Below, piece by piece: positions 1 to 64,000 of a DNA stretch of 64,000 nt. Under the pieces are notes generated by a model. That model was not told the DNA's origin. It saw nothing but the letters and a program-made list of their open reading frames with translations, and did not search any database. Each line of letters opens with the position of its first letter. Positions within the stretch are counted from its first letter, which is position 1. The position numbers were made by a program, and so were the translations under genes. This DNA is from an uncultured Carboxylicivirga sp. (GTDB lineage: Bacteria > Bacteroidota > Bacteroidia > Bacteroidales > Marinilabiliaceae). The stretch is taken from contig CANLLN010000011.1 in assembly GCA_947491945.1 (NCBI GenBank), positions 1-64,000 on the forward strand, in the 5' to 3' direction.

Positions 1-90
1 ATCACGCTCTTTGACCATATCCAATGTCTAAGGGGTCAATATCCGGAGAAGGGGGTCAGCATGACCGGAATATCCAGTTTGTAACAACAA
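1..90. mobile_element. End of a probable IS21-family insertion sequence (partial)
   Basis: Two near-identical units of the form GGGGTCA-n4/6-CCGGA lie in tandem at 32-47 and 52-69. Multiple short repeats of this GGTCA...CCGGA type are characteristic of the ends of IS21-like elements in Bacteroidota, as I recall them. The transposase genes (istA/istB) would lie off the left edge, so the identification rests on the terminal repeats only. The element abuts a broken DHFR-like gene, which fits insertion and decay. Confidence 0.45.
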
Positions 91-127
91 TCAACAGCGA
101 GTAGGAAAGAAAGTAATTAGTATTTAT

Positions 128-364
128 TTGACAAAAACACGGGAATCAGCAAGTAAAAAAAGCGAAATTATCGCTAATATGCAGAGAGGTGCCACAATCC
201 TTACTTTTTTGCAAGAGGATTTAATTGATAAAATGGTGCTTACCCCCCTCCCCTTTTTATCAGGTATTGACCCTACTTTGTTTGCAGAACTGCCCAACGA
301 GTTGCAATTTGAATTGATTAAAACAAAAAACCTATCTGAATCAGTTAACACAGAGTCATTATAA
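128..364 (+). pseudogene. Remnant of a DHFR/RibD C-terminal-domain family protein
   Basis: The reading frame encodes only about 78 residues, yet it matches the C-terminal part of the RibD-C/dihydrofolate-reductase-like family. The core RGATILTFLQEDLID resembles the family's 'GGATL..SFL..DLIDE' helix, followed by 'MVLTPLPFL..G.. LF.ELP' where intact members have 'LT..PVLLG.GIPLF'. The N-terminal two thirds, with the cofactor-binding region, is missing. The frame runs open into the IS-like sequence on its left with no credible start; TTG at 128 is only the first possible one. I read it as a gene truncated by the neighbouring insertion element. Family assignment is from remembered motif similarity; a real short protein is unlikely. 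Confidence 0.5.
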
Positions 365-475
365 ACCAAAAAAATGGCATCCAATTAAAATCTCCCTAAG
401 TAAGTGTTTGGCTTCACGTAATTTCGCAAAGAGACAGTAAAATAGATGCCATTGTTTTTTATCTACAAACTGCTT

Positions 476-1441
476 TTATAATGCAGCTTTTAATTCTTCC
501 AATCCCTCGGTATACGAAACGATATCTTCATAGCCCAATTCCCTTCTGGCTTTTTTATCAACGATCGTGTATTCTGTGCCCTGCATATGAATTAGTTCAA
601 CACTAAGAGGTGGGGTTCCCTTTTTTCTCAATATCTTCCAGAACATGGCCATCGTTTTTGCCAGCGCGATAGCCATGCCTTTGCTCATATTTTTCTTTGG
701 AGGCTCAATACCCTGTGTATCAAGTATATCAATTAAGAATTTCCTGAAAACAACATGCTCTTTATCAATTATATAATACATTTCACCGGCTTTACCCTTT
801 TGGGATGCCAAAATAATCCCGTGGCAAAGGTTTTTAACATGACTAACAGGTATTTTGTATTGGCCATGATTGAACCAAGCCATCTTTTTTTCTTTACAGG
901 CCTCTATCATAAACTTTACTGCGCTGCCATTACCCCACACCAATGGAGGTCGTATAATAATGGTCTCAAATTCTGAAGAATTATTTTTCAAAACAACTTC
1001 TTCAGCCAACACTTTGGTTTTACAATATGTCCCTTTAGGCAAGCTTGAAAATGTAAGGCTTTCATCTGCGTCATAAACTGGTTTCCCCCTAAGAAGAATA
1101 GCTGCTGTACTTACAAAAATAAATTTTGGAACCTTGGCTTTCTTTGCAGCGTCAATCAGGTCTTCGGTTCCTTTAACATTTATTTGATAGGTATAATCAT
1201 ATCCTTTATGAAAATCAGTTGCAGAAGCTAAATGAAAAATAACAGAACAGCCTTGAAGATCTTTAGCTAACCGTTCAGTATCGGTCATGTCTACGGAAAC
1301 TGGAGTTGCTCCTAACTCCCTAATTATTTGTGCCGATTCTTCTGACCGTGCCATAGCCAAAACTTCAGCTTTTTCCTTAATGAGCATACTTATCAGATTA
1401 CTCCCAACAAATCCTGACCCCCCTGTAACAAAACATTTCAT
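476..1441 (-). CDS. NAD(P)-dependent epimerase/dehydratase (extended SDR)
   Basis: A 321-residue Rossmann-fold oxidoreductase of the extended SDR family (NAD-dependent epimerase/dehydratase, dihydroflavonol-reductase-like). The nucleotide-binding motif TGGSGFVGSN lies at residues 6-15, an HLASATD segment around 70-76 corresponds to the HxAA motif, and the catalytic YxxxK is Y139-C-K-T-K143 with an upstream Ser at 111 (FVST). The substrate cannot be told from the sequence. The gene is divergent from a MarR-family regulator and shares a compact, symmetric control region with it, so it is probably the regulator's main target. A second SDR of the same type lies at 27031-28002. Confidence 0.85.
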   Translation of the reverse strand: MKCFVTGGSGFVGSNLISMLIKEKAEVLAMARSEESAQIIRELGATPVSVDMTDTERLAKDLQGCSVIFHLASATDFHKGYDYTYQINVKGTEDLIDAAKKAKVPKFIFVSTAAILLRGKPVYDADESLTFSSLPKGTYCKTKVLAEEVVLKNNSSEFETIIIRPPLVWGNGSAVKFMIEACKEKKMAWFNHGQYKIPVSHVKNLCHGIILASQKGKAGEMYYIIDKEHVVFRKFLIDILDTQGIEPPKKNMSKGMAIALAKTMAMFWKILRKKGTPPLSVELIHMQGTEYTIVDKKARRELGYEDIVSYTEGLEELKAAL

Positions 1442-1472
1442 AATAGATAGTTTTTAGCGTATTACATTTTAA

Positions 1473-1511
1473 TTGTCATGACAAATATAATGATATATTT
1501 GTCGTGACAAA
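1473..1511. promoter_or_regulatory. Mirror-image divergent promoters over two MarR-type palindromes
   Basis: A perfect 12-bp palindrome TTGTCATGACAA (1473-1484) and a near-perfect TTTGTCGTGACAAA (1498-1511) lie with centres 26 bp apart. The plus-strand promoter has TTG at 1473-1475 and TATATTTG at 1494-1501 (18-nt spacer). The minus-strand promoter has TTG at 1510-1508 and TATATTTG at 1489-1482 (18-nt spacer). Each palindrome therefore covers the -33 box of one promoter and the -7 box of the other, so one repressor dimer pair could shut both genes. Bound protein is inferred to be the adjacent MarR protein. Confidence 0.75.
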
Positions 1512-1549
1512 CAATGTTTGTAAATTTGTATCGTACAAAAACATACTTG

Positions 1550-1993
1550 ATGCAAGATAACCTTGAAAATATAGTTAATCATAGAGTTTCAATCGTTGCT
1601 GTTCTAATGAAACGCCAGATATTTAAAATACTTTCAAAAAAAGAACTGAAAGTAACGCCCGACCAATGGGTGGTGCTGTATTATTTATGGCAACATAACG
1701 GCTTATCAATTGGAGAAATAGCTAAGCAATCGAAAAAAGACTTCGCTAACGTTACCAGAATAGTCGATAAGTTGATAAAAATGGAATACCTCACTAAGAA
1801 ACGGGATAAAAATGATAGCCGAAAAAGCAATGTATTCCTACAACCCAAGGGAAATGCCATAAAAGAGGACATTCAGAATTGCTGGAAAGAAGCTTCTGAT
1901 ATAGCGCTTAAAGGAATAAGTAAGATAGAGCAAGAACAGCTAATGAACATTCTAACTAAAATTGAGAACAATATATTAATTGATTTAGAATAA
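1550..1993 (+). CDS. MarR-family transcriptional regulator
   Basis: A winged-helix DNA-binding repressor of about 147 residues. The region LSIGEIAKQ...NVTRIVDKLIKMEYLTKKRD.NDSRK is the MarR recognition helix and wing, with the conserved D-x-R-K turn of the wing. An upstream in-frame ATG at 1514 would give 159 residues, but the promoter's -7 box ends at 1501, which would leave almost no leader; the ATG at 1550 (MQDNLENI) is preferred. It probably represses itself and the divergent SDR gene through the two palindromes between them. MarR proteins often respond to small aromatic or oxidant ligands; the ligand here is unknown. Confidence 0.85.
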   Translation: MQDNLENIVNHRVSIVAVLMKRQIFKILSKKELKVTPDQWVVLYYLWQHNGLSIGEIAKQSKKDFANVTRIVDKLIKMEYLTKKRDKNDSRKSNVFLQPKGNAIKEDIQNCWKEASDIALKGISKIEQEQLMNILTKIENNILIDLE

Positions 1994-2008
1994 TTTAAAG
2001 CTACAGTT

Positions 2009-2395
2009 ATGTCAAAGCTTACACAAGATTTGAAAGAAATGTTAAGTTCGCAATAATGTTTTCATACTACCGTTAGTAAAGACGGATTACCTAAAATTGC
2101 ACCCAAATATTCAACCCGGGTATTCAATGGTGGAACCTTAATTTTTACAGAAGGAGTAGGTGGAAAAACCTATCAGAATGTCCTAGTTGGCTTTAAAGGT
2201 GTGGTTGCTGTTGTCAATTGTGAAACTATGGATCGATTCAGATTTATTAGTACGCCAGAAGTATTAACTAAGGGCAATATTTATAAACAGTCTGCAGAAA
2301 TATCAGTCAAAGCAGGGATGCCAAGACCAAAAGCTGTGATTCTTGCTCTACAAACACAGAAAAGAAAAAAAGACAACGCCAACAATGGCCTATGA
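2009..2395 (+). pseudogene. Pyridoxamine 5'-phosphate oxidase-like (PPOX) family, nonsense-disrupted
   Basis: One frame of 129 codons reads like a complete PPOX-class FMN-binding protein: MSKLTQDLKEML at the start, then TVSKDGLPKIAPK, GKTYQNVL.G.KGVVAVV and TPEVLTKGNIY, in the order and spacing of the family. A single in-frame TAA at 2054-2056 (codon 16) interrupts it, with no frameshift needed. The last 25 codons also look diverged from intact relatives. ATG at 2201 could start a short product, but that would lack the N-terminal FMN-binding strand. It lies 15 bp downstream of marR and may once have been in its operon. Confidence 0.7.
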
Positions 2396-2459
2396 AAACG
2401 CAGAGCTTTAAGCCTCATGTAGTTATTTAAAAAATAACCAACCCCAATCTCTAAACCCC

Positions 2460-3278
2460 ATGAAGAAAGCAAGTATTATTACAGGAATAATGTTGATGGC
2501 CTCCAGTTACATGGTAAAAGGCCAGATAGAGACGGATGCGCCAACCAAAAAATCGGTGATCGCCTTACTGGGCGTCTTTCATTTTGCTGGTACATCCGAT
2601 CTTATTTCTATTAAGGCAGATGATTTAGCGTCTGTTCAAAGGCAGAACGAGATCAAAGAGCTTGTCAATCGACTAAGCGACTATAAGCCTACCAAAATAC
2701 TGGTTGAGCATCCCTTCGGCGATCATCAAACAGATTCGCTCTACCAGTTGTATTTAAAAGGTGCTCATGACTTATCCATCCACGAGTGCCAACAAATCGG
2801 CTTTCGATTGGCCAAGAAAATGGGCCATCGCCACATTTATCCGGCCGATCATAAAATGACTCTACCCTTTAAGGAGCTGACCGATTACATGAAAGAAACT
2901 GGTCAAATGGCGCAATTGGAAAATATGATTACTGATATGAAGACGATTATTCTGCAGGCCTCTCAAAAAGCTTATGATGAGAGCAGCCTAAGCGATTATT
3001 TTGTACTCCTCAATAGCGATGAATTTGATGCAGGCAATAAAAATATGTACCTGTACCATACCAATCAAATGGGTGACGCCAATAATAGTGTCGGAACCAA
3101 TTTAGTGGCAAAATGGTGGGAACGCAATTTCAGAATCATGTACAACATTGATTGCATTGAAGAGCCGGGCGATCGCATTCTGATCATCTTTGGTCAGGGC
3201 CACACAGCTGTGCTGAAAGATTTTTATAAAGCGCGAACCGACATTATTTATGAAGAAATTACGGAGTATCTGCAATAA
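2460..3278 (+). CDS. DUF5694 family secreted protein
   Basis: A 272-residue protein with an N-terminal signal peptide (about residues 1-21, ending near MVKGQ), so probably periplasmic or exported. The body matches DUF5694: a GVFHFAG segment near the start, ILVEHPFGDH, a 'Y.ADHKM' block and a closing IFGQGHTAVLKDF. The conserved H/E/D pattern and the closing G-x-G-H motif recall the TraB/TIKI/ChaN-like metalloprotease-like fold, but no enzyme activity has been fixed for this family to my knowledge. It stands alone after the PPOX pseudogene. The start is the first ATG of the frame with the signal peptide directly behind it. Confidence 0.75.
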   Translation: MKKASIITGIMLMASSYMVKGQIETDAPTKKSVIALLGVFHFAGTSDLISIKADDLASVQRQNEIKELVNRLSDYKPTKILVEHPFGDHQTDSLYQLYLKGAHDLSIHECQQIGFRLAKKMGHRHIYPADHKMTLPFKELTDYMKETGQMAQLENMITDMKTIILQASQKAYDESSLSDYFVLLNSDEFDAGNKNMYLYHTNQMGDANNSVGTNLVAKWWERNFRIMYNIDCIEEPGDRILIIFGQGHTAVLKDFYKARTDIIYEEITEYLQ

Positions 3279-3399
3279 CAGACAACCCAACATTTACGCC
3301 CACCGGGGCGCCACTTAGCAAGTAACCAGCATACACGCCCGGCCACCCACCCAAAGCTCTCGATATCAATAAAAGACTATTCATAAACCAAAAAATATC

Positions 3400-3978
3400 A
3401 TGAAGAAGAAAGTATATGTGTTTCTATTTGATGGCTTCTCAGACTGGGAAATCTCTTACTTAACACCGGAAATCAATAAGGACGAACGATTTGATTTAAT
3501 TTACTTTTCGGCAGATGGAAAGGCCATTACGTCAATGGGCGGCATGACGGTTCAACCTTCAGCCTCACTTACAGAACTCAACAGTAACGAAATTAATTTA
3601 TTAGTGCTTCCGGGCGGAACGGCATGGGAACAAAGAGCAATCACGAGCACCGACCAACTGGTAAAAGACTTGTTTGAAAAAGGAAAAACAATTGCGGCCA
3701 TCTGTGGGGCAACAGTCTATTTAGGACAATTGGGGATTTTAGATAAGCTGAATCATACCAGCATCGACCTGAATTACTTAAAAGCCGTAGCACCAGAATA
3801 TCAGGGAAGCAACTCTTACCAAAACAAACTGGCTGAAACCGATAAGAACCTTATTACGGCAAACGGCATTGCTCCAATCGAATTTGCCAGAGAGGTTTTT
3901 AGAACACTAGGGCTTAAAAACGATAGCGATTTAGAAAAATGGTTCCAACTGTTTAAAAACGGGGTTTGGAGTGAATAA
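3400..3978 (+). CDS. DJ-1/PfpI family protein (class I glutamine amidotransferase-like)
   Basis: A cytosolic protein of 192 residues. The nucleophile elbow AAICGATVYLG carries the Cys (about residue 106) of the DJ-1/PfpI fold; the opening YVFLFDGFSDWE and the LLVLPGG strand-turn also match. The family includes proteases, deglycase-like stress proteins and amidotransferase-like domains of regulators. No AraC-type DNA-binding domain is attached here, so it is the stand-alone form. Likely role is stress protection or small-molecule hydrolysis; the substrate is unknown. It ends just before a bidirectional terminator shared with the converging DPP-IV gene. Confidence 0.8.
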   Translation: MKKKVYVFLFDGFSDWEISYLTPEINKDERFDLIYFSADGKAITSMGGMTVQPSASLTELNSNEINLLVLPGGTAWEQRAITSTDQLVKDLFEKGKTIAAICGATVYLGQLGILDKLNHTSIDLNYLKAVAPEYQGSNSYQNKLAETDKNLITANGIAPIEFAREVFRTLGLKNDSDLEKWFQLFKNGVWSE

Positions 3979-4066
3979 TTATGGAGTACTGAAAGAAGAA
4001 GTATATTCAGAACCATATGACCGATTGGTAAGAAGCACCCAAAACAGGCTTCACAGACATAAAAAT

Positions 4067-4096
4067 AGCCCCGGCAGTGCACCGGGGCTTTAATTT
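4067..4096. terminator. Bidirectional intrinsic terminator
   Basis: AGCCCCGG (4067-4074) pairs perfectly with CCGGGGCT (4082-4089) across a 7-nt loop, followed by TTAATTTTATT. It sits between two converging genes (DJ-1 on plus, DPP-IV on minus); reading minus, the hairpin is followed by an ATTTTTATG stretch. Confidence 0.8.
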
Positions 4097-4110
4097 TATT
4101 ATGAGTTCTC

Positions 4111-6303
4111 TTACAGGTTCCTGAACAGGTAGTCTGCTTTCATTTTGTAAAGATGATTGCGCACATTACCTCCATAGATACTGTGATTACGGTTGGGGTA
4201 GGCAAACATATCAAACTGCTTACCCGCCTGCACCAAACGATCCACATATTCCATCACATTTTGAAAGTGAACATTATCATCAGCTGTACCATGAATCAGG
4301 AATAAACGACCACTTAAATCGTTGGCAAGGTTAATGGGGCTGTTATCGTCATAACCATTGGGATTTTCCTGTGGCTTACGCATGTAACGCTCGGTATAAA
4401 CCGTATCATAGTAGCGCCAGTTGGTTACGGGTGCCACCGCAATGCCAATTTTAAACACATCGGATTTGCTCAAACACAACGACGACATAAAACCACCATA
4501 GCTCCACCCCCATATACCAATACGCGATGCATCGACATAATCAAGCGACCCAAGATATTTGGCTGCTTCAATCTGATCATCCGACTCCAGCTTACCCAGC
4601 TGCATATAAGTACACTTTCGGAACTCCTCACCACGTGCGCCGGTACCACGGGGATCAACACAAGCCACCATATATCCTTCAGCGGCAAGGTATTGCTCCC
4701 AACCCATGCCCCAACGATCCAGCACCTGTTGTGAGTTAGGACCACTGTATTGCACCATCAATACGGGATACTGCTTTGATGCATCAAAGTTTAGCGGCTT
4801 CACCATCCATCCGTTCAGGTCAATACCTTCTGAGGTTGTAAATGAAAAGAACTCCTTGGGGCTGATCTCAAACTGAGCAATACGCTCATTTAACGCCTCA
4901 TTATTCTCTAATACTCTTATTTGCCGACCTTTTCCGTCGTGCAAAGTAACCTGTGTAGGAGTTTGCGTATTAGAAAAGTAGTTGATAAAGTACTTAAAAC
5001 CCTTACTGAACACCGCTCGGTTTGTGCCTTCCACAGTCGAAAAATTAGTGAGCTTCTTGCCATCACTGCGAATAGCATATACTTCACGCTGCATCGGCGA
5101 CTTAGCGGCTGCCTGATAATAAAACATACGTGTTTTTTCATTGTAGCCCAGGTAATCAGTCACATCCCATTTTCCCTTGGTAATCTGGCGCACCTGACGG
5201 CCGGCCATGGTATAAAGATAGATATGATTATACCCATCCATTTCACCCACGTACACAAAATGCTTGCCGTCGTTTAAGAACTGAAGGTTATCCAACACAT
5301 CCTCGCCTACATAGCGTTCGTTACGGTCACTAAACACAGGAGCACTAACGCCCGAACCTGTATTAGCAATGAGTAACTCAAGGAAATTCTGATGGCGATT
5401 CATACGAATAATACCCAGCTTACCCTCTGTTTTAGTAAAACGCACCCGGGGAATATAGATATCGGTCTCTTCGCCAATATCCATGGTTTTAGTAGTACGG
5501 TTTTTAATATTAAACACATGCACACTAACCAAGGCATTGTCCTCACCCGCCTTTGGGTACTTAAATTTGTATTGTCCTGGATACGCACTATATTCGTCGC
5601 GTGTGGGATAAGAGGCCTGATATACTGGAAAAGCAAACTCCTTCACACGCTCCTCGTCAAAACGTATAAAAGCAATTTCCTTACTATCGGGCGACCAGTC
5701 ATAGGCTTTGTTAAATCCAAACTCCTCTTCATATACCCAGTCAGGCACACCATTCAGTACCTTATTCAGCTCACCGTCACTGGTGATGGCACTCTCGGTA
5801 CCAAATTTTAGCTTTACTAAATAAAGGTCATTATCACGAACGAAGGCCACCATCTCACCATTGGGTGAAAAAGAGGCCACCTGCTGCTTCCCGTTTTCCG
5901 ATAAAGGCTTCAGCTCATTATAAGTAATATCATACACATAATAATCTGCTTTGAAAGAGTGTCGGTAAACAGACTCTACATTGGTGTATACCAAAATCTT
6001 AGTCTCATCATCGTTAAACTCGTAACCCTGTATGTACTGAATATCCGCCTCACCCTTCATCTCTTTTTCCAGGTCAAACACCACAGAGACCTGCTTACCA
6101 CTGGAATACTGGTATTTGACAATGCGTTTGCCCTCTTCAAGCGTGGTGTAATGAATACCATCGCTCATGGAACGCAAGCCCCTTACCGAGTGGGCATAAA
6201 AAGTACCCTTTTGCGTTACATCTTCAATGGTAACCGTTTGCGTCTGTGCACAAACAGCAGCCGACATCATTAATCCGGCGAATAAAATGCTTAAATACTT
6301 CAT
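4111..6303 (-). CDS. S9B dipeptidyl peptidase IV-like serine peptidase
   Basis: A 730-residue exported prolyl dipeptidase. Residues 1-19 form a signal peptide ending in AAVCA. Residues about 20-480 are the DPP-IV N-terminal beta-propeller (SPDSKEIAF, VPDWVYEEEFGF, whose EE pair binds the peptide N-terminus). The alpha/beta-hydrolase domain follows, with Ser about 601 in GWSYGG, Asp about 675-676 in GTADDN and His about 707 in NRNHSIYG. It removes X-Pro dipeptides from peptides, mostly in the periplasm, as in other peptide-using Bacteroidota. Length is typical. It is monocistronic, ending at a shared terminator. Confidence 0.93.
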   Translation of the reverse strand: MKYLSILFAGLMMSAAVCAQTQTVTIEDVTQKGTFYAHSVRGLRSMSDGIHYTTLEEGKRIVKYQYSSGKQVSVVFDLEKEMKGEADIQYIQGYEFNDDETKILVYTNVESVYRHSFKADYYVYDITYNELKPLSENGKQQVASFSPNGEMVAFVRDNDLYLVKLKFGTESAITSDGELNKVLNGVPDWVYEEEFGFNKAYDWSPDSKEIAFIRFDEERVKEFAFPVYQASYPTRDEYSAYPGQYKFKYPKAGEDNALVSVHVFNIKNRTTKTMDIGEETDIYIPRVRFTKTEGKLGIIRMNRHQNFLELLIANTGSGVSAPVFSDRNERYVGEDVLDNLQFLNDGKHFVYVGEMDGYNHIYLYTMAGRQVRQITKGKWDVTDYLGYNEKTRMFYYQAAAKSPMQREVYAIRSDGKKLTNFSTVEGTNRAVFSKGFKYFINYFSNTQTPTQVTLHDGKGRQIRVLENNEALNERIAQFEISPKEFFSFTTSEGIDLNGWMVKPLNFDASKQYPVLMVQYSGPNSQQVLDRWGMGWEQYLAAEGYMVACVDPRGTGARGEEFRKCTYMQLGKLESDDQIEAAKYLGSLDYVDASRIGIWGWSYGGFMSSLCLSKSDVFKIGIAVAPVTNWRYYDTVYTERYMRKPQENPNGYDDNSPINLANDLSGRLFLIHGTADDNVHFQNVMEYVDRLVQAGKQFDMFAYPNRNHSIYGGNVRNHLYKMKADYLFRNL

Positions 6304-6439
6304 TTTAAAACTATTTATCTTTAAATATCAATCTCTTCACTTAGGTCAAAACTACTAAATTACACCACTATAAAACAATGTGAATGGTCAACATTTTATT
6401 TTTAGCCGCAAGAATGTTAAAAAAAGCACAGCGCCCCCC

Positions 6440-6467
6440 TTGCTTTCAGGCGTTTTATGTATCTTTG
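6440..6467 (+). promoter_or_regulatory. Candidate promoter of the thrS-infC-rpmI-rplT operon
   Basis: A Bacteroidota-type -7 box TATCTTTG lies at 6460-6467 with TTG at 6440-6442 (17-nt spacer). The thrS ATG is 30 nt downstream of the -7 box. Confidence 0.6.
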
Positions 6468-6497
6468 CATGTTTTTTAAAATCTAAGCAATAGTAGC

Positions 6498-8444
6498 ATG
6501 ATAAGAATTACCTTTCCCGACCAAAGTGTCAGAGAGTTTGAAGCAGGCGTAACAGGTTTAGAAATTGCGCAAAGCATTAGTTCGCGTTTGGCTAAAGAAG
6601 TTTTATCGATTACGGTGAATGATACCCTGATGGATTTAACGCGTCCGATCACGACCGATGCCTCCATTAAACTGCACAAATGGGACGATGAGGAAGGAAA
6701 ACATGCGTTTTGGCACTCCTCGGCTCACCTAATGGCCGAAGCCATTGAAGCATTGTATCCGGGAACGAAGTTCGGCATTGGCCCCACCATCGAAAATGGT
6801 TTTTATTACGATATCGATACGGGCGATACCATTATTAAAGATGCTGACTTACCCAAGATCGAGAAAAAGTTTAAAGAACTGGCCAGCCAGAAGCATCCTT
6901 ATGTGCGCCGCGAGGTAAGTAAAGCTGAAGCACTGGATTATTTCACTAAAAAAGATGACGAGTATAAAATAGAGCTCATTAGTGAATTGGAAGATGGTAC
7001 CATCTCCTTTTACGAGCAAGGTAATTTTACCGATCTGTGCCGTGGTCCGCACTTGCCCTCAACGGCGCCCATCAAAGCCATTAAGCTACTAAGTGTGGCT
7101 GGTGCCTACTGGCGCGGTGACGAAAAACGTAAGCAGCTAACACGTATCTATGCCATCTCCTTTCCCAAGGCCAAAATGCTGGAGGAATACATGGTGATGC
7201 TGGAAGAAGCACAGAAACGTGATCACCGCAAAATTGGTAAAGAGCTGGAATTATTTGCCTTCTCGCAAAAAGTAGGACAAGGTCTTCCGCTGTGGCTACC
7301 CAAAGGAGCCAAGCTGCGCGAACGTCTGGAGAATTTTCTGAAGCGCGTACAGGTGAAATATGGTTACGAGCCCGTGATTACACCACATATTGGCAATAAA
7401 GAGTTGTATGTTACATCGGGACACTATGCCAAGTATGGCAAGGATTCGTTTCAGCCCATTAACACACCGGCCGAGGGCGAAGAATTCCTACTCAAACCCA
7501 TGAACTGTCCGCACCACTGCGAGATATATAAAACCAAGCCTCGCTCATACAAGGATCTGCCCATCCGCTTTGCTGAATTTGGCACGGTATATCGTTACGA
7601 GCAGAGTGGCGAGCTACACGGTCTGACTAGGGTACGAGGTTTTACGCAGGATGATGCTCACCTGTTCTGCCGTCCCGACCAGCTAAAGGATGAGTTTAAA
7701 AAAGTAATTGACATCATCTTATACATCTTTAAAGCACTTGACTTTAAAGATTACGTAACACAGGTTTCCTTGCGCGATCGTGAAGATCACTCGAAATACA
7801 TCGGAACAGAGGACAACTGGAACAAAGCTGAACAAGCCATTATTGAGGCCTGCGAAGAAAAAGGGATGAATACCATTGTGGAGTATGGCGAAGCGGCTTT
7901 TTACGGCCCTAAGCTCGACTTTATGGTGAAAGATGCCTTGGGACGCAAGTGGCAGTTAGGTACGATTCAGGTAGACTACAACCTACCGGAACGCTTCGAC
8001 CTTGAATACATTGGCAGCGACAACCAGAAACACCGTCCGGTAATGATTCACCGCGCACCCTTTGGAAGTATGGAGCGCTTTGTGGCAGTATTAATTGAGC
8101 ACACCGCCGGTAAGTTTCCATTGTGGCTAACACCCGAGCAGGTAGTCATCCTGCCCATCAGCGAAAAATATAATGAATACGCTGAAAAAGTTTTAAAATT
8201 CCTAAATAATTCCGATATTCGTGCCGTCCTAGATGACCGTAATGAGAAGATCGGTAAGAAAATAAGGGACAACGAGTTAAAGCGCATTCCCTACCTGTTA
8301 ATTGTAGGTGAAAAGGAAGCCGAAGAAGGCAAAGTTGCCGTTCGTAAGCAGGGAGAAGGGGATAAAGGCGCCATGACACAACACGATTTTGTAGATTTTA
8401 TTACACAGGAAGTAGAAAATATGCTTTCTGAGATTGAAAAGTAG
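6498..8444 (+). CDS. thrS: Threonyl-tRNA synthetase
   Basis: Class II aminoacyl-tRNA synthetase of 648 residues charging tRNA-Thr. Domain order: TGS (about 1-60, ITFPDQSV...), the editing domain with [11 protein letters not shown], the SAD-like second additional domain ([13 protein letters not shown]), the catalytic core with the zinc-binding NCPHHCEIY and the motif 2 region [13 protein letters not shown]-like ([15 protein letters not shown]), and the C-terminal anticodon-binding domain from about 545. All key parts are present and the length is normal. It is the first gene of the conserved thrS-infC-rpmI-rplT cluster. Confidence 0.98.
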
Positions 8445-8472
8445 TACTAATTAATTAAAGGAGGGTTTAACT

Positions 8473-9036
8473 ATAGCTAGACCAAACAGAAGGCAGGTAC
8501 GCCCTGTAAAAAAGGAGCCTGCTCACAGAATTAATCGATACATACGGGTTCCCCAGGTAAGACTGGTAGGCGATAACATTGAGAACCCAGGCGTGTACCC
8601 AACAGTGGAAGCCATTAAAATGGCTGATGATATGGATCTCGATTTGGTGGAGATTTCACCGAATGCCGATCCGCCTGTCTGTAAGATAACGGATTATCAA
8701 AAATTCCTGTACCAGCAGAAGCGCAAGCAAAAAGAGCTGAAGGCAAAAGCAGTGAAGGTAGTAGTAAAGGAAATTCGCTTTGGGCCTAACACAGATGATC
8801 ATGATTATCAGTTCAAGCTAAAACATGCCGAGAAATTCTTAAATGAAGGTGCCAAAGTAAAGGCCTTTGTATTCTTTAAAGGACGTTCTATACTATTTAA
8901 AGATAAAGGTGAAATTCTATTGCTTCGCTTTGCACAGGACTTAGAGGAACTTGGTAAAGTAGAACAGCTTCCTAAATTAGAAGGCAAGCGCATGACTATG
9001 TTTATTGCGCCCAAAGCCAGTGCTAAGAAGAAATAG
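8473..9036 (+). CDS. infC: Translation initiation factor IF-3, probable ATA start
   Basis: IF-3 binds the 30S subunit and checks start codon and initiator tRNA. Starting at the first ATG (8593) gives 147 residues and deletes most of the N-terminal domain. The same frame is open upstream and encodes the expected start of IF-3 ([17 protein letters not shown]). The best start is ATA at 8473-8475, eight nt behind a strong AGGAGG (8459-8464), unusual in a genome with few such sites; it gives 187 residues. Rare start codons in infC are a known autoregulation device (AUU in E. coli), since IF-3 rejects them. The C-terminal domain is intact ([27 protein letters not shown]). Confidence 0.93.
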
Positions 9037-9067
9037 CTTATTTTTTATAACTAAATAGATAGGAATA

Positions 9068-9265
9068 ATGCCAAAAATGAAGACAAATTCCAGTGCTAAA
9101 AAGCGTTTTACCATCACTGGAAGCGGGAAAATCAAGCGGAAGCATGCTTTTAAGAGTCACATCTTAACGAAAAAGACTACAAAGCAGAAGAGAAATTTGA
9201 CCTATGCTGGCACTGTTCACAAAGCGGATGAAACAAACATCAAGCTGTTACTGAACATGAAGTAA
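9068..9265 (+). CDS. rpmI: 50S ribosomal protein L35
   Basis: A 65-residue, very basic ribosomal protein starting [14 protein letters not shown] with the [15 protein letters not shown] segment typical of L35. It lies 31 bp downstream of infC in the canonical infC-rpmI-rplT order and is presumably translated from the same mRNA. Confidence 0.97.
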
Positions 9266-9367
9266 TTCGAATTTCGAGCAGAGAAAGAAACGATTTTTTT
9301 TAACCCGAGTGACTTAGCTGAGAAAGATTCCCAAAGGGGGCGCTAACCATTCGAAAATGATTTTAAA

Positions 9368-9718
9368 ATGCCAAGATCAGTCAATCATGTGGCGTCAAGA
9401 GAACGACGCAGAAAGCTATTAAAGCAAACCAAAGGATACTTTGGACGTAGAAAAAACGTATGGACCGTTGCTAAAAACGCCTACGAAAAAGGTTTATCAT
9501 ACGCATACCGCGATAGAAAAAAGAAGAAGAGCAACTTCAGAGCATTGTGGATTCAGCGTATTAACGCCGCTGCTCGCTTAGAAGGTGTATCATACAGCAA
9601 ATTAATGGGTATGCTGCACGCTCAAAACATTGAAATCAACCGTAAGGTTTTGGCTGACCTGGCCATGAACCACCCGGAAGCTTTCAAAGCGATTGTAAAA
9701 AAAGCAACCAACGCTTAA
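9368..9718 (+). CDS. rplT: 50S ribosomal protein L20
   Basis: A 116-residue basic protein of the large subunit, needed early in 50S assembly. It begins [16 protein letters not shown] and contains the conserved [10 protein letters not shown] and [22 protein letters not shown] segments. The spacer after rpmI is 102 nt, longer than is common, and holds inverted TTCGAA words near both ends (around 9266 and 9352), so an L20-responsive leader is possible but unproven. The operon ends at the terminator just downstream. Confidence 0.98.
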
Positions 9719-9740
9719 TTAGTAATTAAGCTAAGATATT

Positions 9741-9769
9741 AAGGAGACCAAGTGGGTCTCCTTTTTTTT
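9741..9769 (+). terminator. Intrinsic terminator of the thrS-rplT operon
   Basis: AAGGAGACC (9741-9749) pairs with GGTCTCCTT (9755-9763) over a 5-nt loop, and the descending arm runs into an eight-T tract. Nine contiguous base pairs plus a U-tract make this a textbook site. Confidence 0.93.
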
Positions 9770-9959
9770 ATGCCCAAATACGAATCTGAAGCCTGTGAAT
9801 CAGCTGAAATTTTTCAGCATTGTTTCAGCATTGTTTACACCCCCATGCTTCGCACAAAACTTTCTTTTATTCAGTCCTACCCTACAATCAATAAAAAACA
9901 TTCTCCCCTTTGTCACAAATTGCCATCTTTAACAGACATATATACAAAAGGCAATAGAT

Positions 9960-10445
9960 TTGACACCATTTGAAACCATATACACCAAACACTACGCAGG
10001 CACACACCGCCTAGCCACCAAGTTGCTTGGTCAATCCGGTATAGTCAAGGATATTGTTCAGGAAGTATTTTTAAGCCTGTATGAACGACGTAAAGATGCT
10101 GACGTAATAGAGCAACCCGGGGCCTGGCTCTATCGTGCCACTTACTACAAATGCATCGATTACCTGAAGCAGCAAAGTAAGTTCTGCCAATTGGAAAACC
10201 TGAAACCAACATGCGACTATCAGTTGGCACACGAACAGAAAGAAACGAGAGCGTGGCTAGATCAAGCACTGAACATCCTTAATGATAAGGAGCGCTTACT
10301 GGCAATTTTATACAGCGAAGATTTATCCTATAAAGAATTAGCACTGGCCACGGGTATTCCATTAAATTCAGTGGGCAAAACCCTGTCGAGAACACTTAAG
10401 AAACTGGAAAAAGTATTAAAGGAGGAGTACAATGAAATGTTTTGA
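9960..10445 (+). CDS. ECF-type RNA polymerase sigma factor
   Basis: A 161-residue sigma-70-family factor with only regions 2 and 4. Region 2 spans about residues 8-75 (LLGQSGIVKDIVQEVFLSLYERR, then GAWLYRATYYKCIDYLKQ); region 4 is about 98-150 (LSYKELALATGIPLNSVGKTLSRTLKKLEK, a helix-turn-helix). The frame has no ATG at a sensible place; TTG at 9960 gives a normal N-terminus (TPFETIYTKHYAG). Its 3' end overlaps the next gene, a zinc-finger anti-sigma factor, by 14 bp, so the two are translationally coupled. The target regulon is unknown but probably includes the operon itself. Confidence 0.88.
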   Translation: MTPFETIYTKHYAGTHRLATKLLGQSGIVKDIVQEVFLSLYERRKDADVIEQPGAWLYRATYYKCIDYLKQQSKFCQLENLKPTCDYQLAHEQKETRAWLDQALNILNDKERLLAILYSEDLSYKELALATGIPLNSVGKTLSRTLKKLEKVLKEEYNEMF

Positions 10446-10887
10446 TGAAGCCATAATACAGACCTACATCGACAAGGAATGTAGCGCAGAGGAGGAGGAG
10501 GCCGTTCGAGCACATCTGCAAACCTGTGCGGTTTGCAGCACAAGCGTTGAACATTATCTTAAACGATCGCAGCAAATTAAGAACCTACTGAACAGCCCAC
10601 TAACCCAACAGAGGGAAGCGCCAGCCATGCCCCCCTTCGTTAAACCTAAAGCGCCGAAACGCATTTTACGGCAGGGCATCAAATGGTTCAGTGCGGTGGC
10701 TTCCATCGTGGTCATACTGCTTGCCCTCAACCATTTTCACAAAGCCCCTAACGCCTATGACTATTTTCTGTACCAAACGATTGATTTCAAGGTGGATGCG
10801 AACAAACCCATAAGCCAGCAGGACTTTACTATGCAGCTAATTGACCCACACGGCAATACCATATTTCTTGATGAGACAAAGTACTAA
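10432..10887 (+). CDS. Membrane anti-sigma factor with zf-HC2 (ZAS-type) domain
   Basis: 151 residues. The cytosolic N-terminus has the H28-x3-C32-x2-C35 motif of zinc-binding anti-sigma domains, plus an upstream Cys at residue 3 or 17. A single membrane helix covers about residues 85-100 (WFSAVASIVVILLALNHF), leaving a short extracytoplasmic tail that could sense an envelope signal. It overlaps the sigma gene by 14 bp and should hold that sigma factor inactive at the membrane. The tail segment DANKPISQQDFTMQLID is a pattern I recall from other Bacteroidota anti-sigma proteins of this type. Confidence 0.82.
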   Translation: MKCFDEAIIQTYIDKECSAEEEEAVRAHLQTCAVCSTSVEHYLKRSQQIKNLLNSPLTQQREAPAMPPFVKPKAPKRILRQGIKWFSAVASIVVILLALNHFHKAPNAYDYFLYQTIDFKVDANKPISQQDFTMQLIDPHGNTIFLDETKY

Positions 10888-10939
10888 TCTTTAATGGCCT
10901 ATAATACAATTCGGTTATAACCCTATTAAACACTTCAAT

Positions 10940-12241
10940 ATGAAAACATTGAGCCTAAGCTTACTATTTGCCATGATGCTAACAAGCATCCATGCACAAA
11001 ACCTCATCGATATTTACAAAAGAGGCACGGTTAAGCTGACACCGGATGATAACTATGCCAATAACAATGACTGGAACAAAGTTTTTGAGACATATTACGA
11101 CACAGTACACAGCAAGCCCATGGGCATTAGAAAATCCTTGATCATCACGCCGAATGGCTCTGCTGTGGTCAATCATGCCTATCGTAATTATTACACGAAA
11201 TTTACACCGGATGGTACCTATCAAACGGAATTTGGCATTATTAACAGCAGTGGCAATCGATTTAAAAAAACAACCCATATCAGTGGTGTCATTAACGGTA
11301 ACACTTTCTTTACAGGATTAGACAACATGGGTAATATGCGCTGCCTCGATTTGGAGGGCAATTACAAAAAGACTTTAAAACTCGACTATATGACGAGTCA
11401 GATGATTCCCCTGCCCAACGGAAAAATTGCTGTGGTAGGATGGGTTATCTGGGCGAAGAAATTCAGGGATTTTGTAGCTATTGTTGATTACGAAACCAAC
11501 GAAGAACAAGTCATATGGGAGCACTTCACCGATCGGGACACGCCCCGCAGCTGGGGCGGATCCAACACGCAAACCTTTCACTACAGCTACACCTTTAAAA
11601 AACAGGGAGCTGTTTCATGCTCAACAATGCCGTTCACAAGGGCGATGGGCATCAAGGCACGCCCGAAGCTTGCATGTATTAATAAGCGTCTGATTATTGC
11701 CAACCCCAGCAATGGCGAACTGCAAACCTTCGATTTAGAAGGCAACTTACTGAGCAAAAAGAAAATGAACCTGCTGAGCGGAGAAATCAGCGCTGAGGAA
11801 CAAAAGAAGATACAGCAAAAAGCCATAGACCGATACAAAGGTATGAATCCACTCCGCTTTGCCGCCTTTGATTGGGTAAATGAGGACGAAAGCCGGGCCG
11901 CACATCAATACTTTATTGAGGCCATGTTGGATGATTACAACAAGATTAGTGAGCCCATTAAAAAGCCGTATTTTGCCACGGTGATTAAAGACTCGGATGA
12001 TAACCTGCTGTTTTTTGATTTCCCGGAGAATGAAAATGCCAATAGATTCAATGTTTGGGTCTATAAAAATGGCGGCGAATTTATATGTCAAAGCAGCTTT
12101 GCCTGCAACGATTATGAATTACAGATCAATCCTGATAAACTAGTGTTTCACAAAGGCTATCTTTATGGTTTACAAATATTAAAGGAAGCCAATGGTGTTC
12201 CACTGCGCCTGGTACGCTTCTCGCTAAGTGAACCTAAATAG
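10940..12241 (+). CDS. Secreted protein of unknown function, downstream of an ECF sigma/anti-sigma pair
   Basis: 433 residues with a clear signal peptide (about 1-19, ending SIHAQ). I do not recognise a named family. The body holds several beta-rich segments with recurring 'G..(F)..D..GN..' turns (PDGTYQTEFGIINSSGN, LDNMGNMRCLDLEGNYKK, FDLEGNLLSKKK), which suggests a beta-propeller-like fold of the secreted 6-bladed kind found in Bacteroidota. Two Cys pairs are scattered late in the chain. It begins 52 bp after the anti-sigma gene and is probably co-transcribed, so it may be the output or the sensor partner of that sigma system. Function is not inferable. Confidence 0.7.
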   Translation: MKTLSLSLLFAMMLTSIHAQNLIDIYKRGTVKLTPDDNYANNNDWNKVFETYYDTVHSKPMGIRKSLIITPNGSAVVNHAYRNYYTKFTPDGTYQTEFGIINSSGNRFKKTTHISGVINGNTFFTGLDNMGNMRCLDLEGNYKKTLKLDYMTSQMIPLPNGKIAVVGWVIWAKKFRDFVAIVDYETNEEQVIWEHFTDRDTPRSWGGSNTQTFHYSYTFKKQGAVSCSTMPFTRAMGIKARPKLACINKRLIIANPSNGELQTFDLEGNLLSKKKMNLLSGEISAEEQKKIQQKAIDRYKGMNPLRFAAFDWVNEDESRAAHQYFIEAMLDDYNKISEPIKKPYFATVIKDSDDNLLFFDFPENENANRFNVWVYKNGGEFICQSSFACNDYELQINPDKLVFHKGYLYGLQILKEANGVPLRLVRFSLSEPK

Positions 12242-12264
12242 ATCCCTACCGATACAAATATCAC

Positions 12265-12301
12265 GAGCGCTTAGTAGGCAAAGAAGTTATGCTAAGCGCT
12301 C
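12265..12301 (+). terminator. Hairpin downstream of the sigma-factor operon
   Basis: GAGCGCTTAG (12265-12274) is the exact inverse of CTAAGCGCTC (12292-12301), a 10-bp stem with a 17-nt loop, followed by ATGGTTTCGTTT. The U-run is weak, so it may be a weak terminator or an mRNA 3'-end stabiliser. Confidence 0.5.
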
Positions 12302-12434
12302 ATGGTTTCGTTTCATAATTTCATTTTTACTATCTTTCCAGTATAAATCCAAATAAAAAAATGCACTATACGACAGTAGCACATCAGTGAATCGTAACAA
12401 TTAAAATGCATTTGATACTTTGAAGGTAAAGCAA

Positions 12435-12917
12435 ATGAAGAAAATCAGTATTAATGTACCCATAGAGGTCTACGAATCAGCGGCTGAACTCATGCCCTAT
12501 GAACAAGACCTTACCCAGGCGGCAGAAGAAGCCTGCAAAACAGCTTACGCACCATTCTCCAAATTTCGCGTAGGCGCTGCTGTACTCCTTGAAAATGGTA
12601 AGGTAATAACCGGCAGCAATCAGGAAAATGCCGCTTATCCTTCCGGACTGTGTGCCGAGCGTGTGGCGCTGTTTTACGCCAATGCACAATACCCGGATAC
12701 ACCCGTTAAGGCGATAGCTATTGCCGCCAGCAATGCCAATGGTTTTATCGAAACACCCGTGGCCCCTTGTGGTGCCTGCCGCCAAGTAATGTTACAGACT
12801 GAGCTGCGCTTTGGTGCGGCCTACGATATATTGCTTGTAGGAAAGCAAGCCATCAACAAACTAAAAAGCTGTAAAGACCTGTTACCGCTAACCTTCGAAG
12901 GAAAAGAATTGATCTGA
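12435..12917 (+). CDS. cdd: Cytidine deaminase
   Basis: Pyrimidine-salvage enzyme turning cytidine and deoxycytidine into uridine and deoxyuridine, 160 residues. The zinc ligands and the catalytic Glu are in the motif C-A-E-R (GLCAERVALF) and PCGACRQ, the usual C..E / PCxxC signature of tetrameric Cdd. ATG at 12435 (MKKISINV) is chosen over an upstream TTG at 12420. It is monocistronic, converging on the RluA-type gene with a bidirectional terminator between them. Confidence 0.93.
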   Translation: MKKISINVPIEVYESAAELMPYEQDLTQAAEEACKTAYAPFSKFRVGAAVLLENGKVITGSNQENAAYPSGLCAERVALFYANAQYPDTPVKAIAIAASNANGFIETPVAPCGACRQVMLQTELRFGAAYDILLVGKQAINKLKSCKDLLPLTFEGKELI

Positions 12918-12927
12918 TAAAGAAGAA

Positions 12928-12962
12928 GAGGGTATTCCATGCTCAAAACACTGAATACCCTC
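12928..12962. terminator. Bidirectional hairpin terminator between cdd and the RluA-type gene
   Basis: GAGGGTATTC (12928-12937) pairs with GAATACCCTC (12953-12962), ten perfect base pairs over a 15-nt loop, followed by CTTATGCTCTTTTC on plus; on minus it is followed by TTCTTCTTTATC. It lies between two converging genes. Confidence 0.75.
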
Positions 12963-12984
12963 CTTATGCTCTTTTCAATCCCTC

Positions 12985-13677
12985 CTACTGTTCCTGCACA
13001 TTGCGAAACTCCTTCCACAGGTTTTCAGTCGGTGGAGTAGGCGCCACAATGCATATGGGCTCTTGTTTAACGGGGTGTACAAATTCTATTTTGCGGGCAT
13101 GCAACGATATGCTACCGTCTTTATTCGATCGCGGGAAACCATATTTCAAGTCTCCGCGTATGGGGCAACCAATCTTGGCCAACTGACAGCGTATCTGATG
13201 GTGACGACCCGTTTCCAGATCCACCTCTAGTAAGTAATAATTCTTAAGACCCGAAACCAACCGATAGTTAAGAATGGCTTCCTTGCTACCACTTCGTGGC
13301 TTGGGAAAGGCATAAGACTTATTCTTCTCAGAGTTCTTCAGGATATGATGTACCAAGCGACCACTATCACTCTCGGGCAGCTCTGCCACAAGTGCCCAAT
13401 AGGTCTTTTTTACCGTCTTTTCCTGAAACATTTTATTCAGGCGACTCAAAGCCTTACTTGTGCGGGCAAACAGCACCACACCACTTACGGGACGATCGAG
13501 ACGATGCACCACGCCTAAAAACACCTCTCCCGGTTTATTGTACTTCTTTTTGATATAAGCTTTCACCCGGTCGCTGAGCGTCTCATCGCCGGTTTTATCG
13601 CCCTGCACAATATCCGATGCCGACTTATTAACCGCAATAATGTGATTGTCTTCGTATAATATATCCAGTTTCTTCAT
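12985..13677 (-). CDS. RluA-family pseudouridine synthase
   Basis: 230 residues of the RluA/RluC/RluD family, which isomerise uridine to pseudouridine in rRNA or tRNA. The catalytic Asp is in HRLDRPVSGVVLFART (about residues 60-75), and the second conserved block ETGRHHQIRCQLAKIGCPIRGDLKYG is complete. There is no S4 RNA-binding domain, so it is the short catalytic-only type; which RNA and site it modifies cannot be told. It is followed 130 bp later (upstream on the map) by panB, and the two may share a transcript. Confidence 0.9.
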   Translation of the reverse strand: MKKLDILYEDNHIIAVNKSASDIVQGDKTGDETLSDRVKAYIKKKYNKPGEVFLGVVHRLDRPVSGVVLFARTSKALSRLNKMFQEKTVKKTYWALVAELPESDSGRLVHHILKNSEKNKSYAFPKPRSGSKEAILNYRLVSGLKNYYLLEVDLETGRHHQIRCQLAKIGCPIRGDLKYGFPRSNKDGSISLHARKIEFVHPVKQEPICIVAPTPPTENLWKEFRNVQEQ

Positions 13678-13806
13678 TCTTTTTTTAGCCTTTCGCTGTT
13701 AGCCGCCAGCAATTAGCGTTTCACAACTTTAATTTATTTATTTTATTATTAGAGCTGCAATATTCTGCGCCACGCTCATTAATCAGCACTCCCTTCTCCC
13801 CTTCTT

Positions 13807-14625
13807 TTAGTATTGCTCGCGCTCATTGGGGAAATCTACATTTTTCACATCTTCGATGTAATTACCCACGGCACCTTTAATTTCGGCAAACAGATTGTGA
13901 TAACGACGTAGGAAACGCGGGGAGAACTCCTGGTTAATGCCTAACATATCGTGCAACACCAACACCTGACCATCTACCTGATGACCGGCACCAATACCAA
14001 TAATGGGGATTTTCACCTCTTTGGCCACCTGACCGGCTAATGAGGCCGGTATCTTTTCCAGCACAATAGCAAAACAACCTGTCTCCTCAAGCAAGTGAGC
14101 ATCTTCAATCAGCTTCTTAGCCTCTTCCTCTTGCTTAGCACGCACCGTGTAAGTACCAAACTTATGAATTGACTGTGGCGTAAGACCCAAGTGACCCATC
14201 ACCGGTATACCAGCCGATAATATACGTTGTATGGATTCTATAATTTCAGCACCACCTTCCAGCTTCACCGCATCGGCCGCTGTTTCTTTCATAATACGAA
14301 TGGCTGAAGTAAGTGCCTCCTTGGAGTTGCCCTGGTAAGTACCAAAAGGCATGTCCACTACCACCAAAGAGCGCTGAACCGCCCGCACCACCGAGGCACC
14401 ATGATAAATCATCTGATCCAGGGTAATGGGCAAGGTAGTTTCCCAACCTGCCATCACATTGGATGCCGAGTCACCTACCAATATGACATCAATACCGGCA
14501 TGATCTACAATCTTCGCAAGAGAATAATCATACGATGTTAGCATGGCTATCTTTTCATCTCGCATCTTCATCTCACTCAGCACATGAGTGGTAACTTTTT
14601 TTCTTCTTTCCTGAGCAACTGACAT
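13807..14625 (-). CDS. panB: 3-methyl-2-oxobutanoate hydroxymethyltransferase
   Basis: First committed step of pantothenate (coenzyme A precursor) synthesis: adds a hydroxymethyl group from methylene-tetrahydrofolate to alpha-ketoisovalerate. 272 residues, normal for PanB. Metal- and substrate-binding blocks are visible: [14 protein letters not shown] (about 28-41), [44 protein letters not shown] and [24 protein letters not shown]. It is a classic TIM-barrel enzyme with no missing residues. Pathway partners panC/panD are not in this window. Confidence 0.97.
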
Positions 14626-15069
14626 AGCTATTTATTTAACCACTGTTGTGGAAGTATAATTCAATTGTTTAAAACATATTGTAACCAGCAGCTTACTAAT
14701 TACAGGTGGCAAAGTTAATCATTTGTTATGAGCATCGCGACTTAATTATTCAAATCCATTCTATTTCTCAAATTAACAGATCCAATTCCACATAAAAGTG
14801 TTTTTTTATTAATACACACTCATTTCTACCGATATGGATATATCCAAGTTTTAGGGAACGGTTCTCTACCGTAGGATGCTTATAAAGAACCGCTCCCTAA
14901 ATGCTAAATAAAAATGGAACTTTCAGAACTTACTACATAATACTGGCTGGATTTTAATCTTGCTTTTAACTACCTTACAGGGTGCATTTTATTTATCAAA
15001 CCACGATGTTTCGCAACATCTAGCGACGAAAAATAATCAACACCCACAATCAATTAAAAACAAAACCGC
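14626..15069. other. 444-bp intergenic region upstream of maeB
   Basis: No credible gene is seen. It contains the panB upstream region, one copy of the 90-bp interspersed repeat (14846-14935) and, presumably, the maeB promoter. No riboswitch-like conserved structure was recognised. Confidence 0.6.
14846..14935. repeat. 90-bp interspersed hairpin repeat (MITE-like), copy 1
   Basis: The unit starts AAGTTTTAGGGAACGG and ends AACTTTCAGAACTTACTA. Inside, TTAGGGAACGGTTCT (14851-14865) pairs with AGAACCGCTCCCTAA (14886-14900) with a single mismatch at the seventh/eighth base step, giving a 15-bp hairpin. The same 90-bp layout recurs at 33756-33845. The outer ends are weakly inverted (AAGTTTTAG against the reverse of CAGAACTTACTA), suggesting a non-autonomous element. 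Confidence 0.75.
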
Positions 15070-17352
15070 ATGTCTACTACTAGAGAAGATGCCCTTCATT
15101 ACCACGAAAACGGACGCCCCGGAAAAATTGAGGTAATTCCCACCAAACCCTACAGCTCCCAGCTGGATTTATCCCTCGCCTACTCACCGGGCGTTGCCGA
15201 ACCCTGCAAAGAGATTGAAAAGAATGCAGACGATGCCTATCGATATACGGCTAAAGGCAACCTGGTGGGCGTTATATCCAATGGTACGGCGGTGCTGGGA
15301 CTCGGAGATATAGGAGCCACTGCCGGCAAGCCGGTGATGGAAGGCAAAGGCCTTTTATTTAAGGTATTTGCTGATGTGGACGTATTTGACATTGAGGTAA
15401 ATACCAAAAAGGTTGATGAAATGGTTACGGTTGTAAAAGCCATTGCGCCTACCTTTGGTGGTATTAATCTGGAAGACATCAAGGCTCCCGAATGTTTTGA
15501 AATAGAAACACAATTACAGGAAGCCCTTGATATACCAGTATTTCACGATGATCAGCATGGAACAGCCATCATATCGGCCGCCGGATTACTCAACGCCATT
15601 GAGATAACAGGCAAGCACATTGAGGACATGAAAATTGTAGTTAATGGAGCGGGCGCATCAGCCATTATGTGCTCGAAACTATACATTAGTCTGGGCGTTA
15701 AACTCAATAACCTATGGATGCTGGACAGCAAAGGATTAATAACCCATCAAAGAAACGACCTGAACAAATACAAGCGTGAGTTTGCACAAGATAGCCACCT
15801 CAACCGTATTGATCAGGTCATCCAGGGTGCTGATATGTTTCTGGGCTTATCCAAAGGCAATGTATTAAGTCAGGAAATGGTACAGCAGATGGCCGACAAC
15901 CCTATTGTGTTTGCCCTGGCCAACCCGGTGCCCGAGATCAGCTATGAAGCAGCCATTGGAGCGCGACCCGATGTAATTGTTGCCACGGGACGCTCGGACT
16001 ACCCCAACCAGGTGAATAATGTATTAGGCTTTCCCTTTATCTTCAGGGGCGCCCTGGATGTGCGGGCCAAAGCTATTAATGAGGACATGAAAAAAGCCGC
16101 TGTATATGCCCTGGCCAACCTGGCCAAGAAAGAAGTTCCGGATCAGGTAAATGCAGCTTACAAGAGTCAGAACCTGATTTTTGGAAGGGACTATATCATT
16201 CCCAAGCCTTTGGATCCGCGACTTATTACTGAGGTAGCACCGGCCGTAGCCAAAGCGGCCATGGAAACAGGGGTGGCACGACTTGACATAACCGATTGGG
16301 AGCGTTATAAAATTGACCTGATGAAGCGCATGGGGCTATACAATAAACTGGTGCGCGATATTCGAACACGAGCCAGGGCTGATGCCAAACGTATCGTATT
16401 CTCCGATGCCGACAATTTTAAGGTTCTGAAAGCTATTGAAGTAGTGCGGACACAGAAAATTGCCCATCCCATACTTTTGGGAAACAAACAAAAAATTGAG
16501 GCCCTAGCAGCCGAAAACAACATAGACATAGAGGGATTACCCATTATCGACAATAAAACTCCGGAGCTGGAAAATAAACGGGATGAATATGCCGGGCTAT
16601 TGTATGCAAAACGACAGCGCAAGGGGCTGAACAAAGAACGAGCACGTTACCAGATGCTGGATCGAAATTATTTTGGTATCATGATGGTGCAAACAGGGGA
16701 AGCCGATGGTTTTCTCGGAGGGTTCTCCAATAAATATGCAGAGACTATACGACCGGCTTTACAGATTGCAGGTACCAACAACACGCTGAATCATATTGCC
16801 GGCATGTACATTGTCATGACCAAAAAAGGCCCCTACTTCTTCGCGGATACAACCGTCAATTATGAACCCTCGTTTCGCACGCTGGCCGACACCACACTGC
16901 TTACTGTTAATGAGGTGAAAAAGTTTAATATTGACCCGGTGGTAGCGCTGGTTTCCTATTCTAACTTTGGATCGACACGGCAGGGTAGTCCCCTACGTGT
17001 GCGCCAGGCCGTGGATTACCTGCACAATAACTATCCCGATCTGATTGTGGATGGTGAGATGCAGGCCAATTATGCCTTCAATGCAAAGCTAAGAGCAGAA
17101 AGCTTCCCCTTCTGTAAGTTGGGAGATAAAGAAGTTAACACCATTATCTTTCCCAACTTAAGTTCGGGTAACATAGCCTACAAAATGATGCATGAACTGG
17201 GACAGGTAGAGATTATTGGCCCCATCCTACTGGGCATTCGCAAACCCATACATGTGTTACAACAGCAATGCTCAGTGCGCGAAATTGTTGATATGGCGGC
17301 GATCACAGTGGTGGATGCACAAACTAAAAAAGATCAAATGATAGAATTATAG
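15070..17352 (+). CDS. maeB: NADP-dependent malic enzyme with phosphotransacetylase-like domain
   Basis: 760 residues, the large two-domain form. The N-terminal malic enzyme half (about 1-420) oxidatively decarboxylates malate to pyruvate with NADP; it shows [38 protein letters not shown] and the nucleotide-binding [10 protein letters not shown]. The C-terminal half (about 425-755) resembles phosphate acetyltransferase ([11 protein letters not shown]-like [26 protein letters not shown]) and is regarded as regulatory, binding acetyl-CoA. Length and order are typical. It stands alone, flanked on both sides by copies of the interspersed repeat. Confidence 0.96.
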
Positions 17353-17395
17353 GTAATGACTTATCAGATGACCAGAAGTGCTTTCGATGTGGTAT

Positions 17396-17460
17396 ATGGA
17401 ATGGTTCTTTATCATAAAACATTTATAAAGAACCGTTGCGTAAATGCATAATTAATACAA
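17396..17460. repeat. Degenerate copy of the interspersed hairpin repeat
   Basis: GGTTCTTTAT (17403-17412) pairs exactly with ATAAAGAACC (17425-17434), and the following CGTTGCGTAAATGCATAATTA resembles the right half of copy 1 (CGCTCCCTAAATGC...). The outer TTAGGGA arm is lost. It may now serve as a terminator for maeB. Confidence 0.45.
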
Positions 17461-17526
17461 AACGTACTTCCTACGCATTTCCTCATCCAATAAGCATGGC
17501 AGAAGAGATAAGTGTCTTTAGTCCGG

Positions 17527-18150
17527 CTATTGGAAGCGGTTATAAGGATTACGGGGATGCATCATGGGGATGAAACCGGGGCTAGGCATTGCCAGTCCCT
17601 GGTATTTACTAACACCCAATGACAGCTGAGCGCTGAATGATTCGGTAAAGCGATAGCCCACATGACCGGAGGCACCATAATTATTAAATCCTTGCAAAGG
17701 CGATGCTGAACTTTCGGGAATGTGCCTATCCAGGAATACAGAAGCACCCACATACCACTTTTCGGTAAGCAAGTAGTTGGCCTGTGCATACACGCCAATC
17801 TGTAACATGGAAGCATCCAAGGTGAGCTGCGTGGCATCCACCTGACCCCAGGCGGGCAAATTATAAAAGCTCGTGCGCCCCAAATAGGGAAGCACATCGA
17901 TTTGTATCTTTTTAAAGGGCATGAGCGACCAATGGGGTGCTACATAAGTATTAAAACCGTACATACCGTCAAAATCAGAAAAAGCACTGAGCCCCACCAT
18001 AATGCCGAATTCCGCCATCTTAAGACTATCACCGGGTAACTCTTCTTTACTGAGGCCAAGCTTGCTATTAACATCATTGATCCTATTTTCCTGAGCGCTA
18101 AGCCCCAACAGACCAAAAGCAAATAGTACAATTACAAAATACCTACGCAT
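17527..18150 (-). CDS. Outer-membrane beta-barrel-like protein of unknown function
   Basis: About 207 residues from ATG at 18150 (MRRYFVIVLFAF..), which puts a signal peptide ending near LSAQ at the N-terminus; a longer frame from 18195 has no signal-like start. The mature part alternates hydrophobic and polar residues in strand-sized segments (HWSLMPFKKIQIDVLPYLG, LQIGVYAQANYLLTEKWYVGASVFLD, GASGHVGYRFTESFSAQLSLGVSKYQG), as expected for a small outer-membrane barrel. It ends with a proline-rich NPYNRFQ rather than the usual terminal aromatic strand. No named family recognised. Confidence 0.7.
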   Translation of the reverse strand: MRRYFVIVLFAFGLLGLSAQENRINDVNSKLGLSKEELPGDSLKMAEFGIMVGLSAFSDFDGMYGFNTYVAPHWSLMPFKKIQIDVLPYLGRTSFYNLPAWGQVDATQLTLDASMLQIGVYAQANYLLTEKWYVGASVFLDRHIPESSASPLQGFNNYGASGHVGYRFTESFSAQLSLGVSKYQGLAMPSPGFIPMMHPRNPYNRFQ

Positions 18151-18298
18151 AACACAATATTTTGATTTATGCGATAATAACAAAAATCGCACCATCCTCC
18201 AATTTCTTTTTCGATAAAACAGATTTCGTGCATCTCTCCTCTACCACTTTTAATTGAAAAAGCGTACATTTATAAAAACCACATAAACACATAAGAAT

Positions 18299-18775
18299 AT
18301 GGCTATAATAGGAACACTGTCGGATTTACACAAACAATCCGACCCCGGAAAATTTAAATCAGCAATAAATTATCTTGAACAAACAGATCTTGATAAACTG
18401 TTTGCCAAAGTTACGCCCGGCAATCCTTTGGAAGTTGAGATTCAGGGTCGTGATGTCTTCGCTATTTTTCAGAAATATGAAACGAAAGATGCTGGCGAGG
18501 CAAAGATGGAGGGTCATCGTCAGTATATTGACATGCAGTATATCCATCAGGGAATTGAGCAAATACTTGTTGCCCCCATCAGTCGCGTTGTAAAAGCAGG
18601 AACTTATGATGCATCCAGCGACCTGCACTTCGCCCAAGTGGCGGACTACTCCAACATCAAAATGAGTGCCGGCATGGCTTGCCTGCTTTACCCCGAAGAC
18701 ATGCATGCGCCGGGCATTAGCATTGACACACCCGCTGCCGTAGAAAAAATTGTTGTTAAAATAGCCATCGACTAA
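18299..18775 (+). CDS. YhcH/YjgK/YiaL family protein (DUF386)
   Basis: 158 residues, single cupin-like domain of the YhcH/YiaL family. The conserved blocks are EGHRQYIDMQYIHQG (about 74-88), with His and Asp/Gln likely to coordinate metal, and YPEDMHAPGI with a second His. In E. coli relatives are linked to sialic acid (YhcH) and rare-sugar (YiaL) catabolism and are thought to act as sugar anomerases or isomerases. No sugar operon surrounds it here, so its substrate stays open. The start is the ATG at 18299 with an AT-rich leader. Confidence 0.85.
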   Translation: MAIIGTLSDLHKQSDPGKFKSAINYLEQTDLDKLFAKVTPGNPLEVEIQGRDVFAIFQKYETKDAGEAKMEGHRQYIDMQYIHQGIEQILVAPISRVVKAGTYDASSDLHFAQVADYSNIKMSAGMACLLYPEDMHAPGISIDTPAAVEKIVVKIAID

Positions 18776-18787
18776 GGAGTGCACGAA

Positions 18788-18816
18788 ACAGCCCGAAACA
18801 AATTGCTTCGGGCTGT
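18788..18816 (+). terminator. Hairpin downstream of the YhcH-type gene
   Basis: ACAGCCCGAA (18788-18797) pairs with TTCGGGCTGT (18807-18816), ten perfect pairs over a 9-nt loop, 12 nt after the stop codon. It is followed by ATATATGTCG rather than a T tract, so termination strength is uncertain. Confidence 0.6.
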
Positions 18817-18998
18817 ATATATGTCGTATAGCCGGCTTTCTTAATCGTCCTACTTATTAATTTTAACCTTTAGCACTACGACCTTTTTGAGGCTGCGAAT
18901 TAACCTCCATCATTTCCATAAATCAATGATTTCTGTCATTGGTCAAATGCAGCTTTTAAACACTTCACCGTGGCGATTTACTACGCTTCTGTCAGCCA

Positions 18999-19805
18999 TT
19001 ACAATGGAAGGTATATCTCGTTTTCCTTGCGTTCTTTATTCTTGTTTACCATTCGCTTTTGGGTAATCAAATACATCAGTCCGCTAAACTTACGGGCACC
19101 ATAGGGGCACACATCAATACAGCGTGTGCACGAGATACATAATTTCTTATCTGTCTTACGGGGATTATCAATAGCGATGGCACTACTGGGACAAGCCTGA
19201 ACGCAACGACCACAGTAGTTACAATCGGCTGTAGCTTTCACCACTGACGGAACCATTCCCTGTCCCCGTCGGGCTTTATTCTCTCTTATACTTAATGATT
19301 CTCCTTTTGCAATGCGCGAATGCATCACGCTTTTTTTGCCAAACTGACGGGCATTATCCAAATCACGCTGATCGGGCCGGCCTTTACCCAACTCAGGAAA
19401 CATCGAGTGCCGTGACACAAAAGCACCTGAACTGATGGGTATTAAGCCAACATCCACACAAATATTATTTAGCTCGGCAAGCGTATTCTCGTAGTGACAG
19501 TTCCCATAGGCACAGGCGATAATGGCTCTCGCTCCATTTCCCTTTAGCTTCGACAAGTATTGAGCGGCTAAAGGTGGTACACTGCCGGAAAAAGCGGGTA
19601 CACCCACCACCACAATATCGTGCCGGCTGAGCAAAATAGCATTGTGCATACCTTGTGTGATATCATGTTGTGTAACCTCATGAGAAATACCACCGGCTAT
19701 GGCTTCAACAATTTTTTTGGTTGAACGGGCGGGACTAAAAAAAATGGCATGTACACTGCCTTGTAAACTTATCATGATGCTACTAATTGGCGACATGGCT
19801 ATCAT
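18999..19805 (-). CDS. EFR1-family ferredoxin/flavodoxin fusion
   Basis: 268 residues joining a flavodoxin-like domain and a two-cluster ferredoxin. The N-terminal half has FFSPARSTKKIVEAIA (FMN phosphate loop) and VVVGVPAFSGSVPPLA. The C-terminal half carries two 4Fe-4S motifs: C195-x2-C198-x2-C201-x3-C205 and C223-x2-C226-x2-C229-x3-C233. Such EFR1 proteins are presumed electron carriers in anaerobes. The start is ambiguous: ATGs occur at residues 1, 4 and 11, and the third (MISLQGSV) would also give a complete flavodoxin strand. It is monocistronic, so the redox partners are unknown; its presence suggests anaerobic or facultative life. Confidence 0.85.
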   Translation of the reverse strand: MIAMSPISSIMISLQGSVHAIFFSPARSTKKIVEAIAGGISHEVTQHDITQGMHNAILLSRHDIVVVGVPAFSGSVPPLAAQYLSKLKGNGARAIIACAYGNCHYENTLAELNNICVDVGLIPISSGAFVSRHSMFPELGKGRPDQRDLDNARQFGKKSVMHSRIAKGESLSIRENKARRGQGMVPSVVKATADCNYCGRCVQACPSSAIAIDNPRKTDKKLCISCTRCIDVCPYGARKFSGLMYLITQKRMVNKNKERKENEIYLPL

Positions 19806-19963
19806 GTTGCGGATATAAACTTATTTGCCGCAAAGATAAGTCACCTCAAATGCCGACCAATTGATCCTTATCATGCCCATGCATGTTGCAAAACAGCTTT
19901 GGTTAAACTTTATGAAAATAGGATAAAAGCTGTGCTACCCGACCGGAAAAACACAATCATAGG

Positions 19964-19993
19964 AAGGGGTATAAGGTGCTATGAATACCCCTT
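19964..19993 (-). terminator. Hairpin downstream of the AHSA1-like gene
   Basis: AAGGGGTAT (19964-19972) and ATACCCCTT (19985-19993) form nine perfect pairs over a 12-nt loop, 13 bp past the stop codon of the minus-strand AHSA1-like gene. It lacks a clear U-tract. Confidence 0.5.
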
Positions 19994-20006
19994 TGAGCAA
20001 AAAACG

Positions 20007-20396
20007 CTACTCCAGCTCTAAAAACGTTTTAATGGCACCCAGGTAATAATCATTCCATCCCTCAACAATATCCTCATAAGCCTCTTCGGGAATATTGGTG
20101 TGCAGCAGATCAATTTGCACACGCCCCCCACTCTGGGGGAAAAACTTAAGGGTAACAATGGACGGCTCATCCTGCTCGCCAAAATACCACTCCTGCACAA
20201 TCTTCTTCTCCTCTTCCACTTCCAAAACTTGCCCCACAATGTCACCTTCCCATAAAGAGAACTCGGTACCCGGCGTTTTGCTCATCACAGCAGGATAGCC
20301 ACTCCATAGCTCTATTGTAAAGGGGTTGATAAATGCCGCAAAGGCATCTTCCATTTCGGCTTTTACTTTTATGCGCGTTTTGAAATCTTTGTACAT
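20007..20396 (-). CDS. START-like (AHSA1/SRPBCC) domain protein
   Basis: 129 residues forming one SRPBCC helix-grip domain of the Aha1/AHSA1 type: FKTRIKVKAEMEDAFAAF, the TEFSLWEGDIVGQVLEVEEEKKIVQEWYFG block and the C-terminal helix ending GWNDYYLGAIKTFLE. Such small cytosolic proteins bind hydrophobic ligands or, in eukaryotes, activate Hsp90; in bacteria they are mostly uncharacterised. Single-domain and complete. It is followed by a hairpin and lies 78 bp from a coiled-coil hypothetical gene on the same strand. Confidence 0.82.
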   Translation of the reverse strand: MYKDFKTRIKVKAEMEDAFAAFINPFTIELWSGYPAVMSKTPGTEFSLWEGDIVGQVLEVEEEKKIVQEWYFGEQDEPSIVTLKFFPQSGGRVQIDLLHTNIPEEAYEDIVEGWNDYYLGAIKTFLELE

Positions 20397-20474
20397 GAGA
20401 TTATTTTTTGTGCAAAGGAAAGGAAAAATGTGGAAAAGCCATTTTTCTGAGCCCGGTAAATACGAAGCCCTTGG

Positions 20475-20846
20475 CTAGATGCCCAAAGCATTGATTAGAT
20501 CGGCCACCCGGCGAAAATGCAACTTTGATATATTCTCCATCTTTTGCCGCAAGGCCTCATGTTCCACAAAGTACTGATGACCCTGCGTAATGGGAAAATC
20601 TTTGTTGTAAAACTGTAGTTCGTGCTCCTGCACCTTAATCCGATTGGATAACTTTTTAAGCTGATCGCTGTGCTCATCCAATACCATTAGCTCCACGGTA
20701 TTCAGCTCACCTATAAAGTCCTCATTCTTAACCTCTTCATTTCTATTCTTTAAAATCTGTATCTCATTAATAAAAAGCTCTATTCGATTCTTCCATATCT
20801 TATACTCAAAATCGAGATCTATTAAGTTGATGTGTCCCCCTTTCAT
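20475..20846 (-). CDS. Hypothetical coiled-coil protein
   Basis: 123 residues, no recognised family. It is rich in Lys, Glu, Leu and Gln, with long helical stretches (WKNRIELFINEIQILKNRNEEVK, LDEHSDQLKKLSNRIKVQEHELQFYNK) likely to form coiled coils. No signal peptide or membrane helix. A single His in a HEALRQKMEN segment gives nothing diagnostic. The leading strand of helices looks like a small cytosolic adaptor. Coding status is supported by its codon pattern and by its position in a run of minus-strand genes ending before bioD. Confidence 0.6.
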   Translation of the reverse strand: MKGGHINLIDLDFEYKIWKNRIELFINEIQILKNRNEEVKNEDFIGELNTVELMVLDEHSDQLKKLSNRIKVQEHELQFYNKDFPITQGHQYFVEHEALRQKMENISKLHFRRVADLINALGI

Positions 20847-20977
20847 AGTGTTCGGTTTTAATCATTAGCTTTTAAAAGTTAGCAAAAAAGAAAGAAATAT
20901 ACAGCATAAAACATATAAAAAAATAAACACCACTGATTCTAATAACTTTCACACCAACAACTTGTGCCCAAGGAATT

Positions 20978-21661
20978 CTACTGAAACCAAGCCTCCTTCA
21001 ATAGCGCATTACTATTACAAAAATCACCTTCCATAACCGGCACTTCGCCCCACAATGCCGCAGGATAGTAACCTTGCAGATATGATTTAATCACCAATGC
21101 TGAATCGGCTGTAATTTCGCTTGCCGTAAGCGGGTAGTGATTATAAATAACACCATAAACAGGAATATTCCGTGCCTTTAAGGCTTCTAAAGTCAATAGG
21201 GTATGATTGATAGAGCCTAACCGCCCCGAAGTAACCAATATAACAGGGAAATTATACTTCTGAATAAAGTCGGCCACCAGCAATTCGTCATTAATAGGCA
21301 CCATTAGCCCGCCCAAGCCTTCAACAAGTACATGTTCATGTTTCATTTCAAGAGCTTCAAGGGCGTTCATCAATACCTTTTCTGAAATACGTTTGTTTTC
21401 CATTGCTGCAGCCAAGTGCGGACTGGCCGGAAATGGAAATAAATAAGGACAGGTCAAACCGCTCTTATCATCTTCACTAAGCTCCACTCGCATTATCTGC
21501 CGATGCACCACAATATCATCGGACAACTTTTCACACCCGGTTTGCGACAGTTTCATGGTGATAACATCGCGTCTAAGCGCTTTAATGTATTTTGCCAGTA
21601 AGCCGGTCACCACAGTTTTTCCGGCATCCGTATCGATGGCTGTTATAAAGTAAGTTGACAT
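20978..21661 (-). CDS. bioD: Dethiobiotin synthetase
   Basis: Next-to-last step of biotin synthesis: ATP-dependent closure of the ureido ring on 7,8-diaminopelargonate to give dethiobiotin. 227 residues, P-loop AIDTDAGKTVVTG (about 8-20; the family usually has GTDTGVGKT, so one turn differs), substrate block KLSQTG and the VEGLGGLMVPIN switch segment. It is the last gene of the operon, 2 bp after bioC. Confidence 0.93.
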   Translation of the reverse strand: MSTYFITAIDTDAGKTVVTGLLAKYIKALRRDVITMKLSQTGCEKLSDDIVVHRQIMRVELSEDDKSGLTCPYLFPFPASPHLAAAMENKRISEKVLMNALEALEMKHEHVLVEGLGGLMVPINDELLVADFIQKYNFPVILVTSGRLGSINHTLLTLEALKARNIPVYGVIYNHYPLTASEITADSALVIKSYLQGYYPAALWGEVPVMEGDFCNSNALLKEAWFQ

Positions 21662-21663
21662 AT

Positions 21664-22449
21664 TTAGTTCTTTTTGAATACCATTAAATAAGGATGATAG
21701 GTGAGCGGATACCCATCAGATTGAGCCCATTGGCTGTAGGAATTACAGAAGGCATTCATTTTACCCTTGGTCCAGGAACACGCAGAAACACCATTTACGC
21801 CGGTGCTGCGCATGTGCTTTAACACCTCCAGCGGACTGTTAAACCACAACTGCTCCTGCCACTCCTCAAAAGCTATCAGTTCAAAACCACTGCTTGCCGC
21901 AGAAATCAACTGCTCCTTTGTTTCATAAGCGATTCCATTGCCGGTTGTGGCTTTTATCTCCTTGTAGTTATTGGGCCCAAATGACGACACAAGCAAATAA
22001 GCTCCGGGCTTCAGATGCTGAGATAGTTTATAAAAAAACGGCTGCAATTGGTTTATCCACTGAATGGTTGCACCCGACCAGATACTATCCAATGCATCTG
22101 GCAAATCGAGGCACTCAACATCTCCGGCAATAAACTGCTGCTTTGTAACTCTATTCTTGAGGATGGTATGAACCAAGCCACTGACATCACCAACCAAATC
22201 GTTGATGACATAATGACCTACTGAAAAATGCTTTATAATTTGTTGAGTTAATAAGCCGGTTCCACAGCCAAACTCCAGTACCCGACCTTGCTTAGCCGAC
22301 AAGTACATTTGTGCCATTTCGACCAAACGAACGGCCATGCGCTGCTGAACTTTTGCATGTTCACCGTAAGTCGATGAAGCCGCCCCGAAACGTTTCTTAA
22401 GTAAGTTTTTATCAATCGGTGGCGTGACTTTTAATATTTCCTTTATCAT
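21664..22449 (-). CDS. bioC: Malonyl-ACP O-methyltransferase
   Basis: SAM-dependent methyltransferase that disguises malonyl-ACP as a methyl ester so that fatty acid synthase can build the pimeloyl chain of biotin. 261 residues; SAM-binding motif I is VLEFGCGTGLLTQQ (about 58-71), and the N-terminal RFGAASSTYGEHAKVQQ is the BioC signature. It sits between bioG and bioD with 1-2 bp gaps, so it is in the biotin operon. BioG (not BioH) is the partner esterase here. Confidence 0.93.
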   Translation of the reverse strand: MIKEILKVTPPIDKNLLKKRFGAASSTYGEHAKVQQRMAVRLVEMAQMYLSAKQGRVLEFGCGTGLLTQQIIKHFSVGHYVINDLVGDVSGLVHTILKNRVTKQQFIAGDVECLDLPDALDSIWSGATIQWINQLQPFFYKLSQHLKPGAYLLVSSFGPNNYKEIKATTGNGIAYETKEQLISAASSGFELIAFEEWQEQLWFNSPLEVLKHMRSTGVNGVSACSWTKGKMNAFCNSYSQWAQSDGYPLTYHPYLMVFKKN

Positions 22450-22450
22450 A

Positions 22451-23122
22451 TCAGGTTGTTAAATGAATGATTTGCTCCCAGCTCTCAAATTCATAAAAGC
22501 AAAAATGGCCTTGTTCCAATTCAATGATTGCGGCCCGGTCTTTCCAATAACGATGCTGATTAGCCGCAGGAAATATCAGATCACAAGAACCAATAAGAGC
22601 CGTATCGTAAAAATCACCTGTTAGATTCTGCACTTTCACATGCTGCAAAAGCAGAAACAGCTCATCTTTCACTTCATCCAGCGGTCGAACCGGTTGATTG
22701 GCTCTGAACAGTGCCCAATGCTCCTTTGTGCAAAACATGCGCCGCTGAAACTTTTGCAGGTTTCTGTCATTCAGACCCGATAAGGTACCCATTGCTATTG
22801 GCGCCGGAATACCCAAAGCCTTATCAACAGGCGCTCCTGTGCCATTCACCGCTATGGTGCGCTCCAGCTTATATTTAAGTGACCCCAGCGCCACCTGAGC
22901 CACCCAAACCCCAAAAGACCAGGCGACCACTGAAACACTTTGATACTGTTCCATGGCTTCAATCACCTGGTTTGGCAAGGCTAAATCGCGATAATCATAG
23001 ACCATCAGCACATCATTTCCACCATCACCAATGGTTCTAAAGGGCTGTTCATCGCAACTCCATCCGTTAAAAAACAGGATCAGCCTTTCCACATAATTCT
23101 TATGTAACCAGGTATATTTCAT
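22451..23122 (-). CDS. bioG: Pimeloyl-ACP methyl ester esterase, BioG type (DUF452)
   Basis: 223 residues of the DUF452 alpha/beta-hydrolase family. BioG removes the methyl group that BioC adds, ending chain elongation at pimeloyl-ACP. The nucleophile Ser is in VVAWSFGVWVAQ (about residue 71), and the oxyanion region LILFFNGWSCDEQPF matches the family. BioG replaces the unrelated BioH in many Bacteroidota. It overlaps bioF by 4 bp, which fits translational coupling. The catalytic His is probably the one in LEQGHFCFYEFESW near the C-terminus. Confidence 0.92.
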   Translation of the reverse strand: MKYTWLHKNYVERLILFFNGWSCDEQPFRTIGDGGNDVLMVYDYRDLALPNQVIEAMEQYQSVSVVAWSFGVWVAQVALGSLKYKLERTIAVNGTGAPVDKALGIPAPIAMGTLSGLNDRNLQKFQRRMFCTKEHWALFRANQPVRPLDEVKDELFLLLQHVKVQNLTGDFYDTALIGSCDLIFPAANQHRYWKDRAAIIELEQGHFCFYEFESWEQIIHLTT

Positions 23123-24276
23123 TGATTTTGATTGTAAGGGATATGTTGTAAAAAGCTTTCCAAATCGGCCTGCTCCATCGTTGATGTTAATGAGATACGC
23201 AATCTTGCGGTATTTAGCGGCACCGTTGGCGGACGAATGGGAAAAACCAAATAGCCCTCCTTTTGCAGGTGTTCGGCCAATTGCACCGCCACTTTATTAG
23301 CCCCCAACAGAACAGGCATAATGTGACTTTGATGCACCGGATACCCCTTTTGGAGCAAAGCCTCGCGCATAAACACAGACAGACTCTTCAAGCGCTTACG
23401 TTGCTCATTAAACCCGGCCATCCGCTCAATGATAAACTTCGTCCATGCCATATTTATTGGTGGCAAAGCGGTGGTATAGATTAAGGTGCGCGACTTATTC
23501 ACCAACAGCCGCTTTATGACACTGCTTACAACAGCAAAAGCACCCACCGAGGCATAAGCCTTACCCAAGGTACCCACAATAATATCAATGCGATGGCTTA
23601 CCTGCTGCACCTCACACAACCCCAAACCCTTATCGCCCAATACTCCTACCGCATGGGCTTCATCGACATACAAAGTACAATCGTAGCGCTCTTTAATTGC
23701 CGCAAGCTGTTGTAAATCGGCCATATCGCCATCCATGCTAAACACCGACTCGGTGACGATAAAAACCCGCTGATAGAGATGTCGTCGCTTCGCTAAGATG
23801 GCTTCCAGCTGCTCATAATCGAGATGTCGGTAGCGTACATGCTCCGCGTTACTCAAGCGAATGCCATCAATCAGGCTGGCATGACACAGTTTATCAGACA
23901 GGAGTAAGTCCTGCTTGTCGGCCAAAGCCGGCAAAATCCCCATATTGGCATGATAGCCACTGTTGAAAAACAAAGCCGCTTCAGCCTGGTAGTTACTTTT
24001 CAACAAGTACTCTACCTCATCATACAGCGTTGTATTGCCCGTTAACAAACGCGATGAAGAGGCTCCAAAATGAAACCTCCCCCCTTCTTCCTGCTGATGA
24101 TAAAAGAACTGCCTGAGCCACCCATCATTGGCCAATCCCAAATAATCATTGGACGTAAGGTTGAATAATTTCTGATTGCTATAACGACAGTACGCACCGC
24201 TCAACGGCTCCACATCTCTTAACTCACGTAACGCCCCGGCCTCCTCTAATCCGGCCAGTTGTTCTTCATAAGTCAT
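23119..24276 (-). CDS. bioF: 8-amino-7-oxononanoate synthase
   Basis: PLP-dependent condensation of pimeloyl-ACP with alanine, first step of biotin ring assembly. 385 residues of the alpha-oxoamine synthase family: NDYLGLAND near 44, [11 protein letters not shown], the cofactor-contacting [12 protein letters not shown] and the Schiff-base Lys in [14 protein letters not shown] (about 240). It overlaps bioA and bioG by 4 bp at each end, tight operon packing. The length and motifs are normal, so the enzyme should be active. Confidence 0.95.
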
Positions 24277-25562
24277 TGCGCTCCCTCCTCTTTAACGACC
24301 TGATAAACTGCAGAACATAGCTTTTCCAATTCATCATCACAGATAATGAAAGGGGGCATGAGATAAACATTTTGCCCAAAGGGACGAACCCACACACCCA
24401 GCTCCACAAAACGTTGTTGCACAACCGCCATATCAACCGGCTGATGCAGCTCCACTACACCAATCGCCCCTAAGCAACGCACCTCTTTCACATTATGTAA
24501 TTGCCGGCAAGGACTCAGACCCTTTTGAAGTTGCGCTTCTATGTGCTGCACTTTCTGCTCCCAGTTCGGCTTCATTAGTAAATCAATACTTGCATTGGCT
24601 ACCGCACAAGCCAAGGGATTACCCATAAAAGTGGGCCCGTGCATAAACACGCCCGGCTGACCATTACTGATGGTTTCAGCCACCAGATTGGTGGTTAAAG
24701 TAGCAGCAAAGCTCATATAGCCGCCTGTAATGGCCTTACCTAAGCACATAATATCAGGTGTGATATCAGCATGCTCACAAGCAAAGAGCTTGCCTGTACG
24801 CCCGAAGCCGGAAGCAATTTCATCGGCAATGAGCAACACATTGTAACGATTACACAGCGACCTCAACTCACGTAAGTAGTCAGCGGAATAAAACCACATC
24901 CCCCCAGCCCCTTGTACAATTGGCTCCAGAATGAAGGCAGCAATTTCGTTGTGATGTTTTTGCAAAATGGCATGTACCGCCTCTACATCGGGCTGAATAG
25001 CAGATGAACCAAACGGACACCTTGGCTGAGTTGCAAAGAAATGCACCGGCAACGCTTTACTGAAGATGTGGTGCATTCCCGTTTCGGGATCGCAAACCGA
25101 CATGGCATTCCAGGTATCGCCGTGATAGCCGGAACGTATTGTGGCAAACTTCGACTTCTCGCTCTGTCCTTGTGCTATCCAATACTGCAGCGCCAGCTTC
25201 ATGGCCACTTCAACGGCTACCGAGCCCGAATCACAAAAAAACACCTTTTGTAAAACCGGTGGCGTAAGAGCAACCAGGCGGGAAGCCAGCTCAACGGCCG
25301 GCGCATGCGTCAATCCACCAAACATTACATGCGACATACTTTTTAACTGCTTCTCAACAGCCGCATTTAAAACCGGATGATTATAGCCGTGAACAGCCGC
25401 CCACCACGATGACATGCCATCCGTTAACGCTCGACCATCCTTAAGATAAATAGTGCAGGATTCCGCCCTTTCAACCGGGTAAACAGGCAGCGGCTTATGC
25501 ATGGAAGTATAGGGATGCCACACATGCTCACGGTCAATATCAATCAGTTGATTTATATCCAT
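24273..25562 (-). CDS. bioA: Adenosylmethionine-8-amino-7-oxononanoate aminotransferase
   Basis: Transfers an amino group, usually from S-adenosylmethionine, to KAPA to make 7,8-diaminopelargonate. 429 residues, class III PLP aminotransferase: HVWHPYTSM at the N-terminus, the substrate loop [35 protein letters not shown] (Asp binds the PLP nitrogen) and the Schiff-base Lys in [16 protein letters not shown]. Start ATG at 25562 lies 12 bp after bioB. The amino donor cannot be told from sequence (some relatives use lysine). Confidence 0.95.
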
Positions 25563-25574
25563 TCCAAACTCAAA

Positions 25575-26567
25575 TTAGGCTTTACAACAGGTTCTTTCTT
25601 TCAATAATTCATGATCAAGCGAAAAACCGGCACCGCTAAATGCCTCTTTATCCTGGTTGATATTGGTACCAACAGTCGTTAAGTAATCGCCCACCAAAGC
25701 CGCACTCACTCCCGCATTTAAAGCCCTATCCTGAATATGACTAATGAGGTTACGACCACCGGCCAAACGAATGTTAGCCTTAGGATTAATCAGGCGAAAG
25801 AGCGCAAAAGTGGTCAAGACCTCCTCATCCGACAAAGGCTTTGCGCCCGCTAACTGTGTGCCTTCCACCGGCATCAGCACGTTCAATGGGATGGACTCAA
25901 TCTCCAACTCCGACAGCGTAAAGGCCATTTCGATGCGCTGCTCCATGGTTTCGCCCATGCCGATGATGCCTCCCGAACAGATACCCATCCCGGCTGCACG
26001 CGCTGCCTTTATAGTACGAACTTTATCTTCCATGGTATGCGAGCTACACACCTCTTTAAAATACGATGGCGCGGTTTCGATATTGCAATGGTAATGCCCC
26101 ACGCCGGCTTCCCGCAACTTATCGAGTTGTGAACGGTTTAATAAGCCCATTGAAGCACATAGGTGAATGGGCGTTTTACGCTGAATGCTTTTGTAAACCC
26201 CACACAATTTATCCAGGTTGCTGTTAGAAATAGCTCGCCCACTGGTCACCAACGAAAACCGATAAACCCCTTTACCGGCATTTTCCTCAGCCAGCTGCTC
26301 GGCTTCCTGCAAATCAACCAACTCATACTCCTCCACATGGGTATTATGAAACATGGATTGTGAGCACCATTTACAGTCCTGTGTGCACTTGCCCGATTTG
26401 GCATTCATGATGGAGCACATTTCCATAAAATCGCCCTTAAAATGGCGACGCAGCGCATCGGCTGCTCTATAAAGCTCCTCTTTATCCTCCAGATGAACCA
26501 AGGCCAAGGCTTCCGCGTGCGTAAGCGCTCCGCCTTGTAGAATTCGTTCGGTAATCTCTTGTACCAT
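25575..26567 (-). CDS. bioB: Biotin synthase (radical SAM)
   Basis: Inserts sulfur into dethiobiotin, the last step to biotin. 330 residues from the ATG at 26567 (MVQEITERI); an ATG at 26573 is equally possible, whereas longer upstream readings run through a terminator hairpin. The radical-SAM cluster motif CxxxCxxC is in SGKCTQDCKWCSQS; later Cys and Arg residues bind the [2Fe-2S] cluster (CSSHTME, LAGGRNLI). First gene of the operon bioB-A-F-G-C-D. No promoter fits between the upstream terminator and this start, so transcription may enter by read-through. Confidence 0.95.
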   Translation of the reverse strand: MVQEITERILQGGALTHAEALALVHLEDKEELYRAADALRRHFKGDFMEMCSIMNAKSGKCTQDCKWCSQSMFHNTHVEEYELVDLQEAEQLAEENAGKGVYRFSLVTSGRAISNSNLDKLCGVYKSIQRKTPIHLCASMGLLNRSQLDKLREAGVGHYHCNIETAPSYFKEVCSSHTMEDKVRTIKAARAAGMGICSGGIIGMGETMEQRIEMAFTLSELEIESIPLNVLMPVEGTQLAGAKPLSDEEVLTTFALFRLINPKANIRLAGGRNLISHIQDRALNAGVSAALVGDYLTTVGTNINQDKEAFSGAGFSLDHELLKERTCCKA

Positions 26568-26576
26568 ATGCATCAA

Positions 26577-26615
26577 ATAAAAAACCGCCAACAAGGATTA
26601 GCCCTGTTGACGGTT
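26577..26615 (-). terminator. Intrinsic terminator immediately upstream of bioB
   Basis: Reading minus, AACCGTCAACA pairs with TGTTGGCGGTT (one G-U pair; + strand arms 26605-26615 and 26583-26593) and runs straight into six Ts (26584-26579). On plus the same arms have a mismatch, so it works on the minus strand. It lies between the small ORF stop (26617) and the bioB start. Confidence 0.8.
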
Positions 26616-26616
26616 G

Positions 26617-26952
26617 TTAATAATGTTCGTTATAGATTACGGCACATGCCACATCATTCGTTTCTAAAACCAATGTAAGCAATGCCTCTTCATTGAGTTC
26701 CTTCAAGTCATCATCATCGTCCTGCTCCAGCTTTAGCGCTTGTTGGAGCGTTGTTTCAACATGCAACACAATTTGCCCAATCCATTGCACCAAATCAACC
26801 GACAGACGGCCAATGTGCACGACATGCCCCAGCGATCCGAAAATGGCGTAACCTTTACGGCTCCACTTTTTAAAGCGGCTAACAGATTTACGATTGATAT
26901 GTTGCGACTGATGATTCACGAGCGCAAAACTAATACTAAAAAGTTTAACCAT
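26617..26952 (-). CDS. Small conserved-looking protein upstream of bioB (possible leader)
   Basis: About 111 residues; no named family. The core VSRFKKWSRKGYAIFGSLGHVVHIGRL (split here: KKWSRKGYAIF, SLGHVVHIGRL) is basic and aromatic and resembles a short motif I recall at the N-terminus of Bacteroidota proteins near vitamin and TonB-receptor genes. The C-terminal part has an acidic run (EQDDDDDLKELNEE). The start is uncertain: ATG at 26952, GTG at 26919 just after a TAGTTTTG -7-like box (26932-26925), or others. It ends 2 bp before the terminator preceding bioB, so it could be a regulatory leader of the biotin operon or an independent gene. Confidence 0.5.
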   Translation of the reverse strand: MVKLFSISFALVNHQSQHINRKSVSRFKKWSRKGYAIFGSLGHVVHIGRLSVDLVQWIGQIVLHVETTLQQALKLEQDDDDDLKELNEEALLTLVLETNDVACAVIYNEHY

Positions 26953-27030
26953 GAACACCGAAAATAAGAAAAGCCCGGTTTGATTCGATGCTTTTCAACA
27001 CAAAACCCGGTTTTTTAGGCAGATAAGCAT

Positions 27031-28002
27031 TTACGTAGAAACTCCGTGTTCGAAATAGCTTATTGCATCTTCTATGGCTTTATCAACAGGCTGATAACTC
27101 AAATCTAACTCACTGGCGGACTTATGGTTTGTATAATAGTTATTGATGCACAATGTGCGCATATTCACAGAACTCAGACTTGTAGCGACATTCGCACGTC
27201 GCAGAAAATCGCCCAAATGACCAAGCGCCAATAAAATCACCTTTGGAACTTTTACCATAACAGGCTTTTGCTGACATACCCTATTAAGCTTTTGAAAAAA
27301 CTCGTAATAAGACAAGTTTTCATTGGACAAAAGGTATCTATTCCGATTTCGTCCCTTTTGCAAGGCATATAAAATTCCTTTGGCTACATCTTCAACATGG
27401 ACAAAATTCTTACCTCCGGGCGGATAAAAGACCATCTTTTTTTTCCATGCCATGAGCACTATCTTGCCGGAGCTTGGCTTAGTATCAAAAGCACCAAGCA
27501 TAAATGTCGGATTAACAACAATGGTTTTCATACGGCATTTGCCAGATAAAACATGGTTCTCGGCCAATTTCTTGCTTTGAGCGTATATTGAATCACAAAA
27601 GGGTTGCCGCCAACTCATCTCCTCACTGCCCGGTTTCTCCTTTGAACCGTAGCCAATGGTATTGGCGCTACTCACAAACACAAACTTCTTAACATTGCAT
27701 TTGATGGCGTTTTGATAAAGCTGCTTGGTGGCATTGGTATTAACCCTCCAATAATATGTTTCCGACAAAATATTCTGTGCGGTTACAGCAGCTATATGAA
27801 TCACATAATCTACCTTTGACAGAACCGTTGTGTGATCATCAAACAAGGTACCCCTTATAATCTTCAGGTGCTCGCTCTGCATCCCTTGATAGGAGTTGAT
27901 GTGGCGCACCAGACCAAATACTTTAAACCCACTTTTTAATAAAAAATTGACAAGATTGGTGCCCAACAAACCATTTATTCCTGTTACAAATACCGACTTC
28001 AT
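27031..28002 (-). CDS. NAD-dependent epimerase/dehydratase (extended SDR)
   Basis: 323 residues. TGINGLLGTNLV near residues 7-18 is the Rossmann glycine motif, HIAAVTAQN around 70 follows the usual HxAA block, and the catalytic YxxxK is in DSIYAQSKKLAE (about 137-146). The closest picture is a dihydroflavonol-4-reductase-like or sugar-nucleotide dehydratase; no substrate can be assigned. It starts 36 bp after the short-chain SDR gene on the same strand (28038-28844), so the two are probably one transcription unit. A second member of this subfamily is at 476-1441. Confidence 0.85.
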   Translation of the reverse strand: MKSVFVTGINGLLGTNLVNFLLKSGFKVFGLVRHINSYQGMQSEHLKIIRGTLFDDHTTVLSKVDYVIHIAAVTAQNILSETYYWRVNTNATKQLYQNAIKCNVKKFVFVSSANTIGYGSKEKPGSEEMSWRQPFCDSIYAQSKKLAENHVLSGKCRMKTIVVNPTFMLGAFDTKPSSGKIVLMAWKKKMVFYPPGGKNFVHVEDVAKGILYALQKGRNRNRYLLSNENLSYYEFFQKLNRVCQQKPVMVKVPKVILLALGHLGDFLRRANVATSLSSVNMRTLCINNYYTNHKSASELDLSYQPVDKAIEDAISYFEHGVST

Positions 28003-28037
28003 ACTTCTAGTATATCAGCTTAAATCATGACTGATGA

Positions 28038-28844
28038 TTAGGCGAGTTGGGTTTTCATCTCACGCTTCACAATTCGGGTCATCAGATAAAGGGTTAACCA
28101 CTCGGGCAGTAGTTTAGATACCACCCACGTAAAGTGACTCAGCACAATCACAGAATCTTTCTTTAGCAAACGACAAATAGCAAAACGAGCTACTTTCTCA
28201 GGCTTCAACAAGGTAAGCTTAGCGATAAAACCCTGCTTTTCGATGCGTGCCTCAATTTCAGGATTAGTGGCCATTGGTCCTGGATGAACCACACTCACAC
28301 TGACACTTGAATCTTTTAACTCGGCCCTTAAACCGCGAGTAAAGTAATGAACAAATACTTTTGAAGCCGGATAAACCGTTTTATAACCAACAGGTGAAAA
28401 AGCGGCAATACTTGAAACGTTTAAGATGTAGGAACAAGCTTGCCTTTTTAGATTTGACAAAAGCTGATGAGTAAGAATAACCGTTGCTGTAACATTCACC
28501 TGTATCATCGTTTCTATATAATTAACATTCACATCGGTAAAGCGGGTTGTGCCGCCCACACCTGCATTATTAATTAAAATATCGATGTTGAAATTACTAT
28601 TGAGCCATTCACACAAAACCATAATATTATCACTGCAGACAAAATCTGTTTCGAAATAGGCAACTTCAACATCGTAAGTTCCTTTAATGGCAGCCACAAC
28701 ATTTTGCAGTCTCTGGTCAGGCAGACTAACCAATACAATATTTCTACCTAAACGAGCCAACTCAAAAGCGAAAGCTTTCCCCAGCCCTTTGCTTGCCCCT
28801 GTAATAACAGCATAGGAAGAATTCGTTTTATCTTTCATCACCAT
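28038..28844 (-). CDS. Short-chain dehydrogenase/reductase (classical SDR)
   Basis: 268 residues from ATG at 28844 (MVMKDKTNSS); a TTG frame extension to 28865 exists but is less likely, and the ATG two codons on is also possible. Cofactor motif TGASKGLGKA (about 15-24), NNAGVGG around 93, catalytic Ser in VSSIAAF and YPASK with the catalytic Tyr and Lys. The family oxidises or reduces secondary alcohols and ketones with NAD(P)H; many members of this type act on lipids. It is upstream of, and likely co-transcribed with, the epimerase gene. A divergent LexA-like repressor gene starts about 270 bp upstream. Confidence 0.87.
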   Translation of the reverse strand: MVMKDKTNSSYAVITGASKGLGKAFAFELARLGRNIVLVSLPDQRLQNVVAAIKGTYDVEVAYFETDFVCSDNIMVLCEWLNSNFNIDILINNAGVGGTTRFTDVNVNYIETMIQVNVTATVILTHQLLSNLKRQACSYILNVSSIAAFSPVGYKTVYPASKVFVHYFTRGLRAELKDSSVSVSVVHPGPMATNPEIEARIEKQGFIAKLTLLKPEKVARFAICRLLKKDSVIVLSHFTWVVSKLLPEWLTLYLMTRIVKREMKTQLA

Positions 28845-29111
28845 TACTTTTAGCTTGCGTAACAAGTGTAAAACATAACAAGGCCTTTAATGTTCTAGTA
28901 GGGGTGGGAGATACACATTGTAATTCAGTAATTTATATTACAGATAGTTACATTTGTAAGAAATACAGTTCTACGAATTAGAATATCTACTTTTGTATTC
29001 GGTTAACTGGTAAGCCAGTCATTCTTTTGCAGCATTCTCTTCTTATTCCATACAGTATCTTCAATAAACAATATTACTTTTGCGCCGGATTTTAAAACAC
29101 CTTATCCACAA

Positions 29112-29807
29112 ATGCACCAAATATCAAGTAACATAATTTATTTACGACAGCTAAAAAACTGGTCGCAACGTCAGGCGGCTAGTCAGTTAAAAATTACCCT
29201 ATCTACCTACCGCAAGTGGGAAAAGGGGCAGTCGCAACCCAAGCTATCAAGTCTTGAAAAAATAATTGAGGTCTACAAACGGACAATTGACGAACTACTG
29301 TACATTGATCTGCAAAAAGCAGACAAAGAAACACCGGAACACCTGAAAGGTGAGAAAATCAGAATCCTCCCCATTGTGGTGGATGAACAAAGTGATGCCG
29401 AGCATGTATCGCTGGTACCGGTAAAAGCTGCGGCTGGCTATACAGCAGGCTATGCCGATGCCGAATTTATCGCTGACCTCCCCCGTTTTTCACTTCCTTT
29501 TGCCGAATTATCGCAACACCAAACTTATCGGGTGTTTCAGATTGAAGGCGACAGCATGCTTCCCATCAAGCATGGCGCTTACATCATTTGCGAATACACC
29601 CAAAACTGGGAACAACTAAAATGGGGCGAACCCCACATTGTTATTACCCGCGAAGAAGGCGTTGTTTTTAAACGGCTGCATAAAACAGAGGAAGGTTTAT
29701 TGGAGCTAAAATCGGATAATCCCTTATTTGACCCTTATAGCCTGCCTTGTCAAAGCGTGATGGAGGTATGGCGGGCACGGGGCTATGTTTGCTTTGACTT
29801 TGAGTAG
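29112..29807 (+). CDS. XRE-HTH / S24 peptidase (LexA/CI-like) transcriptional regulator
   Basis: 231 residues. N-terminal helix-turn-helix about 8-65 (LRQLKNWSQRQAASQLKITLSTYRKWEKG), then a LexA/CI-type S24 domain. Its self-cleavage apparatus is visible: Ala-Gly site in AAAGYTAG (A108-G109), catalytic Ser148 in GDSMLP and Lys187 in GVVFKRL. Repressors of this layout usually respond to DNA damage or peptide signals by autocleavage; here it is chromosomal rather than clearly in a phage. Two TACTTTTG -7 boxes lie upstream (28988-28995 and 29075-29082). Targets are unknown; the divergent SDR pair is the nearest candidate. Confidence 0.87.
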   Translation: MHQISSNIIYLRQLKNWSQRQAASQLKITLSTYRKWEKGQSQPKLSSLEKIIEVYKRTIDELLYIDLQKADKETPEHLKGEKIRILPIVVDEQSDAEHVSLVPVKAAAGYTAGYADAEFIADLPRFSLPFAELSQHQTYRVFQIEGDSMLPIKHGAYIICEYTQNWEQLKWGEPHIVITREEGVVFKRLHKTEEGLLELKSDNPLFDPYSLPCQSVMEVWRARGYVCFDFE

Positions 29808-29883
29808 AATGACAAACAACAAAGCAAAGAAAGCCACACCCCGAAGGATGCAGCTTTCCTTTTACACACAAACAAACAATGTT

Positions 29884-31173
29884 TTAATTTGCCTTTTTTA
29901 TTCCAAAAGTAGGATTTACTTTCACCAGCTTTACCATAACAAAGCTTGGAATGGTGCAGAGCATTACCCAGATAAAGAAATGTTGGTAGCCAATCATCTC
30001 CTGTACCCATCCGGATATCATACCGGGTATCATCATACCCAAAGCCATTAAACCTGTGCAAAAGGCAAAATGGGCCGTTTTATGCTGACCTTCCGAAACA
30101 TATATTTGATAGAGCATATATGCTGTAAAACCAAAACCATAGCCAAACTGCTCAATAGCCACGGCAATACTCACCATTACAAATGATTCGGGCAAGGCAT
30201 AGGACAGATAAATATACATGAGGTTGGGCAGGTTAATGGCGATTACCATGGGCCACAGCCAGTATTTCAAGCCTTTACGCGAGGCCACCAAACCACCCAA
30301 TATACCTCCGATAGTAAGAAAAATAACACCAAATGTACCATATACTATACCCACCTGACTGGTGCTTAAGCCCAGTCCGCCCACTTCACGTGCGTCCAGC
30401 AAAAAGGGAGATGCCATTTTAACAAGCTGCGACTCACCCAGACGGTAAAACAGCAACATACCCATAATTACCCAAATATCCTTCTTAGTAAAAAATGATT
30501 TAAAAGTATGCCCAAAATCACGCAGCACATCATTGAAGGACTTCACCTCACGATCCTGATCGTCGGGTGGGTGGGGCAAGGCAAACTTATGATAGAGTGC
30601 AAACAGCAAAAACATTCCCGTAATAATATAGAAGGTTAATGACCACGCCAGTGGAACACTTGGCCCTTCATTTCCAAACAGCGTCATCTCTTCCAGCTGA
30701 CCAGCCAAAAAAACCAAAAGCCCCTGACCAGCTATCATCGACAAGCGATAAAAGGTACTGCGAATACCAATAAAATAAGCTTGCTTACTCTCATCCATGC
30801 CAAACATATAAAAGCCATCGGCAGCAATATCGTGGGTAGCTGAACTAAAAGCCAGCAACCAGAAAAAGGCCAGCGTGGACTGAAAGAAAAATGCTGTAGG
30901 AATAGTAAAGGCAATACCGGCCAGTCCCGCGCCTATCAATAGTTGCATGGTAACAATCCACCATCGCTTACTTTTAATGGTATCCACAATGGGACTCCAA
31001 AATGGCTTTATTACCCAAGGCAAATATAACCACGAGGTGTATAAAGCAATATCAGTATTGGAAATATCCAACTTTTTGTACATGATAACAGCCAGCGTCA
31101 TAACCACAACATAGGGTATTCCTTCGGCAAAATATAAGGAGGGCACCCAGGCCCAGGGGGATTTTTGTTTCAT
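29884..31173 (-). CDS. AmpG/MurT-like MFS permease
   Basis: 429 residues, 12 predicted membrane helices, of the AmpG-like MFS branch. The start MKQKSPWAWVPSLYFAEGIPYVVVMT matches the usual N-terminus; the extra 18 codons upstream are unlikely. Characteristic segments: WLYLPWVIKPFWSPIVD and the GFYMFGMDESKQAYFIGIRS loop. AmpG imports cell-wall muropeptides; in Tannerella the related MurT imports MurNAc. Its place near murK-murQ suggests MurNAc or muropeptide uptake. It is the last gene of the minus-strand group. Substrate specificity is inferred from context. Confidence 0.85.
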   Translation of the reverse strand: MKQKSPWAWVPSLYFAEGIPYVVVMTLAVIMYKKLDISNTDIALYTSWLYLPWVIKPFWSPIVDTIKSKRWWIVTMQLLIGAGLAGIAFTIPTAFFFQSTLAFFWLLAFSSATHDIAADGFYMFGMDESKQAYFIGIRSTFYRLSMIAGQGLLVFLAGQLEEMTLFGNEGPSVPLAWSLTFYIITGMFLLFALYHKFALPHPPDDQDREVKSFNDVLRDFGHTFKSFFTKKDIWVIMGMLLFYRLGESQLVKMASPFLLDAREVGGLGLSTSQVGIVYGTFGVIFLTIGGILGGLVASRKGLKYWLWPMVIAINLPNLMYIYLSYALPESFVMVSIAVAIEQFGYGFGFTAYMLYQIYVSEGQHKTAHFAFCTGLMALGMMIPGMISGWVQEMIGYQHFFIWVMLCTIPSFVMVKLVKVNPTFGIKKAN

Positions 31174-31266
31174 AATAATATGCTTAATGATGAAGTATAA
31201 GGACTGAAGCGCAATAATCAACTTCAATACTTCTTACTGTGTCTCCTGCCCTCTGTCTTCAGTCTT

Positions 31267-32598
31267 TTAATATTTTCTCTTCAACTCTGCTCCTCTAAAA
31301 TAATGCATTAAGATGGCGTTGTAATCATATCCTTTAGCTCCCATCACAGCCGCTCCTATCTGACAAAGACCAACACCATGCCCCCAACCGGCACCCACAA
31401 GTGTAAAGTTGATTTCGCCGTTGGTCTCTGATTTCTCAATGATAAAAGCGGAACTATACAGATGCGATTCGGACAAGGCTTTACGAATCTCCAACTCCTT
31501 ACCAATTACCATCGTTTTTTTATCACCTATAATTTTAAGCTTTATTAAACGACCTGAATCGCCCCGCTCTACAGGTACCATGTCCTGTATTATACCAAAG
31601 TCGATGCCCGTTCTCTTGGCAAGCAACTCACTCACTTCCTTCTGCGTATAGCTCACTTTCCAGCGATAAAAATCATTGGTTTCCTGATCATAGTCATTCA
31701 GCACCTGGCACAATACCGCATGATCATTGGTATTACAATAAGCAACGGGGGCACCACGCATCCACTTTTCGGCATTATCTTCCTTTTTCAAGTCCAACTT
31801 AAAGCCCTCTGGATTACGCTCATTATCCACAAAAGCCTGAAGATAGGGATGATTAACTGGCTCCCACACATTTTCGAACTGCTCGACCATGCCACCACAG
31901 CATTTTGAGAATCGTGCATCACAGATAGCGTCATCATACAAGAGTACCTCACCCCAGGTGGCACGTACAGCCTTAACCACCTCCGGCGTATTGGCCCTTG
32001 TAATACCCTGATAACGCTGACAATGATCATCAGCACACACATCGAAATGATGATGATCCTCACGATCGTACCATTTTATAAACTCCGTGTCAGACTCAAA
32101 AACAGACTGATATTCATCATTTTTCTGCTTTATATTTTCATTTTTCTGTATTTGGGCCAGCAACCAACTGCGCGAAATTACCGCATGGGCCTTCAAAAGT
32201 TCAAGGGATGATGTGGCGCTCATCTCAGAAGAAATCACACTCATCAAATAGTCCTCAACAGGCAATACATTGATGGCGTTGATAAGGTCCTTATCTACCA
32301 AAAGCTTCAAGGCTCCTTTGAAAGACTGATCTTCATCCCGCTCCCAATGAAAATTAATGCCAATGGTAACATCATGAAGCGTAAAAAATGCATCATTATC
32401 CTGTGGCTTAATAAGTGAGCCTGAAGGCAGGCTAATACGATCATGACCATTACTAAGCTCAAGACCACCTTTAACGCGTTTGACCTTGTATCTGCCATTA
32501 AGCGCAATACCCGCATTGCTTGTGTGTGCGCCATGCAGGGTGAATTCTATAGATTCTTTAAACTGAATACCTACATGTATTACAGGGATTTTTTCCAT
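31267..32598 (-). CDS. SpoIID/LytB domain protein, probable cell-wall hydrolase
   Basis: 443 residues with the SpoIID/LytB domain from about 100 to the end (NVLPVEDYLMSVISSEM, HAVISRSWLLAQ, GAGWGHGVGLCQIGA, MGAKGYDYNAILMHYF). SpoIID of Bacillus is a lytic transglycosylase that cuts denuded glycan strands to anhydro-MurNAc units, and Glu in the SSEMS block is the likely catalytic residue. The N-terminus has no cleavable signal that I can see (MEKIPVIHVGIQFKES), which is odd for a wall enzyme; a cytosolic role in recycling is possible. It lies between the AmpG/MurT-like permease and the GNAT gene. Confidence 0.85.
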   Translation of the reverse strand: MEKIPVIHVGIQFKESIEFTLHGAHTSNAGIALNGRYKVKRVKGGLELSNGHDRISLPSGSLIKPQDNDAFFTLHDVTIGINFHWERDEDQSFKGALKLLVDKDLINAINVLPVEDYLMSVISSEMSATSSLELLKAHAVISRSWLLAQIQKNENIKQKNDEYQSVFESDTEFIKWYDREDHHHFDVCADDHCQRYQGITRANTPEVVKAVRATWGEVLLYDDAICDARFSKCCGGMVEQFENVWEPVNHPYLQAFVDNERNPEGFKLDLKKEDNAEKWMRGAPVAYCNTNDHAVLCQVLNDYDQETNDFYRWKVSYTQKEVSELLAKRTGIDFGIIQDMVPVERGDSGRLIKLKIIGDKKTMVIGKELEIRKALSESHLYSSAFIIEKSETNGEINFTLVGAGWGHGVGLCQIGAAVMGAKGYDYNAILMHYFRGAELKRKY

Positions 32599-32610
32599 GA
32601 TATTTTCTTT

Positions 32611-32730
32611 AGTCCGAAGACCGGAAGTCCGGAGTCCGAAGCTGAGTTTACAATATGATTAGTGCCTAGTGCAAAGTGCCTGATTTACATTTTAAAGATC
32701 CTGAAGCCGATGGTCCAGAGTCCGGAGCTA
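32611..32730. repeat. Intergenic short-word repeats (GTCCGAAG / TAGTGC families)
   Basis: The stretch between the SpoIID and GNAT genes is built of repeated words: GTCCGAAG, CCGGAAGTCCGGAGTCC, then AGTGCCTAGTGCAAAGTGCC, and again TGGTCCAGAGTCCGGAG. Such word-like intergenic text is a feature I recall from other Bacteroidota genomes. Confidence 0.45.
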
Positions 32731-32743
32731 TCAGAATACCCGC

Positions 32744-33649
32744 CTACTTTAGTTTCTTTTCGAAGCGCCAAAAAACACGATCCACGCGAGCATTAGCGTG
32801 CCAGGCATAGAAGTCAATGGGACCCACCCACGGAATAACTGAATGCGACAACCCCATGTTTTTCATATCCTGCAGGCATCGCTTTAACAAAATGGCTCCC
32901 ATGCCTTTGCCCCTCAGATCAGGATGCGTTCCCATGGGACCAAACCAACCGGTGCCTTTATTATTGGCGTTATGTGCCGAAAATGCTTTCACCTCCCCTT
33001 TGAGCAAGGCAATGTGAATGGATGGTACTGCATTGGCAAAAGCCATCTCCACCTCATTGCTCCACAGCTGCCATTCGTCTTTAATAAAATCAAGAACAGC
33101 TTGTTTATCATCAGGATTAGCACGGCGCACTTCAATATTCTCGTCTCGCAGCGCCAGTTCTCTAGGGCTCATATTCCAATCCTGGTTCAAATCAACCAAC
33201 AAATTAGCGGTATCGCTAAAGCGTACAAAACCTTTACGCATGGCCCAACAAAGAGCGGGTGTATAACGTGGATCAATGCCCGGCATAAAATAATTAAGGG
33301 GCACATCGTAGATACGCACTACATCGGCCGCTGCATCCACAAATACCTTTTCAATACGATCGTACAAAGCTGTTGCAATCCCTTGCCTGCGCTCTTCTGC
33401 AGTTACAGCCATTAGCTTGATATAGGCATAGCGCGTGCCTCTTATATCGCGCATCACACCTTGCATAAAGCCAACAATACGATTGCCTTTCCGATAAACA
33501 AATGTTGCTTCGGGCAGCCAGTAAGGATCGCCTTGCAACTTTTCTTCGAGTAAGGTTTCTGTTATTGTGTCATACTCCCAAGAGGCGTTCAAAAAACGCG
33601 CTAGTTCAGGTATATCTGTGGCTTGAAATTGGGTTATTGGATTCGTCAT
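32744..33649 (-). CDS. Tandem GNAT-domain N-acetyltransferase
   Basis: 301 residues with two GNAT folds. The first acetyl-CoA pyrophosphate loop is RRQGIA (87-92) after the strand KLMAVTAEE; the second is RGKGMGA (about 255) after FGPMGTHPDLRG. Tandem GNATs often have one active and one structural domain. Acceptor unknown; its place among cell-wall recycling genes suggests an amino sugar or peptide substrate, but that is inference. Start ATG at 33649 is the first in frame. Confidence 0.82.
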   Translation of the reverse strand: MTNPITQFQATDIPELARFLNASWEYDTITETLLEEKLQGDPYWLPEATFVYRKGNRIVGFMQGVMRDIRGTRYAYIKLMAVTAEERRQGIATALYDRIEKVFVDAAADVVRIYDVPLNYFMPGIDPRYTPALCWAMRKGFVRFSDTANLLVDLNQDWNMSPRELALRDENIEVRRANPDDKQAVLDFIKDEWQLWSNEVEMAFANAVPSIHIALLKGEVKAFSAHNANNKGTGWFGPMGTHPDLRGKGMGAILLKRCLQDMKNMGLSHSVIPWVGPIDFYAWHANARVDRVFWRFEKKLK

Positions 33650-33755
33650 AGATTAGATATTAGCGTGCTTTGCTGTTAAATGCCGGACTTTACATCGAAG
33701 CTAAGGTTTCTTTTAAATTTATCTCTCAGTTTCTTAAGCTAGTAGAGCGTTTAAT

Positions 33756-33845
33756 AAGTTTTAGGGAACGGTTCTCTTTCCTAAGATGTTTATAAAGAAG
33801 CGTTCCCTAAAAACTTAATGATAATGCAACTTTCAGAACTTACTA
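33756..33845. repeat. 90-bp interspersed hairpin repeat (MITE-like), copy 2
   Basis: Same length and layout as copy 1 at 14846-14935. TTAGGGAACGGTTCT (33761-33775) faces AGAAGCGTTCCCTAA (33796-33810), and the unit ends AACTTTCAGAACTTACTA. The ends TAATAAGTTTTAG and the reverse of CAGAACTTACTA form about 10-13 bp imperfect terminal inverted repeats. It sits in the gap between GNAT and DUF4922. Confidence 0.75.
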
Positions 33846-33859
33846 GTAGTCGCCAGCTC

Positions 33860-34804
33860 CTAACAGCATTTTAATAGTTCTTTCAATAATTTCAAACAAT
33901 CATCTTCATGCATGCAGACTTGACTTAAAATATCAGCTACATGGCCGGCATTGATCTTCTCAAAGTCCTCCGGACGTGGCGTGATAAACACTCCCCCCAT
34001 ATCTACAGAAGCCGGACTTATCAGTAATTGCGCATCGCCCTGGGCAAAATAACACGACGGACGGTGCAAAATACGAGGGAATACATGCACTACATATTCC
34101 TCATTCTCATTGTAAGCCAAAACATTTAGCATTGGCTCCACCTCCTCCTTCTGATTCGCCCACAACAGTTGGTGTAAATGGGTGAAAAGGTTGGCAATGG
34201 CCTCGGCATTCTCACTTGAAAATGTAATAACGCCCCGCTGATAGCCATGCCAGTTAAACACTTTCACATTATTCTGCACTCCAATAAGCTGTGCATACGT
34301 TGCTTCCCTGAAATCTTTTTCAACGGGCATAAATCCTTTTATACCCGCCTGAAAATGGAAGTGATCCGGGGCTGAGGCACCACACTTGGGTCCGTTGTAA
34401 AACAGGGTAAACTCATCTAACTCCCTTGCTAGCTTCAGCATCGAAGGGAAATAAGGCGCAATCAACTGTAAGGTATGTTGCTGGTGCGGAACGGTAAGGT
34501 GCTCCGGAAATATTGGAAAAGGATTAATCAAGATAGTATAATCATCAATATCAACCCCTTCCTGTTCGGCCGGGCGATTTTTCTCACAGAGAAAACAGGG
34601 ACGTTCCTGAATGGATTGCGCATCGACTTTAGCCGCCGATGAGCGGATACGTCCGGGATTAAACTGCACCTTAACAGTGCTGCCTCCTACCAGCGTAACA
34701 CTTTTGGTCTGAACCTTTTCAAGGTCGGCGTAGTTATTGGCAGCCAGGCTCCAATTTAGAACCTGGTGCTCAATAAGTTTTTTGGTTTTGAGAGAAATAT
34801 TCAT
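33860..34804 (-). CDS. DUF4922 protein, HIT-like nucleotidyl-transfer fold
   Basis: 314 residues. The motif HFHFQ at 148-152 (in YNGPKCGASAPDHFHFQAG) is the H-phi-H-phi-Q signature of the HIT/GalT-like branch that includes Ap4A phosphorylase and GDP-L-galactose phosphorylase. A CFLC pair at 70-73 could hold zinc. This family swaps nucleotides and phosphates on sugars; no activity has been fixed for DUF4922 as far as I know. It is in the minus-strand group between the GNAT and the tandem glycosyltransferase, so a role in cell-wall sugar nucleotides is likely but unproven. Confidence 0.85.
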   Translation of the reverse strand: MNISLKTKKLIEHQVLNWSLAANNYADLEKVQTKSVTLVGGSTVKVQFNPGRIRSSAAKVDAQSIQERPCFLCEKNRPAEQEGVDIDDYTILINPFPIFPEHLTVPHQQHTLQLIAPYFPSMLKLARELDEFTLFYNGPKCGASAPDHFHFQAGIKGFMPVEKDFREATYAQLIGVQNNVKVFNWHGYQRGVITFSSENAEAIANLFTHLHQLLWANQKEEVEPMLNVLAYNENEEYVVHVFPRILHRPSCYFAQGDAQLLISPASVDMGGVFITPRPEDFEKINAGHVADILSQVCMHEDDCLKLLKELLKCC

Positions 34805-34810
34805 TTGTCA

Positions 34811-34910
34811 AGCTTCTGGAAGCTAGTCACTAGCGATAAGCTAGTGGCAGCTTGCTTTATGTTAGCTGATAGCTACCCGCCTTTCGCTGATAGCTATTTT
34901 CAGCTTGGTT
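34811..34910. repeat. Intergenic short-word repeats (GCTGATAGCTA / CACTAGC families)
   Basis: The sequence between DUF4922 and the glycosyltransferase is word-like: GCTGATAGCTA twice, and CTAGTCACTAGCGATAAGCTAGTGGC. No gene or clear regulatory structure is seen. It resembles the word repeats at 32611-32730 in style, not in sequence. Confidence 0.4.
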
Positions 34911-35022
34911 ATTAATTGAGTCCAAGTAAGGCTGTATTCCTATTCAGGAGGTGACATTTACACGATACTTATGGTCACCGACTGAATGGCTCTGCGCTCA
35001 CCTTTTCACTCCGGACTTATTT

Positions 35023-36477
35023 CTACTTTCTATTAACTACCTGCTTACGTGCCATAAACTCCATGGTGCGGATTTTATCCTTATAGAAATTATGGGCATT
35101 CATCTTATTAATATCCAGCGAGGCATCTGAGTTATCATCCCAGCGGCGACAGAGGTATAACGGATCATAAATGCGACCAATCTGATAGTGACGACTGATA
35201 TTAAGTCCCAGCGCATAATCTTCGCCATAGCTTGTATTGGGCACTTTTACATCGCGCAGCACCGGTGTATAAAAGGCACGCGGAGCACCCAGCCCATTGA
35301 TGCGCAAGGCATTGTTTCGTCCATTATCAGGTGTCCACTCCTTGTGATCGATTAATCCCGGAGGAATTTCTTCAAGCTTGAAGTTCACCATTTGGTAACT
35401 ACCCACTACCATGGCACAATTTTGCTCATAGAAAGCTTTCACAATACGTTCAATTACGGTCTCATCAATATACAGGTCATCACTATCCAGTTGGATGGCG
35501 AATTTACCACAGCGGGCATCGGCCACCGCCACATTCCAGCAGCCACCAATTCCCAGATCATCACGCTCGGGAATGATATGAATCAAGCGCTCATCACTGA
35601 AAGAACGTATAATTTCAGAGGTTTTATCCGTTGAATGGTTATCAACAATAATCAGGTTAAAAGAAAAATCTGTTTTTTGCTTTAATACAGATTCGATGGC
35701 ATCACCAATGGTTTTTTCGCGGTTCCGCACCGGAATAATAACAGATGCTTCCACCGGGAAGTCGGACGCAGTGAACTCAATCTTTTTAAATTCAGGCTTC
35801 AGATAAGCACCCACTGACTTTAGATGAGCCGTACATGCCATTTCCATCTCAATCTGACGCTCGCGATTACGAGGATCCACATAGTCAAACATCTTCTCTC
35901 CCGACTTGCGTGTATCCAGCTCCACTTCGGTATACAGCAGTTCAGGGAGATGCAAGAGACGGTGGTTCTGTGATATGCGCAGGCGCAAATCATATAAGGC
36001 AGCATGCTTATAATCAGCATCCATTGCTTCAATCGCTGCTTTAAGAGCATTGGCCTTATACAGCAATAAAGAGCCGAAATTAAAATCATCGCGAAGGCTC
36101 CCTTCCTGATATTCGATTACGGGATGTGCCGACAGCTGTCCGTTCTTCTTTTCGTAATAGTCGGCATACACCATACCGGCGTCTGCATCGGCACAGCATC
36201 GCGCCATGCGTTCTAAGGCATTCATACCAATATTCAAGGCCATCGCTTTGGTATAAACCGCCACAAAATCACCGGTGATATGCTTTTGCAATTGTTTCCA
36301 AGTTGCTGTGGCTCCCAAATCACCTTCTGATACCATTACAGTGGCCCCTTCCACATGAACAGCCTCTTTGGCAACTACTATAATGTTTGCCGCCTTTTCC
36401 TTCTGAAATGCCTCCAGCGTAGGCTTCATCTCTTCCGCATTTGAATACGGAAGAATACAGGTTATTTTTTCACTCAT
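35023..36477 (-). CDS. Glycosyltransferase with two GT2-like domains
   Basis: 484 residues. The C-terminal half (about 245-484) is a canonical GT2: VIIPVRNREKTIGDAIESVL, IIVDNHSTDKT and the DxD-type LDSDDLY. The N-terminal half repeats the plan in weaker form (ILPYSNAEEMKPTL; DAGMVYADYYE), with the acid pair in a YADY context, so it may be inactive. No membrane helices are seen, so it is cytosolic or membrane-associated. Donor and acceptor are unknown; the neighbourhood suggests cell-wall or polysaccharide work. It starts 41 bp from the amidase gene on the same strand. Confidence 0.85.
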   Translation of the reverse strand: MSEKITCILPYSNAEEMKPTLEAFQKEKAANIIVVAKEAVHVEGATVMVSEGDLGATATWKQLQKHITGDFVAVYTKAMALNIGMNALERMARCCADADAGMVYADYYEKKNGQLSAHPVIEYQEGSLRDDFNFGSLLLYKANALKAAIEAMDADYKHAALYDLRLRISQNHRLLHLPELLYTEVELDTRKSGEKMFDYVDPRNRERQIEMEMACTAHLKSVGAYLKPEFKKIEFTASDFPVEASVIIPVRNREKTIGDAIESVLKQKTDFSFNLIIVDNHSTDKTSEIIRSFSDERLIHIIPERDDLGIGGCWNVAVADARCGKFAIQLDSDDLYIDETVIERIVKAFYEQNCAMVVGSYQMVNFKLEEIPPGLIDHKEWTPDNGRNNALRINGLGAPRAFYTPVLRDVKVPNTSYGEDYALGLNISRHYQIGRIYDPLYLCRRWDDNSDASLDINKMNAHNFYKDKIRTMEFMARKQVVNRK

Positions 36478-36518
36478 TGTATTTTGATTTAGTCGTTATA
36501 TTATAGAGATATTTTATT

Positions 36519-39500
36519 TTATTTCTGATAAAAAAAATTCAGTATTTGCTTCATCAATGCTTCCCTTTCTCTTTCACCCATCACGGTCTCAAAGGGAAAG
36601 CCCATTACAATCGTTTTATAGTTACCATCATACAAGACTGCTGCACTGGCATTATTTTCGCCATAGCGCATGGCTGTTATGGCATTTATTCCCATGGGCT
36701 CAATGGCATCGGGTGCCTCCACGGCGTAATACTCCTCACTGAACTCTGTGTTAAACTCAAATTGCCCCTTTAGGTAAGGCAAGGCATAATCGCTTGCGTA
36801 AACATTGCCACTTTGCGAAGCATGATTCGTCCGCCATTTAAATCTGAGCACATCGGCTGCAAAATCCATGGCTGCCGTATCCTTATTGAGGTAAATATCC
36901 GAACCCACATAGGCTCCACTTAACAAAACATGCTGCTTGTTGGCGGTCAGCGCACACAACTTATTCATAAACGCCGATGTGTATATTTTATAGCGGGGTG
37001 ACCTACCCTTATACACCTCAGTGCTTCGCTCTTCTCCCAAAATAATATCGACCACCTTAAATGATGATGCATCGTATTCAGGATCTTCAAAAACCTCATC
37101 ACTCACCGAAATAAATGAATAGCCGGCCGCCAATATGGCCTGTCCATGTACCCATACATGATCAAAATTATTTCCTCTGATGACTTTTCCTTCAGTATTG
37201 CCGTAACTCGCTCCCCAACCCGGACTGTCATCATCGAGCCAGGGCGACTGGCGATTAAAATCATACTGATGTCCCGTATAGGCATACTCATACTGATCGG
37301 GCACACCCTGATCATCCCACCAGGCAACACCGGCAAAATCACCCTCATCAACAAAGGCCGGTGCTGCAATGCGGTCAAAGCCATTCACCACCAACACTGT
37401 TTCAGATCTTTTGCGGGCCATTCCCACCGACAGAACTTCACTGGCACTGCTCTCTCCTCCGTCATTAATCGCTGTTACCTTATAACTAACGATATCGCCC
37501 TTCTTTAATTTTGGTATTGCATAAAAGGGCTGGTTCACAATAGTGCCATTATCAAAACCGGCCTTACCCACGCGGCGATATACCTTGTATCGAGTAGGCG
37601 TAGCACTTGCTTCCAGGGTATCGATTACCGGCCGCCATGTCAACTCATAGCCTTTTTTTGTTTCACCAATGGCCAGATGATCAACCGGCAGAGGCTGCAC
37701 ACAATAGTCGCGTCTCTCCTGCATGGCCATAAACTTTAAAATGCCCTTATAAATGGCGCGACTGACATCACGCCGAAAATGCGGATCAAGACCATATTTC
37801 ATATCGGCCAGGTTCTGATGCGACAAAAGTTCCAATAGCATTGTTGGCACATTGGGGCGCCAAGCTTCTGAATACTGCTTATCCCATAAACCTCGCCGCG
37901 TCCAGTCATCTTTATAAAGAGATCGTATATCGTCAACAATTTGTGTTTGAATAATATCACTTAGATCCCGACCGGCCAGTTTTGACTGTCCATTGGGAAA
38001 ATAACCACTGTCGCGGGCTGCACTGTATATCCCAAGGGTACCAATCACCGAGTCGTTGGGCGTTACCCCTGCATCAGTATGAAAAGCGAAAGACAGATCA
38101 ATCGGTAATCCCAATCCTTTAACAGCTCTCCACTTAGTAGGCCCATTGGGGGCGCCCATTAAATAATCGACCCATTCGCCCCGGCTCTGATAATCATCAT
38201 TATAATCATTCTTGCCCTCATTGAGACTGTAAACAAGAGTATCGGGCATGCCGGCATATTGCAACCAGTAACGCGCAGCCTCCATGTAACGGGGTCTTTG
38301 CGACAGCTTCCAGGAATATTGTTTGGGGTTTACTTGGGCAGGCTTCACTTTCTTATCATCCTGACTCCGCAAGGACCATTGATTGGGCACCACCTCATTG
38401 GCCGGGCGGCGGGCTACATTGCCCATACCACCACCCAAGCGCATGGCATCCACTGAAATACGACCTCTTCCATGCACTTCGACAACAGCCTCCCGACCCT
38501 TTTCGAAGCGGTGAGAGCCCAAATAAGCCCAGGTATTGCCACCCATCGATTGATTAAGAAGGTATGAGGTGGATCCTCCACTGTGCTGTACTACATAACG
38601 TACAGCTGTACTATTATTCCGATCGTGCTTATAGCTCACATAAACCGCATAGTTGCCGGTAGCCGGTATATCAGCATGGAAGTCAGCAACTTTACCCCCA
38701 CCTGACTCAAACAGATGGGAGCTGCCCATCAGAAACGGATTGTCGCTCGGATAAAGGGTGTCTTTATAAGCAAAACCCAACTGCCTAAATACCTTTAATT
38801 TATTATTGTACTGCACAAATGATTTACCCGTCGAACGGTCACTATCCACAATCACTTCACGAGGATTGAGACAGCGTTCACGCGGCAAAAACACATTGGC
38901 ACCAGCTCGCTCCAGCATGGGGACAAGGTATGGCAGCACATACATCATTGGCGAAATATCCTCTACAGAGCCAAACAACCGGGCCCGCTGCCACTCCCAT
39001 CGATCAAGCTTTGACTCATAATACCAGCCATGACTATGCCATAAGGCAATATGATTACCATCAAGACCCTGAGGAAAAACAGGCTGCTCAAGGCGTGTAA
39101 CAAACTTTGCACCACTGTCGACTTTTGACAAGCGTGCCGTATCAATGCGATCACTCTTTCGAAATAAATTAGGAATTAAACTCTCCAGGGTCTGACCGTC
39201 GCTAAATACCTGAACACAATAACTTTCAACAAGGCTATCCTGCATAGATTGCAGGCTTTTCTTAAACCCGGAAACGGTTGCCTCGCGCCAAGGTCGATAG
39301 GATAAGGTTTTATTAAAGTAGTAGTTTATGCAACTATCTGCCCGGCTAATGACAAAAGAATCCAGCTTGGCAATGCCCTGATGCATTTGATGCGGCATGG
39401 GATCGCTCCACTTCTTCAAGACGGTATCTAACAAACTCTCCATGCTTCTGTCTGAAACAGTTTGAGCATTTATTGCGCCAGCCATGAAGCAAGCAATTAT

Positions 39501-39536
39501 ACATACAATAATATGTGGATTATATTTTTTCATCAT
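36519..39536 (-). CDS. Large secreted N-acetylmuramoyl-L-alanine amidase-like protein
   Basis: About 1005 residues from ATG at 39536 (MMKKYNPHIIVC); longer frames lack the signal peptide, which ends near AINAQ. Domains in order: an N-terminal amidase half (WHSHGWYYE, about 165-175), a golvesin-C-like beta domain (YAVYVSYKHDRNNSTAV...SVDAMRLGG), the second amidase half (FHTDAGVTP, then LLELLSHQN, the likely His and Glu of Amidase_3), and FN3-like segments. The amidase therefore appears split by an inserted domain. Amidase_3 cleaves MurNAc from the stem peptide, feeding recycling. Divergent from murK-murQ. Confidence 0.8.
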   Translation of the reverse strand: MMKKYNPHIIVCIIACFMAGAINAQTVSDRSMESLLDTVLKKWSDPMPHQMHQGIAKLDSFVISRADSCINYYFNKTLSYRPWREATVSGFKKSLQSMQDSLVESYCVQVFSDGQTLESLIPNLFRKSDRIDTARLSKVDSGAKFVTRLEQPVFPQGLDGNHIALWHSHGWYYESKLDRWEWQRARLFGSVEDISPMMYVLPYLVPMLERAGANVFLPRERCLNPREVIVDSDRSTGKSFVQYNNKLKVFRQLGFAYKDTLYPSDNPFLMGSSHLFESGGGKVADFHADIPATGNYAVYVSYKHDRNNSTAVRYVVQHSGGSTSYLLNQSMGGNTWAYLGSHRFEKGREAVVEVHGRGRISVDAMRLGGGMGNVARRPANEVVPNQWSLRSQDDKKVKPAQVNPKQYSWKLSQRPRYMEAARYWLQYAGMPDTLVYSLNEGKNDYNDDYQSRGEWVDYLMGAPNGPTKWRAVKGLGLPIDLSFAFHTDAGVTPNDSVIGTLGIYSAARDSGYFPNGQSKLAGRDLSDIIQTQIVDDIRSLYKDDWTRRGLWDKQYSEAWRPNVPTMLLELLSHQNLADMKYGLDPHFRRDVSRAIYKGILKFMAMQERRDYCVQPLPVDHLAIGETKKGYELTWRPVIDTLEASATPTRYKVYRRVGKAGFDNGTIVNQPFYAIPKLKKGDIVSYKVTAINDGGESSASEVLSVGMARKRSETVLVVNGFDRIAAPAFVDEGDFAGVAWWDDQGVPDQYEYAYTGHQYDFNRQSPWLDDDSPGWGASYGNTEGKVIRGNNFDHVWVHGQAILAAGYSFISVSDEVFEDPEYDASSFKVVDIILGEERSTEVYKGRSPRYKIYTSAFMNKLCALTANKQHVLLSGAYVGSDIYLNKDTAAMDFAADVLRFKWRTNHASQSGNVYASDYALPYLKGQFEFNTEFSEEYYAVEAPDAIEPMGINAITAMRYGENNASAAVLYDGNYKTIVMGFPFETVMGEREREALMKQILNFFYQK

Positions 39537-39564
39537 CCCTGGTAAATATCGCTTTACGATGAAC

Positions 39565-39594
39565 CAAAAGTAGAAAGTTTTTTTCAAGTTACAA
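39565..39594 (-). promoter_or_regulatory. Promoter of the amidase gene group (minus strand)
   Basis: On minus, TTG at 39594-39592 is followed after exactly 19 nt by TACTTTTG (39572-39565), a full match to the TTG-N19-TAnnTTTG Bacteroidota consensus. It is 29 nt upstream of the chosen ATG. Confidence 0.7.
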
Positions 39595-39623
39595 ATTTTT
39601 GTCATACATCTTACGTGTTATTC

Positions 39624-39654
39624 TTGATTCACACTCAAATAATTTATACATTTG
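39624..39654 (+). promoter_or_regulatory. Promoter of murK-murQ (plus strand)
   Basis: TTG at 39624-39626, a 20-nt spacer and TACATTTG at 39647-39654. The murK start is about 108 nt further on, so the leader is long enough to hold regulatory sites; none was firmly recognised. Confidence 0.65.
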
Positions 39655-39761
39655 CAAGGTATTCAGGAAGAAATAGCGAAGATAAACACCTACACAGTTC
39701 AATATATCTTGCTTATACAACACTAAACTAATATTTATAATACATATCACGTTATTATTAT

Positions 39762-40604
39762 ATGATACTTATTGCAGACAGCGGATCAACCAAAACAGAA
39801 TGGTGCTTGATTGAAAATAGACAGCCCATAGAGAAATGTATTACAAAAGGCATTAACCCTTTTTATCAAACCTCCTCCGAGATACTACAAAATTTAATGG
39901 AGGAATATACACTAAATTACAAAAAGCCTCAAACCATTTATTTTTATGGTGCCGGCTGTGCCAACGAGGAAAAAAATAACATTGTAAAAGAAGGTCTTGC
40001 AGCCTATTTTCAAGGTGCTGATATTCATATAGACAGTGACCTATGCGCAGCCGCCCGTTCTCTGTGCCAGCAACAGCCTGGTATTGCCTGTATATTAGGT
40101 ACCGGCTCCAATTCGTGTTACTACGATGGGCAAGCCATGGTAAATAACGTATCACCCTTGGGTTTTATCATAGGCGATGAAGGCAGTGGCGCAGTACTGG
40201 GCAAAAAACTTATTGGTGACTTATTAAAAAATCAGCTACCCGAAAGTGTAAGGAAGCATTTTTTTGAAACCTACTCAACCACTCAGGCCGAAATACTGGA
40301 TCACATTTACAAACAAGGCTTCCCCAATCGTTACCTGGCACAATACACACGATTTTTAGCACAACACATTGAAAAACCGGAGATTGAAAGCCTGGTCACA
40401 CAGGCCTTTTGCGAATTTATAGAACGTAACCTGCTTCAGTATGAGCAAGCTGCCAGCTTACCCATACATTTTACAGGTAGCATCGCCTATTATTTTAAAA
40501 ATCAACTTAAAAAGGCACTTATTAAGTACAATCTAAAGCTGGGATCCATTACACAGGCACCCATGGAAGGATTGATACAATACCATACCGCACTAAAGCA
40601 TTAA
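39762..40604 (+). CDS. murK: BadF/BadG-type sugar kinase, probable MurNAc kinase MurK
   Basis: 280 residues of the BadF/BadG/BcrA/BcrD ATPase fold (ASKHA kinases). The phosphate-1 loop is ILIADSGSTKTEWCL; phosphate-2 is CILGTGSNSCYY with GDEGSGAVLGKKL after it. The family includes eukaryotic-type N-acetylglucosamine kinase and Tannerella MurK, which phosphorylates MurNAc at O6. The murQ gene begins 3 bp after its stop, the natural partner for MurNAc 6-phosphate, which favours MurK over GlcNAc kinase. Symbol is by context and homology. Confidence 0.82.
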   Translation: MILIADSGSTKTEWCLIENRQPIEKCITKGINPFYQTSSEILQNLMEEYTLNYKKPQTIYFYGAGCANEEKNNIVKEGLAAYFQGADIHIDSDLCAAARSLCQQQPGIACILGTGSNSCYYDGQAMVNNVSPLGFIIGDEGSGAVLGKKLIGDLLKNQLPESVRKHFFETYSTTQAEILDHIYKQGFPNRYLAQYTRFLAQHIEKPEIESLVTQAFCEFIERNLLQYEQAASLPIHFTGSIAYYFKNQLKKALIKYNLKLGSITQAPMEGLIQYHTALKH

Positions 40605-40607
40605 ATT

Positions 40608-41435
40608 ATGATAGCACAAAAGAAACAAAGATTAAGCATAACCGAATCGCCTTCCCATTTTGACAATCTGGAAAAGATGTCAGTGGAAGAACTCATTAGA
40701 AACATCAATCGCGAAGATGCCAATGTGCATTTGGCCGTTGAAAAAGCATTACCCCAAATCAAAGCACTGGTTGAGCGTATCATTAAACGAATGGAACAGG
40801 GCGGCCGGGTTTTTTATTTGGGTGCCGGCACAAGTGGTCGCTTGGGGGTACTGGATGCCTCAGAGTTGCCGCCCACTTTTGGGGTGCCTGACAATATGGT
40901 GATTGGCCTAATAGCGGGTGGCGACAGGGCATTACGACAAGCCGTTGAATCAGCCGAAGATGACCCGGACAAAGCCTGGCGAGAATTGGGCGAATACAAA
41001 GTAGATGAATTGGATACGGTAATCGGCATTGCAGCCTCGGGTACTACACCCTACGTTATTGGCGGCATACAACATGCCCGTAAAAACGGCCTCTTGACCG
41101 GTTGCATCACTTGCAACCCGGGCACTCAGGTGGCTGCTGTGACCGAATTTCCCATTGAAGCCATTGTGGGGCCTGAATTTGTTACGGGCAGCACACGCCT
41201 AAAAGCAGGAACAGCCCAGAAAATGATCCTTAACATGATTACCACCAGTATTATGATTAAGCTGGGGCGTGTAAAAGGCAATAAAATGGTAAACATGCAA
41301 TTAACCAACAAAAAACTGGTTGATAGGGGTGCACGTATGATTATGGATGAGCTGAACATGAACTACGAAACAGCAAAAGGATTATTGCTGGAACATGGAT
41401 CAGTGAAGAAAGCAATTGATGCCTACCGACGATAG
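40608..41435 (+). CDS. murQ: N-acetylmuramic acid 6-phosphate etherase
   Basis: Cuts the lactyl ether of MurNAc 6-phosphate to give GlcNAc 6-phosphate and D-lactate, the key step of peptidoglycan recycling. 275 residues with the SIS sugar-phosphate fold. Conserved blocks: FYLGAGTSGRLGVLDASELPPTFG, the central ESAEDDPDKAW, IGIAASGTTPYVIGG and GPEFVTGSTRLKAGTAQK. It lies 3 bp after murK, so kinase and etherase form one operon. The length is a little shorter than the about 298 residues of E. coli MurQ but includes the full catalytic core. Confidence 0.95.
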   Translation: MIAQKKQRLSITESPSHFDNLEKMSVEELIRNINREDANVHLAVEKALPQIKALVERIIKRMEQGGRVFYLGAGTSGRLGVLDASELPPTFGVPDNMVIGLIAGGDRALRQAVESAEDDPDKAWRELGEYKVDELDTVIGIAASGTTPYVIGGIQHARKNGLLTGCITCNPGTQVAAVTEFPIEAIVGPEFVTGSTRLKAGTAQKMILNMITTSIMIKLGRVKGNKMVNMQLTNKKLVDRGARMIMDELNMNYETAKGLLLEHGSVKKAIDAYRR

Positions 41436-41446
41436 TTTTAAGAAGG

Positions 41447-41490
41447 AAAGCCGGAGATGAACCACGTTGCGTGGTTTCCTCCGGCTTTTA
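41447..41490. terminator. Intrinsic terminator between murQ and the GntR gene
   Basis: AAAGCCGGAG (41447-41456) pairs with CTCCGGCTTT (41479-41488), ten perfect pairs; an inner ACCACG/CGTGGT stem stacks inside. A T run follows. It can end both converging transcripts. Confidence 0.85.
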
Positions 41491-41518
41491 TGGCTTAACG
41501 CTTCTGCACTAATATATT

Positions 41519-42244
41519 TTAATCCGTATCCTTAAAATATTTATCGTATACCTCCATATTACGCTCCAGCAACTCAACAGTATACTGATAAGAACGTTCG
41601 CTATCCTTATCAATCACCGCCTTTAATATCTCATGCTGCAAGCGCACAGTGTACTCTTTCTCTCCCTCAATATTGGCATAAATCATATTACGCATGCGGG
41701 GCAATAATGAATAAATTGGCTCCATGGATATGATTACAATGGGATTCCCCGTGGCTTTCGCCATATTCATATGAAAGCGGTTAATTAAATCCACCTCCAG
41801 CTGAGTATTATCGGGATTACATCGCTCTAGCTCGGCAATATTTGACTGCAACAACTTCACATCATCATCAGTGCGATTAATGGCAGCCAGGCGGCCGATT
41901 TCGGGCTCAAAAATACGTCGCACCTCAATAATCTGGCGGATAAGACTCGAATCAAATTTTAGATCGTAATACAAATTCAAAGACTTGATGGCATCCTCAA
42001 TCTTAATTTCAGATACATACATGCCACTTCCCTTTTTTATTTCGATAAGCCCCCGGGCACTCAGGCGTCGCAATGCTTCGCGCAAGGCCGTTCGGCTCAC
42101 GGCAAAACTCTCACACAACTCCTTCTCGGAGGGCAATTTAGCCCCGGTAATCAATCGTTTTGACCGGATGGCCTCCTCGATTTTTCGTTCTATCTTTTGG
42201 CTTAAGGTTTGACTCGTACCAATTTTTCCAAATAATTCTTCCAT
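41519..42244 (-). CDS. GntR-family regulator, FadR (FCD) subfamily
   Basis: 241 residues. N-terminal winged helix about 10-75 (LITGAKLPSEKELCESFAVSRTALREALRRLSARGLIEIKKGSGMYV) and an FCD ligand domain about 90-235 (IRQIIEVRRIFEPEIGRLAA...; RFHMNMAKATGNP), with the Asp/His positions used for metal in this subfamily. FCD regulators respond to sugar acids, organic acids or acyl groups. It converges with murK-murQ and probably controls this locus; that is inference. Its operator was not found. Confidence 0.88.
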   Translation of the reverse strand: MEELFGKIGTSQTLSQKIERKIEEAIRSKRLITGAKLPSEKELCESFAVSRTALREALRRLSARGLIEIKKGSGMYVSEIKIEDAIKSLNLYYDLKFDSSLIRQIIEVRRIFEPEIGRLAAINRTDDDVKLLQSNIAELERCNPDNTQLEVDLINRFHMNMAKATGNPIVIISMEPIYSLLPRMRNMIYANIEGEKEYTVRLQHEILKAVIDKDSERSYQYTVELLERNMEVYDKYFKDTD

Positions 42245-42484
42245 TTATCTATCCGCTTAATACATCATACAAATTTAAAATTAATTCTTTAAAATTCACT
42301 AAGCAAATAGAATCCTTCATCATATTTTAGCAATAAGCAGAGTATAACATAGTTTTTTTGGACTCAGAATGTTGCAAAGGGCGAGGTTCAATGGTGAAAT
42401 AATGAAAGAAATACGGACCATTTTGAGGCAAAAAAAAGGGATGACCGCAGCCACCCCTCTTCTAATCTATAATCAAAAATATTC

Positions 42485-43486
42485 TTATTCCTGTTCAGCC
42501 AGGAAACGTTCGGCATCAATGGCTGCCATACAGCCTGATCCGGCTGCCGTAACAGCCTGACGATACTGATCATCCTGCACATCGCCACAGGCAAACACCC
42601 CTGGTACGTTTGTTTTAGATGTTCCGGGAACCGTCTTGATATAGCCCACATCATTGGTATCAATATATTCAGCAAAGATATCTGAGTTAGGCTTATGACC
42701 AATACCCAGAAAGAAACCATCGATCTTAATCTTCACTTCCTCCTCTTCGGGTGTTCCCATATTCTTAACCAAAGTGGCGCCTTCTACTACACCATCGCCA
42801 AACAATCCTTTGGTTTGATGCTTCCACAGTACTTCGATGTTCGGAGTCTTCAGGGCGCGCTCCTGCATAACTTTTGAGGCACGGAATACATCACGACGCA
42901 CAATCAGGTACACCTTTTTACACAAGCCGGCCAAATACATGGCCTCCTCAAGGGCCGTATCACCACCGCCAACCACAGCCACATCTTTGCCGCGATAGAA
43001 AAATCCATCACAAGTGGCGCAGGCCGACACACCAGAACCTGCATACTTTGTTTCATCGGGTAAACCTAAATACTTAGCTGTAGCACCTGTAGCAATAATC
43101 AAGGCTTCAGCCTCAACAACCTTATTACCATCAATAGTAACCTTAAACGGACGCTGACTAAGATCAGCAGCCGTAGCCATACCAAAACGAATATCGGTAC
43201 CAAAACGAGCAGCCTGCTTCTTCAGATCCTCCATCATCTCTGGCCCTGTTACACCATCAGGATAGCCAGGGAAGTTTTCAACATCGGTGGTAGTAGTAAG
43301 CTGTCCGCCGGGCTGCAGACCTTCGTACATAACCGGACTCAGGTTAGCACGTGCCGCATAAATGGCCGCGGTATAGCCTGCTGGTCCTGACCCAACAATT
43401 AATACTTTTACCTTTTCCACATCTCCCATTTCCTTATTTTCCCCCTGGGGAGCCTCCAGGTTTCCCATTTTTTCAAAAAGAGCCAT
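42485..43486 (-). CDS. trxB: Thioredoxin reductase
   Basis: NADPH-dependent FAD enzyme that reduces thioredoxin. FAD-binding GSGPAGYTAAIYAARANLSP (about 32-51), NADP-binding VGGGDTALEEAMYLA and redox-active CATC (C156-A-T-C159 in the longest reading). The longest reading has 333 residues with an extra N-terminus MALFEKMGNLEAPQG; the usual start of the family matches the second ATG (43429, MGDVEKVKVLIVG). Both fit; I keep the longer frame. Single gene with a 142-bp gap before DUF4249. Confidence 0.95.
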   Translation of the reverse strand: MALFEKMGNLEAPQGENKEMGDVEKVKVLIVGSGPAGYTAAIYAARANLSPVMYEGLQPGGQLTTTTDVENFPGYPDGVTGPEMMEDLKKQAARFGTDIRFGMATAADLSQRPFKVTIDGNKVVEAEALIIATGATAKYLGLPDETKYAGSGVSACATCDGFFYRGKDVAVVGGGDTALEEAMYLAGLCKKVYLIVRRDVFRASKVMQERALKTPNIEVLWKHQTKGLFGDGVVEGATLVKNMGTPEEEEVKIKIDGFFLGIGHKPNSDIFAEYIDTNDVGYIKTVPGTSKTNVPGVFACGDVQDDQYRQAVTAAGSGCMAAIDAERFLAEQE

Positions 43487-43628
43487 AATATCTAAATATA
43501 ATTATTTCTGAATAAGTCGTAAAACTACAAATTTCCATCCGCCTCCTCAAAAGATATGCCGCACTTATAAATATGACATTTTGCACACCAAAAAATCCCC
43601 AAAAACCCTCATGATTAAACCAGTAGAA

Positions 43629-44582
43629 CTATTCATGCCTTATATCACGTGTAAATACTAACGAATCACTGTCGAAATTCATACCGGATACCAATCCCAG
43701 CCCACCCTTTACATTGCTATGAATTTTAACAGGCTCAAAAACCGGCAATCCTTCATAAATACCAGCATAGCCATCAGCTAATATGGTGGATCGCAAATAC
43801 TCGTAATAATCGATGGTATGGTGATAGAGGTAAACGGTTATCTTTATTTTCTGTTCATGGTAACTAAATAAAAAGTACTCCGAGGGGATGTTCAGCCTTA
43901 ACGGATGCGTGCGCCCGTTAATAATATCATCGGCAAATAAGCCCTGAAGATCAAGTCCCGGCAACAAGCTACCACTCTGCTCACCCTGCGTAAAAACAGG
44001 ATCCTCTTTGGCATACGAGACAGTTTGCCGCGTATAATTAACTTTCCCATCTTCCACACCCCATCCTTCGCGCAGTACATAAAGCTGATAGTAATTTTTT
44101 TCATCTCCCGGATCTTTAAACGAAACAGTGGTACGCAGCATAGGTACATCCACCTCTTCACCAACATTGACATTCACCGACAGTGTATCCAAAGCCAAAA
44201 TATTGACTTTGTGCGGAATAAAGCTACGTGCCAAAACCGTATCACCATCAATCTCATAAGCATTGAATATCAAACGATCCTTACTGCTAAAAGAAAACTC
44301 TGCCCACCTACTCCACACCGTATCTGAGGGCAAAATGTAGGTTCCCTTGTAATCATCATTAATGGCCAGTTCAAATCGCCCTTTCTCTACCTTTTGATAA
44401 TCATTGGGTGTCAGAATATTCTGACTTTTACTCAGATGCAAGTGCAAAGCACTATCGGGATATACAAAAGCGTACATCACCAGTTTATCAGACTGCTCAT
44501 TAAGGGCAATTTCAATATCCTTTTCACAGCCAATCAGCACCAATACAGTAAACAACAGATAATAAATTCTTCTTTTCTTCAT
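43629..44582 (-). CDS. DUF4249 lipoprotein
   Basis: 317 residues. The N-terminus MKKRRIYYLLFTVLVLIGCEK is a lipoprotein signal with the lipobox Cys in LIGC. The rest matches DUF4249, a surface lipoprotein that in Bacteroidota sits beside a TonB-dependent receptor and is probably its outer-leaflet partner. The gene lies 2 bp after the receptor gene, so they are co-transcribed. It is the last gene of the sigma-FecR-receptor module. Ligand is unknown. Confidence 0.88.
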   Translation of the reverse strand: MKKRRIYYLLFTVLVLIGCEKDIEIALNEQSDKLVMYAFVYPDSALHLHLSKSQNILTPNDYQKVEKGRFELAINDDYKGTYILPSDTVWSRWAEFSFSSKDRLIFNAYEIDGDTVLARSFIPHKVNILALDTLSVNVNVGEEVDVPMLRTTVSFKDPGDEKNYYQLYVLREGWGVEDGKVNYTRQTVSYAKEDPVFTQGEQSGSLLPGLDLQGLFADDIINGRTHPLRLNIPSEYFLFSYHEQKIKITVYLYHHTIDYYEYLRSTILADGYAGIYEGLPVFEPVKIHSNVKGGLGLVSGMNFDSDSLVFTRDIRHE

Positions 44583-44584
44583 GG

Positions 44585-47245
44585 CTAAAACTTCACGGTG
44601 TATCGCACATAGGGGATGGGTATAGGAAACAGACTAAACTGCTTAAGGGAGCGCTCAATCTCTCCGGTAGCTTCAATTTCTCTATCGGAGAAATACAGGA
44701 AGAAAGGATTCTGACGACCATATGTATTCATGATGCCTACGCTCCACAAACGGCTACCCCAATGCCTTTTCTTATGAAAATTAAACCCCACATCTAAACG
44801 ATGAAAGTTGGGCATACGATAGCTATTACGCTCCGCAATATACTGATTATAACCTCCCGTATTATCTGATTCAGCAGTAGGGAGTGGAGGTGCATAATAC
44901 TTTTTCTCGGGCAAGGTAAGGGGGTTACCCGTACCAAAAGTCCAGGTTGCACCCATATCTACTTTTTCAGAAAATTTATAGGTTGTATAAAGTGACACAT
45001 CATGCGTACGGTCAAAGTTGGCCGGAAACTCACGTCCATTGTTCAGTTCATCAAACTGATTGGTACTTTTAGAATAAGTATAACCCAACCAGCCCGATAA
45101 ATTACCCATCTTGCGATGCAGCAGCAGTTCCACCCCATACGACTGTCCCTTACCAACAGTCAGCTTACTCTGCCAGTCCGACGAGAAATCAAAATAACCC
45201 GCCGTTTCTTTATATGCCAGTATATCCTTTAACTTCTTATAATAAAATTCTACCGATAAATTAAAACCATTAGCGATTTCATACTCCAGCCCCAGTGCAT
45301 ACTGAGAGGCTCGCATCGGCGCGATGTTATCAGACACTGGCAACCATAAATCGGTGGGCATAGCTACAGTTGCCGTACGCAGCAGGTGCATATATTGTGT
45401 CATCTGACTATAAGCTGCCTTAACCGATAAATTATCATGCATGAGAAAACGAGCGGACAAACGCGGTTCGGCCGACCAGTAAAACTTATCACTTTCGGTT
45501 TGAAAAAGAGAAAAATGCCCACCAATATTCATCTTAAGACGGGGCAGTAAATGAAAATCATCCTCCACATAAAAGCGATATTCAGAGCGATACATACGTG
45601 TGCCACCAAATGTTGTGTCAACAGGTGTTCCTCCGGCTATCTCAGCCAGTACAACATCAATACCCGGATAGAAAATATGACCTATGGCATTGGCGCCAAA
45701 ACGAATATAATGACGCGCAGATGGCATATAGTCCACATCCACTTTAGCACTTACATCACGAATACCACTGTAATACTCTTGACTACCCTTATTCCACACA
45801 TCTTTAGATACATAGTTTAAGGTTTGATCAATGAAGAATCGATAATCACTATAGGTAAGTGTTGTATTAGCAAACATCTTATTCCCAAACACATGATTCC
45901 AGCGCACTGACCCCACATAATTGCGCCAGCCCATATCACTTTCATCGTAGGTTTTCACAGTTTGTCGGGGCACATCCTCGGGAGCATTGATAACTATATT
46001 TTGCTCATTGTAAGAAATTCCGTACTGATCCTTGCCCATATAGGCACTGAGATGGAGCCGATCCTTATGAGACAGGCGATAATTAAGTTTCGCATTGAAA
46101 TCGTAGAAATAGTATCGGCTTTTATCAGCCTCCTTCATCTGCCACAAACTGGTCATTATATCCAAATAAGTGCGCCGAAAAGAGGCAGAAAATGAGGACT
46201 TATCTTTAATGAGTGGTCCCTCAACAGCTAGTTTACTGGACAACAAACCCACACTGGCCACTCCTTTATATTCCTGAACATTACCGTCATACATGCGAAT
46301 ATCTACAACCGATGATAGGCGTCCGCCATAGCGCGCAGGAAACCCCCCTTTAATAACCCGAACACTATTAACGGCATCGGCATTAAAAATAGAGAAGAAA
46401 CCCAGCAGATGACTGGAGTTATAGATGGGTACATCATCCATCAATACCAGGTTTTGATCAGGGCCGCCACCTCGTACGTACAACTCACTAAAACCTTCAC
46501 CACCACTCTGTATGCCGGGTAATAGCTGAATACTCTTTACTACATCAACTTCTCCTAAATACACGGGCACGTTTTTTATCTGCTCGATGGGCACATCGAT
46601 AGTACCTGTACGCGTACTTTTAACTTGTTGCGGCACACGATGACCCACAACGGCAATCTCCTCCAGCTCCTTTTTGGGTTCCATCATAAAGTAAAGCACA
46701 GTATCCTTTTCGAGCTGCATATAGTGATGTGCATTTTTATAACCCACGTAAGAACTACTTAGGTGGACAAAGCCCCGCGGCATGGCAATACTAAAGAAAC
46801 CAAAATTATTACTGACTGTTCCCAACAACAGATCAGGCTCATAGATATTGGCTTGAATAAGGGCCTCGCGCGATTGACGATCAAGCACATAACCTTTAAT
46901 CACAAATTTACGATCACCATCGTCCTGTACCTGAATAATAACTTTATTGCCACGCACGATATAACCGGCAGGGCAATTACTAAATAAAGCATCCAGAATT
47001 TCGCGTACCGTCCCTGATAGTTGCATAAGACTTATGCTATCCTGAAAACACAACTGGTTACTATAACTGAATACAATGCCAGTTTGCTGCTCAATATCAC
47101 CCAGAAAATCATGGGTAGAAACATTTTCTGAAGACAGGTTAACAGGGGTATATAACACGTTTTGCCCGCTCAAACTGACAGTCATCAGTAGAACAAGCAA
47201 AACAACATAAAGACGTTTAAAAGTATGCTGTAAGATTATTGACAT
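44585..47245 (-). CDS. TonB-dependent outer-membrane receptor with STN signalling domain
   Basis: 886 residues. Signal peptide about 1-28; STN domain about 35-105 (FLGDIEQQTGIVFSYSN, SGTVREILDALF), which talks to a FecR anti-sigma; CarboxypepD_reg-like domain about 108-195; plug about 215-320 (GGEGFSELYVRGGGPDQNLVLMDDVPIYN); then a 22-strand barrel ending in a terminal VKF aromatic. It is the receptor of a cell-surface signalling system, with sigma and FecR genes upstream and DUF4249 downstream. The ligand (iron, vitamin, peptide or glycan) cannot be told. Confidence 0.92.
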   Translation of the reverse strand: MSIILQHTFKRLYVVLLVLLMTVSLSGQNVLYTPVNLSSENVSTHDFLGDIEQQTGIVFSYSNQLCFQDSISLMQLSGTVREILDALFSNCPAGYIVRGNKVIIQVQDDGDRKFVIKGYVLDRQSREALIQANIYEPDLLLGTVSNNFGFFSIAMPRGFVHLSSSYVGYKNAHHYMQLEKDTVLYFMMEPKKELEEIAVVGHRVPQQVKSTRTGTIDVPIEQIKNVPVYLGEVDVVKSIQLLPGIQSGGEGFSELYVRGGGPDQNLVLMDDVPIYNSSHLLGFFSIFNADAVNSVRVIKGGFPARYGGRLSSVVDIRMYDGNVQEYKGVASVGLLSSKLAVEGPLIKDKSSFSASFRRTYLDIMTSLWQMKEADKSRYYFYDFNAKLNYRLSHKDRLHLSAYMGKDQYGISYNEQNIVINAPEDVPRQTVKTYDESDMGWRNYVGSVRWNHVFGNKMFANTTLTYSDYRFFIDQTLNYVSKDVWNKGSQEYYSGIRDVSAKVDVDYMPSARHYIRFGANAIGHIFYPGIDVVLAEIAGGTPVDTTFGGTRMYRSEYRFYVEDDFHLLPRLKMNIGGHFSLFQTESDKFYWSAEPRLSARFLMHDNLSVKAAYSQMTQYMHLLRTATVAMPTDLWLPVSDNIAPMRASQYALGLEYEIANGFNLSVEFYYKKLKDILAYKETAGYFDFSSDWQSKLTVGKGQSYGVELLLHRKMGNLSGWLGYTYSKSTNQFDELNNGREFPANFDRTHDVSLYTTYKFSEKVDMGATWTFGTGNPLTLPEKKYYAPPLPTAESDNTGGYNQYIAERNSYRMPNFHRLDVGFNFHKKRHWGSRLWSVGIMNTYGRQNPFFLYFSDREIEATGEIERSLKQFSLFPIPIPYVRYTVKF

Positions 47246-47267
47246 AAAATATTAATCACCTCCGAAA

Positions 47268-48251
47268 TTAATCAGAGATGATCAATTTGTTATCATTAAT
47301 CTCAAATTTTTTCTTGAAATGGATGCGCAGCTCCACTAAAACATCATCCAAAGAGGGATTTTTAAAGCGTGAAGTAATATTTAGGGTCGATCTACTAGCG
47401 TTATTTACAATAAATTCCACTTCATCAAAGTAATCCTGCACCGTTTTCAGCACCTCGCTAAGGCTTGCCTTATTAAATACGATGGTGCCGGTTTTCCAAG
47501 CCATGTAGTTATCCGAGTGAAGCGACCGTTTTTTCATCATTCCCCCGCTGAAAAGGGCTTCCTCCCCAGCTACTACCTCTAACTGCTGATCGCCACCAAT
47601 AAAAAGCACGCGCCCTTCGTTTACCGATAAGGTGATTAACTCCTTGGTTTCATCAATATTAAATGCGGTGCCTAACACTTTCACCCGGGCATCCCCCACC
47701 TCAACAATAAATGGTTTATCCGGATTCTTAGCCACCTTAAAATAGGCCTCCCCCTTCAAACGAAGACGACGTTCATCACCCCGAAAATCTTTTTCAAACA
47801 GCAACTCGCTATCACGATTTAAGGCTACTTCTGAGGCATCCGCCAGCACTATATTGCCCACCTTGTCCTGAGTGTAAAACGCCTCCCACTTGCCAAAGCC
47901 GGGCACCCGCTCGTACAAACCGTATGCAGCCAGCAGCAAAAGCGCAGGCACCATCACTGCTGCTATGCGTAAAATCGTATGCCGCAGTACCGCACCCTTA
48001 TGAGACATGCCCACACGCATTTTGAACTGCGCAAAATCAGCCATCACATCCACCGAGCGAAAAGCCTCAAGACCTTGAGATTGCTCCCACACACGCTCCA
48101 TTTGTCGCAGATAGGTCGTATTTTCATCTGATTCATCCAACCAAGCATTAAGCGTCTGGTTTTCATCCGACGTTAACTCACCTACCAGCTGTTTTACAAT
48201 CAGTTCATCGATATGCTTACTCGGCTCATTCATGTTTGTCTGCTTATTCAT
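47268..48251 (-). CDS. FecR-family anti-sigma factor
   Basis: About 327 residues. N-terminal cytosolic part with the usual LVGELTSDENQTLNAWL segment, one membrane helix about 87-105 (HTILRIAAVMVPALLLLAAYG), then a periplasmic FecR domain (VLADASEVALNRDSELLFEKDF, EAYFKVAKNPDKPFIVE, VKVLGTAFNI) and a C-terminal STN-contacting domain. Start at 48251 is preferred; ATG at 48233 also possible. It relays receptor occupancy to the ECF sigma factor at 48561-49148. Confidence 0.9.
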   Translation of the reverse strand: MNKQTNMNEPSKHIDELIVKQLVGELTSDENQTLNAWLDESDENTTYLRQMERVWEQSQGLEAFRSVDVMADFAQFKMRVGMSHKGAVLRHTILRIAAVMVPALLLLAAYGLYERVPGFGKWEAFYTQDKVGNIVLADASEVALNRDSELLFEKDFRGDERRLRLKGEAYFKVAKNPDKPFIVEVGDARVKVLGTAFNIDETKELITLSVNEGRVLFIGGDQQLEVVAGEEALFSGGMMKKRSLHSDNYMAWKTGTIVFNKASLSEVLKTVQDYFDEVEFIVNNASRSTLNITSRFKNPSLDDVLVELRIHFKKKFEINDNKLIISD

Positions 48252-48297
48252 CCTTCCTAACAAAAGATTACGCTCTTTGAAATATAAGTATCGGTGC

Positions 48298-48471
48298 TTA
48301 ATGGAAATCCATTACTCCAAAGATGTTTGTCTCTCTGGCCTCTTCCTCTCTTATTTCCTCTTTCAAAGTGGTCTTCACCGGTTCTTGTGCAATTTTTTCC
48401 TGCTCGGCCTTCACTTGCTTCTCATCCACCGGAGAAAGCAAATCTGCTAATAATTGAAAAACAAATTCCAT
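48298..48471 (-). CDS. Small highly charged ORF between sigma and FecR genes
   Basis: 57 codons, ATG at 48471 to TAA at 48298, on the same strand as its neighbours. It reads MEFVFQLLADLLSPVDEK... followed by a Glu/Lys/Arg-rich helix (QVKAEQEKIAQEPVK) and ends GVMDFH. No signal peptide; no known family. It sits inside the sigma-to-FecR gap, so it may be a small partner of the signalling pair. Coding status is suggested by strand, position and composition only. No plus-strand frame here is better supported. Confidence 0.4.
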   Translation of the reverse strand: MEFVFQLLADLLSPVDEKQVKAEQEKIAQEPVKTTLKEEIREEEARETNIFGVMDFH

Positions 48472-48560
48472 GGTTGTCTTATTTTAAAACTTGCAAATAC
48501 ATCGTGTCAGTAATTATGACAACGCTCTTATAGCTTACACGTATTGCCTTTATCATTTTT

Positions 48561-49148
48561 TTATTTATTTATCATCACCCACACAAAAGCAAGCCACACC
48601 TGTAGATAAGCTGCCAGGTGCTTACGCATAATTTTAAGGGCTTTACTAATCTGCGTCTCTACCGTACGCTTCGATAAATCCAGGCGGTCGGCAATCTCCT
48701 GATTCGTGACACCTTCAAAACGACTCATTTCAAAAATGCGCTTACATTGCGTAGGTAAACCTTTTATAATGGTGTAAATTTTCTGTTGTAGTTCGGTCTC
48801 CTCCAACTTATCATCAACAAAGGCTTCTTCCGATTTATTAATCTGATAAATATTAGCATGGTGATCGCGCCTTATCTGTGTGTGCTTTATCTGATTCAAA
48901 CATCGATTGCGCACCGATTGATATAAGTGTGCTTTTAAGGAAGAGTGTATTTTAATCACCTTCCTTTTCTCATAAAAATTAACAATAACATCTTGCACTA
49001 GGTCACGCGCCAGATCATCATCTATCACAACCTTGCGGGCAAACACCACCAATTGGGCATAATAACGAACGAACAGCTCCTGATAAGCTGCTTCATCACC
49101 TCTTTCGATCCCTTTTATTAATTCAATATCGTTAAGTTCCTTCTGCAT
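48561..49148 (-). CDS. ECF sigma factor of the FecR/TonB-receptor module
   Basis: 195 residues from ATG at 49148 (MQKELNDIEL). Region 2 around 15-85 (YQELFVRYYAQLVVFARK, DDLARDLVQDVIVNFYEKR) and region 4 around 125-180 (LPTQCKRIFEMSRFEGVTNQEIADRLDLSKRTVETQISKALKIMRKHL). First gene of the sigma - small ORF - FecR - receptor - DUF4249 group. A longer frame from 49208 starts in a poor context. Activity should be held by the FecR-like protein until the receptor binds its ligand. Confidence 0.9.
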   Translation of the reverse strand: MQKELNDIELIKGIERGDEAAYQELFVRYYAQLVVFARKVVIDDDLARDLVQDVIVNFYEKRKVIKIHSSLKAHLYQSVRNRCLNQIKHTQIRRDHHANIYQINKSEEAFVDDKLEETELQQKIYTIIKGLPTQCKRIFEMSRFEGVTNQEIADRLDLSKRTVETQISKALKIMRKHLAAYLQVWLAFVWVMINK

Positions 49149-49265
49149 TAAGGTATGGCTGTAATTAGTAGAAAAGCAAAAATATAAATTCATTGCTAAT
49201 CGTCTCACTTAAAAGACCACTAAATGCAATGCGTAATATTTTTTGATTTTTTTTCGTCTTTAGAA

Positions 49266-49295
49266 TTGCGTAATCAACCATTTTGACTATATTTG
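49266..49295 (+). promoter_or_regulatory. Promoter of the tRNA-Pro gene
   Basis: TTG (49266-49268), exactly 19 nt, then TATATTTG (49288-49295): a perfect match to the Bacteroidota housekeeping consensus, 11 nt upstream of the tRNA 5' end. Confidence 0.85.
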
Positions 49296-49306
49296 CAGCA
49301 CAATTA

Positions 49307-49384
49307 CGGGATGTGGCGCAGCCCGGTTAGCGCACTGGTCTGGGGGACCAGGGGTCGCAGGTTCAAATCCTGTCATCCCGACCA
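49307..49384 (+). tRNA. tRNA-Pro, anticodon GGG
   Basis: Acceptor stem CGGGATG (49307-49313) pairs with CATCCCG (49374-49380), then A plus a genomically encoded CCA. D-loop GCGCAGCCCGGTTAGCGC, anticodon arm CTGGT-CTGGGGG-ACCAG giving anticodon GGG, and a T-arm with GGTTCAAATCC. All four arms fold. The gene's 3' end is the integration site of the prophage and is kept intact. Confidence 0.97.
49360..49384 (+). repeat. Predicted left attachment site (attL) in the tRNA-Pro 3' end
   Basis: Integrases of this kind recombine at tRNA 3' ends. Here the integrase gene starts 130 bp after the tRNA and reads away from it. The core probably lies in the T-arm/acceptor region ending ATCCCGACCA. The matching copy would be past the right edge of the window, so the core cannot be measured. 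Confidence 0.55.
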
Positions 49385-49403
49385 AAGTAAAAACCTCAAT
49401 ATT

Positions 49404-49433
49404 AAGCGATTACATTAGTAGTCGCTTTTTTTA
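49404..49433 (+). terminator. Terminator downstream of tRNA-Pro
   Basis: AAGCGATTAC (49404-49413) pairs with GTAGTCGCTT (49418-49427) over a 4-nt loop (one G-U pair), followed by seven Ts. It is in prophage-side DNA, so the tRNA may now use a phage-supplied terminator. Confidence 0.8.
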
Positions 49434-49514
49434 TGCTTTTTTTTTCAGGTGGTTTTTGTACCTTTTTACCCCACGAAATCGGATAGAATTTAGTTTTTTT
49501 TTAGTTTTTTTTCT

Positions 49515-50732
49515 ATGGCCACAGCTCGATTGATTTTAAAACGGAAACCAAACAAGGATAATCTTTACCAGATTATGATCCTTATTTCGCACAAAGGCAC
49601 CAATACCGAATTAGCCACAAAAGTTGCTATTGATAAAAAGTACTGGGGCAACGAACAGATAAAAAGAGGATGCACGCAAGTTGACAATGTACGAGCCACC
49701 AATCGCAGCCTTTCGGTTAAGCTCAACGATGCCTGGGATTACATTGAGGAACTGGAGGAGCGGCGTAAGATCGACCACATGAGCGCTAAGCAAATTGGAG
49801 AGTACATCAAGAAAGGGGGCAGCGCCTTTAATAACAATGCCGATTTTCTCGCATACTTCGAGAGTTACATTCCCAAGATCGACAACCAGGGAACACGCGA
49901 ACGCTACAACTCAACACTCACCATCCTAACCGAGTACAGCAAAGGCACCTTATTGTTTTCCGAAATCAATAAACCCTGGCTGAACCGATTTAAGGAGTGG
50001 CGCATTGAAGAAACATCGCCCGGCACCGCCAACATCGATTTACGAAATATCCGTGCACTTTTCAATCGGGCAATAGATGTGGATGAGCTCATTGATCAGA
50101 ACCTCTACCCCTTCCGAAAGTTTGAATTTGCAAAAGCTCAACCGCGTAACCTCAGATTGCCTATTGAAGCCATTCGCCTGATACGCGATTTCGAAGCAAA
50201 GGATCAGTACACCTCACTGGCTCGCGATTTCTTTATGCTCTCATTCTACCTCATTGGCATGAATAACAGCGACATATACGAAATAGCCGACATCAACGAT
50301 GGTCGCATTGAGTACGATCGGCGCAAAACAACCAAACGCTATTCCATAAAAGTAGAGCCCGAAGCCCAAGCCATTATTGATAAACGAAAAGGCTTCAATG
50401 CACTACTCATCTACCAGGAGCGGTACGCAAACTTTAAAAACCTGACCAAGCAGATGAATAAACACCTGAAAACCTTGGCGAAAGATATTAACGCTAAGCT
50501 GGAGGAAGATCAGGTTAAAGGCATCACCATCCCTGAAGAGCTTGTTATGTACCATGCACGACACACTTGGGCAGGTATTGCAGCCAAGAAACCCATAGGA
50601 GCCAGCAAGCCCCTCATCGCCCAGGCACTCGGCCATGGTAAAACCACTGTTACTGATACCTACTTCGACTACGACTGGGAGCTAGTGGATGACCTAAACA
50701 GAAAGGTACTGGATGAAATGAAAAAAGGCTAA
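49515..50732 (+). CDS. int: Tyrosine recombinase (phage integrase), Bacteroidota type
   Basis: 405 residues: an N-terminal arm-binding domain (about 5-95), a SAM-like core-binding domain (about 105-200) and the catalytic domain. Nucleophile is Tyr383 (VTDTYFDYD), with Arg349 in YHARHTW and His374 in ALGHGK. Arg I is not where expected: the segment reads LIGMNNSDIYE, and the HxxR His is replaced by Tyr. Such changes are known in IntDOT-type integrases. It is read inward from the tRNA-Pro attachment site and is the only plus-strand phage gene here. A poly-T-rich leader precedes it. Confidence 0.93.
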   Translation: MATARLILKRKPNKDNLYQIMILISHKGTNTELATKVAIDKKYWGNEQIKRGCTQVDNVRATNRSLSVKLNDAWDYIEELEERRKIDHMSAKQIGEYIKKGGSAFNNNADFLAYFESYIPKIDNQGTRERYNSTLTILTEYSKGTLLFSEINKPWLNRFKEWRIEETSPGTANIDLRNIRALFNRAIDVDELIDQNLYPFRKFEFAKAQPRNLRLPIEAIRLIRDFEAKDQYTSLARDFFMLSFYLIGMNNSDIYEIADINDGRIEYDRRKTTKRYSIKVEPEAQAIIDKRKGFNALLIYQERYANFKNLTKQMNKHLKTLAKDINAKLEEDQVKGITIPEELVMYHARHTWAGIAAKKPIGASKPLIAQALGHGKTTVTDTYFDYDWELVDDLNRKVLDEMKKG

Positions 50733-50761
50733 CCGAAACCGGCTAGCCTTTACTTTAGTTT
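50725..50761. terminator. Bidirectional terminator between integrase and lysis genes
   Basis: AAGGCTA (50725-50731) pairs with TAGCCTT (50744-50750), with an inner CCG/CGG pair, overlapping the integrase stop codon. Followed by TACTTTAGTTTTTTTC on plus; A-rich on the other side, so it can end both converging transcripts. Confidence 0.7.
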
Positions 50762-50976
50762 TTTTCAAATTTTGCGCGTAATATCTCCATTTCTAGCCGT
50801 GTTTTTTTCAGCTTAAGCCGGTAAGTCAGGTATCCGAATATAACCCCTACAAAACCAAAACCCAAACCAATAATCGGTGCCCAACTTGCTAATATAGTGA
50901 ACAAGCTACCGCCTGTTACGGGTCCAAGTATCTCGATTCGCCAAGCCAACAAACCAGTTATAATATGCTCTCTCAT
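50755..50976 (-). CDS. Small membrane protein, possible holin
   Basis: 73 residues. One or two membrane segments (ITGLLAWRIEILG and FTILASWAPIIGLGFGFVGVIFGYLTY) followed by a basic-acidic tail (KLKKTRLEMEILRAKFEKN). This plan (hydrophobic hairpin plus charged tail) is common for holins and small phage membrane proteins, and its place right after the endolysin gene fits. No family match can be claimed. It is the last gene of the minus-strand phage operon. Confidence 0.55.
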   Translation of the reverse strand: MREHIITGLLAWRIEILGPVTGGSLFTILASWAPIIGLGFGFVGVIFGYLTYRLKLKKTRLEMEILRAKFEKN

Positions 50977-50994
50977 GCGTGTGAGTTTTTTAGG

Positions 50995-51216
50995 TTAAAA
51001 CAGCTTCCACCATTTCTTTTCTTTTTTCTGCTCCTGGTCGCTTTCCAGTTCAATGTTCACTTCCGATCCTTTCTTGACCTTACCGTCAACGGTCACATTA
51101 ACCTGGTTGCCGGTGTTGCTGTTGCTATCCATCCAGCTATACACCAACGCGCCACCTATGAACATCCCCATGAACAGGAAGGTGGTACACATAAATACTT
51201 TACCTTTTAATGTCAT
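50995..51216 (-). CDS. Small single-pass phage membrane protein
   Basis: 73 residues. A hydrophobic N-terminus (VFMCTTFLFMGMFIGGALVYSWM) would anchor it with the rest outside, and the tail is charged and ends EKKWWKLF. The spacer region NTGNQVNVTVDGK is hydrophilic. It could be a spanin-like or lysis-regulating protein; the evidence is position (between endolysin and the holin-like gene) and topology only. Start ATG at 51216 is 4 bp from the endolysin stop. Confidence 0.5.
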   Translation of the reverse strand: MTLKGKVFMCTTFLFMGMFIGGALVYSWMDSNSNTGNQVNVTVDGKVKKGSEVNIELESDQEQKKEKKWWKLF

Positions 51217-51219
51217 ACC

Positions 51220-52143
51220 TCAATCCTTTATGTACCGCGAAACGGCGTAAATACTTCTTAATCGTCGCTTATGAATAACCACCTGATCGCCAACACGGCT
51301 TCCGTTATTGTTGCTATTTCCTTCGTGCGTTACCACGTAGCCATGCCGGTCTAGTCGTAGTATCTCACCAACATGACCAACACGCCCAAGGCGGTCGTAG
51401 TAAAAGGTAGCTGCATCGCCTGTTTTAAACTGAGTACGATTGCGCTTGAATCCTTGCGAGCGGTACCATATCACATCCTTATCCTTTGCGAAATTAGGCG
51501 ACCACGCACTATTGGGGTTGGGTATAGATAGTATCGAATAGTTAAACGATGACTTGGCCGCACACCATGCTATACGCTGCTCAGGCTTAAAGCCTACTCT
51601 TTTGGCGTATTCGTCGATGATAGGGCTTCTGTTCGTTGTCACTTCCTTAACGCCTACCTGCTGCATGAGGTTATAGGTAAGTATCTCACGCACGGCATCA
51701 CCACTCAGCGTATTATATTGCTCCGGTGTGAGCTTAATAATATCCAGGTGAGCAAATGCCGGATGCTCCAACCTATCAAACTGATTATAATTATATACCT
51801 GCCCATTAACGGCCATGGTAGCCGCCAGCAGAAAGCCAATGATCAAGGCCGTGCTTAGCTTATACTTCAATTCGGGCTGCAAGGTCTTAAATCCGGTATA
51901 ATAGTCGGCAATGATATTCTTAAACACATTGGGTAACATGATTCTTAAGATGATCCATGCCACGCCGGCAGATACCAAAGCGCGAACAACACCTAATGCG
52001 ATATAATCGACTTCACCAAAAAAGTTGGTTACTAACTTAATACCGGCTACATCTCTTAATAGCCAGTTGAAAAGGAAAAATAGCAGGATCCCCGCCGGTA
52101 TCCATACTAATTCCAGCTTGAAAATTTTAAAGAATGTTTTCAT
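51220..52143 (-). CDS. Phage endolysin with N-terminal membrane helices and CHAP-like domain
   Basis: 307 residues. Three hydrophobic segments (about 11-28, 50-70 and 97-112) come first; the hydrolase follows with Cys194 (IAWCAAKSSFNYS), His257 (GRVGHVGEI) and Glu274/Asn276 (VTHEGNSN), the Cys-His-Glu/Asn pattern of CHAP/NlpC peptidases. It should cut peptide bonds in peptidoglycan to release phage. The membrane part is unusual: typical endolysins have none or only a signal-arrest helix. Domain assignment is by motif. Confidence 0.78.
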   Translation of the reverse strand: MKTFFKIFKLELVWIPAGILLFFLFNWLLRDVAGIKLVTNFFGEVDYIALGVVRALVSAGVAWIILRIMLPNVFKNIIADYYTGFKTLQPELKYKLSTALIIGFLLAATMAVNGQVYNYNQFDRLEHPAFAHLDIIKLTPEQYNTLSGDAVREILTYNLMQQVGVKEVTTNRSPIIDEYAKRVGFKPEQRIAWCAAKSSFNYSILSIPNPNSAWSPNFAKDKDVIWYRSQGFKRNRTQFKTGDAATFYYDRLGRVGHVGEILRLDRHGYVVTHEGNSNNNGSRVGDQVVIHKRRLRSIYAVSRYIKD

Positions 52144-52186
52144 TTAAATTGGTTTTAAATCTTGATACTTATGTCTTGATACTTTT

Positions 52187-52486
52187 TCAATTTTCCTCAA
52201 GCATCATACACGCCTGCCCGCAGTACAGCACCGGGTAAGGCTTCAATGCCTTCTTAATTTCCGCCACTTGTTCTACACTTACCTCAATAGCCTTGGTACT
52301 GGTGGCAATGTCCACGGCCAGTTTGTAGGCTTTCAGCTTCTCTAATTCGTCGCCCTCCTGCTTGTTGGCCAAGGCCGAGGCGCAGACATCTTTAAGCGTT
52401 ACTACTTTTTTACCGCCACCTTCAATTGGTTCGGTCAGATCGTTGCCGTTAAGGGCTTTCAAATTTCTGTTAAAATTTACTTTCAT
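52187..52486 (-). CDS. Small phage protein of unknown function
   Basis: 99 residues from ATG at 52486 (MKVNFNRNLKALNG); a longer frame to 52555 runs into the previous gene. No known family. The sequence begins with a short polar region and then a helical stretch with SVEQVAEIKKALKPYPVLYCGQACMMLEE. Position between the 346-residue structural gene and the endolysin suggests a minor structural or lysis accessory role. Two late Cys residues are notable. It overlaps the preceding frame by none. Confidence 0.6.
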   Translation of the reverse strand: MKVNFNRNLKALNGNDLTEPIEGGGKKVVTLKDVCASALANKQEGDELEKLKAYKLAVDIATSTKAIEVSVEQVAEIKKALKPYPVLYCGQACMMLEEN

Positions 52487-52505
52487 GATTATTTTTTTAG
52501 TTGAT

Positions 52506-53546
52506 TTATATAAATAGGGGGTTGAGTGCGAATGGGAAAAACTCGAAGTATCCAACTTGAAGGTTTGGGTCTACTCCAGCAACATTCTTCCATGTAGCTG
52601 CGGCTTTGTAAGATAAGTCAGGTTGAAAATGATGAGATGCACTTAAATCTCTCACAAATTCATAAGCAGTATTTCCATTAATAATATTAAGGTCAAAGTC
52701 ACCAACTTTTACCTGATTGGCGTTGTTTTCTCGGATAACAACGTTGAGTGTACCGTAATAGCCGCGAGGTTTTACGTTGATCCTAACCCTATCCTCCCCA
52801 GGGGCTGTCTGGTAAACTGTAAAGGTTTCAAGGTAAGGACTGTCTTGATCACCACCTGTAACGGGAATGTTATTCCAAAAACTATTAACAGTAAGAGGTA
52901 TCTCATTCGTCTTAGATCCTCTGGGTAAGCTGTATCTTGAAACCCCGGTATTTGCACCTTCAAACAACTTTGCACCATCTGCAAGAAAAAATCTTACATT
53001 GACCTCATTGAGGTTTACATAGTTCTCAAGGTTAATATTTACACTAGCTTCACCAACAGGGGCGGATGCCCAATTGATAAGGCTGTCATCCGCAGCGTCC
53101 CTTATCTCTACACCAAGACCCAACCCCAAATCAGCAATAGTAACCTGCGTATCTGACGTTATTGGGGCAAAGGCAACAAACTCATGCCCATTTCTATTAA
53201 TAGCTTGACCAATAGATGCATATGGTACCACAACAGGATATTCAGCACCGTGATAGTATCCGCGAAAGTGCCCCATGCGGTAAGGGGAATCAACCCCCCC
53301 CAGCGGCTTTCTGTAGCTCCACTCTTGTGTGTCTGTGCCATTATAACCAGGCACATACAGGCTATACCAATTGTCATTGCCACTATACCACTTGTCTGGG
53401 TTTGAACTTTCGTAACGTATAGGTTTTCTCTTAGAGTACCTGTTAATATTACTACTTGAACACAGATCCGTAACCTTATTGCTCGAAGCACCAAGTGCAT
53501 TTCTTACCATTGTAGTTGTTATGCCAACTTCGGGTAGTACTGCCAT
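52506..53546 (-). CDS. Phage structural protein of unknown function (likely tail tip or baseplate appendage)
   Basis: 346 residues, no recognised domain. Beta-rich, with Tyr/Ser/Asn-rich loops (NKVTDLCSSSNINRYSK, WYSGNDNWYSLYVPGYNG, HFRGYYHG). It starts at the stop codon of the S74 tail fibre gene (1-bp overlap), so the two are translated together and probably interact. Such Tyr- and Asn-rich exposed strands resemble receptor-binding or adhesin-like tail proteins. Function is inferred from position and composition only. Confidence 0.6.
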   Translation of the reverse strand: MAVLPEVGITTTMVRNALGASSNKVTDLCSSSNINRYSKRKPIRYESSNPDKWYSGNDNWYSLYVPGYNGTDTQEWSYRKPLGGVDSPYRMGHFRGYYHGAEYPVVVPYASIGQAINRNGHEFVAFAPITSDTQVTIADLGLGLGVEIRDAADDSLINWASAPVGEASVNINLENYVNLNEVNVRFFLADGAKLFEGANTGVSRYSLPRGSKTNEIPLTVNSFWNNIPVTGGDQDSPYLETFTVYQTAPGEDRVRINVKPRGYYGTLNVVIRENNANQVKVGDFDLNIINGNTAYEFVRDLSASHHFQPDLSYKAAATWKNVAGVDPNLQVGYFEFFPFALNPLFI

Positions 53547-55234
53547 TATATTATTAGTTTATTAAGTTTCTGTTTCAAATCCCTATTCTCTCTCTCAAGT
53601 CGCTCAATGCGCTCAGTATTGCTCTCTGTACGCCTATTCACCGCCTTAATTCCCTCAACTAGCAAGCCTGTTACACCTGCATTGTTGATTGATAGATAGC
53701 GGTCTTTACCGCCTCCATGCACCGCTTCGGGGAGTACTCGCTGTACGTGCTGCGCGATAAGTCCTGCTCTGCGCTCTCCATCTTTGAGGTAAGTGCAGCC
53801 CTTGAGTTGATTAATGCGCTGTAATGGGTTGCGGATGAGCTTGAAGTTGCTCTTTAGGCGAATGTCGGAGTAGGCGGTTACTTCGCCAGAGGCAAGGATG
53901 TTGCCAGACACATCAAGAGCTTCGGTGGGGATATTACCATCCCCAATTCTAACTGGTAGATTAAAATTGTTGTGGCTATATCCTCGTATAGTGAGACTTT
54001 TTACACCGCTACTGTCTTTTAATTGAAAATAGCCACCAAATTGATTGCTGTGAAGAAGGGCTTTACCATTACTCCCAGTTATCATATTATTAAACGTCCA
54101 ACTCCCTGCAATAACTGCATTCTCCGCCTTTTTTGGGAAAGCACTTGCATGATAGCTATCTAAGGTATCAGCATCCACATTAAGAGCATCCACAAAAGCC
54201 TTAGTTACACCGGTACTCCAATTGCCCCAGTTGTAAGCCGTGCTCCACTGGCTGCGCTCTGTGTCGGTAATAAAACGGTGTGAGCTATCCTCTGTAATCA
54301 TCGATGCCGGGTGGCTGGCCGGGTGCGTGTACTTATTAAAGTTGGCTGTTACCCATGCCTCGCTGGCAATGTTATTGTACACATCGTTGTCGCCAAACAC
54401 CCAGCGGCCTGTGCTGGCTCTAAAGAATATTCGCGCCTTATCGTCAACCCCATTGTCGATTATCAAGCCTGAGTCAACAAGGCTGTTGCCGTTGTTCAAC
54501 TTAAGCAGTGCATCGTCGATGATGATGGTTCCGCTGTTTATCTGCGACACCTCGCCATAGATGTTCAGGTTGCGAACGCTAAAGTCGGTTGCTGAACCGC
54601 CACCCAGCGGATGATAGCTGCTATTGTGATTGTGCCCCACTGCTGCCTTACCATCCAGTGCGCTTTGTAGGCCTGTAACGTGACTTATTGTGTGTGTATG
54701 TGCCGATGGGGTGAATGTACTGGGCTTGCCTGTAATGCTACTCCAACTATGGGCGTGAGCCGATGGCGCATAAGTGGCCGGCTTGCCTGTTATCTTCCCC
54801 CAGTCGTGCCCGTGCCCTGCTTCAAATAGTGCTTGCGTACCATGCGCCAGCCATGTGGGTTTATCGGCCAGCTCGCCCCATGTAGATGCACCACCCACGC
54901 TGCCATCAACCGACAAAATGCCATTCGCATCTATGGCAAGGCCGCTGCCTACTTTTATACCGCCCAATGTGGCGGCGGTGGCCACGGGCATGGCATCCCA
55001 AATACTGGGTATATCTGCACCGGCAGCGTAGGCCATAACCTCGCCGGTTGAGGCGAATGATTTGTTGACAATTAACGCATCATTCACCTCGTCGTAGGTA
55101 AAGAACTGATCGAGCCAGGAAGCTCCCGAGCTATTGGACACCCCAGTGCCTAATGAAGGTCTACCCCCTGCTTTACCATAGATCCGCCCATTCCTGCCGT
55201 ATTCCTTAGTTTTTAATGTTTGCCTAAATATCAT
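53546..55234 (-). CDS. Tail fibre with C-terminal S74 intramolecular chaperone
   Basis: 562 residues. A central run of collagen-like/phage-repeat motifs (WGKITGKPATYAPSAHAHSW, WSSITGKPSTFTPSAHTH, HVTGLQSALDGKAAVGHNH) is a known tail-fibre pattern with repeated G-K-P and H-x-H. The C-terminus is the S74 endosialidase-type chaperone: the SDIRLKSNFK start at about residue 456, then the YLKDGERRAGLIAQHVQ core and a coiled-coil tail. The chaperone trimerises the fibre, then cuts itself off next to Ser456. It likely binds the host surface. Confidence 0.9.
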   Translation of the reverse strand: MIFRQTLKTKEYGRNGRIYGKAGGRPSLGTGVSNSSGASWLDQFFTYDEVNDALIVNKSFASTGEVMAYAAGADIPSIWDAMPVATAATLGGIKVGSGLAIDANGILSVDGSVGGASTWGELADKPTWLAHGTQALFEAGHGHDWGKITGKPATYAPSAHAHSWSSITGKPSTFTPSAHTHTISHVTGLQSALDGKAAVGHNHNSSYHPLGGGSATDFSVRNLNIYGEVSQINSGTIIIDDALLKLNNGNSLVDSGLIIDNGVDDKARIFFRASTGRWVFGDNDVYNNIASEAWVTANFNKYTHPASHPASMITEDSSHRFITDTERSQWSTAYNWGNWSTGVTKAFVDALNVDADTLDSYHASAFPKKAENAVIAGSWTFNNMITGSNGKALLHSNQFGGYFQLKDSSGVKSLTIRGYSHNNFNLPVRIGDGNIPTEALDVSGNILASGEVTAYSDIRLKSNFKLIRNPLQRINQLKGCTYLKDGERRAGLIAQHVQRVLPEAVHGGGKDRYLSINNAGVTGLLVEGIKAVNRRTESNTERIERLERENRDLKQKLNKLII

Positions 55235-57276
55235 GTCATCGGTTTTACTTCCTGAAGCGTAGTATGAATAGTGTCGTCCTGGTAATCTATTACGCCACCT
55301 GCTGCCACCATAATGCAGTTACCCAGGTAAGATGTATCTTTCACCGGCCTAAGCATGTCAAAAGTATTAAGCCTAACCTTCAGTACATTACAGGGTGTAG
55401 CATAGTTATCCACAATTTGTTTTAATACCCAGTATTCTGAAGAAGATGCACTAATGCCATCTTTTTGAAAGGTGGTAATTGCAAAGAAATTGATGCCATC
55501 AGCAGAGTGAAATATTGCACCCCGCTGATTTGGATTTGAAACCTTAAAATCAGGCTCCTTTAGCAGTGTACCTATCCGTGTCTCTATTTTATGTCCTTTA
55601 TTTTTGTAGCTTGAATCTAATTTTAATTCGCTTGATTTTACCAACGAACTCAGGTCAGTGTTATAAAAGCTTGCCGTTGTATCAACAATGTCAATTGAAA
55701 TGTCGTAGATTCTCAACTTATCAGGTAATGGTGATGAAAAATTAAACGATCCTGTCCAAACGGAACTGCTAATAACCACACTTAAAGGCTGCCCATTATA
55801 TGCAGTAGCGCTATTCTCACCAACAAAAAAATTAAAATCGACTTCTGCATCTAACATCATATCACACCCATTTCTTCTTGGTAGTTGGAAGTTTTCTGGA
55901 GGGCTTGCAAACAGATATTGCGGTTTATCTTCAAGCGTATTAGTATCACGATTGTAAAATTTATCACCACATTTCAAAGCAAATGTAACCTTTGGGAAAT
56001 ATCCATCTGATATACCATCATCCGCATTATTCATCCAACTATCTGCGGTTTGATAATAAAATCGAAACCCTATCCTTATATTACTACCATTCATTAAATG
56101 AATTGGCTGCTGCTTCGATTCCAACACCGGTACTTGTGTATTATCCGCAGGCGGAGCCCATTCAAAATAATACTCCGCTTTACCCAAGCCTTCATCATCA
56201 GGGTATGCCATTACAAATTGCGAATCATACACATTGTAATTGATGTAGTTAACATGATGCGAATAATTTTCTGTTGACCATGGGAATTCCTTATGAGGGT
56301 AATTACTGTTGCCGGTTTTATTCAAATATTTACCAACATCCCCTACCACACCATCAAATATATATTCTATGCAATATGGGTCATACTCAAGATCTTGACT
56401 ATTTATAGCCGTTAATTTACTCTTCCCTTGTCCAGTTCCACGATAACCAATTGCACTAATTTCTACTGCACTCAGATCTACATTCTTGTTGCCCTGTTTG
56501 GATAAATCAGGCAAAATGTAGTGATAAAAGCTATTTGCTGAGTTCGCCTTTGCCTGCCTCTCAATGGGTAATATGTATATATCATCCTCCTTGGTTATCA
56601 GGTACACACCATTAGCAATCAGTATATTTTCAAGCACCTCTCTTATACTCGATGTTTCAAAGTCCTCATCAATCCAGTTAGCGTTATTAATATACTCATC
56701 AGCAAGGTAATTACTTGATAAAGTGCCCTGCTCATCATCAATGACTAAATCAAAAAGTGTGGTCAAATACAGGTTCTCATACTCCAAGCCAATAGCATTG
56801 AAAATGCGAGCGAAAACATCCCTGATATTATCAATACCATAATAATAATCCCCATTATCCTGAATGTAATTTAGCCGATCTGTGATTGAAAACCCATTAT
56901 TAGCAGTCAGCATAACCTCAACCCCTACCTCGGTACTTATAGAATAATCTTCTTCGTACAGCTCGGTATTCAAATAACCGATAAAATTCACAGCTCCATC
57001 ACGGTAATGCACAACCTTAAATCGCTTTAATTCCGAGGTGAAAAAATTATCCAAATACCCTTCACTGCCTTTATATACAAAAGTTAAAGTAGCGCCACAG
57101 CTGCGTATAGGCTCATACCCTAGCTTTACTTCAGGGTATTCCACTCTAAATGGCTCATATCCTGAATAAACCTCTAAAGCACCACTGTCAGTTGCCTTGG
57201 AAGCATCACGTATCTCAACTCGATTAGAAATGCCATTCTTCGACTTCCACTCATAAAATAGCTCTAGTCCGTACAT
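55231..57276 (-). CDS. Phage tail protein (baseplate/tail-associated)
   Basis: 681 residues. I recognise no named domain firmly; the N-terminal third (YEWKSKNGISNRVEIRD, GYEPFRVEYPEVKLGYEPI) looks like distal-tail/baseplate hub material, and the middle has long beta-rich blocks. It overlaps the tape-measure gene by 1 bp and the fibre gene by 4 bp (ATGA). In siphophages this slot (after the tape measure) holds Dit/Tal proteins, so a tail-tip role is inferred. No peptidase motif was seen. Confidence 0.7.
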   Translation of the reverse strand: MYGLELFYEWKSKNGISNRVEIRDASKATDSGALEVYSGYEPFRVEYPEVKLGYEPIRSCGATLTFVYKGSEGYLDNFFTSELKRFKVVHYRDGAVNFIGYLNTELYEEDYSISTEVGVEVMLTANNGFSITDRLNYIQDNGDYYYGIDNIRDVFARIFNAIGLEYENLYLTTLFDLVIDDEQGTLSSNYLADEYINNANWIDEDFETSSIREVLENILIANGVYLITKEDDIYILPIERQAKANSANSFYHYILPDLSKQGNKNVDLSAVEISAIGYRGTGQGKSKLTAINSQDLEYDPYCIEYIFDGVVGDVGKYLNKTGNSNYPHKEFPWSTENYSHHVNYINYNVYDSQFVMAYPDDEGLGKAEYYFEWAPPADNTQVPVLESKQQPIHLMNGSNIRIGFRFYYQTADSWMNNADDGISDGYFPKVTFALKCGDKFYNRDTNTLEDKPQYLFASPPENFQLPRRNGCDMMLDAEVDFNFFVGENSATAYNGQPLSVVISSSVWTGSFNFSSPLPDKLRIYDISIDIVDTTASFYNTDLSSLVKSSELKLDSSYKNKGHKIETRIGTLLKEPDFKVSNPNQRGAIFHSADGINFFAITTFQKDGISASSSEYWVLKQIVDNYATPCNVLKVRLNTFDMLRPVKDTSYLGNCIMVAAGGVIDYQDDTIHTTLQEVKPMT

Positions 57277-59342
57277 TAAAATCTCCTTTTCTTGGTTTCA
57301 AAATTCTGGATTGAACCATACAAGTCAGCGCCTTTCAGCACGAAAAGAACATCCCCACTTAATCCCTCATTAACGGGCTGAATAAGCTGCTTAAGCTTGT
57401 TTAATGGTGCAATCACTTCTGGGTTACTGGCTGCGCCTGAGTACTCACCCACCCGGGCCAGTGTTTCACCATACACAATACCACCACTGGCAAAGGCCGG
57501 CACCTTCGATTTGAACAAGCCTGTAATGGCTGCAAGGCCAATTGAGGCAGTGGCCAAACCCAGGATTCCCTTCTTTGACTCACCCGCAATCATACCCGCA
57601 ATAGCTTGCGCCAACAGGCCGTTAATTATCTGACGAAACCCGTCGAGCATAGATACAACCAGGCCTTTAAACGATACCTCGCCGGTTTCGAACATGTCCA
57701 CAAAAGCATCGGAAAGTGTGTTAATACCTCCTTCGAAGGTTTGCACCAATGCACCCGTATCGCTTATGCGTGCGCCCAATTCATCCCAGTAGTCCAGTAT
57801 CTTTTCGTTGGGCTCCTGGTTATCCATAGCTGCCAAAGCAAAGGGGTTCACCTCCTTATCGTTGGTTACTTTAAAGCCTTTTTTCTTAAACTTCACCTGC
57901 GAACCAACATCTACACCTTGTTTGCTTTGCAGCCTATCCATTGAGGCCGTGTAATTATCCACCTCGTTGGTGGCATCTTTATAAAGCTTCAGCTTTTTCT
58001 CAAGTGCGGCAATCTGGTCATTAATGCCGGCAATCTCTTCCAGCGAAGCGGTCTTTTGCTTTTCTTGCAAGGCCTTTATCTCAGCTTCAATGCTGGCAAT
58101 GTTCTCAAGCTGCTCTTTAGTGGCGGCTTTGGCTTTTTTTCTGGCAGCATCGCGGGCGAAGTACTCTTCTTTTATGGCCTTCAAATAAGCTCGATAATTC
58201 TTAAGCTGGGTATTCCAATGTGCATCACTTTTTAGTGATGAAGCTTCTTTCACCCCTCTTTTTGCTCTTTTTATCTTTTCAGCTGCTATTACAGATTCCT
58301 TAATAAGTTCCTCGTCACTTAGCTGAGATACGTCTTTTGTCTTATCTCTGACTTGCTGATAATAATCGTAATGCGCTTTTCGTGCATCTTCCCAACCTTT
58401 TTTCATCTTACCCAAGGCCACCGCCACACCCAGCAGAGCCGATGCCAACAACACATAAGGATTCGCTTTTGCTACCGTGTTGAAAGCGGATTGAGCTGCC
58501 TTTGCTGTATTTAAGGCAATTACCAAGCCGCCTATGGCCGTAGTGAGCTTCAGTATTAAATCGAAGTTATTGGCTATGAATGTGGCTACCGCCTTGGCAT
58601 TATCAATAATATCGGGCAAGTTCTCTTTCAGCTGGCCAAACAGCTCATTAAAAGCCGGTGTTAGCTCCTTGCCTATCTCAGCTTTCAGGTTGGCAAAATC
58701 GGCTTTTAGCTGCTGGGCTCTTACGCCGGCATTGTCACTTAAGCCGCCGGTGGCTTTCAGCTTCTCGTTAATAACGGCCAAGGCTGCCGAGCTGATATCG
58801 CCAGTCTCTTTCATCTTTTCCTTAAGCATGGTCGATGAAAGTCCCAGGTTATCCAAAATAGGAATAGAGTTACGGGCCAAACCGGTTACAATACTCTCAA
58901 CCATATAATCAACGGATTCACCCATTTTATTGGCCTGAACGGCTGCAAACTGCATCAGCTGAGGCATCTTACTGGCATCAATACCAAACTCGGCAGCTTT
59001 AACGGCGGCTTTCATCAACTGAAAGTCGCTGGCTGTGCCTTTGGTTTGTGCGCGCAGCTCGTCCATGTTAACGCCTTTCAACTTATTAAAGGCCTCCTCA
59101 ACACCCGAAATCTGCCCGGCCAGCTCAACCGCATCCTGAGCATAGGTAAATAGCTCGCGGGCACCAAAGGTAATGCCAATAGCACCGGCCACATTGGCCA
59201 GCGAGTTATTAACGCCGTTAAACGATTTACTTATGGCCTTCGCATTTTGCTTGCTGTATCGCGTTGCCTTAGCTAAACCTCTTTTAAAATCGTCGAATTG
59301 AGCTTTTAACTCGGCTGTTAACGTAAATTTAGCTTTCCCCAT
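57276..59342 (-). CDS. Phage tail tape measure protein
   Basis: 688 residues. The N-terminal KFTLTAELKAQFDDFKRGLAK is followed by long helices, coiled coil around 390-440 (AKAATKEQLENIASIEAEIK), hydrophobic stretches around 265-300 and 590-625 (IAGMIAGESKKGILGLATASIGLAAITGLF), and the DNELSS-like GSGVGGL pattern of such proteins. It sets tail length and lies directly after the tail-assembly chaperones, as usual. The tail would be on the short side, since 688 residues is small for a tape measure. Confidence 0.88.
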   Translation of the reverse strand: MGKAKFTLTAELKAQFDDFKRGLAKATRYSKQNAKAISKSFNGVNNSLANVAGAIGITFGARELFTYAQDAVELAGQISGVEEAFNKLKGVNMDELRAQTKGTASDFQLMKAAVKAAEFGIDASKMPQLMQFAAVQANKMGESVDYMVESIVTGLARNSIPILDNLGLSSTMLKEKMKETGDISSAALAVINEKLKATGGLSDNAGVRAQQLKADFANLKAEIGKELTPAFNELFGQLKENLPDIIDNAKAVATFIANNFDLILKLTTAIGGLVIALNTAKAAQSAFNTVAKANPYVLLASALLGVAVALGKMKKGWEDARKAHYDYYQQVRDKTKDVSQLSDEELIKESVIAAEKIKRAKRGVKEASSLKSDAHWNTQLKNYRAYLKAIKEEYFARDAARKKAKAATKEQLENIASIEAEIKALQEKQKTASLEEIAGINDQIAALEKKLKLYKDATNEVDNYTASMDRLQSKQGVDVGSQVKFKKKGFKVTNDKEVNPFALAAMDNQEPNEKILDYWDELGARISDTGALVQTFEGGINTLSDAFVDMFETGEVSFKGLVVSMLDGFRQIINGLLAQAIAGMIAGESKKGILGLATASIGLAAITGLFKSKVPAFASGGIVYGETLARVGEYSGAASNPEVIAPLNKLKQLIQPVNEGLSGDVLFVLKGADLYGSIQNFETKKRRF

Positions 59343-59652
59343 GGTCCATTTTCTTTAGTTGCTTAAGTATTGCTGCGCCTTCCTGCTTTATTTTCTCGCG
59401 CTCCTCCTCTGTCAGCTTTACGGGGGCAACCGTTTCGTTATCCCAGTCAAACTTTAGCACTTCGGTTAATTTTAAATTTTTGGAGTAAGGAGCCAATGAG
59501 GCAAACATGATGAATCGTGTATTTTCCATCTCACGCTTCAGGTTATTGTAGTATTGCTTGATGATAGCCTCAACTTCCAGTTCCGAAATTTCATCTAAAA
59601 AGTAAGCGGGAGCGATACCGGTATTCACACATATACCATACACGTCTTGCAT
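59329..59652 (-). CDS. Tail-assembly chaperone, downstream (T) part made by -1 frameshift
   Basis: 107 residues when read from the ATG at 59652, but the frame stays open back to the A9 slip site at 59709-59701. A -1 shift there joins it to the upstream gene with the peptide KKVDEGNQEVDEDKQILTM ahead of the ATG. The combined product is about 228 residues. In lambda and many siphophages this two-part gpG/gpGT product wraps the tape measure. It overlaps the tape measure gene by 14 bp. Confidence 0.8.
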   Translation of the reverse strand: MQDVYGICVNTGIAPAYFLDEISELEVEAIIKQYYNNLKREMENTRFIMFASLAPYSKNLKLTEVLKFDWDNETVAPVKLTEEEREKIKQEGAAILKQLKKMDHGES

Positions 59653-59696
59653 GGTCAGTATCTGCTTATCCTCGTCAACCTCCTGGTTGCCCTCAT

Positions 59697-60014
59697 CTAC
59701 TTTTTTTTTACCTCATCGTCCTCATTGAGTTTATTAAAGGCCAGCACCACGCCATCAAAGGTGCTTTCGTCATCGGCCAAGTCAATAAAACTCTCAAAGC
59801 TGTAATCAAAGTTTTTGTTCTTGCACTTCAAAAGTTGGTAAAGGAGGTAAAACACTTCGCCCTCGTTGGTGGGGTCAAGTTTAAAAATCGATTTCTTAAA
59901 CATCATCTCCCAAACAATCTGAGCGCGTTTACTCTTCTGAATTATGTAGGTATTGCCCTCTATCTCCACTGTAACTTGCGGGTTGAGCGCGTTTAAATCG
60001 TCTTTCTTTTCCAT
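59697..60014 (-). CDS. Tail-assembly chaperone, upstream (G) part
   Basis: 105 residues. It sits between the tail tube and tape measure genes, the fixed place of the tail-assembly chaperone. The end is DDEVKKK-stop, over an A9 run whose 0-frame reads GTA AAA AAA AAG TAG. Two products are expected: this one, and a less abundant fusion with the downstream part made by -1 slippage. Length and the acidic C-terminal run are typical. Confidence 0.85.
   Translation of the reverse strand: MEKKDDLNALNPQVTVEIEGNTYIIQKSKRAQIVWEMMFKKSIFKLDPTNEGEVFYLLYQLLKCKNKNFDYSFESFIDLADDESTFDGVVLAFNKLNEDDEVKKK
59700..59709 (-). other. Programmed -1 ribosomal frameshift site
   Basis: On minus, nine A residues then G: GTA AAA AAA AAG TAG in the 0 frame. 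A heptamer A AAA AAG (59706-59700), the dnaX-like slippery type, is followed at once by a stop codon in the 0 frame, and the -1 frame continues open through the downstream chaperone ORF to 59329. No pseudoknot was modelled. Confidence 0.8.
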
Positions 60015-60025
60015 TTTTTTGTATT

Positions 60026-60058
60026 AAAAAAAGCCCCAATGACGTATCAAAGGGGCTA
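60026..60058 (-). terminator. Intrinsic terminator between tail tube and chaperone genes
   Basis: On minus, AGCCCC (60057-60052) pairs with GGGGCT (60037-60032) over a 14-nt loop, followed by a run of seven Ts. It lies directly after the tail tube gene. Confidence 0.72.
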
Positions 60059-60078
60059 CAACCATCAATTAATCACCC

Positions 60079-60510
60079 TTACGGAATAGCAGCCACCTTT
60101 GCCAATGCGCCTTTTCCCTTGTACGATACGCTGTAAGTCACCGCTTCACCATCGCCGCTTGACAATGAAATGCTGGTGATAATGGCCGTACCTACCAACT
60201 GCATAGCGCCAGTATCAATGGCATTGGCACCTGTTTTAATGGCCGATACCAGGCGCACTGGCGTACCTGCCAACCACGCATCAAAAGCTTGCTCAAAGCC
60301 CTGTGCATCTTCCATGTCGAACATAGCATCGCAGCTCGCCGTCCAGTTTTTTCGCCCGGCCAGAAAGTCATCCCAACCGCCAGTATCTTTATTACTAATG
60401 TCAATCTCGCCCGTGCCCATATCAATGGTGTGGCTTTTGGCGTGACCTACGTGCTTTTCAGCTGCATCCGCGCCAATAAATAAGTGCAGATCAGTTCCGT
60501 TTATTACCAT
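60079..60510 (-). CDS. Major tail tube protein
   Basis: 143 residues matching the phage major tail protein (TP901-1/Mtp-like) family: MVINGTDLHLFIG, HTIDMGTGEIDISNKDTGGWDDFLAGRKNWT and the closing SYKGKGALAK. It builds the inner tail tube. A terminator follows it, which should raise its message over the chaperone and tape measure. Its place after the DUF3168-type tail terminator fits. Confidence 0.87.
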   Translation of the reverse strand: MVINGTDLHLFIGADAAEKHVGHAKSHTIDMGTGEIDISNKDTGGWDDFLAGRKNWTASCDAMFDMEDAQGFEQAFDAWLAGTPVRLVSAIKTGANAIDTGAMQLVGTAIITSISLSSGDGEAVTYSVSYKGKGALAKVAAIP

Positions 60511-60526
60511 AGCTGTCTTTTTAAAA

Positions 60527-60949
60527 TTATTGAACTTTAATATTGAATACGATTACTTGCTGATAAGCATCGTTCTTGTCTTTGTCAATTACATAATCCT
60601 CGTCATCATCCACCCGCCTTATTTGGTTGATGGTAATGCCTTCAATGGTTCCGCGCGTGGCTTCCATGGTCTCCAGTATGGCTTGTGCAATATCAACCGA
60701 CTGGCCATAGCTTTTCGCCTGTATCTCCACCGCAGAGCGAATGTTGTCGAAGCCTGTTTTGTCCTTGGTGTACTCCGAATTGCCACCATCGCGAATAACC
60801 GTAATGTAGGGTAAGCTAACGCCCTTGGGGGCAATTATTGGGTAAACCTTATTGCCTACATTGGCAGCCAGCTCGGGCATGCCGCTTATTATGGAAATAA
60901 CTGCTTTATTAATCTTTAGACTCACGGCTTTTTCTGCGTTTATTGGCAC
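60527..60949 (-). CDS. Tail terminator/completion protein (DUF3168-like)
   Basis: 140 residues: AVSLKINKAVISIISGMPELAANVG...YPIIAPKGVSLPYITV, then the IEGITINQIRRVDDDEDY beta hairpin, matching the DUF3168 tail completion family. It caps the tail tube and joins it to the head. Overlaps the gp10-like gene by 41 bp. Confidence 0.8.
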   Translation of the reverse strand: MPINAEKAVSLKINKAVISIISGMPELAANVGNKVYPIIAPKGVSLPYITVIRDGGNSEYTKDKTGFDNIRSAVEIQAKSYGQSVDIAQAILETMEATRGTIEGITINQIRRVDDDEDYVIDKDKNDAYQQVIVFNIKVQ

Positions 60950-61394
60950 GGCTCACGTACCTGGTGAAACTTTCAAATACTTCCTGCTCTATCGATTGTT
61001 CTACATTGTTGCGGCTGGCTTGTATGGCATCGTCCCAAAAGTTATTGCCCTGTATGCGCCCGGTGCGGTGCACAAACTTCCGCTTTGTAATATATCTGCG
61101 CTCGTCGGTACCTGCGTTAACAATGTACCCAAGCTGGCCTTTCCACTTGCCAAATATTCGCGCCCCAACAAATACACTTGCATTGGGCGAGTTGCGGGTT
61201 GCCCTAACGCCTATCGAGCGCCTCAACTTTTTATAGCGCGTACCATTCAGGTTCTTTTTCGCAGCAAGCACCAAGGGGCGGGCAGCTTTCTTAAAAGCTC
61301 CACGCAAAATAACCAGTTGCTGTTTGCTACGCAGCTGGTTAAACAGCTCGTCAAGCTCCTTTCTGCCAAATATTTCAATGCCTATTCCGTCCAT
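60909..61394 (-). CDS. HK97 gp10-like neck/tail completion protein
   Basis: 161 residues, basic; FGRKELDELFNQL, RGAFKKAARPLVLAAKKN and the FVHRTGRIQGNNFWDDA block match HK97 gp10-like neck proteins. It overlaps the tail terminator gene by 41 bp and abuts the closure gene by 1 bp. Basic C-terminal tail (ANKRRKSRESKD) may contact DNA. Confidence 0.82.
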   Translation of the reverse strand: MDGIGIEIFGRKELDELFNQLRSKQQLVILRGAFKKAARPLVLAAKKNLNGTRYKKLRRSIGVRATRNSPNASVFVGARIFGKWKGQLGYIVNAGTDERRYITKRKFVHRTGRIQGNNFWDDAIQASRNNVEQSIEQEVFESFTRYVSRANKRRKSRESKD

Positions 61395-61714
61395 TACACT
61401 TTGCTTGTAATCAGCTTCATCTCAACATTTCGCCCAAGCGGATCAACGCCAATTATGTTGTACTTAACACCCTCGTGTACCAGGATACAATCTTCGTTAA
61501 CGCCGCGGCGGTACCTAATGCGCCATTCAATGCGTTGGCTGGAGTTCTTTTTGTTTAAGCTCTCACCCTCGTCGAATGATATGCCTCTTCTTGCGGCCTT
61601 TAAGCCTCGGATAAATAGCACCTCCTTTTCAACTTCTGAGTTATAATCGTCCTCAGTTTTTTCAATGCGGTATATATCAACCGTATGCCTTAATGCTCCT
61701 GCTCTCATACCCAA
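61394..61714 (-). CDS. Head-tail closure protein (SPP1 gp16-like)
   Basis: 106 residues: MGMRAGALRHTVDIYRIEKTEDDYNSE, RISFDEGES-like and the GVKYNIIGVDPLGRNVEMKL C-terminus match head closure/adaptor proteins. It plugs the connector after DNA packaging. Overlaps the connector gene by 10 bp. Confidence 0.82.
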   Translation of the reverse strand: MGMRAGALRHTVDIYRIEKTEDDYNSEVEKEVLFIRGLKAARRGISFDEGESLNKKNSSQRIEWRIRYRRGVNEDCILVHEGVKYNIIGVDPLGRNVEMKLITSKV

Positions 61715-62217
61715 TAGCTTCTTATAAACTGGTTAATTAATCCTGGTATCAGGTGGGTTTGGCTCACGATAGTACCAATCACGATAGCCGATCGCTCCGG
61801 GTCGAACAAGTCAGCCGCTTTAATGATGATGGCCTGCTTCAGTGCAGGCGGCAGGTTCTTGTAACCACTCTTCCAGGTAATGGTATAATTGCCCCGCTCC
61901 GGAAATGTAATAGTAAAGGCCGAATAAGTGGCATGCACCTTGCACTGGTCCTTTACATCCACGCCATCGGCATTGGTAACGGTGGTAAGCGAAAGGAAAG
62001 GGGCGTTATTCACAATCTCCACCTCGCTCTCTTCCACCTCCAGCACGCAGTCGGTCACTTCCACATCGGCGCAGATGTAGCCGCTTATGTAGTTTGTTGC
62101 GGCCTCAATTAGCGAGCGTATGTAAGCATCATCCTCCACATGCTCGGGCTCAATGTTCAGTTGCTTTTTTACTTCCGCCTCCGTTACCCGGTAGGCCGTT
62201 ACGGTTTTTTCAATCAT
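61705..62217 (-). CDS. Head-tail connector protein (gp6/gp15-like)
   Basis: About 170 residues from ATG at 62217 (MIEKTVTAYRVTE); a TTG start at 62253 is less likely. The sequence VKKQLNIEPEHVEDDAYIRSLIEAATNYISGY is the usual connector N-terminal helix pair, followed by NYTITWKSGYKNLPPALKQAIIIKAADLF. It joins the portal to the closure protein. Spacing of 79 bp from the capsid gene contains a hairpin. Confidence 0.85.
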   Translation of the reverse strand: MIEKTVTAYRVTEAEVKKQLNIEPEHVEDDAYIRSLIEAATNYISGYICADVEVTDCVLEVEESEVEIVNNAPFLSLTTVTNADGVDVKDQCKVHATYSAFTITFPERGNYTITWKSGYKNLPPALKQAIIIKAADLFDPERSAIVIGTIVSQTHLIPGLINQFIRSYWV

Positions 62218-62240
62218 AGCTTTGTCAGTTTTGACTTGGT

Positions 62241-62270
62241 GGGTGCAGGCCAACCCAATAGCCTACACCC
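62241..62270 (-). terminator. Hairpin downstream of the capsid gene
   Basis: GGGTGTAGGC and GCCTGCACCC pair on minus (62270-62261 with 62250-62241) with one G-U pair over a 10-nt loop. It lacks a U-tract, so it is more likely an mRNA 3'-stabiliser or partial terminator than a full stop. Confidence 0.45.
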
Positions 62271-62295
62271 TTAGAAAAATGGAAAAATCAAATAA

Positions 62296-63933
62296 TTACG
62301 CAGCCTGATCCAAATCGGCAGACTTAACCACCACCAAAGGATTGCACAGCGCGGCATCCATCAGTTTATTTACAGTCACGTAAATAATACCCTGCTTGGC
62401 ACCAGTCAGCTTGTCAACAATCACCTCGGTTTTGTTCCAATCGGCAGTTGCCAAACCTGCACTCATGTCACCCATAACAACATGCTTCTCGTTGGCGACT
62501 TCAACAAAGTTCGAAGAGTAGATGTAATCTAAGCCATCGTAAGTTTCGCCTTTGTATTTTCCTGTTTTCTCAACCAGGAAGCGACCGGATCCGGCATCGA
62601 TCTTCACATCCTTAGCCTCGAAGAAGGTAGAACGTGTTGACATTACAGAGGTTTCGCCGTCCGAATCAACAGCCGCCTGCAACTTATCAAAGTCAGCTTT
62701 TGTTAATTCCGATGCCGCCGCCACTGGGGTTGCACCAGCCAATAGCTTGGTGTAAATGTACTCGTCAAACTTACGGTCAGCGGCTTTCATACCATCCACA
62801 ATCAGCTTTTGGAAATAAGCATCACCGGCAGCGGCCAGTGTTTCAACGGTAATTTCAAACGTATGTCCGAAACGTTTTGGTTGAAGGATGTTACCCTGTG
62901 GCGATACAGTATCGCGGGTATAGGCAGCGCGTTCAGCTACGGTCTGTCCAACTTTTGGCGAACGGTAAGGCAATACAATGTTGCCAACAGCATTGGGGTG
63001 GTGGTTGGTATTCAACTGCTCCCAAATCGGCTCTTTACCTTTGATCGACAGCTCTGCCACCGCTTTAGGTATCATCTGCGCCTCGGTGGTAGTGGTACCA
63101 TCACCGGCGGCACGTTCCAGCACCAGAGTGCCACCGTTATCAGCTTCGGCGGCTTTACGCACCAGCTTCAGGTAGTCGCCCTCTTGCTCTTCTGCGGCTT
63201 TGCGTTTCAACTCCTCGGCGGCTTTCTCCGCTTCTTCTTTCCGCTTAAGTTCGGCGTTGGCTTTGGCCGCTTCGGTTTCGGCCTTCTTTTTGGCTTCCTG
63301 CTCTTCGGCCAGTTTACGCTCCAATTCCAGTTTATCGGTTTTGGCCTTCTCCGCTGCCTCCTGGCTGCGCTTCAATTCTTCGGCTTGCTCTTGCGCCTTT
63401 TTTTCTGCATCTGTCATCGTCTCAGATTTATTAATTTCACTTCGTTTTAATATAATAGCGCCCTTGTAGGCAGCATCGGTTACAATTGCTACATCGCGCA
63501 GCTCGTTTATCACCATAATCTCGCGCACTGGCGTTTCTCCCATGTGCAGATCGCGGTAACTGGTGCAGGTGCCCAGAAAAGAACCCTCGAACAAATCACC
63601 CCGCTGTACCTGCTCCAAGGTGTCGTTATGCAGCTGCGTTTTTCCCATATTTACCGTGGCCAACAAGCCGTACTCATCCACCTCAAGGGTGAGGGTTCCG
63701 GCATTGGTGCGCCCCAGTATCTTGGTATTGTCGTGATGCACCACCGCTTTGGTGTTGCTCATGTCAGCCGTAGCCAGTGCATTGGCATTAATTCGCTCGT
63801 AGGCTTTCACACCATCGGCATAGGCAATTGGCTTGTGCGATAATTGCCCAAATACAATGGGATACCAGCTCAGCAGCTTGTTGCCGTCCGAGTCTTGCCG
63901 GACCAATACTAGTTTCTTATCATTCATCGGCAT
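62296..63933 (-). CDS. Fused prohead protease, scaffold coiled coil and major capsid protein
   Basis: 545 residues. N-terminus (about 1-165) is an HK97-type S78 prohead protease: His66/67 in AVVHHDN, Ser118 in LFEGSFLG and Glu144 in VINELRDVAIV as likely catalytic residues. Residues about 173-255 are a charged coiled coil (DAEKKAQEQAEELKRS ... AEELKRKAAEE) like the HK97 delta/scaffold region. From about 270 comes an HK97-fold capsid domain (EPIWEQLNTNHHPNAVGN, FGHTFEITVETLAAAGDAYF, GKYKGETYDGLDYIYS). Three normally separate functions in one polyprotein; the protease must cut itself free. Confidence 0.9.
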   Translation of the reverse strand: MPMNDKKLVLVRQDSDGNKLLSWYPIVFGQLSHKPIAYADGVKAYERINANALATADMSNTKAVVHHDNTKILGRTNAGTLTLEVDEYGLLATVNMGKTQLHNDTLEQVQRGDLFEGSFLGTCTSYRDLHMGETPVREIMVINELRDVAIVTDAAYKGAIILKRSEINKSETMTDAEKKAQEQAEELKRSQEAAEKAKTDKLELERKLAEEQEAKKKAETEAAKANAELKRKEEAEKAAEELKRKAAEEQEGDYLKLVRKAAEADNGGTLVLERAAGDGTTTTEAQMIPKAVAELSIKGKEPIWEQLNTNHHPNAVGNIVLPYRSPKVGQTVAERAAYTRDTVSPQGNILQPKRFGHTFEITVETLAAAGDAYFQKLIVDGMKAADRKFDEYIYTKLLAGATPVAAASELTKADFDKLQAAVDSDGETSVMSTRSTFFEAKDVKIDAGSGRFLVEKTGKYKGETYDGLDYIYSSNFVEVANEKHVVMGDMSAGLATADWNKTEVIVDKLTGAKQGIIYVTVNKLMDAALCNPLVVVKSADLDQAA

Positions 63934-64000
63934 TAAGTTTATTGTCCTTTAGTTGCTTATCCACATTGGGCGAGTCCTTCAATAGCTTGTTGTATTTCTC
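63920..64000 (-). CDS. C-terminal end of an upstream phage gene, probably portal protein (partial)
   Basis: 26 codons plus TGA enter from the right edge on minus (EKYNKLLKDSPNVDKQL..NADE). The stop (63922-63920) lies 14 bp inside the capsid-fusion gene. The portal gene normally precedes the protease/capsid gene, so portal is inferred from position alone; the residues themselves are not diagnostic. Confidence 0.6.
   Translation of the reverse strand, partial: EKYNKLLKDSPNVDKQLKDNKLNADE

Follow-up and report, generated by a model that had tools for sequence, protein, structure and literature searches.

We report here that a GT2 glycosyltransferase, a DUF4922 protein and a particular kind of SpoIID protein form one unit, a grouping that is new, with a gene order conserved across many Bacteroidales. 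The window (the whole 64,000-nucleotide stretch analyzed, from an uncultured Carboxylicivirga sp.) carries the three genes in a wall-sugar recycling locus.

Fusions join members of the unit in 13 of 71 loci, from nine genera: GT2-DUF4922 (five loci, four genera), DUF4922-SpoIID (five loci, three genera) and the triple GT2-DUF4922-SpoIID (three loci, two genera). Seven of the 13 were re-scanned with Pfam, and all seven contained the expected domains in one frame, including one (L083) from a single-contig genome. L083 and L084 (from the class draw) belong to one genus (g6), as do L072, L075 and L077 (g264), and L063 and L067 (g7); the L060 frame runs off its contig end, leaving the SpoIID part incomplete. 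GT2 is a same-strand neighbor of DUF4922, no more than 600 bp away between tblastn hit ends, in 84 of the 96 distinct loci flanked by 8 kb or more on each side. The distinct-locus set numbers 149 after removal of the duplicates L134 and L136. SpoIID is found in 71 of 73 genomes with DUF4922, vs. 100 of 222 others. The two exceptions (G459 and G551; L081 and L082) have the weakest DUF4922 matches, gave no tblastn match, and enter the genome counts while standing outside the locus counts.

We consider it somewhat probable that GT2, DUF4922 and SpoIID act together in the cytosol on wall fragments imported by AmpG, through reactions whose exact form we infer. Tannerella forsythia depends on imported wall fragments; the genes adjacent to ampG are now named candidates for their processing, and a natural fusion protein offers direct test material for this question. 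If the reading is right, a lytic transglycosylase would act in the cytosol on wall fragments after their import, which is a new use for this class of enzymes, and many Bacteroidales, including gut Bacteroides, would have a function assigned to their DUF4922.

Layout of the locus and its known relatives

All genes named in a preliminary description of this DNA are intact open frames where it had placed them, between 29,884 and 42,244, and family profiles agree with the names given (Table 1). The sequence suggests two divergent units: the minus strand carries amidase-GT2-DUF4922-GNAT-SpoIID-AmpG, and the plus strand carries kinase-MurQ. The hairpin beyond ampG has the longest stem of 16 such sites in the region (13.1 in shuffles), the next stems having nine pairs. 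Promoter-like sites in the region are no commoner than chance (29 vs. 28.9 in shuffles), and no island of odd composition is seen, G+C being 0.43-0.45 at the locus and 0.40-0.49 around it.

Table 1. Features of the recycling locus, in window coordinates.
Feature	Position	Strand	Basis
Terminator-like hairpin, 16 pairs, directly 3' of ampG	29826..29861	-	consensus scan
AmpG-type muropeptide permease	29884..31227	-	TIGR00901 E 3.6e-53
SpoIID/LytB-type lytic-transglycosylase-like protein, no signal peptide, predicted cytosolic	31267..32598	-	PF08486 E 2.6e-24; TIGR02669 E 7.6e-52
Double GNAT acetyltransferase, lineage-specific extra	32744..33649	-	PF00583, two stretches
DUF4922, Ap4A-phosphorylase/GalT-like HIT-superfamily protein	33860..34804	-	PF16269 E 2.9e-61
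Tandem GT2 glycosyltransferase	35023..36477	-	PF00535, residues 245-377 (second half)
Golvesin_C/fn3 protein, Amidase_3-like core	36519..39605	-	PF25275 E 1.1e-18; PF01520 E 0.001, below cut-off
BadF-type sugar kinase	39762..40604	+	PF01869 E 1.2e-06, 28.7 bits, below cut-off 31.5
MurQ, MurNAc-6-phosphate etherase	40608..41435	+	TIGR00274, 319.6 bits vs. cut-off 302
GntR/FCD regulator, candidate regulator of locus	41519..42244	-	PF00392, PF07729

The locus is related, within the Bacteroidales, to the ampG-murTKQ operon published for T. forsythia (Tanf_08345-08385; PMC5388701, PMC7670621, PMC5790795). There, two 'glycosyltransferase' genes lie between 'xanthan lyase' and lytB, beside ampG (PMC5388701), so GT2 and, by position, DUF4922 are no strangers to such a locus, although the preliminary description had given them no place in the known pathway. 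The window shares with that operon, in the same order, a xanthan-lyase-like gene, a glycosyltransferase gene, a second 'glycosyltransferase', lytB/SpoIID and ampG, together with a MurNAc kinase and MurQ; by position, the second 'glycosyltransferase' appears to stand in the place of DUF4922. In contrast to T. forsythia, the kinase-MurQ pair is divergent, a double GNAT is added, and neither ybbC/NamZ nor MurT is seen at the window locus, two NamZ being encoded elsewhere in the host genome. The host genome also has AnmK, which is not predicted in T. forsythia according to PMC7670621, whose authors state the processing of AmpG-imported fragments as an open question.

A Bacteroides fragilis locus (L164) likewise encodes Golvesin/amidase-like, GT2, DUF4922, SpoIID, AmpG, kinase and MurQ proteins. 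Beyond these it has two NamZ, a sodium symporter, a metallophosphatase/PQQ protein and an FAD/Fe-S oxidase (possibly a D-lactate dehydrogenase), and the MurT position is occupied by an HGSNAT-like membrane protein.

The permease, previously called 'AmpG/MurT-like', is AmpG-like by its match to TIGR00901 (180.7 bits, under the curated cut-off of 350), and on this match we reject the MurT half of the label. Comparison with L164 suggests that its true start is probably the ATG near 31,173. AmpG is syntenic in 114 of 149 distinct loci. No MurT-type gene lies beside the kinase within the window, and the murT-position gene of B. fragilis found no match in the host genome in a search that had no positive control and is thus weak evidence.

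Among PDB sequences (phmmer), the kinase matches the uncharacterized 1zxo at 307.5 bits, 8oqw/8ow9 at 274.7/273.1 bits and 8oqk/8ow7 at 250.1/249.2 bits; the latter pairs are MurK and K1058, respectively (PMC10465942). Its sequence thus appears close to T. forsythia MurK, nearer than to the second kinase K1058. MurQ was counted only at a best E below 1e-40, because weaker matches are cross-hits to frames of ∼615 residues (probably GlmS). By this measure it occurs in 41 of 73 genomes with DUF4922 vs. 27 of 222 others, counts that ignore kinship; the 32 of the 73 with no strong match speak against the reading of the module given above. A GntR/FCD homolog lies beside murQ in seven of 80 named loci.

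Synteny and co-occurrence therefore bear out the earlier view of a Tannerella-kind recycling locus with which DUF4922 and GT2 travel. The co-occurrence with murKQ that the preliminary description had set as its own test holds for these two and fails for the double GNAT, whose presence in only seven of 149 distinct loci rules it out as a core member.

The Golvesin_C protein is a candidate N-acetylmuramoyl-L-alanine amidase by sequence. PF01520 (Amidase_3) gives 19.6 bits, below the gathering score of 27, and the match to 7rag is weak (E 0.039). H192, E243, H509 and E592, which by motif and by this weak match may be equivalent to the Amidase_3 metal-binding/catalytic H/E/H/E set, are invariant in 14 of 14 sequences. 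A hydrophobic N-terminus in 16 of 19 homologs indicates that the protein is probably secreted, and by position it would correspond to the 'xanthan lyase' of T. forsythia.

Predicted properties of DUF4922, GT2 and SpoIID

DUF4922 scores 206 bits against PF16269 (gathering score 23.6). Its HxHxQ (H148, H150, Q152) and CxxC (C70, C73) motifs are invariant in 34 of 34 sequences. The structure model (pLDDT 95.4) has as its closest solved structures yeast Apa2, including forms with Ap4A and AMP (Z 22.7-23.3; 23.3 over 265 residues), and DUF4922 shares fold and HxHxQ with the Apa2/ADP-glucose phosphorylase/GalT branch of the HIT superfamily. Identity to Apa2 is ∼18%, and the CxxC is as in GalT, where these cysteines bind zinc. 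In an alignment with E. coli GalT that is not significant, the CFLC of DUF4922 falls on DCFLC. Pfam Ap4A_phos_N gives 15.7 bits on the window protein (cut-off 23.1); of the seven fused relatives scanned, L072 and L077 exceed this cut-off. The previous guess that DUF4922 may be a sugar-nucleotide phosphorylase fits this predicted Apa2-like fold. It is highly improbable that DUF4922 is instead a dinucleotide (Ap4A-type) phosphorylase in a module that senses or regulates wall stress with no sugar processing: the nearness of the Apa2 structures speaks for it, but Apa2 lacks the CxxC invariant in DUF4922, and the partners with which DUF4922 is fused and syntenic, a glycosyltransferase and a member of a glycan-cleaving family, suggest that its substrate is a sugar. 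In the literature searched (most subscription papers lie outside its scope), DUF4922 was named only in two plant GGP papers.

The GT2 model (pLDDT 91.6) has 2z86 as its top Foldseek match (E 4.4e-21), a fold like that of the K4 chondroitin polymerase K4CP. Both have two GT2-like domains per chain; the window protein is shorter and 15% identical, the likeness being one of predicted fold. No D-x-D was found among the invariant or nearly invariant columns of the first GT2 domain.

SpoIID of the window shares the family profile and the SEM glutamate with the SpoIID lytic transglycosylases 4rwr and 5i1t. Unlike them, it lacks a signal or anchor, and some species have it fused to DUF4922. That glutamate, E125, which we take to be the catalytic residue, is invariant in 24 of 24 sequences. 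No export signal or membrane anchor was found in the sequence, and the frame is open for just 20 codons 5' of its ATG, which encode no signal peptide. As a crude hydrophobicity line we used a mean Kyte-Doolittle value of at least 2.0 over 11 residues within the first 45. Only one of 52 linked SpoIID frames (eight of them fusions, in which the N-terminus belongs to the partner) lies over it, vs. 13 of 18 for other SpoIIDs of the order. The one linked frame over the line (L040) resembles a strand. Of the five control SpoIIDs under it, L191, L194 and L203 seem to have signal peptides whose start is late or clipped, and L204 and L205 are short frames.

The window SpoIID is thus predicted to be cytosolic, which sets it apart from the other kind of SpoIID in the order, and is not the familiar part that it had been counted as. 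Canonical members of the SpoIID family work outside the cytosol, and this one might cleave the wall after an export that uses no classical signal, with GT2-DUF4922 a separate pair that shares only its operon. We regard this as unlikely. GT2-DUF4922 is indeed not near SpoIID in some loci (e.g., L045, L064, L105), and two genomes (G386 and G566; loci L208 and L209) have a signal-less SpoIID with no DUF4922 match; the DUF4922-SpoIID and triple fusions, however, place the SpoIID domain behind signal-less soluble domains, and the co-occurrence of SpoIID with DUF4922 in 71 of 73 genomes also counts against a separate pair. In five loci, 600 bp or less separate SpoIID from the kinase or MurQ. In the literature searched, with most subscription papers outside its scope, we noticed no account of these fusions or of a SpoIID in the cytosol.

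A possible route for imported wall fragments

Under joint cytosolic action, the module would sit upstream of MurK/MurQ and process AmpG-imported GlcNAc-(anh)MurNAc. Outside the cell, the amidase-like protein would strip peptides off wall strands; AmpG would then import GlcNAc-anhMurNAc and GlcNAc-MurNAc, by analogy with T. forsythia AmpG, for which published work indicates such import. Fold, motif, adjacency and fusion suggest that GT2 and DUF4922 would remove GlcNAc with a nucleotide carrier, GT2 yielding an NDP-sugar that DUF4922 would phosphorolyze, via a nucleotidyl-histidine, to sugar-1-phosphate. Cytosolic SpoIID would act on the MurNAc end, in the simplest form opening the 1,6-anhydro ring to give MurNAc, the reverse of its usual chemistry. 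Finally, kinase and MurQ would convert MurNAc to MurNAc-6-phosphate and GlcNAc-6-phosphate by established MurK/MurQ chemistry. The GT2/DUF4922 and SpoIID steps are the novel and least certain parts.

Only tentatively do we extend this to a complete non-NagZ-AnmK route, in which GT2 and an Apa2/GalT-like enzyme phosphorolyze GlcNAc-(anh)MurNAc by way of a nucleotide carrier, saving the bond energy as sugar-1-phosphate, and a reversed, cytosolic lytic transglycosylase opens the anhydro ring. UDP-GlcNAc, if that is what GT2 yields, would already be useful, making the need for DUF4922 not obvious; running GT2 backwards on a beta-glycoside would be uphill unless pulled; and the host genome has AnmK, so ring opening by SpoIID would not be needed there.

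AnmK is rarer in genomes with DUF4922 (14 of 73 vs. 186 of 222 others; two of 21 vs. 79 of 93 when each family is represented by a single genome). Replacement of AnmK as a proven link nevertheless found no support from independent pairs on an AlaS tree. Among six supported pairs differing in DUF4922, AnmK went in the opposite direction in an average of 1.3 and in the same direction in 0.5 (median p 1); among eight pairs differing in AnmK, the averages for DUF4922 were 1.7 opposite and 0.1 the same (median p 0.5). With so few pairs, 0.05 was out of reach. The tree covers 77 genomes (80 hand-chosen of 295, less G300, G344 and G349, with partial or missing AlaS); it was built quickly from a single gene, many of its forks are weak, and one row (G310) is very long. 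The deficit is mostly a clade effect, and the counts serve as description only.

Replacement of NagZ by the module is weakly supported. NagZ-like GH3 matches (E below 1e-30) occur in 35 of 45 genomes with DUF4922 vs. 33 of 33 others (p 0.004, kinship ignored), among 78 hand-chosen genomes in which all 33 others are AnmK-positive. None of the 78 has NagZ above the curated cut-off, and the host genome has no NagZ-like GH3 at E below 1e-30. Most strong matches fall in frames of ∼1000 residues and therefore may not be the cytosolic enzyme.

The module could instead be anabolic, as in the earlier proposal of 're-use as activated donors': DUF4922 would make or exchange an activated sugar (GalT-like, from UDP-sugar and sugar-1-phosphate), GT2 would build a glycan, and SpoIID would trim or transfer MurNAc ends. 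The likeness of GT2 to a two-domain polymerase, the GalT-like CFLC kept in DUF4922, and the mention of a glycosylation-related operon by the T. forsythia authors (PMC5388701) all fit such a module. We nonetheless judge it rather improbable. The minus-strand unit of the window contains no flippase or export gene by frames and family profiles, the first GT2 domain shows no D-x-D in its invariant or nearly invariant columns, and DUF4922 finds its best fold match in a phosphorylase rather than in GalT; with the ten window proteins as probes, the stable neighbors are an importer and, often, the catabolic MurK/MurQ.

Gene content and known counterparts

The locus at 29884-42244 is a known kind of salvage locus, and the genes listed there by the preliminary description, which read it as a probable MurNAc/peptidoglycan recycling locus, were correctly named. 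In Tannerella forsythia, a single transcript spans Tanf_08345 (named as a xanthan lyase), 08350 and 08355 (both glycosyltransferase), 08360 (lytB), 08365 (ampG), 08370 (ybbC) and murT-murK-murQ (PMC5388701); by gene order alone, we equate 08350 with the window GT2 and 08355 with the window DUF4922 protein. Immediately upstream of the ampG-murTKQ operon lies the gene for K1058, a second T. forsythia MurNAc kinase (PMC10465942). Judged by sequence, the window kinase is nearer to MurK (274.7 and 273.1 bits against MurK structures) than to K1058 (250.1 and 249.2 bits); its top-scoring structure, 1zxo, is an uncharacterised protein.

Features of the salvage locus, and features of flanking regions as named by eye from sequence
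Feature	Position	Strand
Biotin-synthesis-like genes, three adjoining (8-amino-7-oxononanoate synthase-like, DAPA aminotransferase-like, biotin synthase-like; by eye)	23119-26594	
Golvesin_C/amidase-like protein	within 29884-42244	minus
Tandem GT2	within 29884-42244	minus
DUF4922 protein	within 29884-42244	minus
Double GNAT	within 29884-42244	minus
SpoIID/LytB protein	within 29884-42244	minus
AmpG-type permease	within 29884-42244	minus
Terminator-like hairpin, 16 pairs	directly after AmpG-type permease gene	
BadF-type kinase	within 29884-42244	plus, divergent from minus-strand unit
MurQ	within 29884-42244	plus, with BadF-type kinase
GntR/FCD regulator	beyond MurQ, within 29884-42244	minus
TonB-dependent-receptor-like protein, FecR-like protein, small lipoprotein-like gene (by eye)	43629-48263, adjoining locus	

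A conserved and partly fused core

DUF4922 was found in 73/295 genomes of the order Bacteroidales and in 9/295 genomes of the class Bacteroidia, every one of the latter within the same order. Among the matches listed, the window's DUF4922 protein has its closest named relatives in Carboxylicivirga sp. M1479 (66%) and C. linearis (64%), which suggests that the genome probably belongs with the Marinilabiliaceae. Matches in the control genomes Synechococcus elongatus and Lactococcus lactis indicate that the family extends past Bacteroidales.

Two sets of loci were compared. The first (n=73, L037-L109) covers 71 of the 73 DUF4922-bearing genomes of the order, leaving out the window's own genome and G426, and also takes in G170 and G199, two order members from the class draw; tblastn matched DUF4922 in 71 of these loci. 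The second comprises the best 80 of at least 590 DUF4922 loci in named genomes. GT2 was present in 60 loci of the first set, SpoIID and AmpG in 52 each, the kinase in 31, MurQ in 21, Golvesin/amidase in 19 and GNAT in 3; the corresponding counts among the best 80 of at least 590 were 76, 67 (SpoIID), 64 (AmpG), 51, 39, 48 and 4, with GntR in 7. At these frequencies the double GNAT, previously taken as a member of the locus, is a lineage-specific extra, and in all seven loci that carry it (L112, L155, L161, L166, L086, L087, L099) it directly follows DUF4922, upstream of SpoIID or AmpG. The distinct loci number 149, 96 of which have at least 8 kb of flank on both sides; among these 96, a same-strand GT2 lies within 600 bp of DUF4922 in 84 and a same-strand SpoIID in 70, and GT2, SpoIID and AmpG occur together in 71. 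SpoIID of either kind (see below) was found in 71/73 DUF4922 genomes vs 100/222 others.

The strongest evidence that GT2, DUF4922 and SpoIID act together is provided by natural fusions: in 13/71 loci, from 9 genera, DUF4922 shares one open frame with a neighbour, as GT2-DUF4922 (L061, L063, L064, L067, L073), DUF4922-SpoIID (L054, L062, L072, L075, L077) or all three (L060, L083, L084). A Pfam scan of 7 of the 13 recovered the domains in the expected order, and the genome bearing the L083 triple fusion is a single contig. On these genomic grounds, we lean towards a reading in which GT2, DUF4922 and SpoIID cooperate in the cytosol to process imported wall sugars. What appears to be new is this conserved, partly fused cytosolic core of the salvage locus, which we did not find described in the literature consulted; the precise reactions of its proteins are hypotheses, which a single natural fusion protein would allow to be tested.

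Predicted chemistry and location of the core proteins

The DUF4922 model (pLDDT 95.4) most closely matches yeast Ap4A phosphorylase (Z 23.3, 3.0 A, 265 residues), followed by a DUF4931 protein (Z 12.4), ADP-glucose phosphorylase (Z 10.1) and GalT (Z about 9). Its HxHxQ motif comprises H148, H150 and Q152, with H150 aligning with the alanine that replaces histidine in Apa2 entry 4i5v; C70 and C73 (CFLC) are GalT-like and missing from Apa2 in the alignment. Fold and motifs together, read through the known families, therefore point to a likely nucleotidyl transfer via histidine, for which the acceptor would be phosphate or a sugar phosphate. The GT2 model (pLDDT 91.6) is closest to K4 chondroitin polymerase, itself a protein of two GT2 domains, and D331-S332-D333 of the second domain is invariant (34/34).

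The DUF4922-linked SpoIID matches solved SpoIID structures (profile E 1.2e-26), has an invariant SEM-motif glutamate (24/24) and is predicted from sequence to reside inside the cell. Linked SpoIIDs begin with a short conserved P-x-I-x-V-G-I stretch; the window frame extends only 20 codons further upstream, where no signal peptide is encoded; and in fused forms the SpoIID domain sits behind one or two soluble domains. A crude hydrophobicity line was passed by 1/52 linked frames vs 13/18 SpoIIDs of the other Bacteroidales kind (L190-L207). This second kind is mostly ~390 residues long, with a signal-peptide-like start in most of the 18 inspected. Two genomes, G386 and G566, harbor a signal-less SpoIID and no DUF4922 match, such that the coupling is imperfect from the SpoIID side.

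Links to MurNAc salvage in other genomes

AnmK was detected in 14/73 DUF4922 genomes vs 186/222 others, and a strong NagZ-like GH3 was missing in 10/45 DUF4922 genomes vs 0/33 others among hand-picked genomes; the window's genome possesses AnmK, and a search of it for a strong NagZ-like protein found none. For T. forsythia, the published account predicts no AnmK and leaves open the processing of AmpG-imported fragments (PMC7670621). The AnmK deficit is not taken as evidence for replacement of the enzyme, because on an AlaS tree of 77 genomes the pattern is confined mostly to a single clade, and comparison of independent pairs yielded no significant DUF4922-AnmK link.

Strong MurQ matches occur in 41/73 DUF4922 genomes vs 27/222 others, as raw counts that ignore kinship. 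In five loci (L037, L087, L096, L100, L108), no more than 600 bp separates SpoIID from the kinase or MurQ, as expected if SpoIID supplies MurNAc. Two NamZ genes and one for an FAD/Fe-S oxidase also belong to the Bacteroides fragilis locus (L164), where a membrane protein occupies the murT place; the oxidase, a possible D-lactate dehydrogenase, could oxidise D-lactate released by MurQ. Its gene (L164:14827-17697) is located between NamZ and the MurT place, in the same operon.
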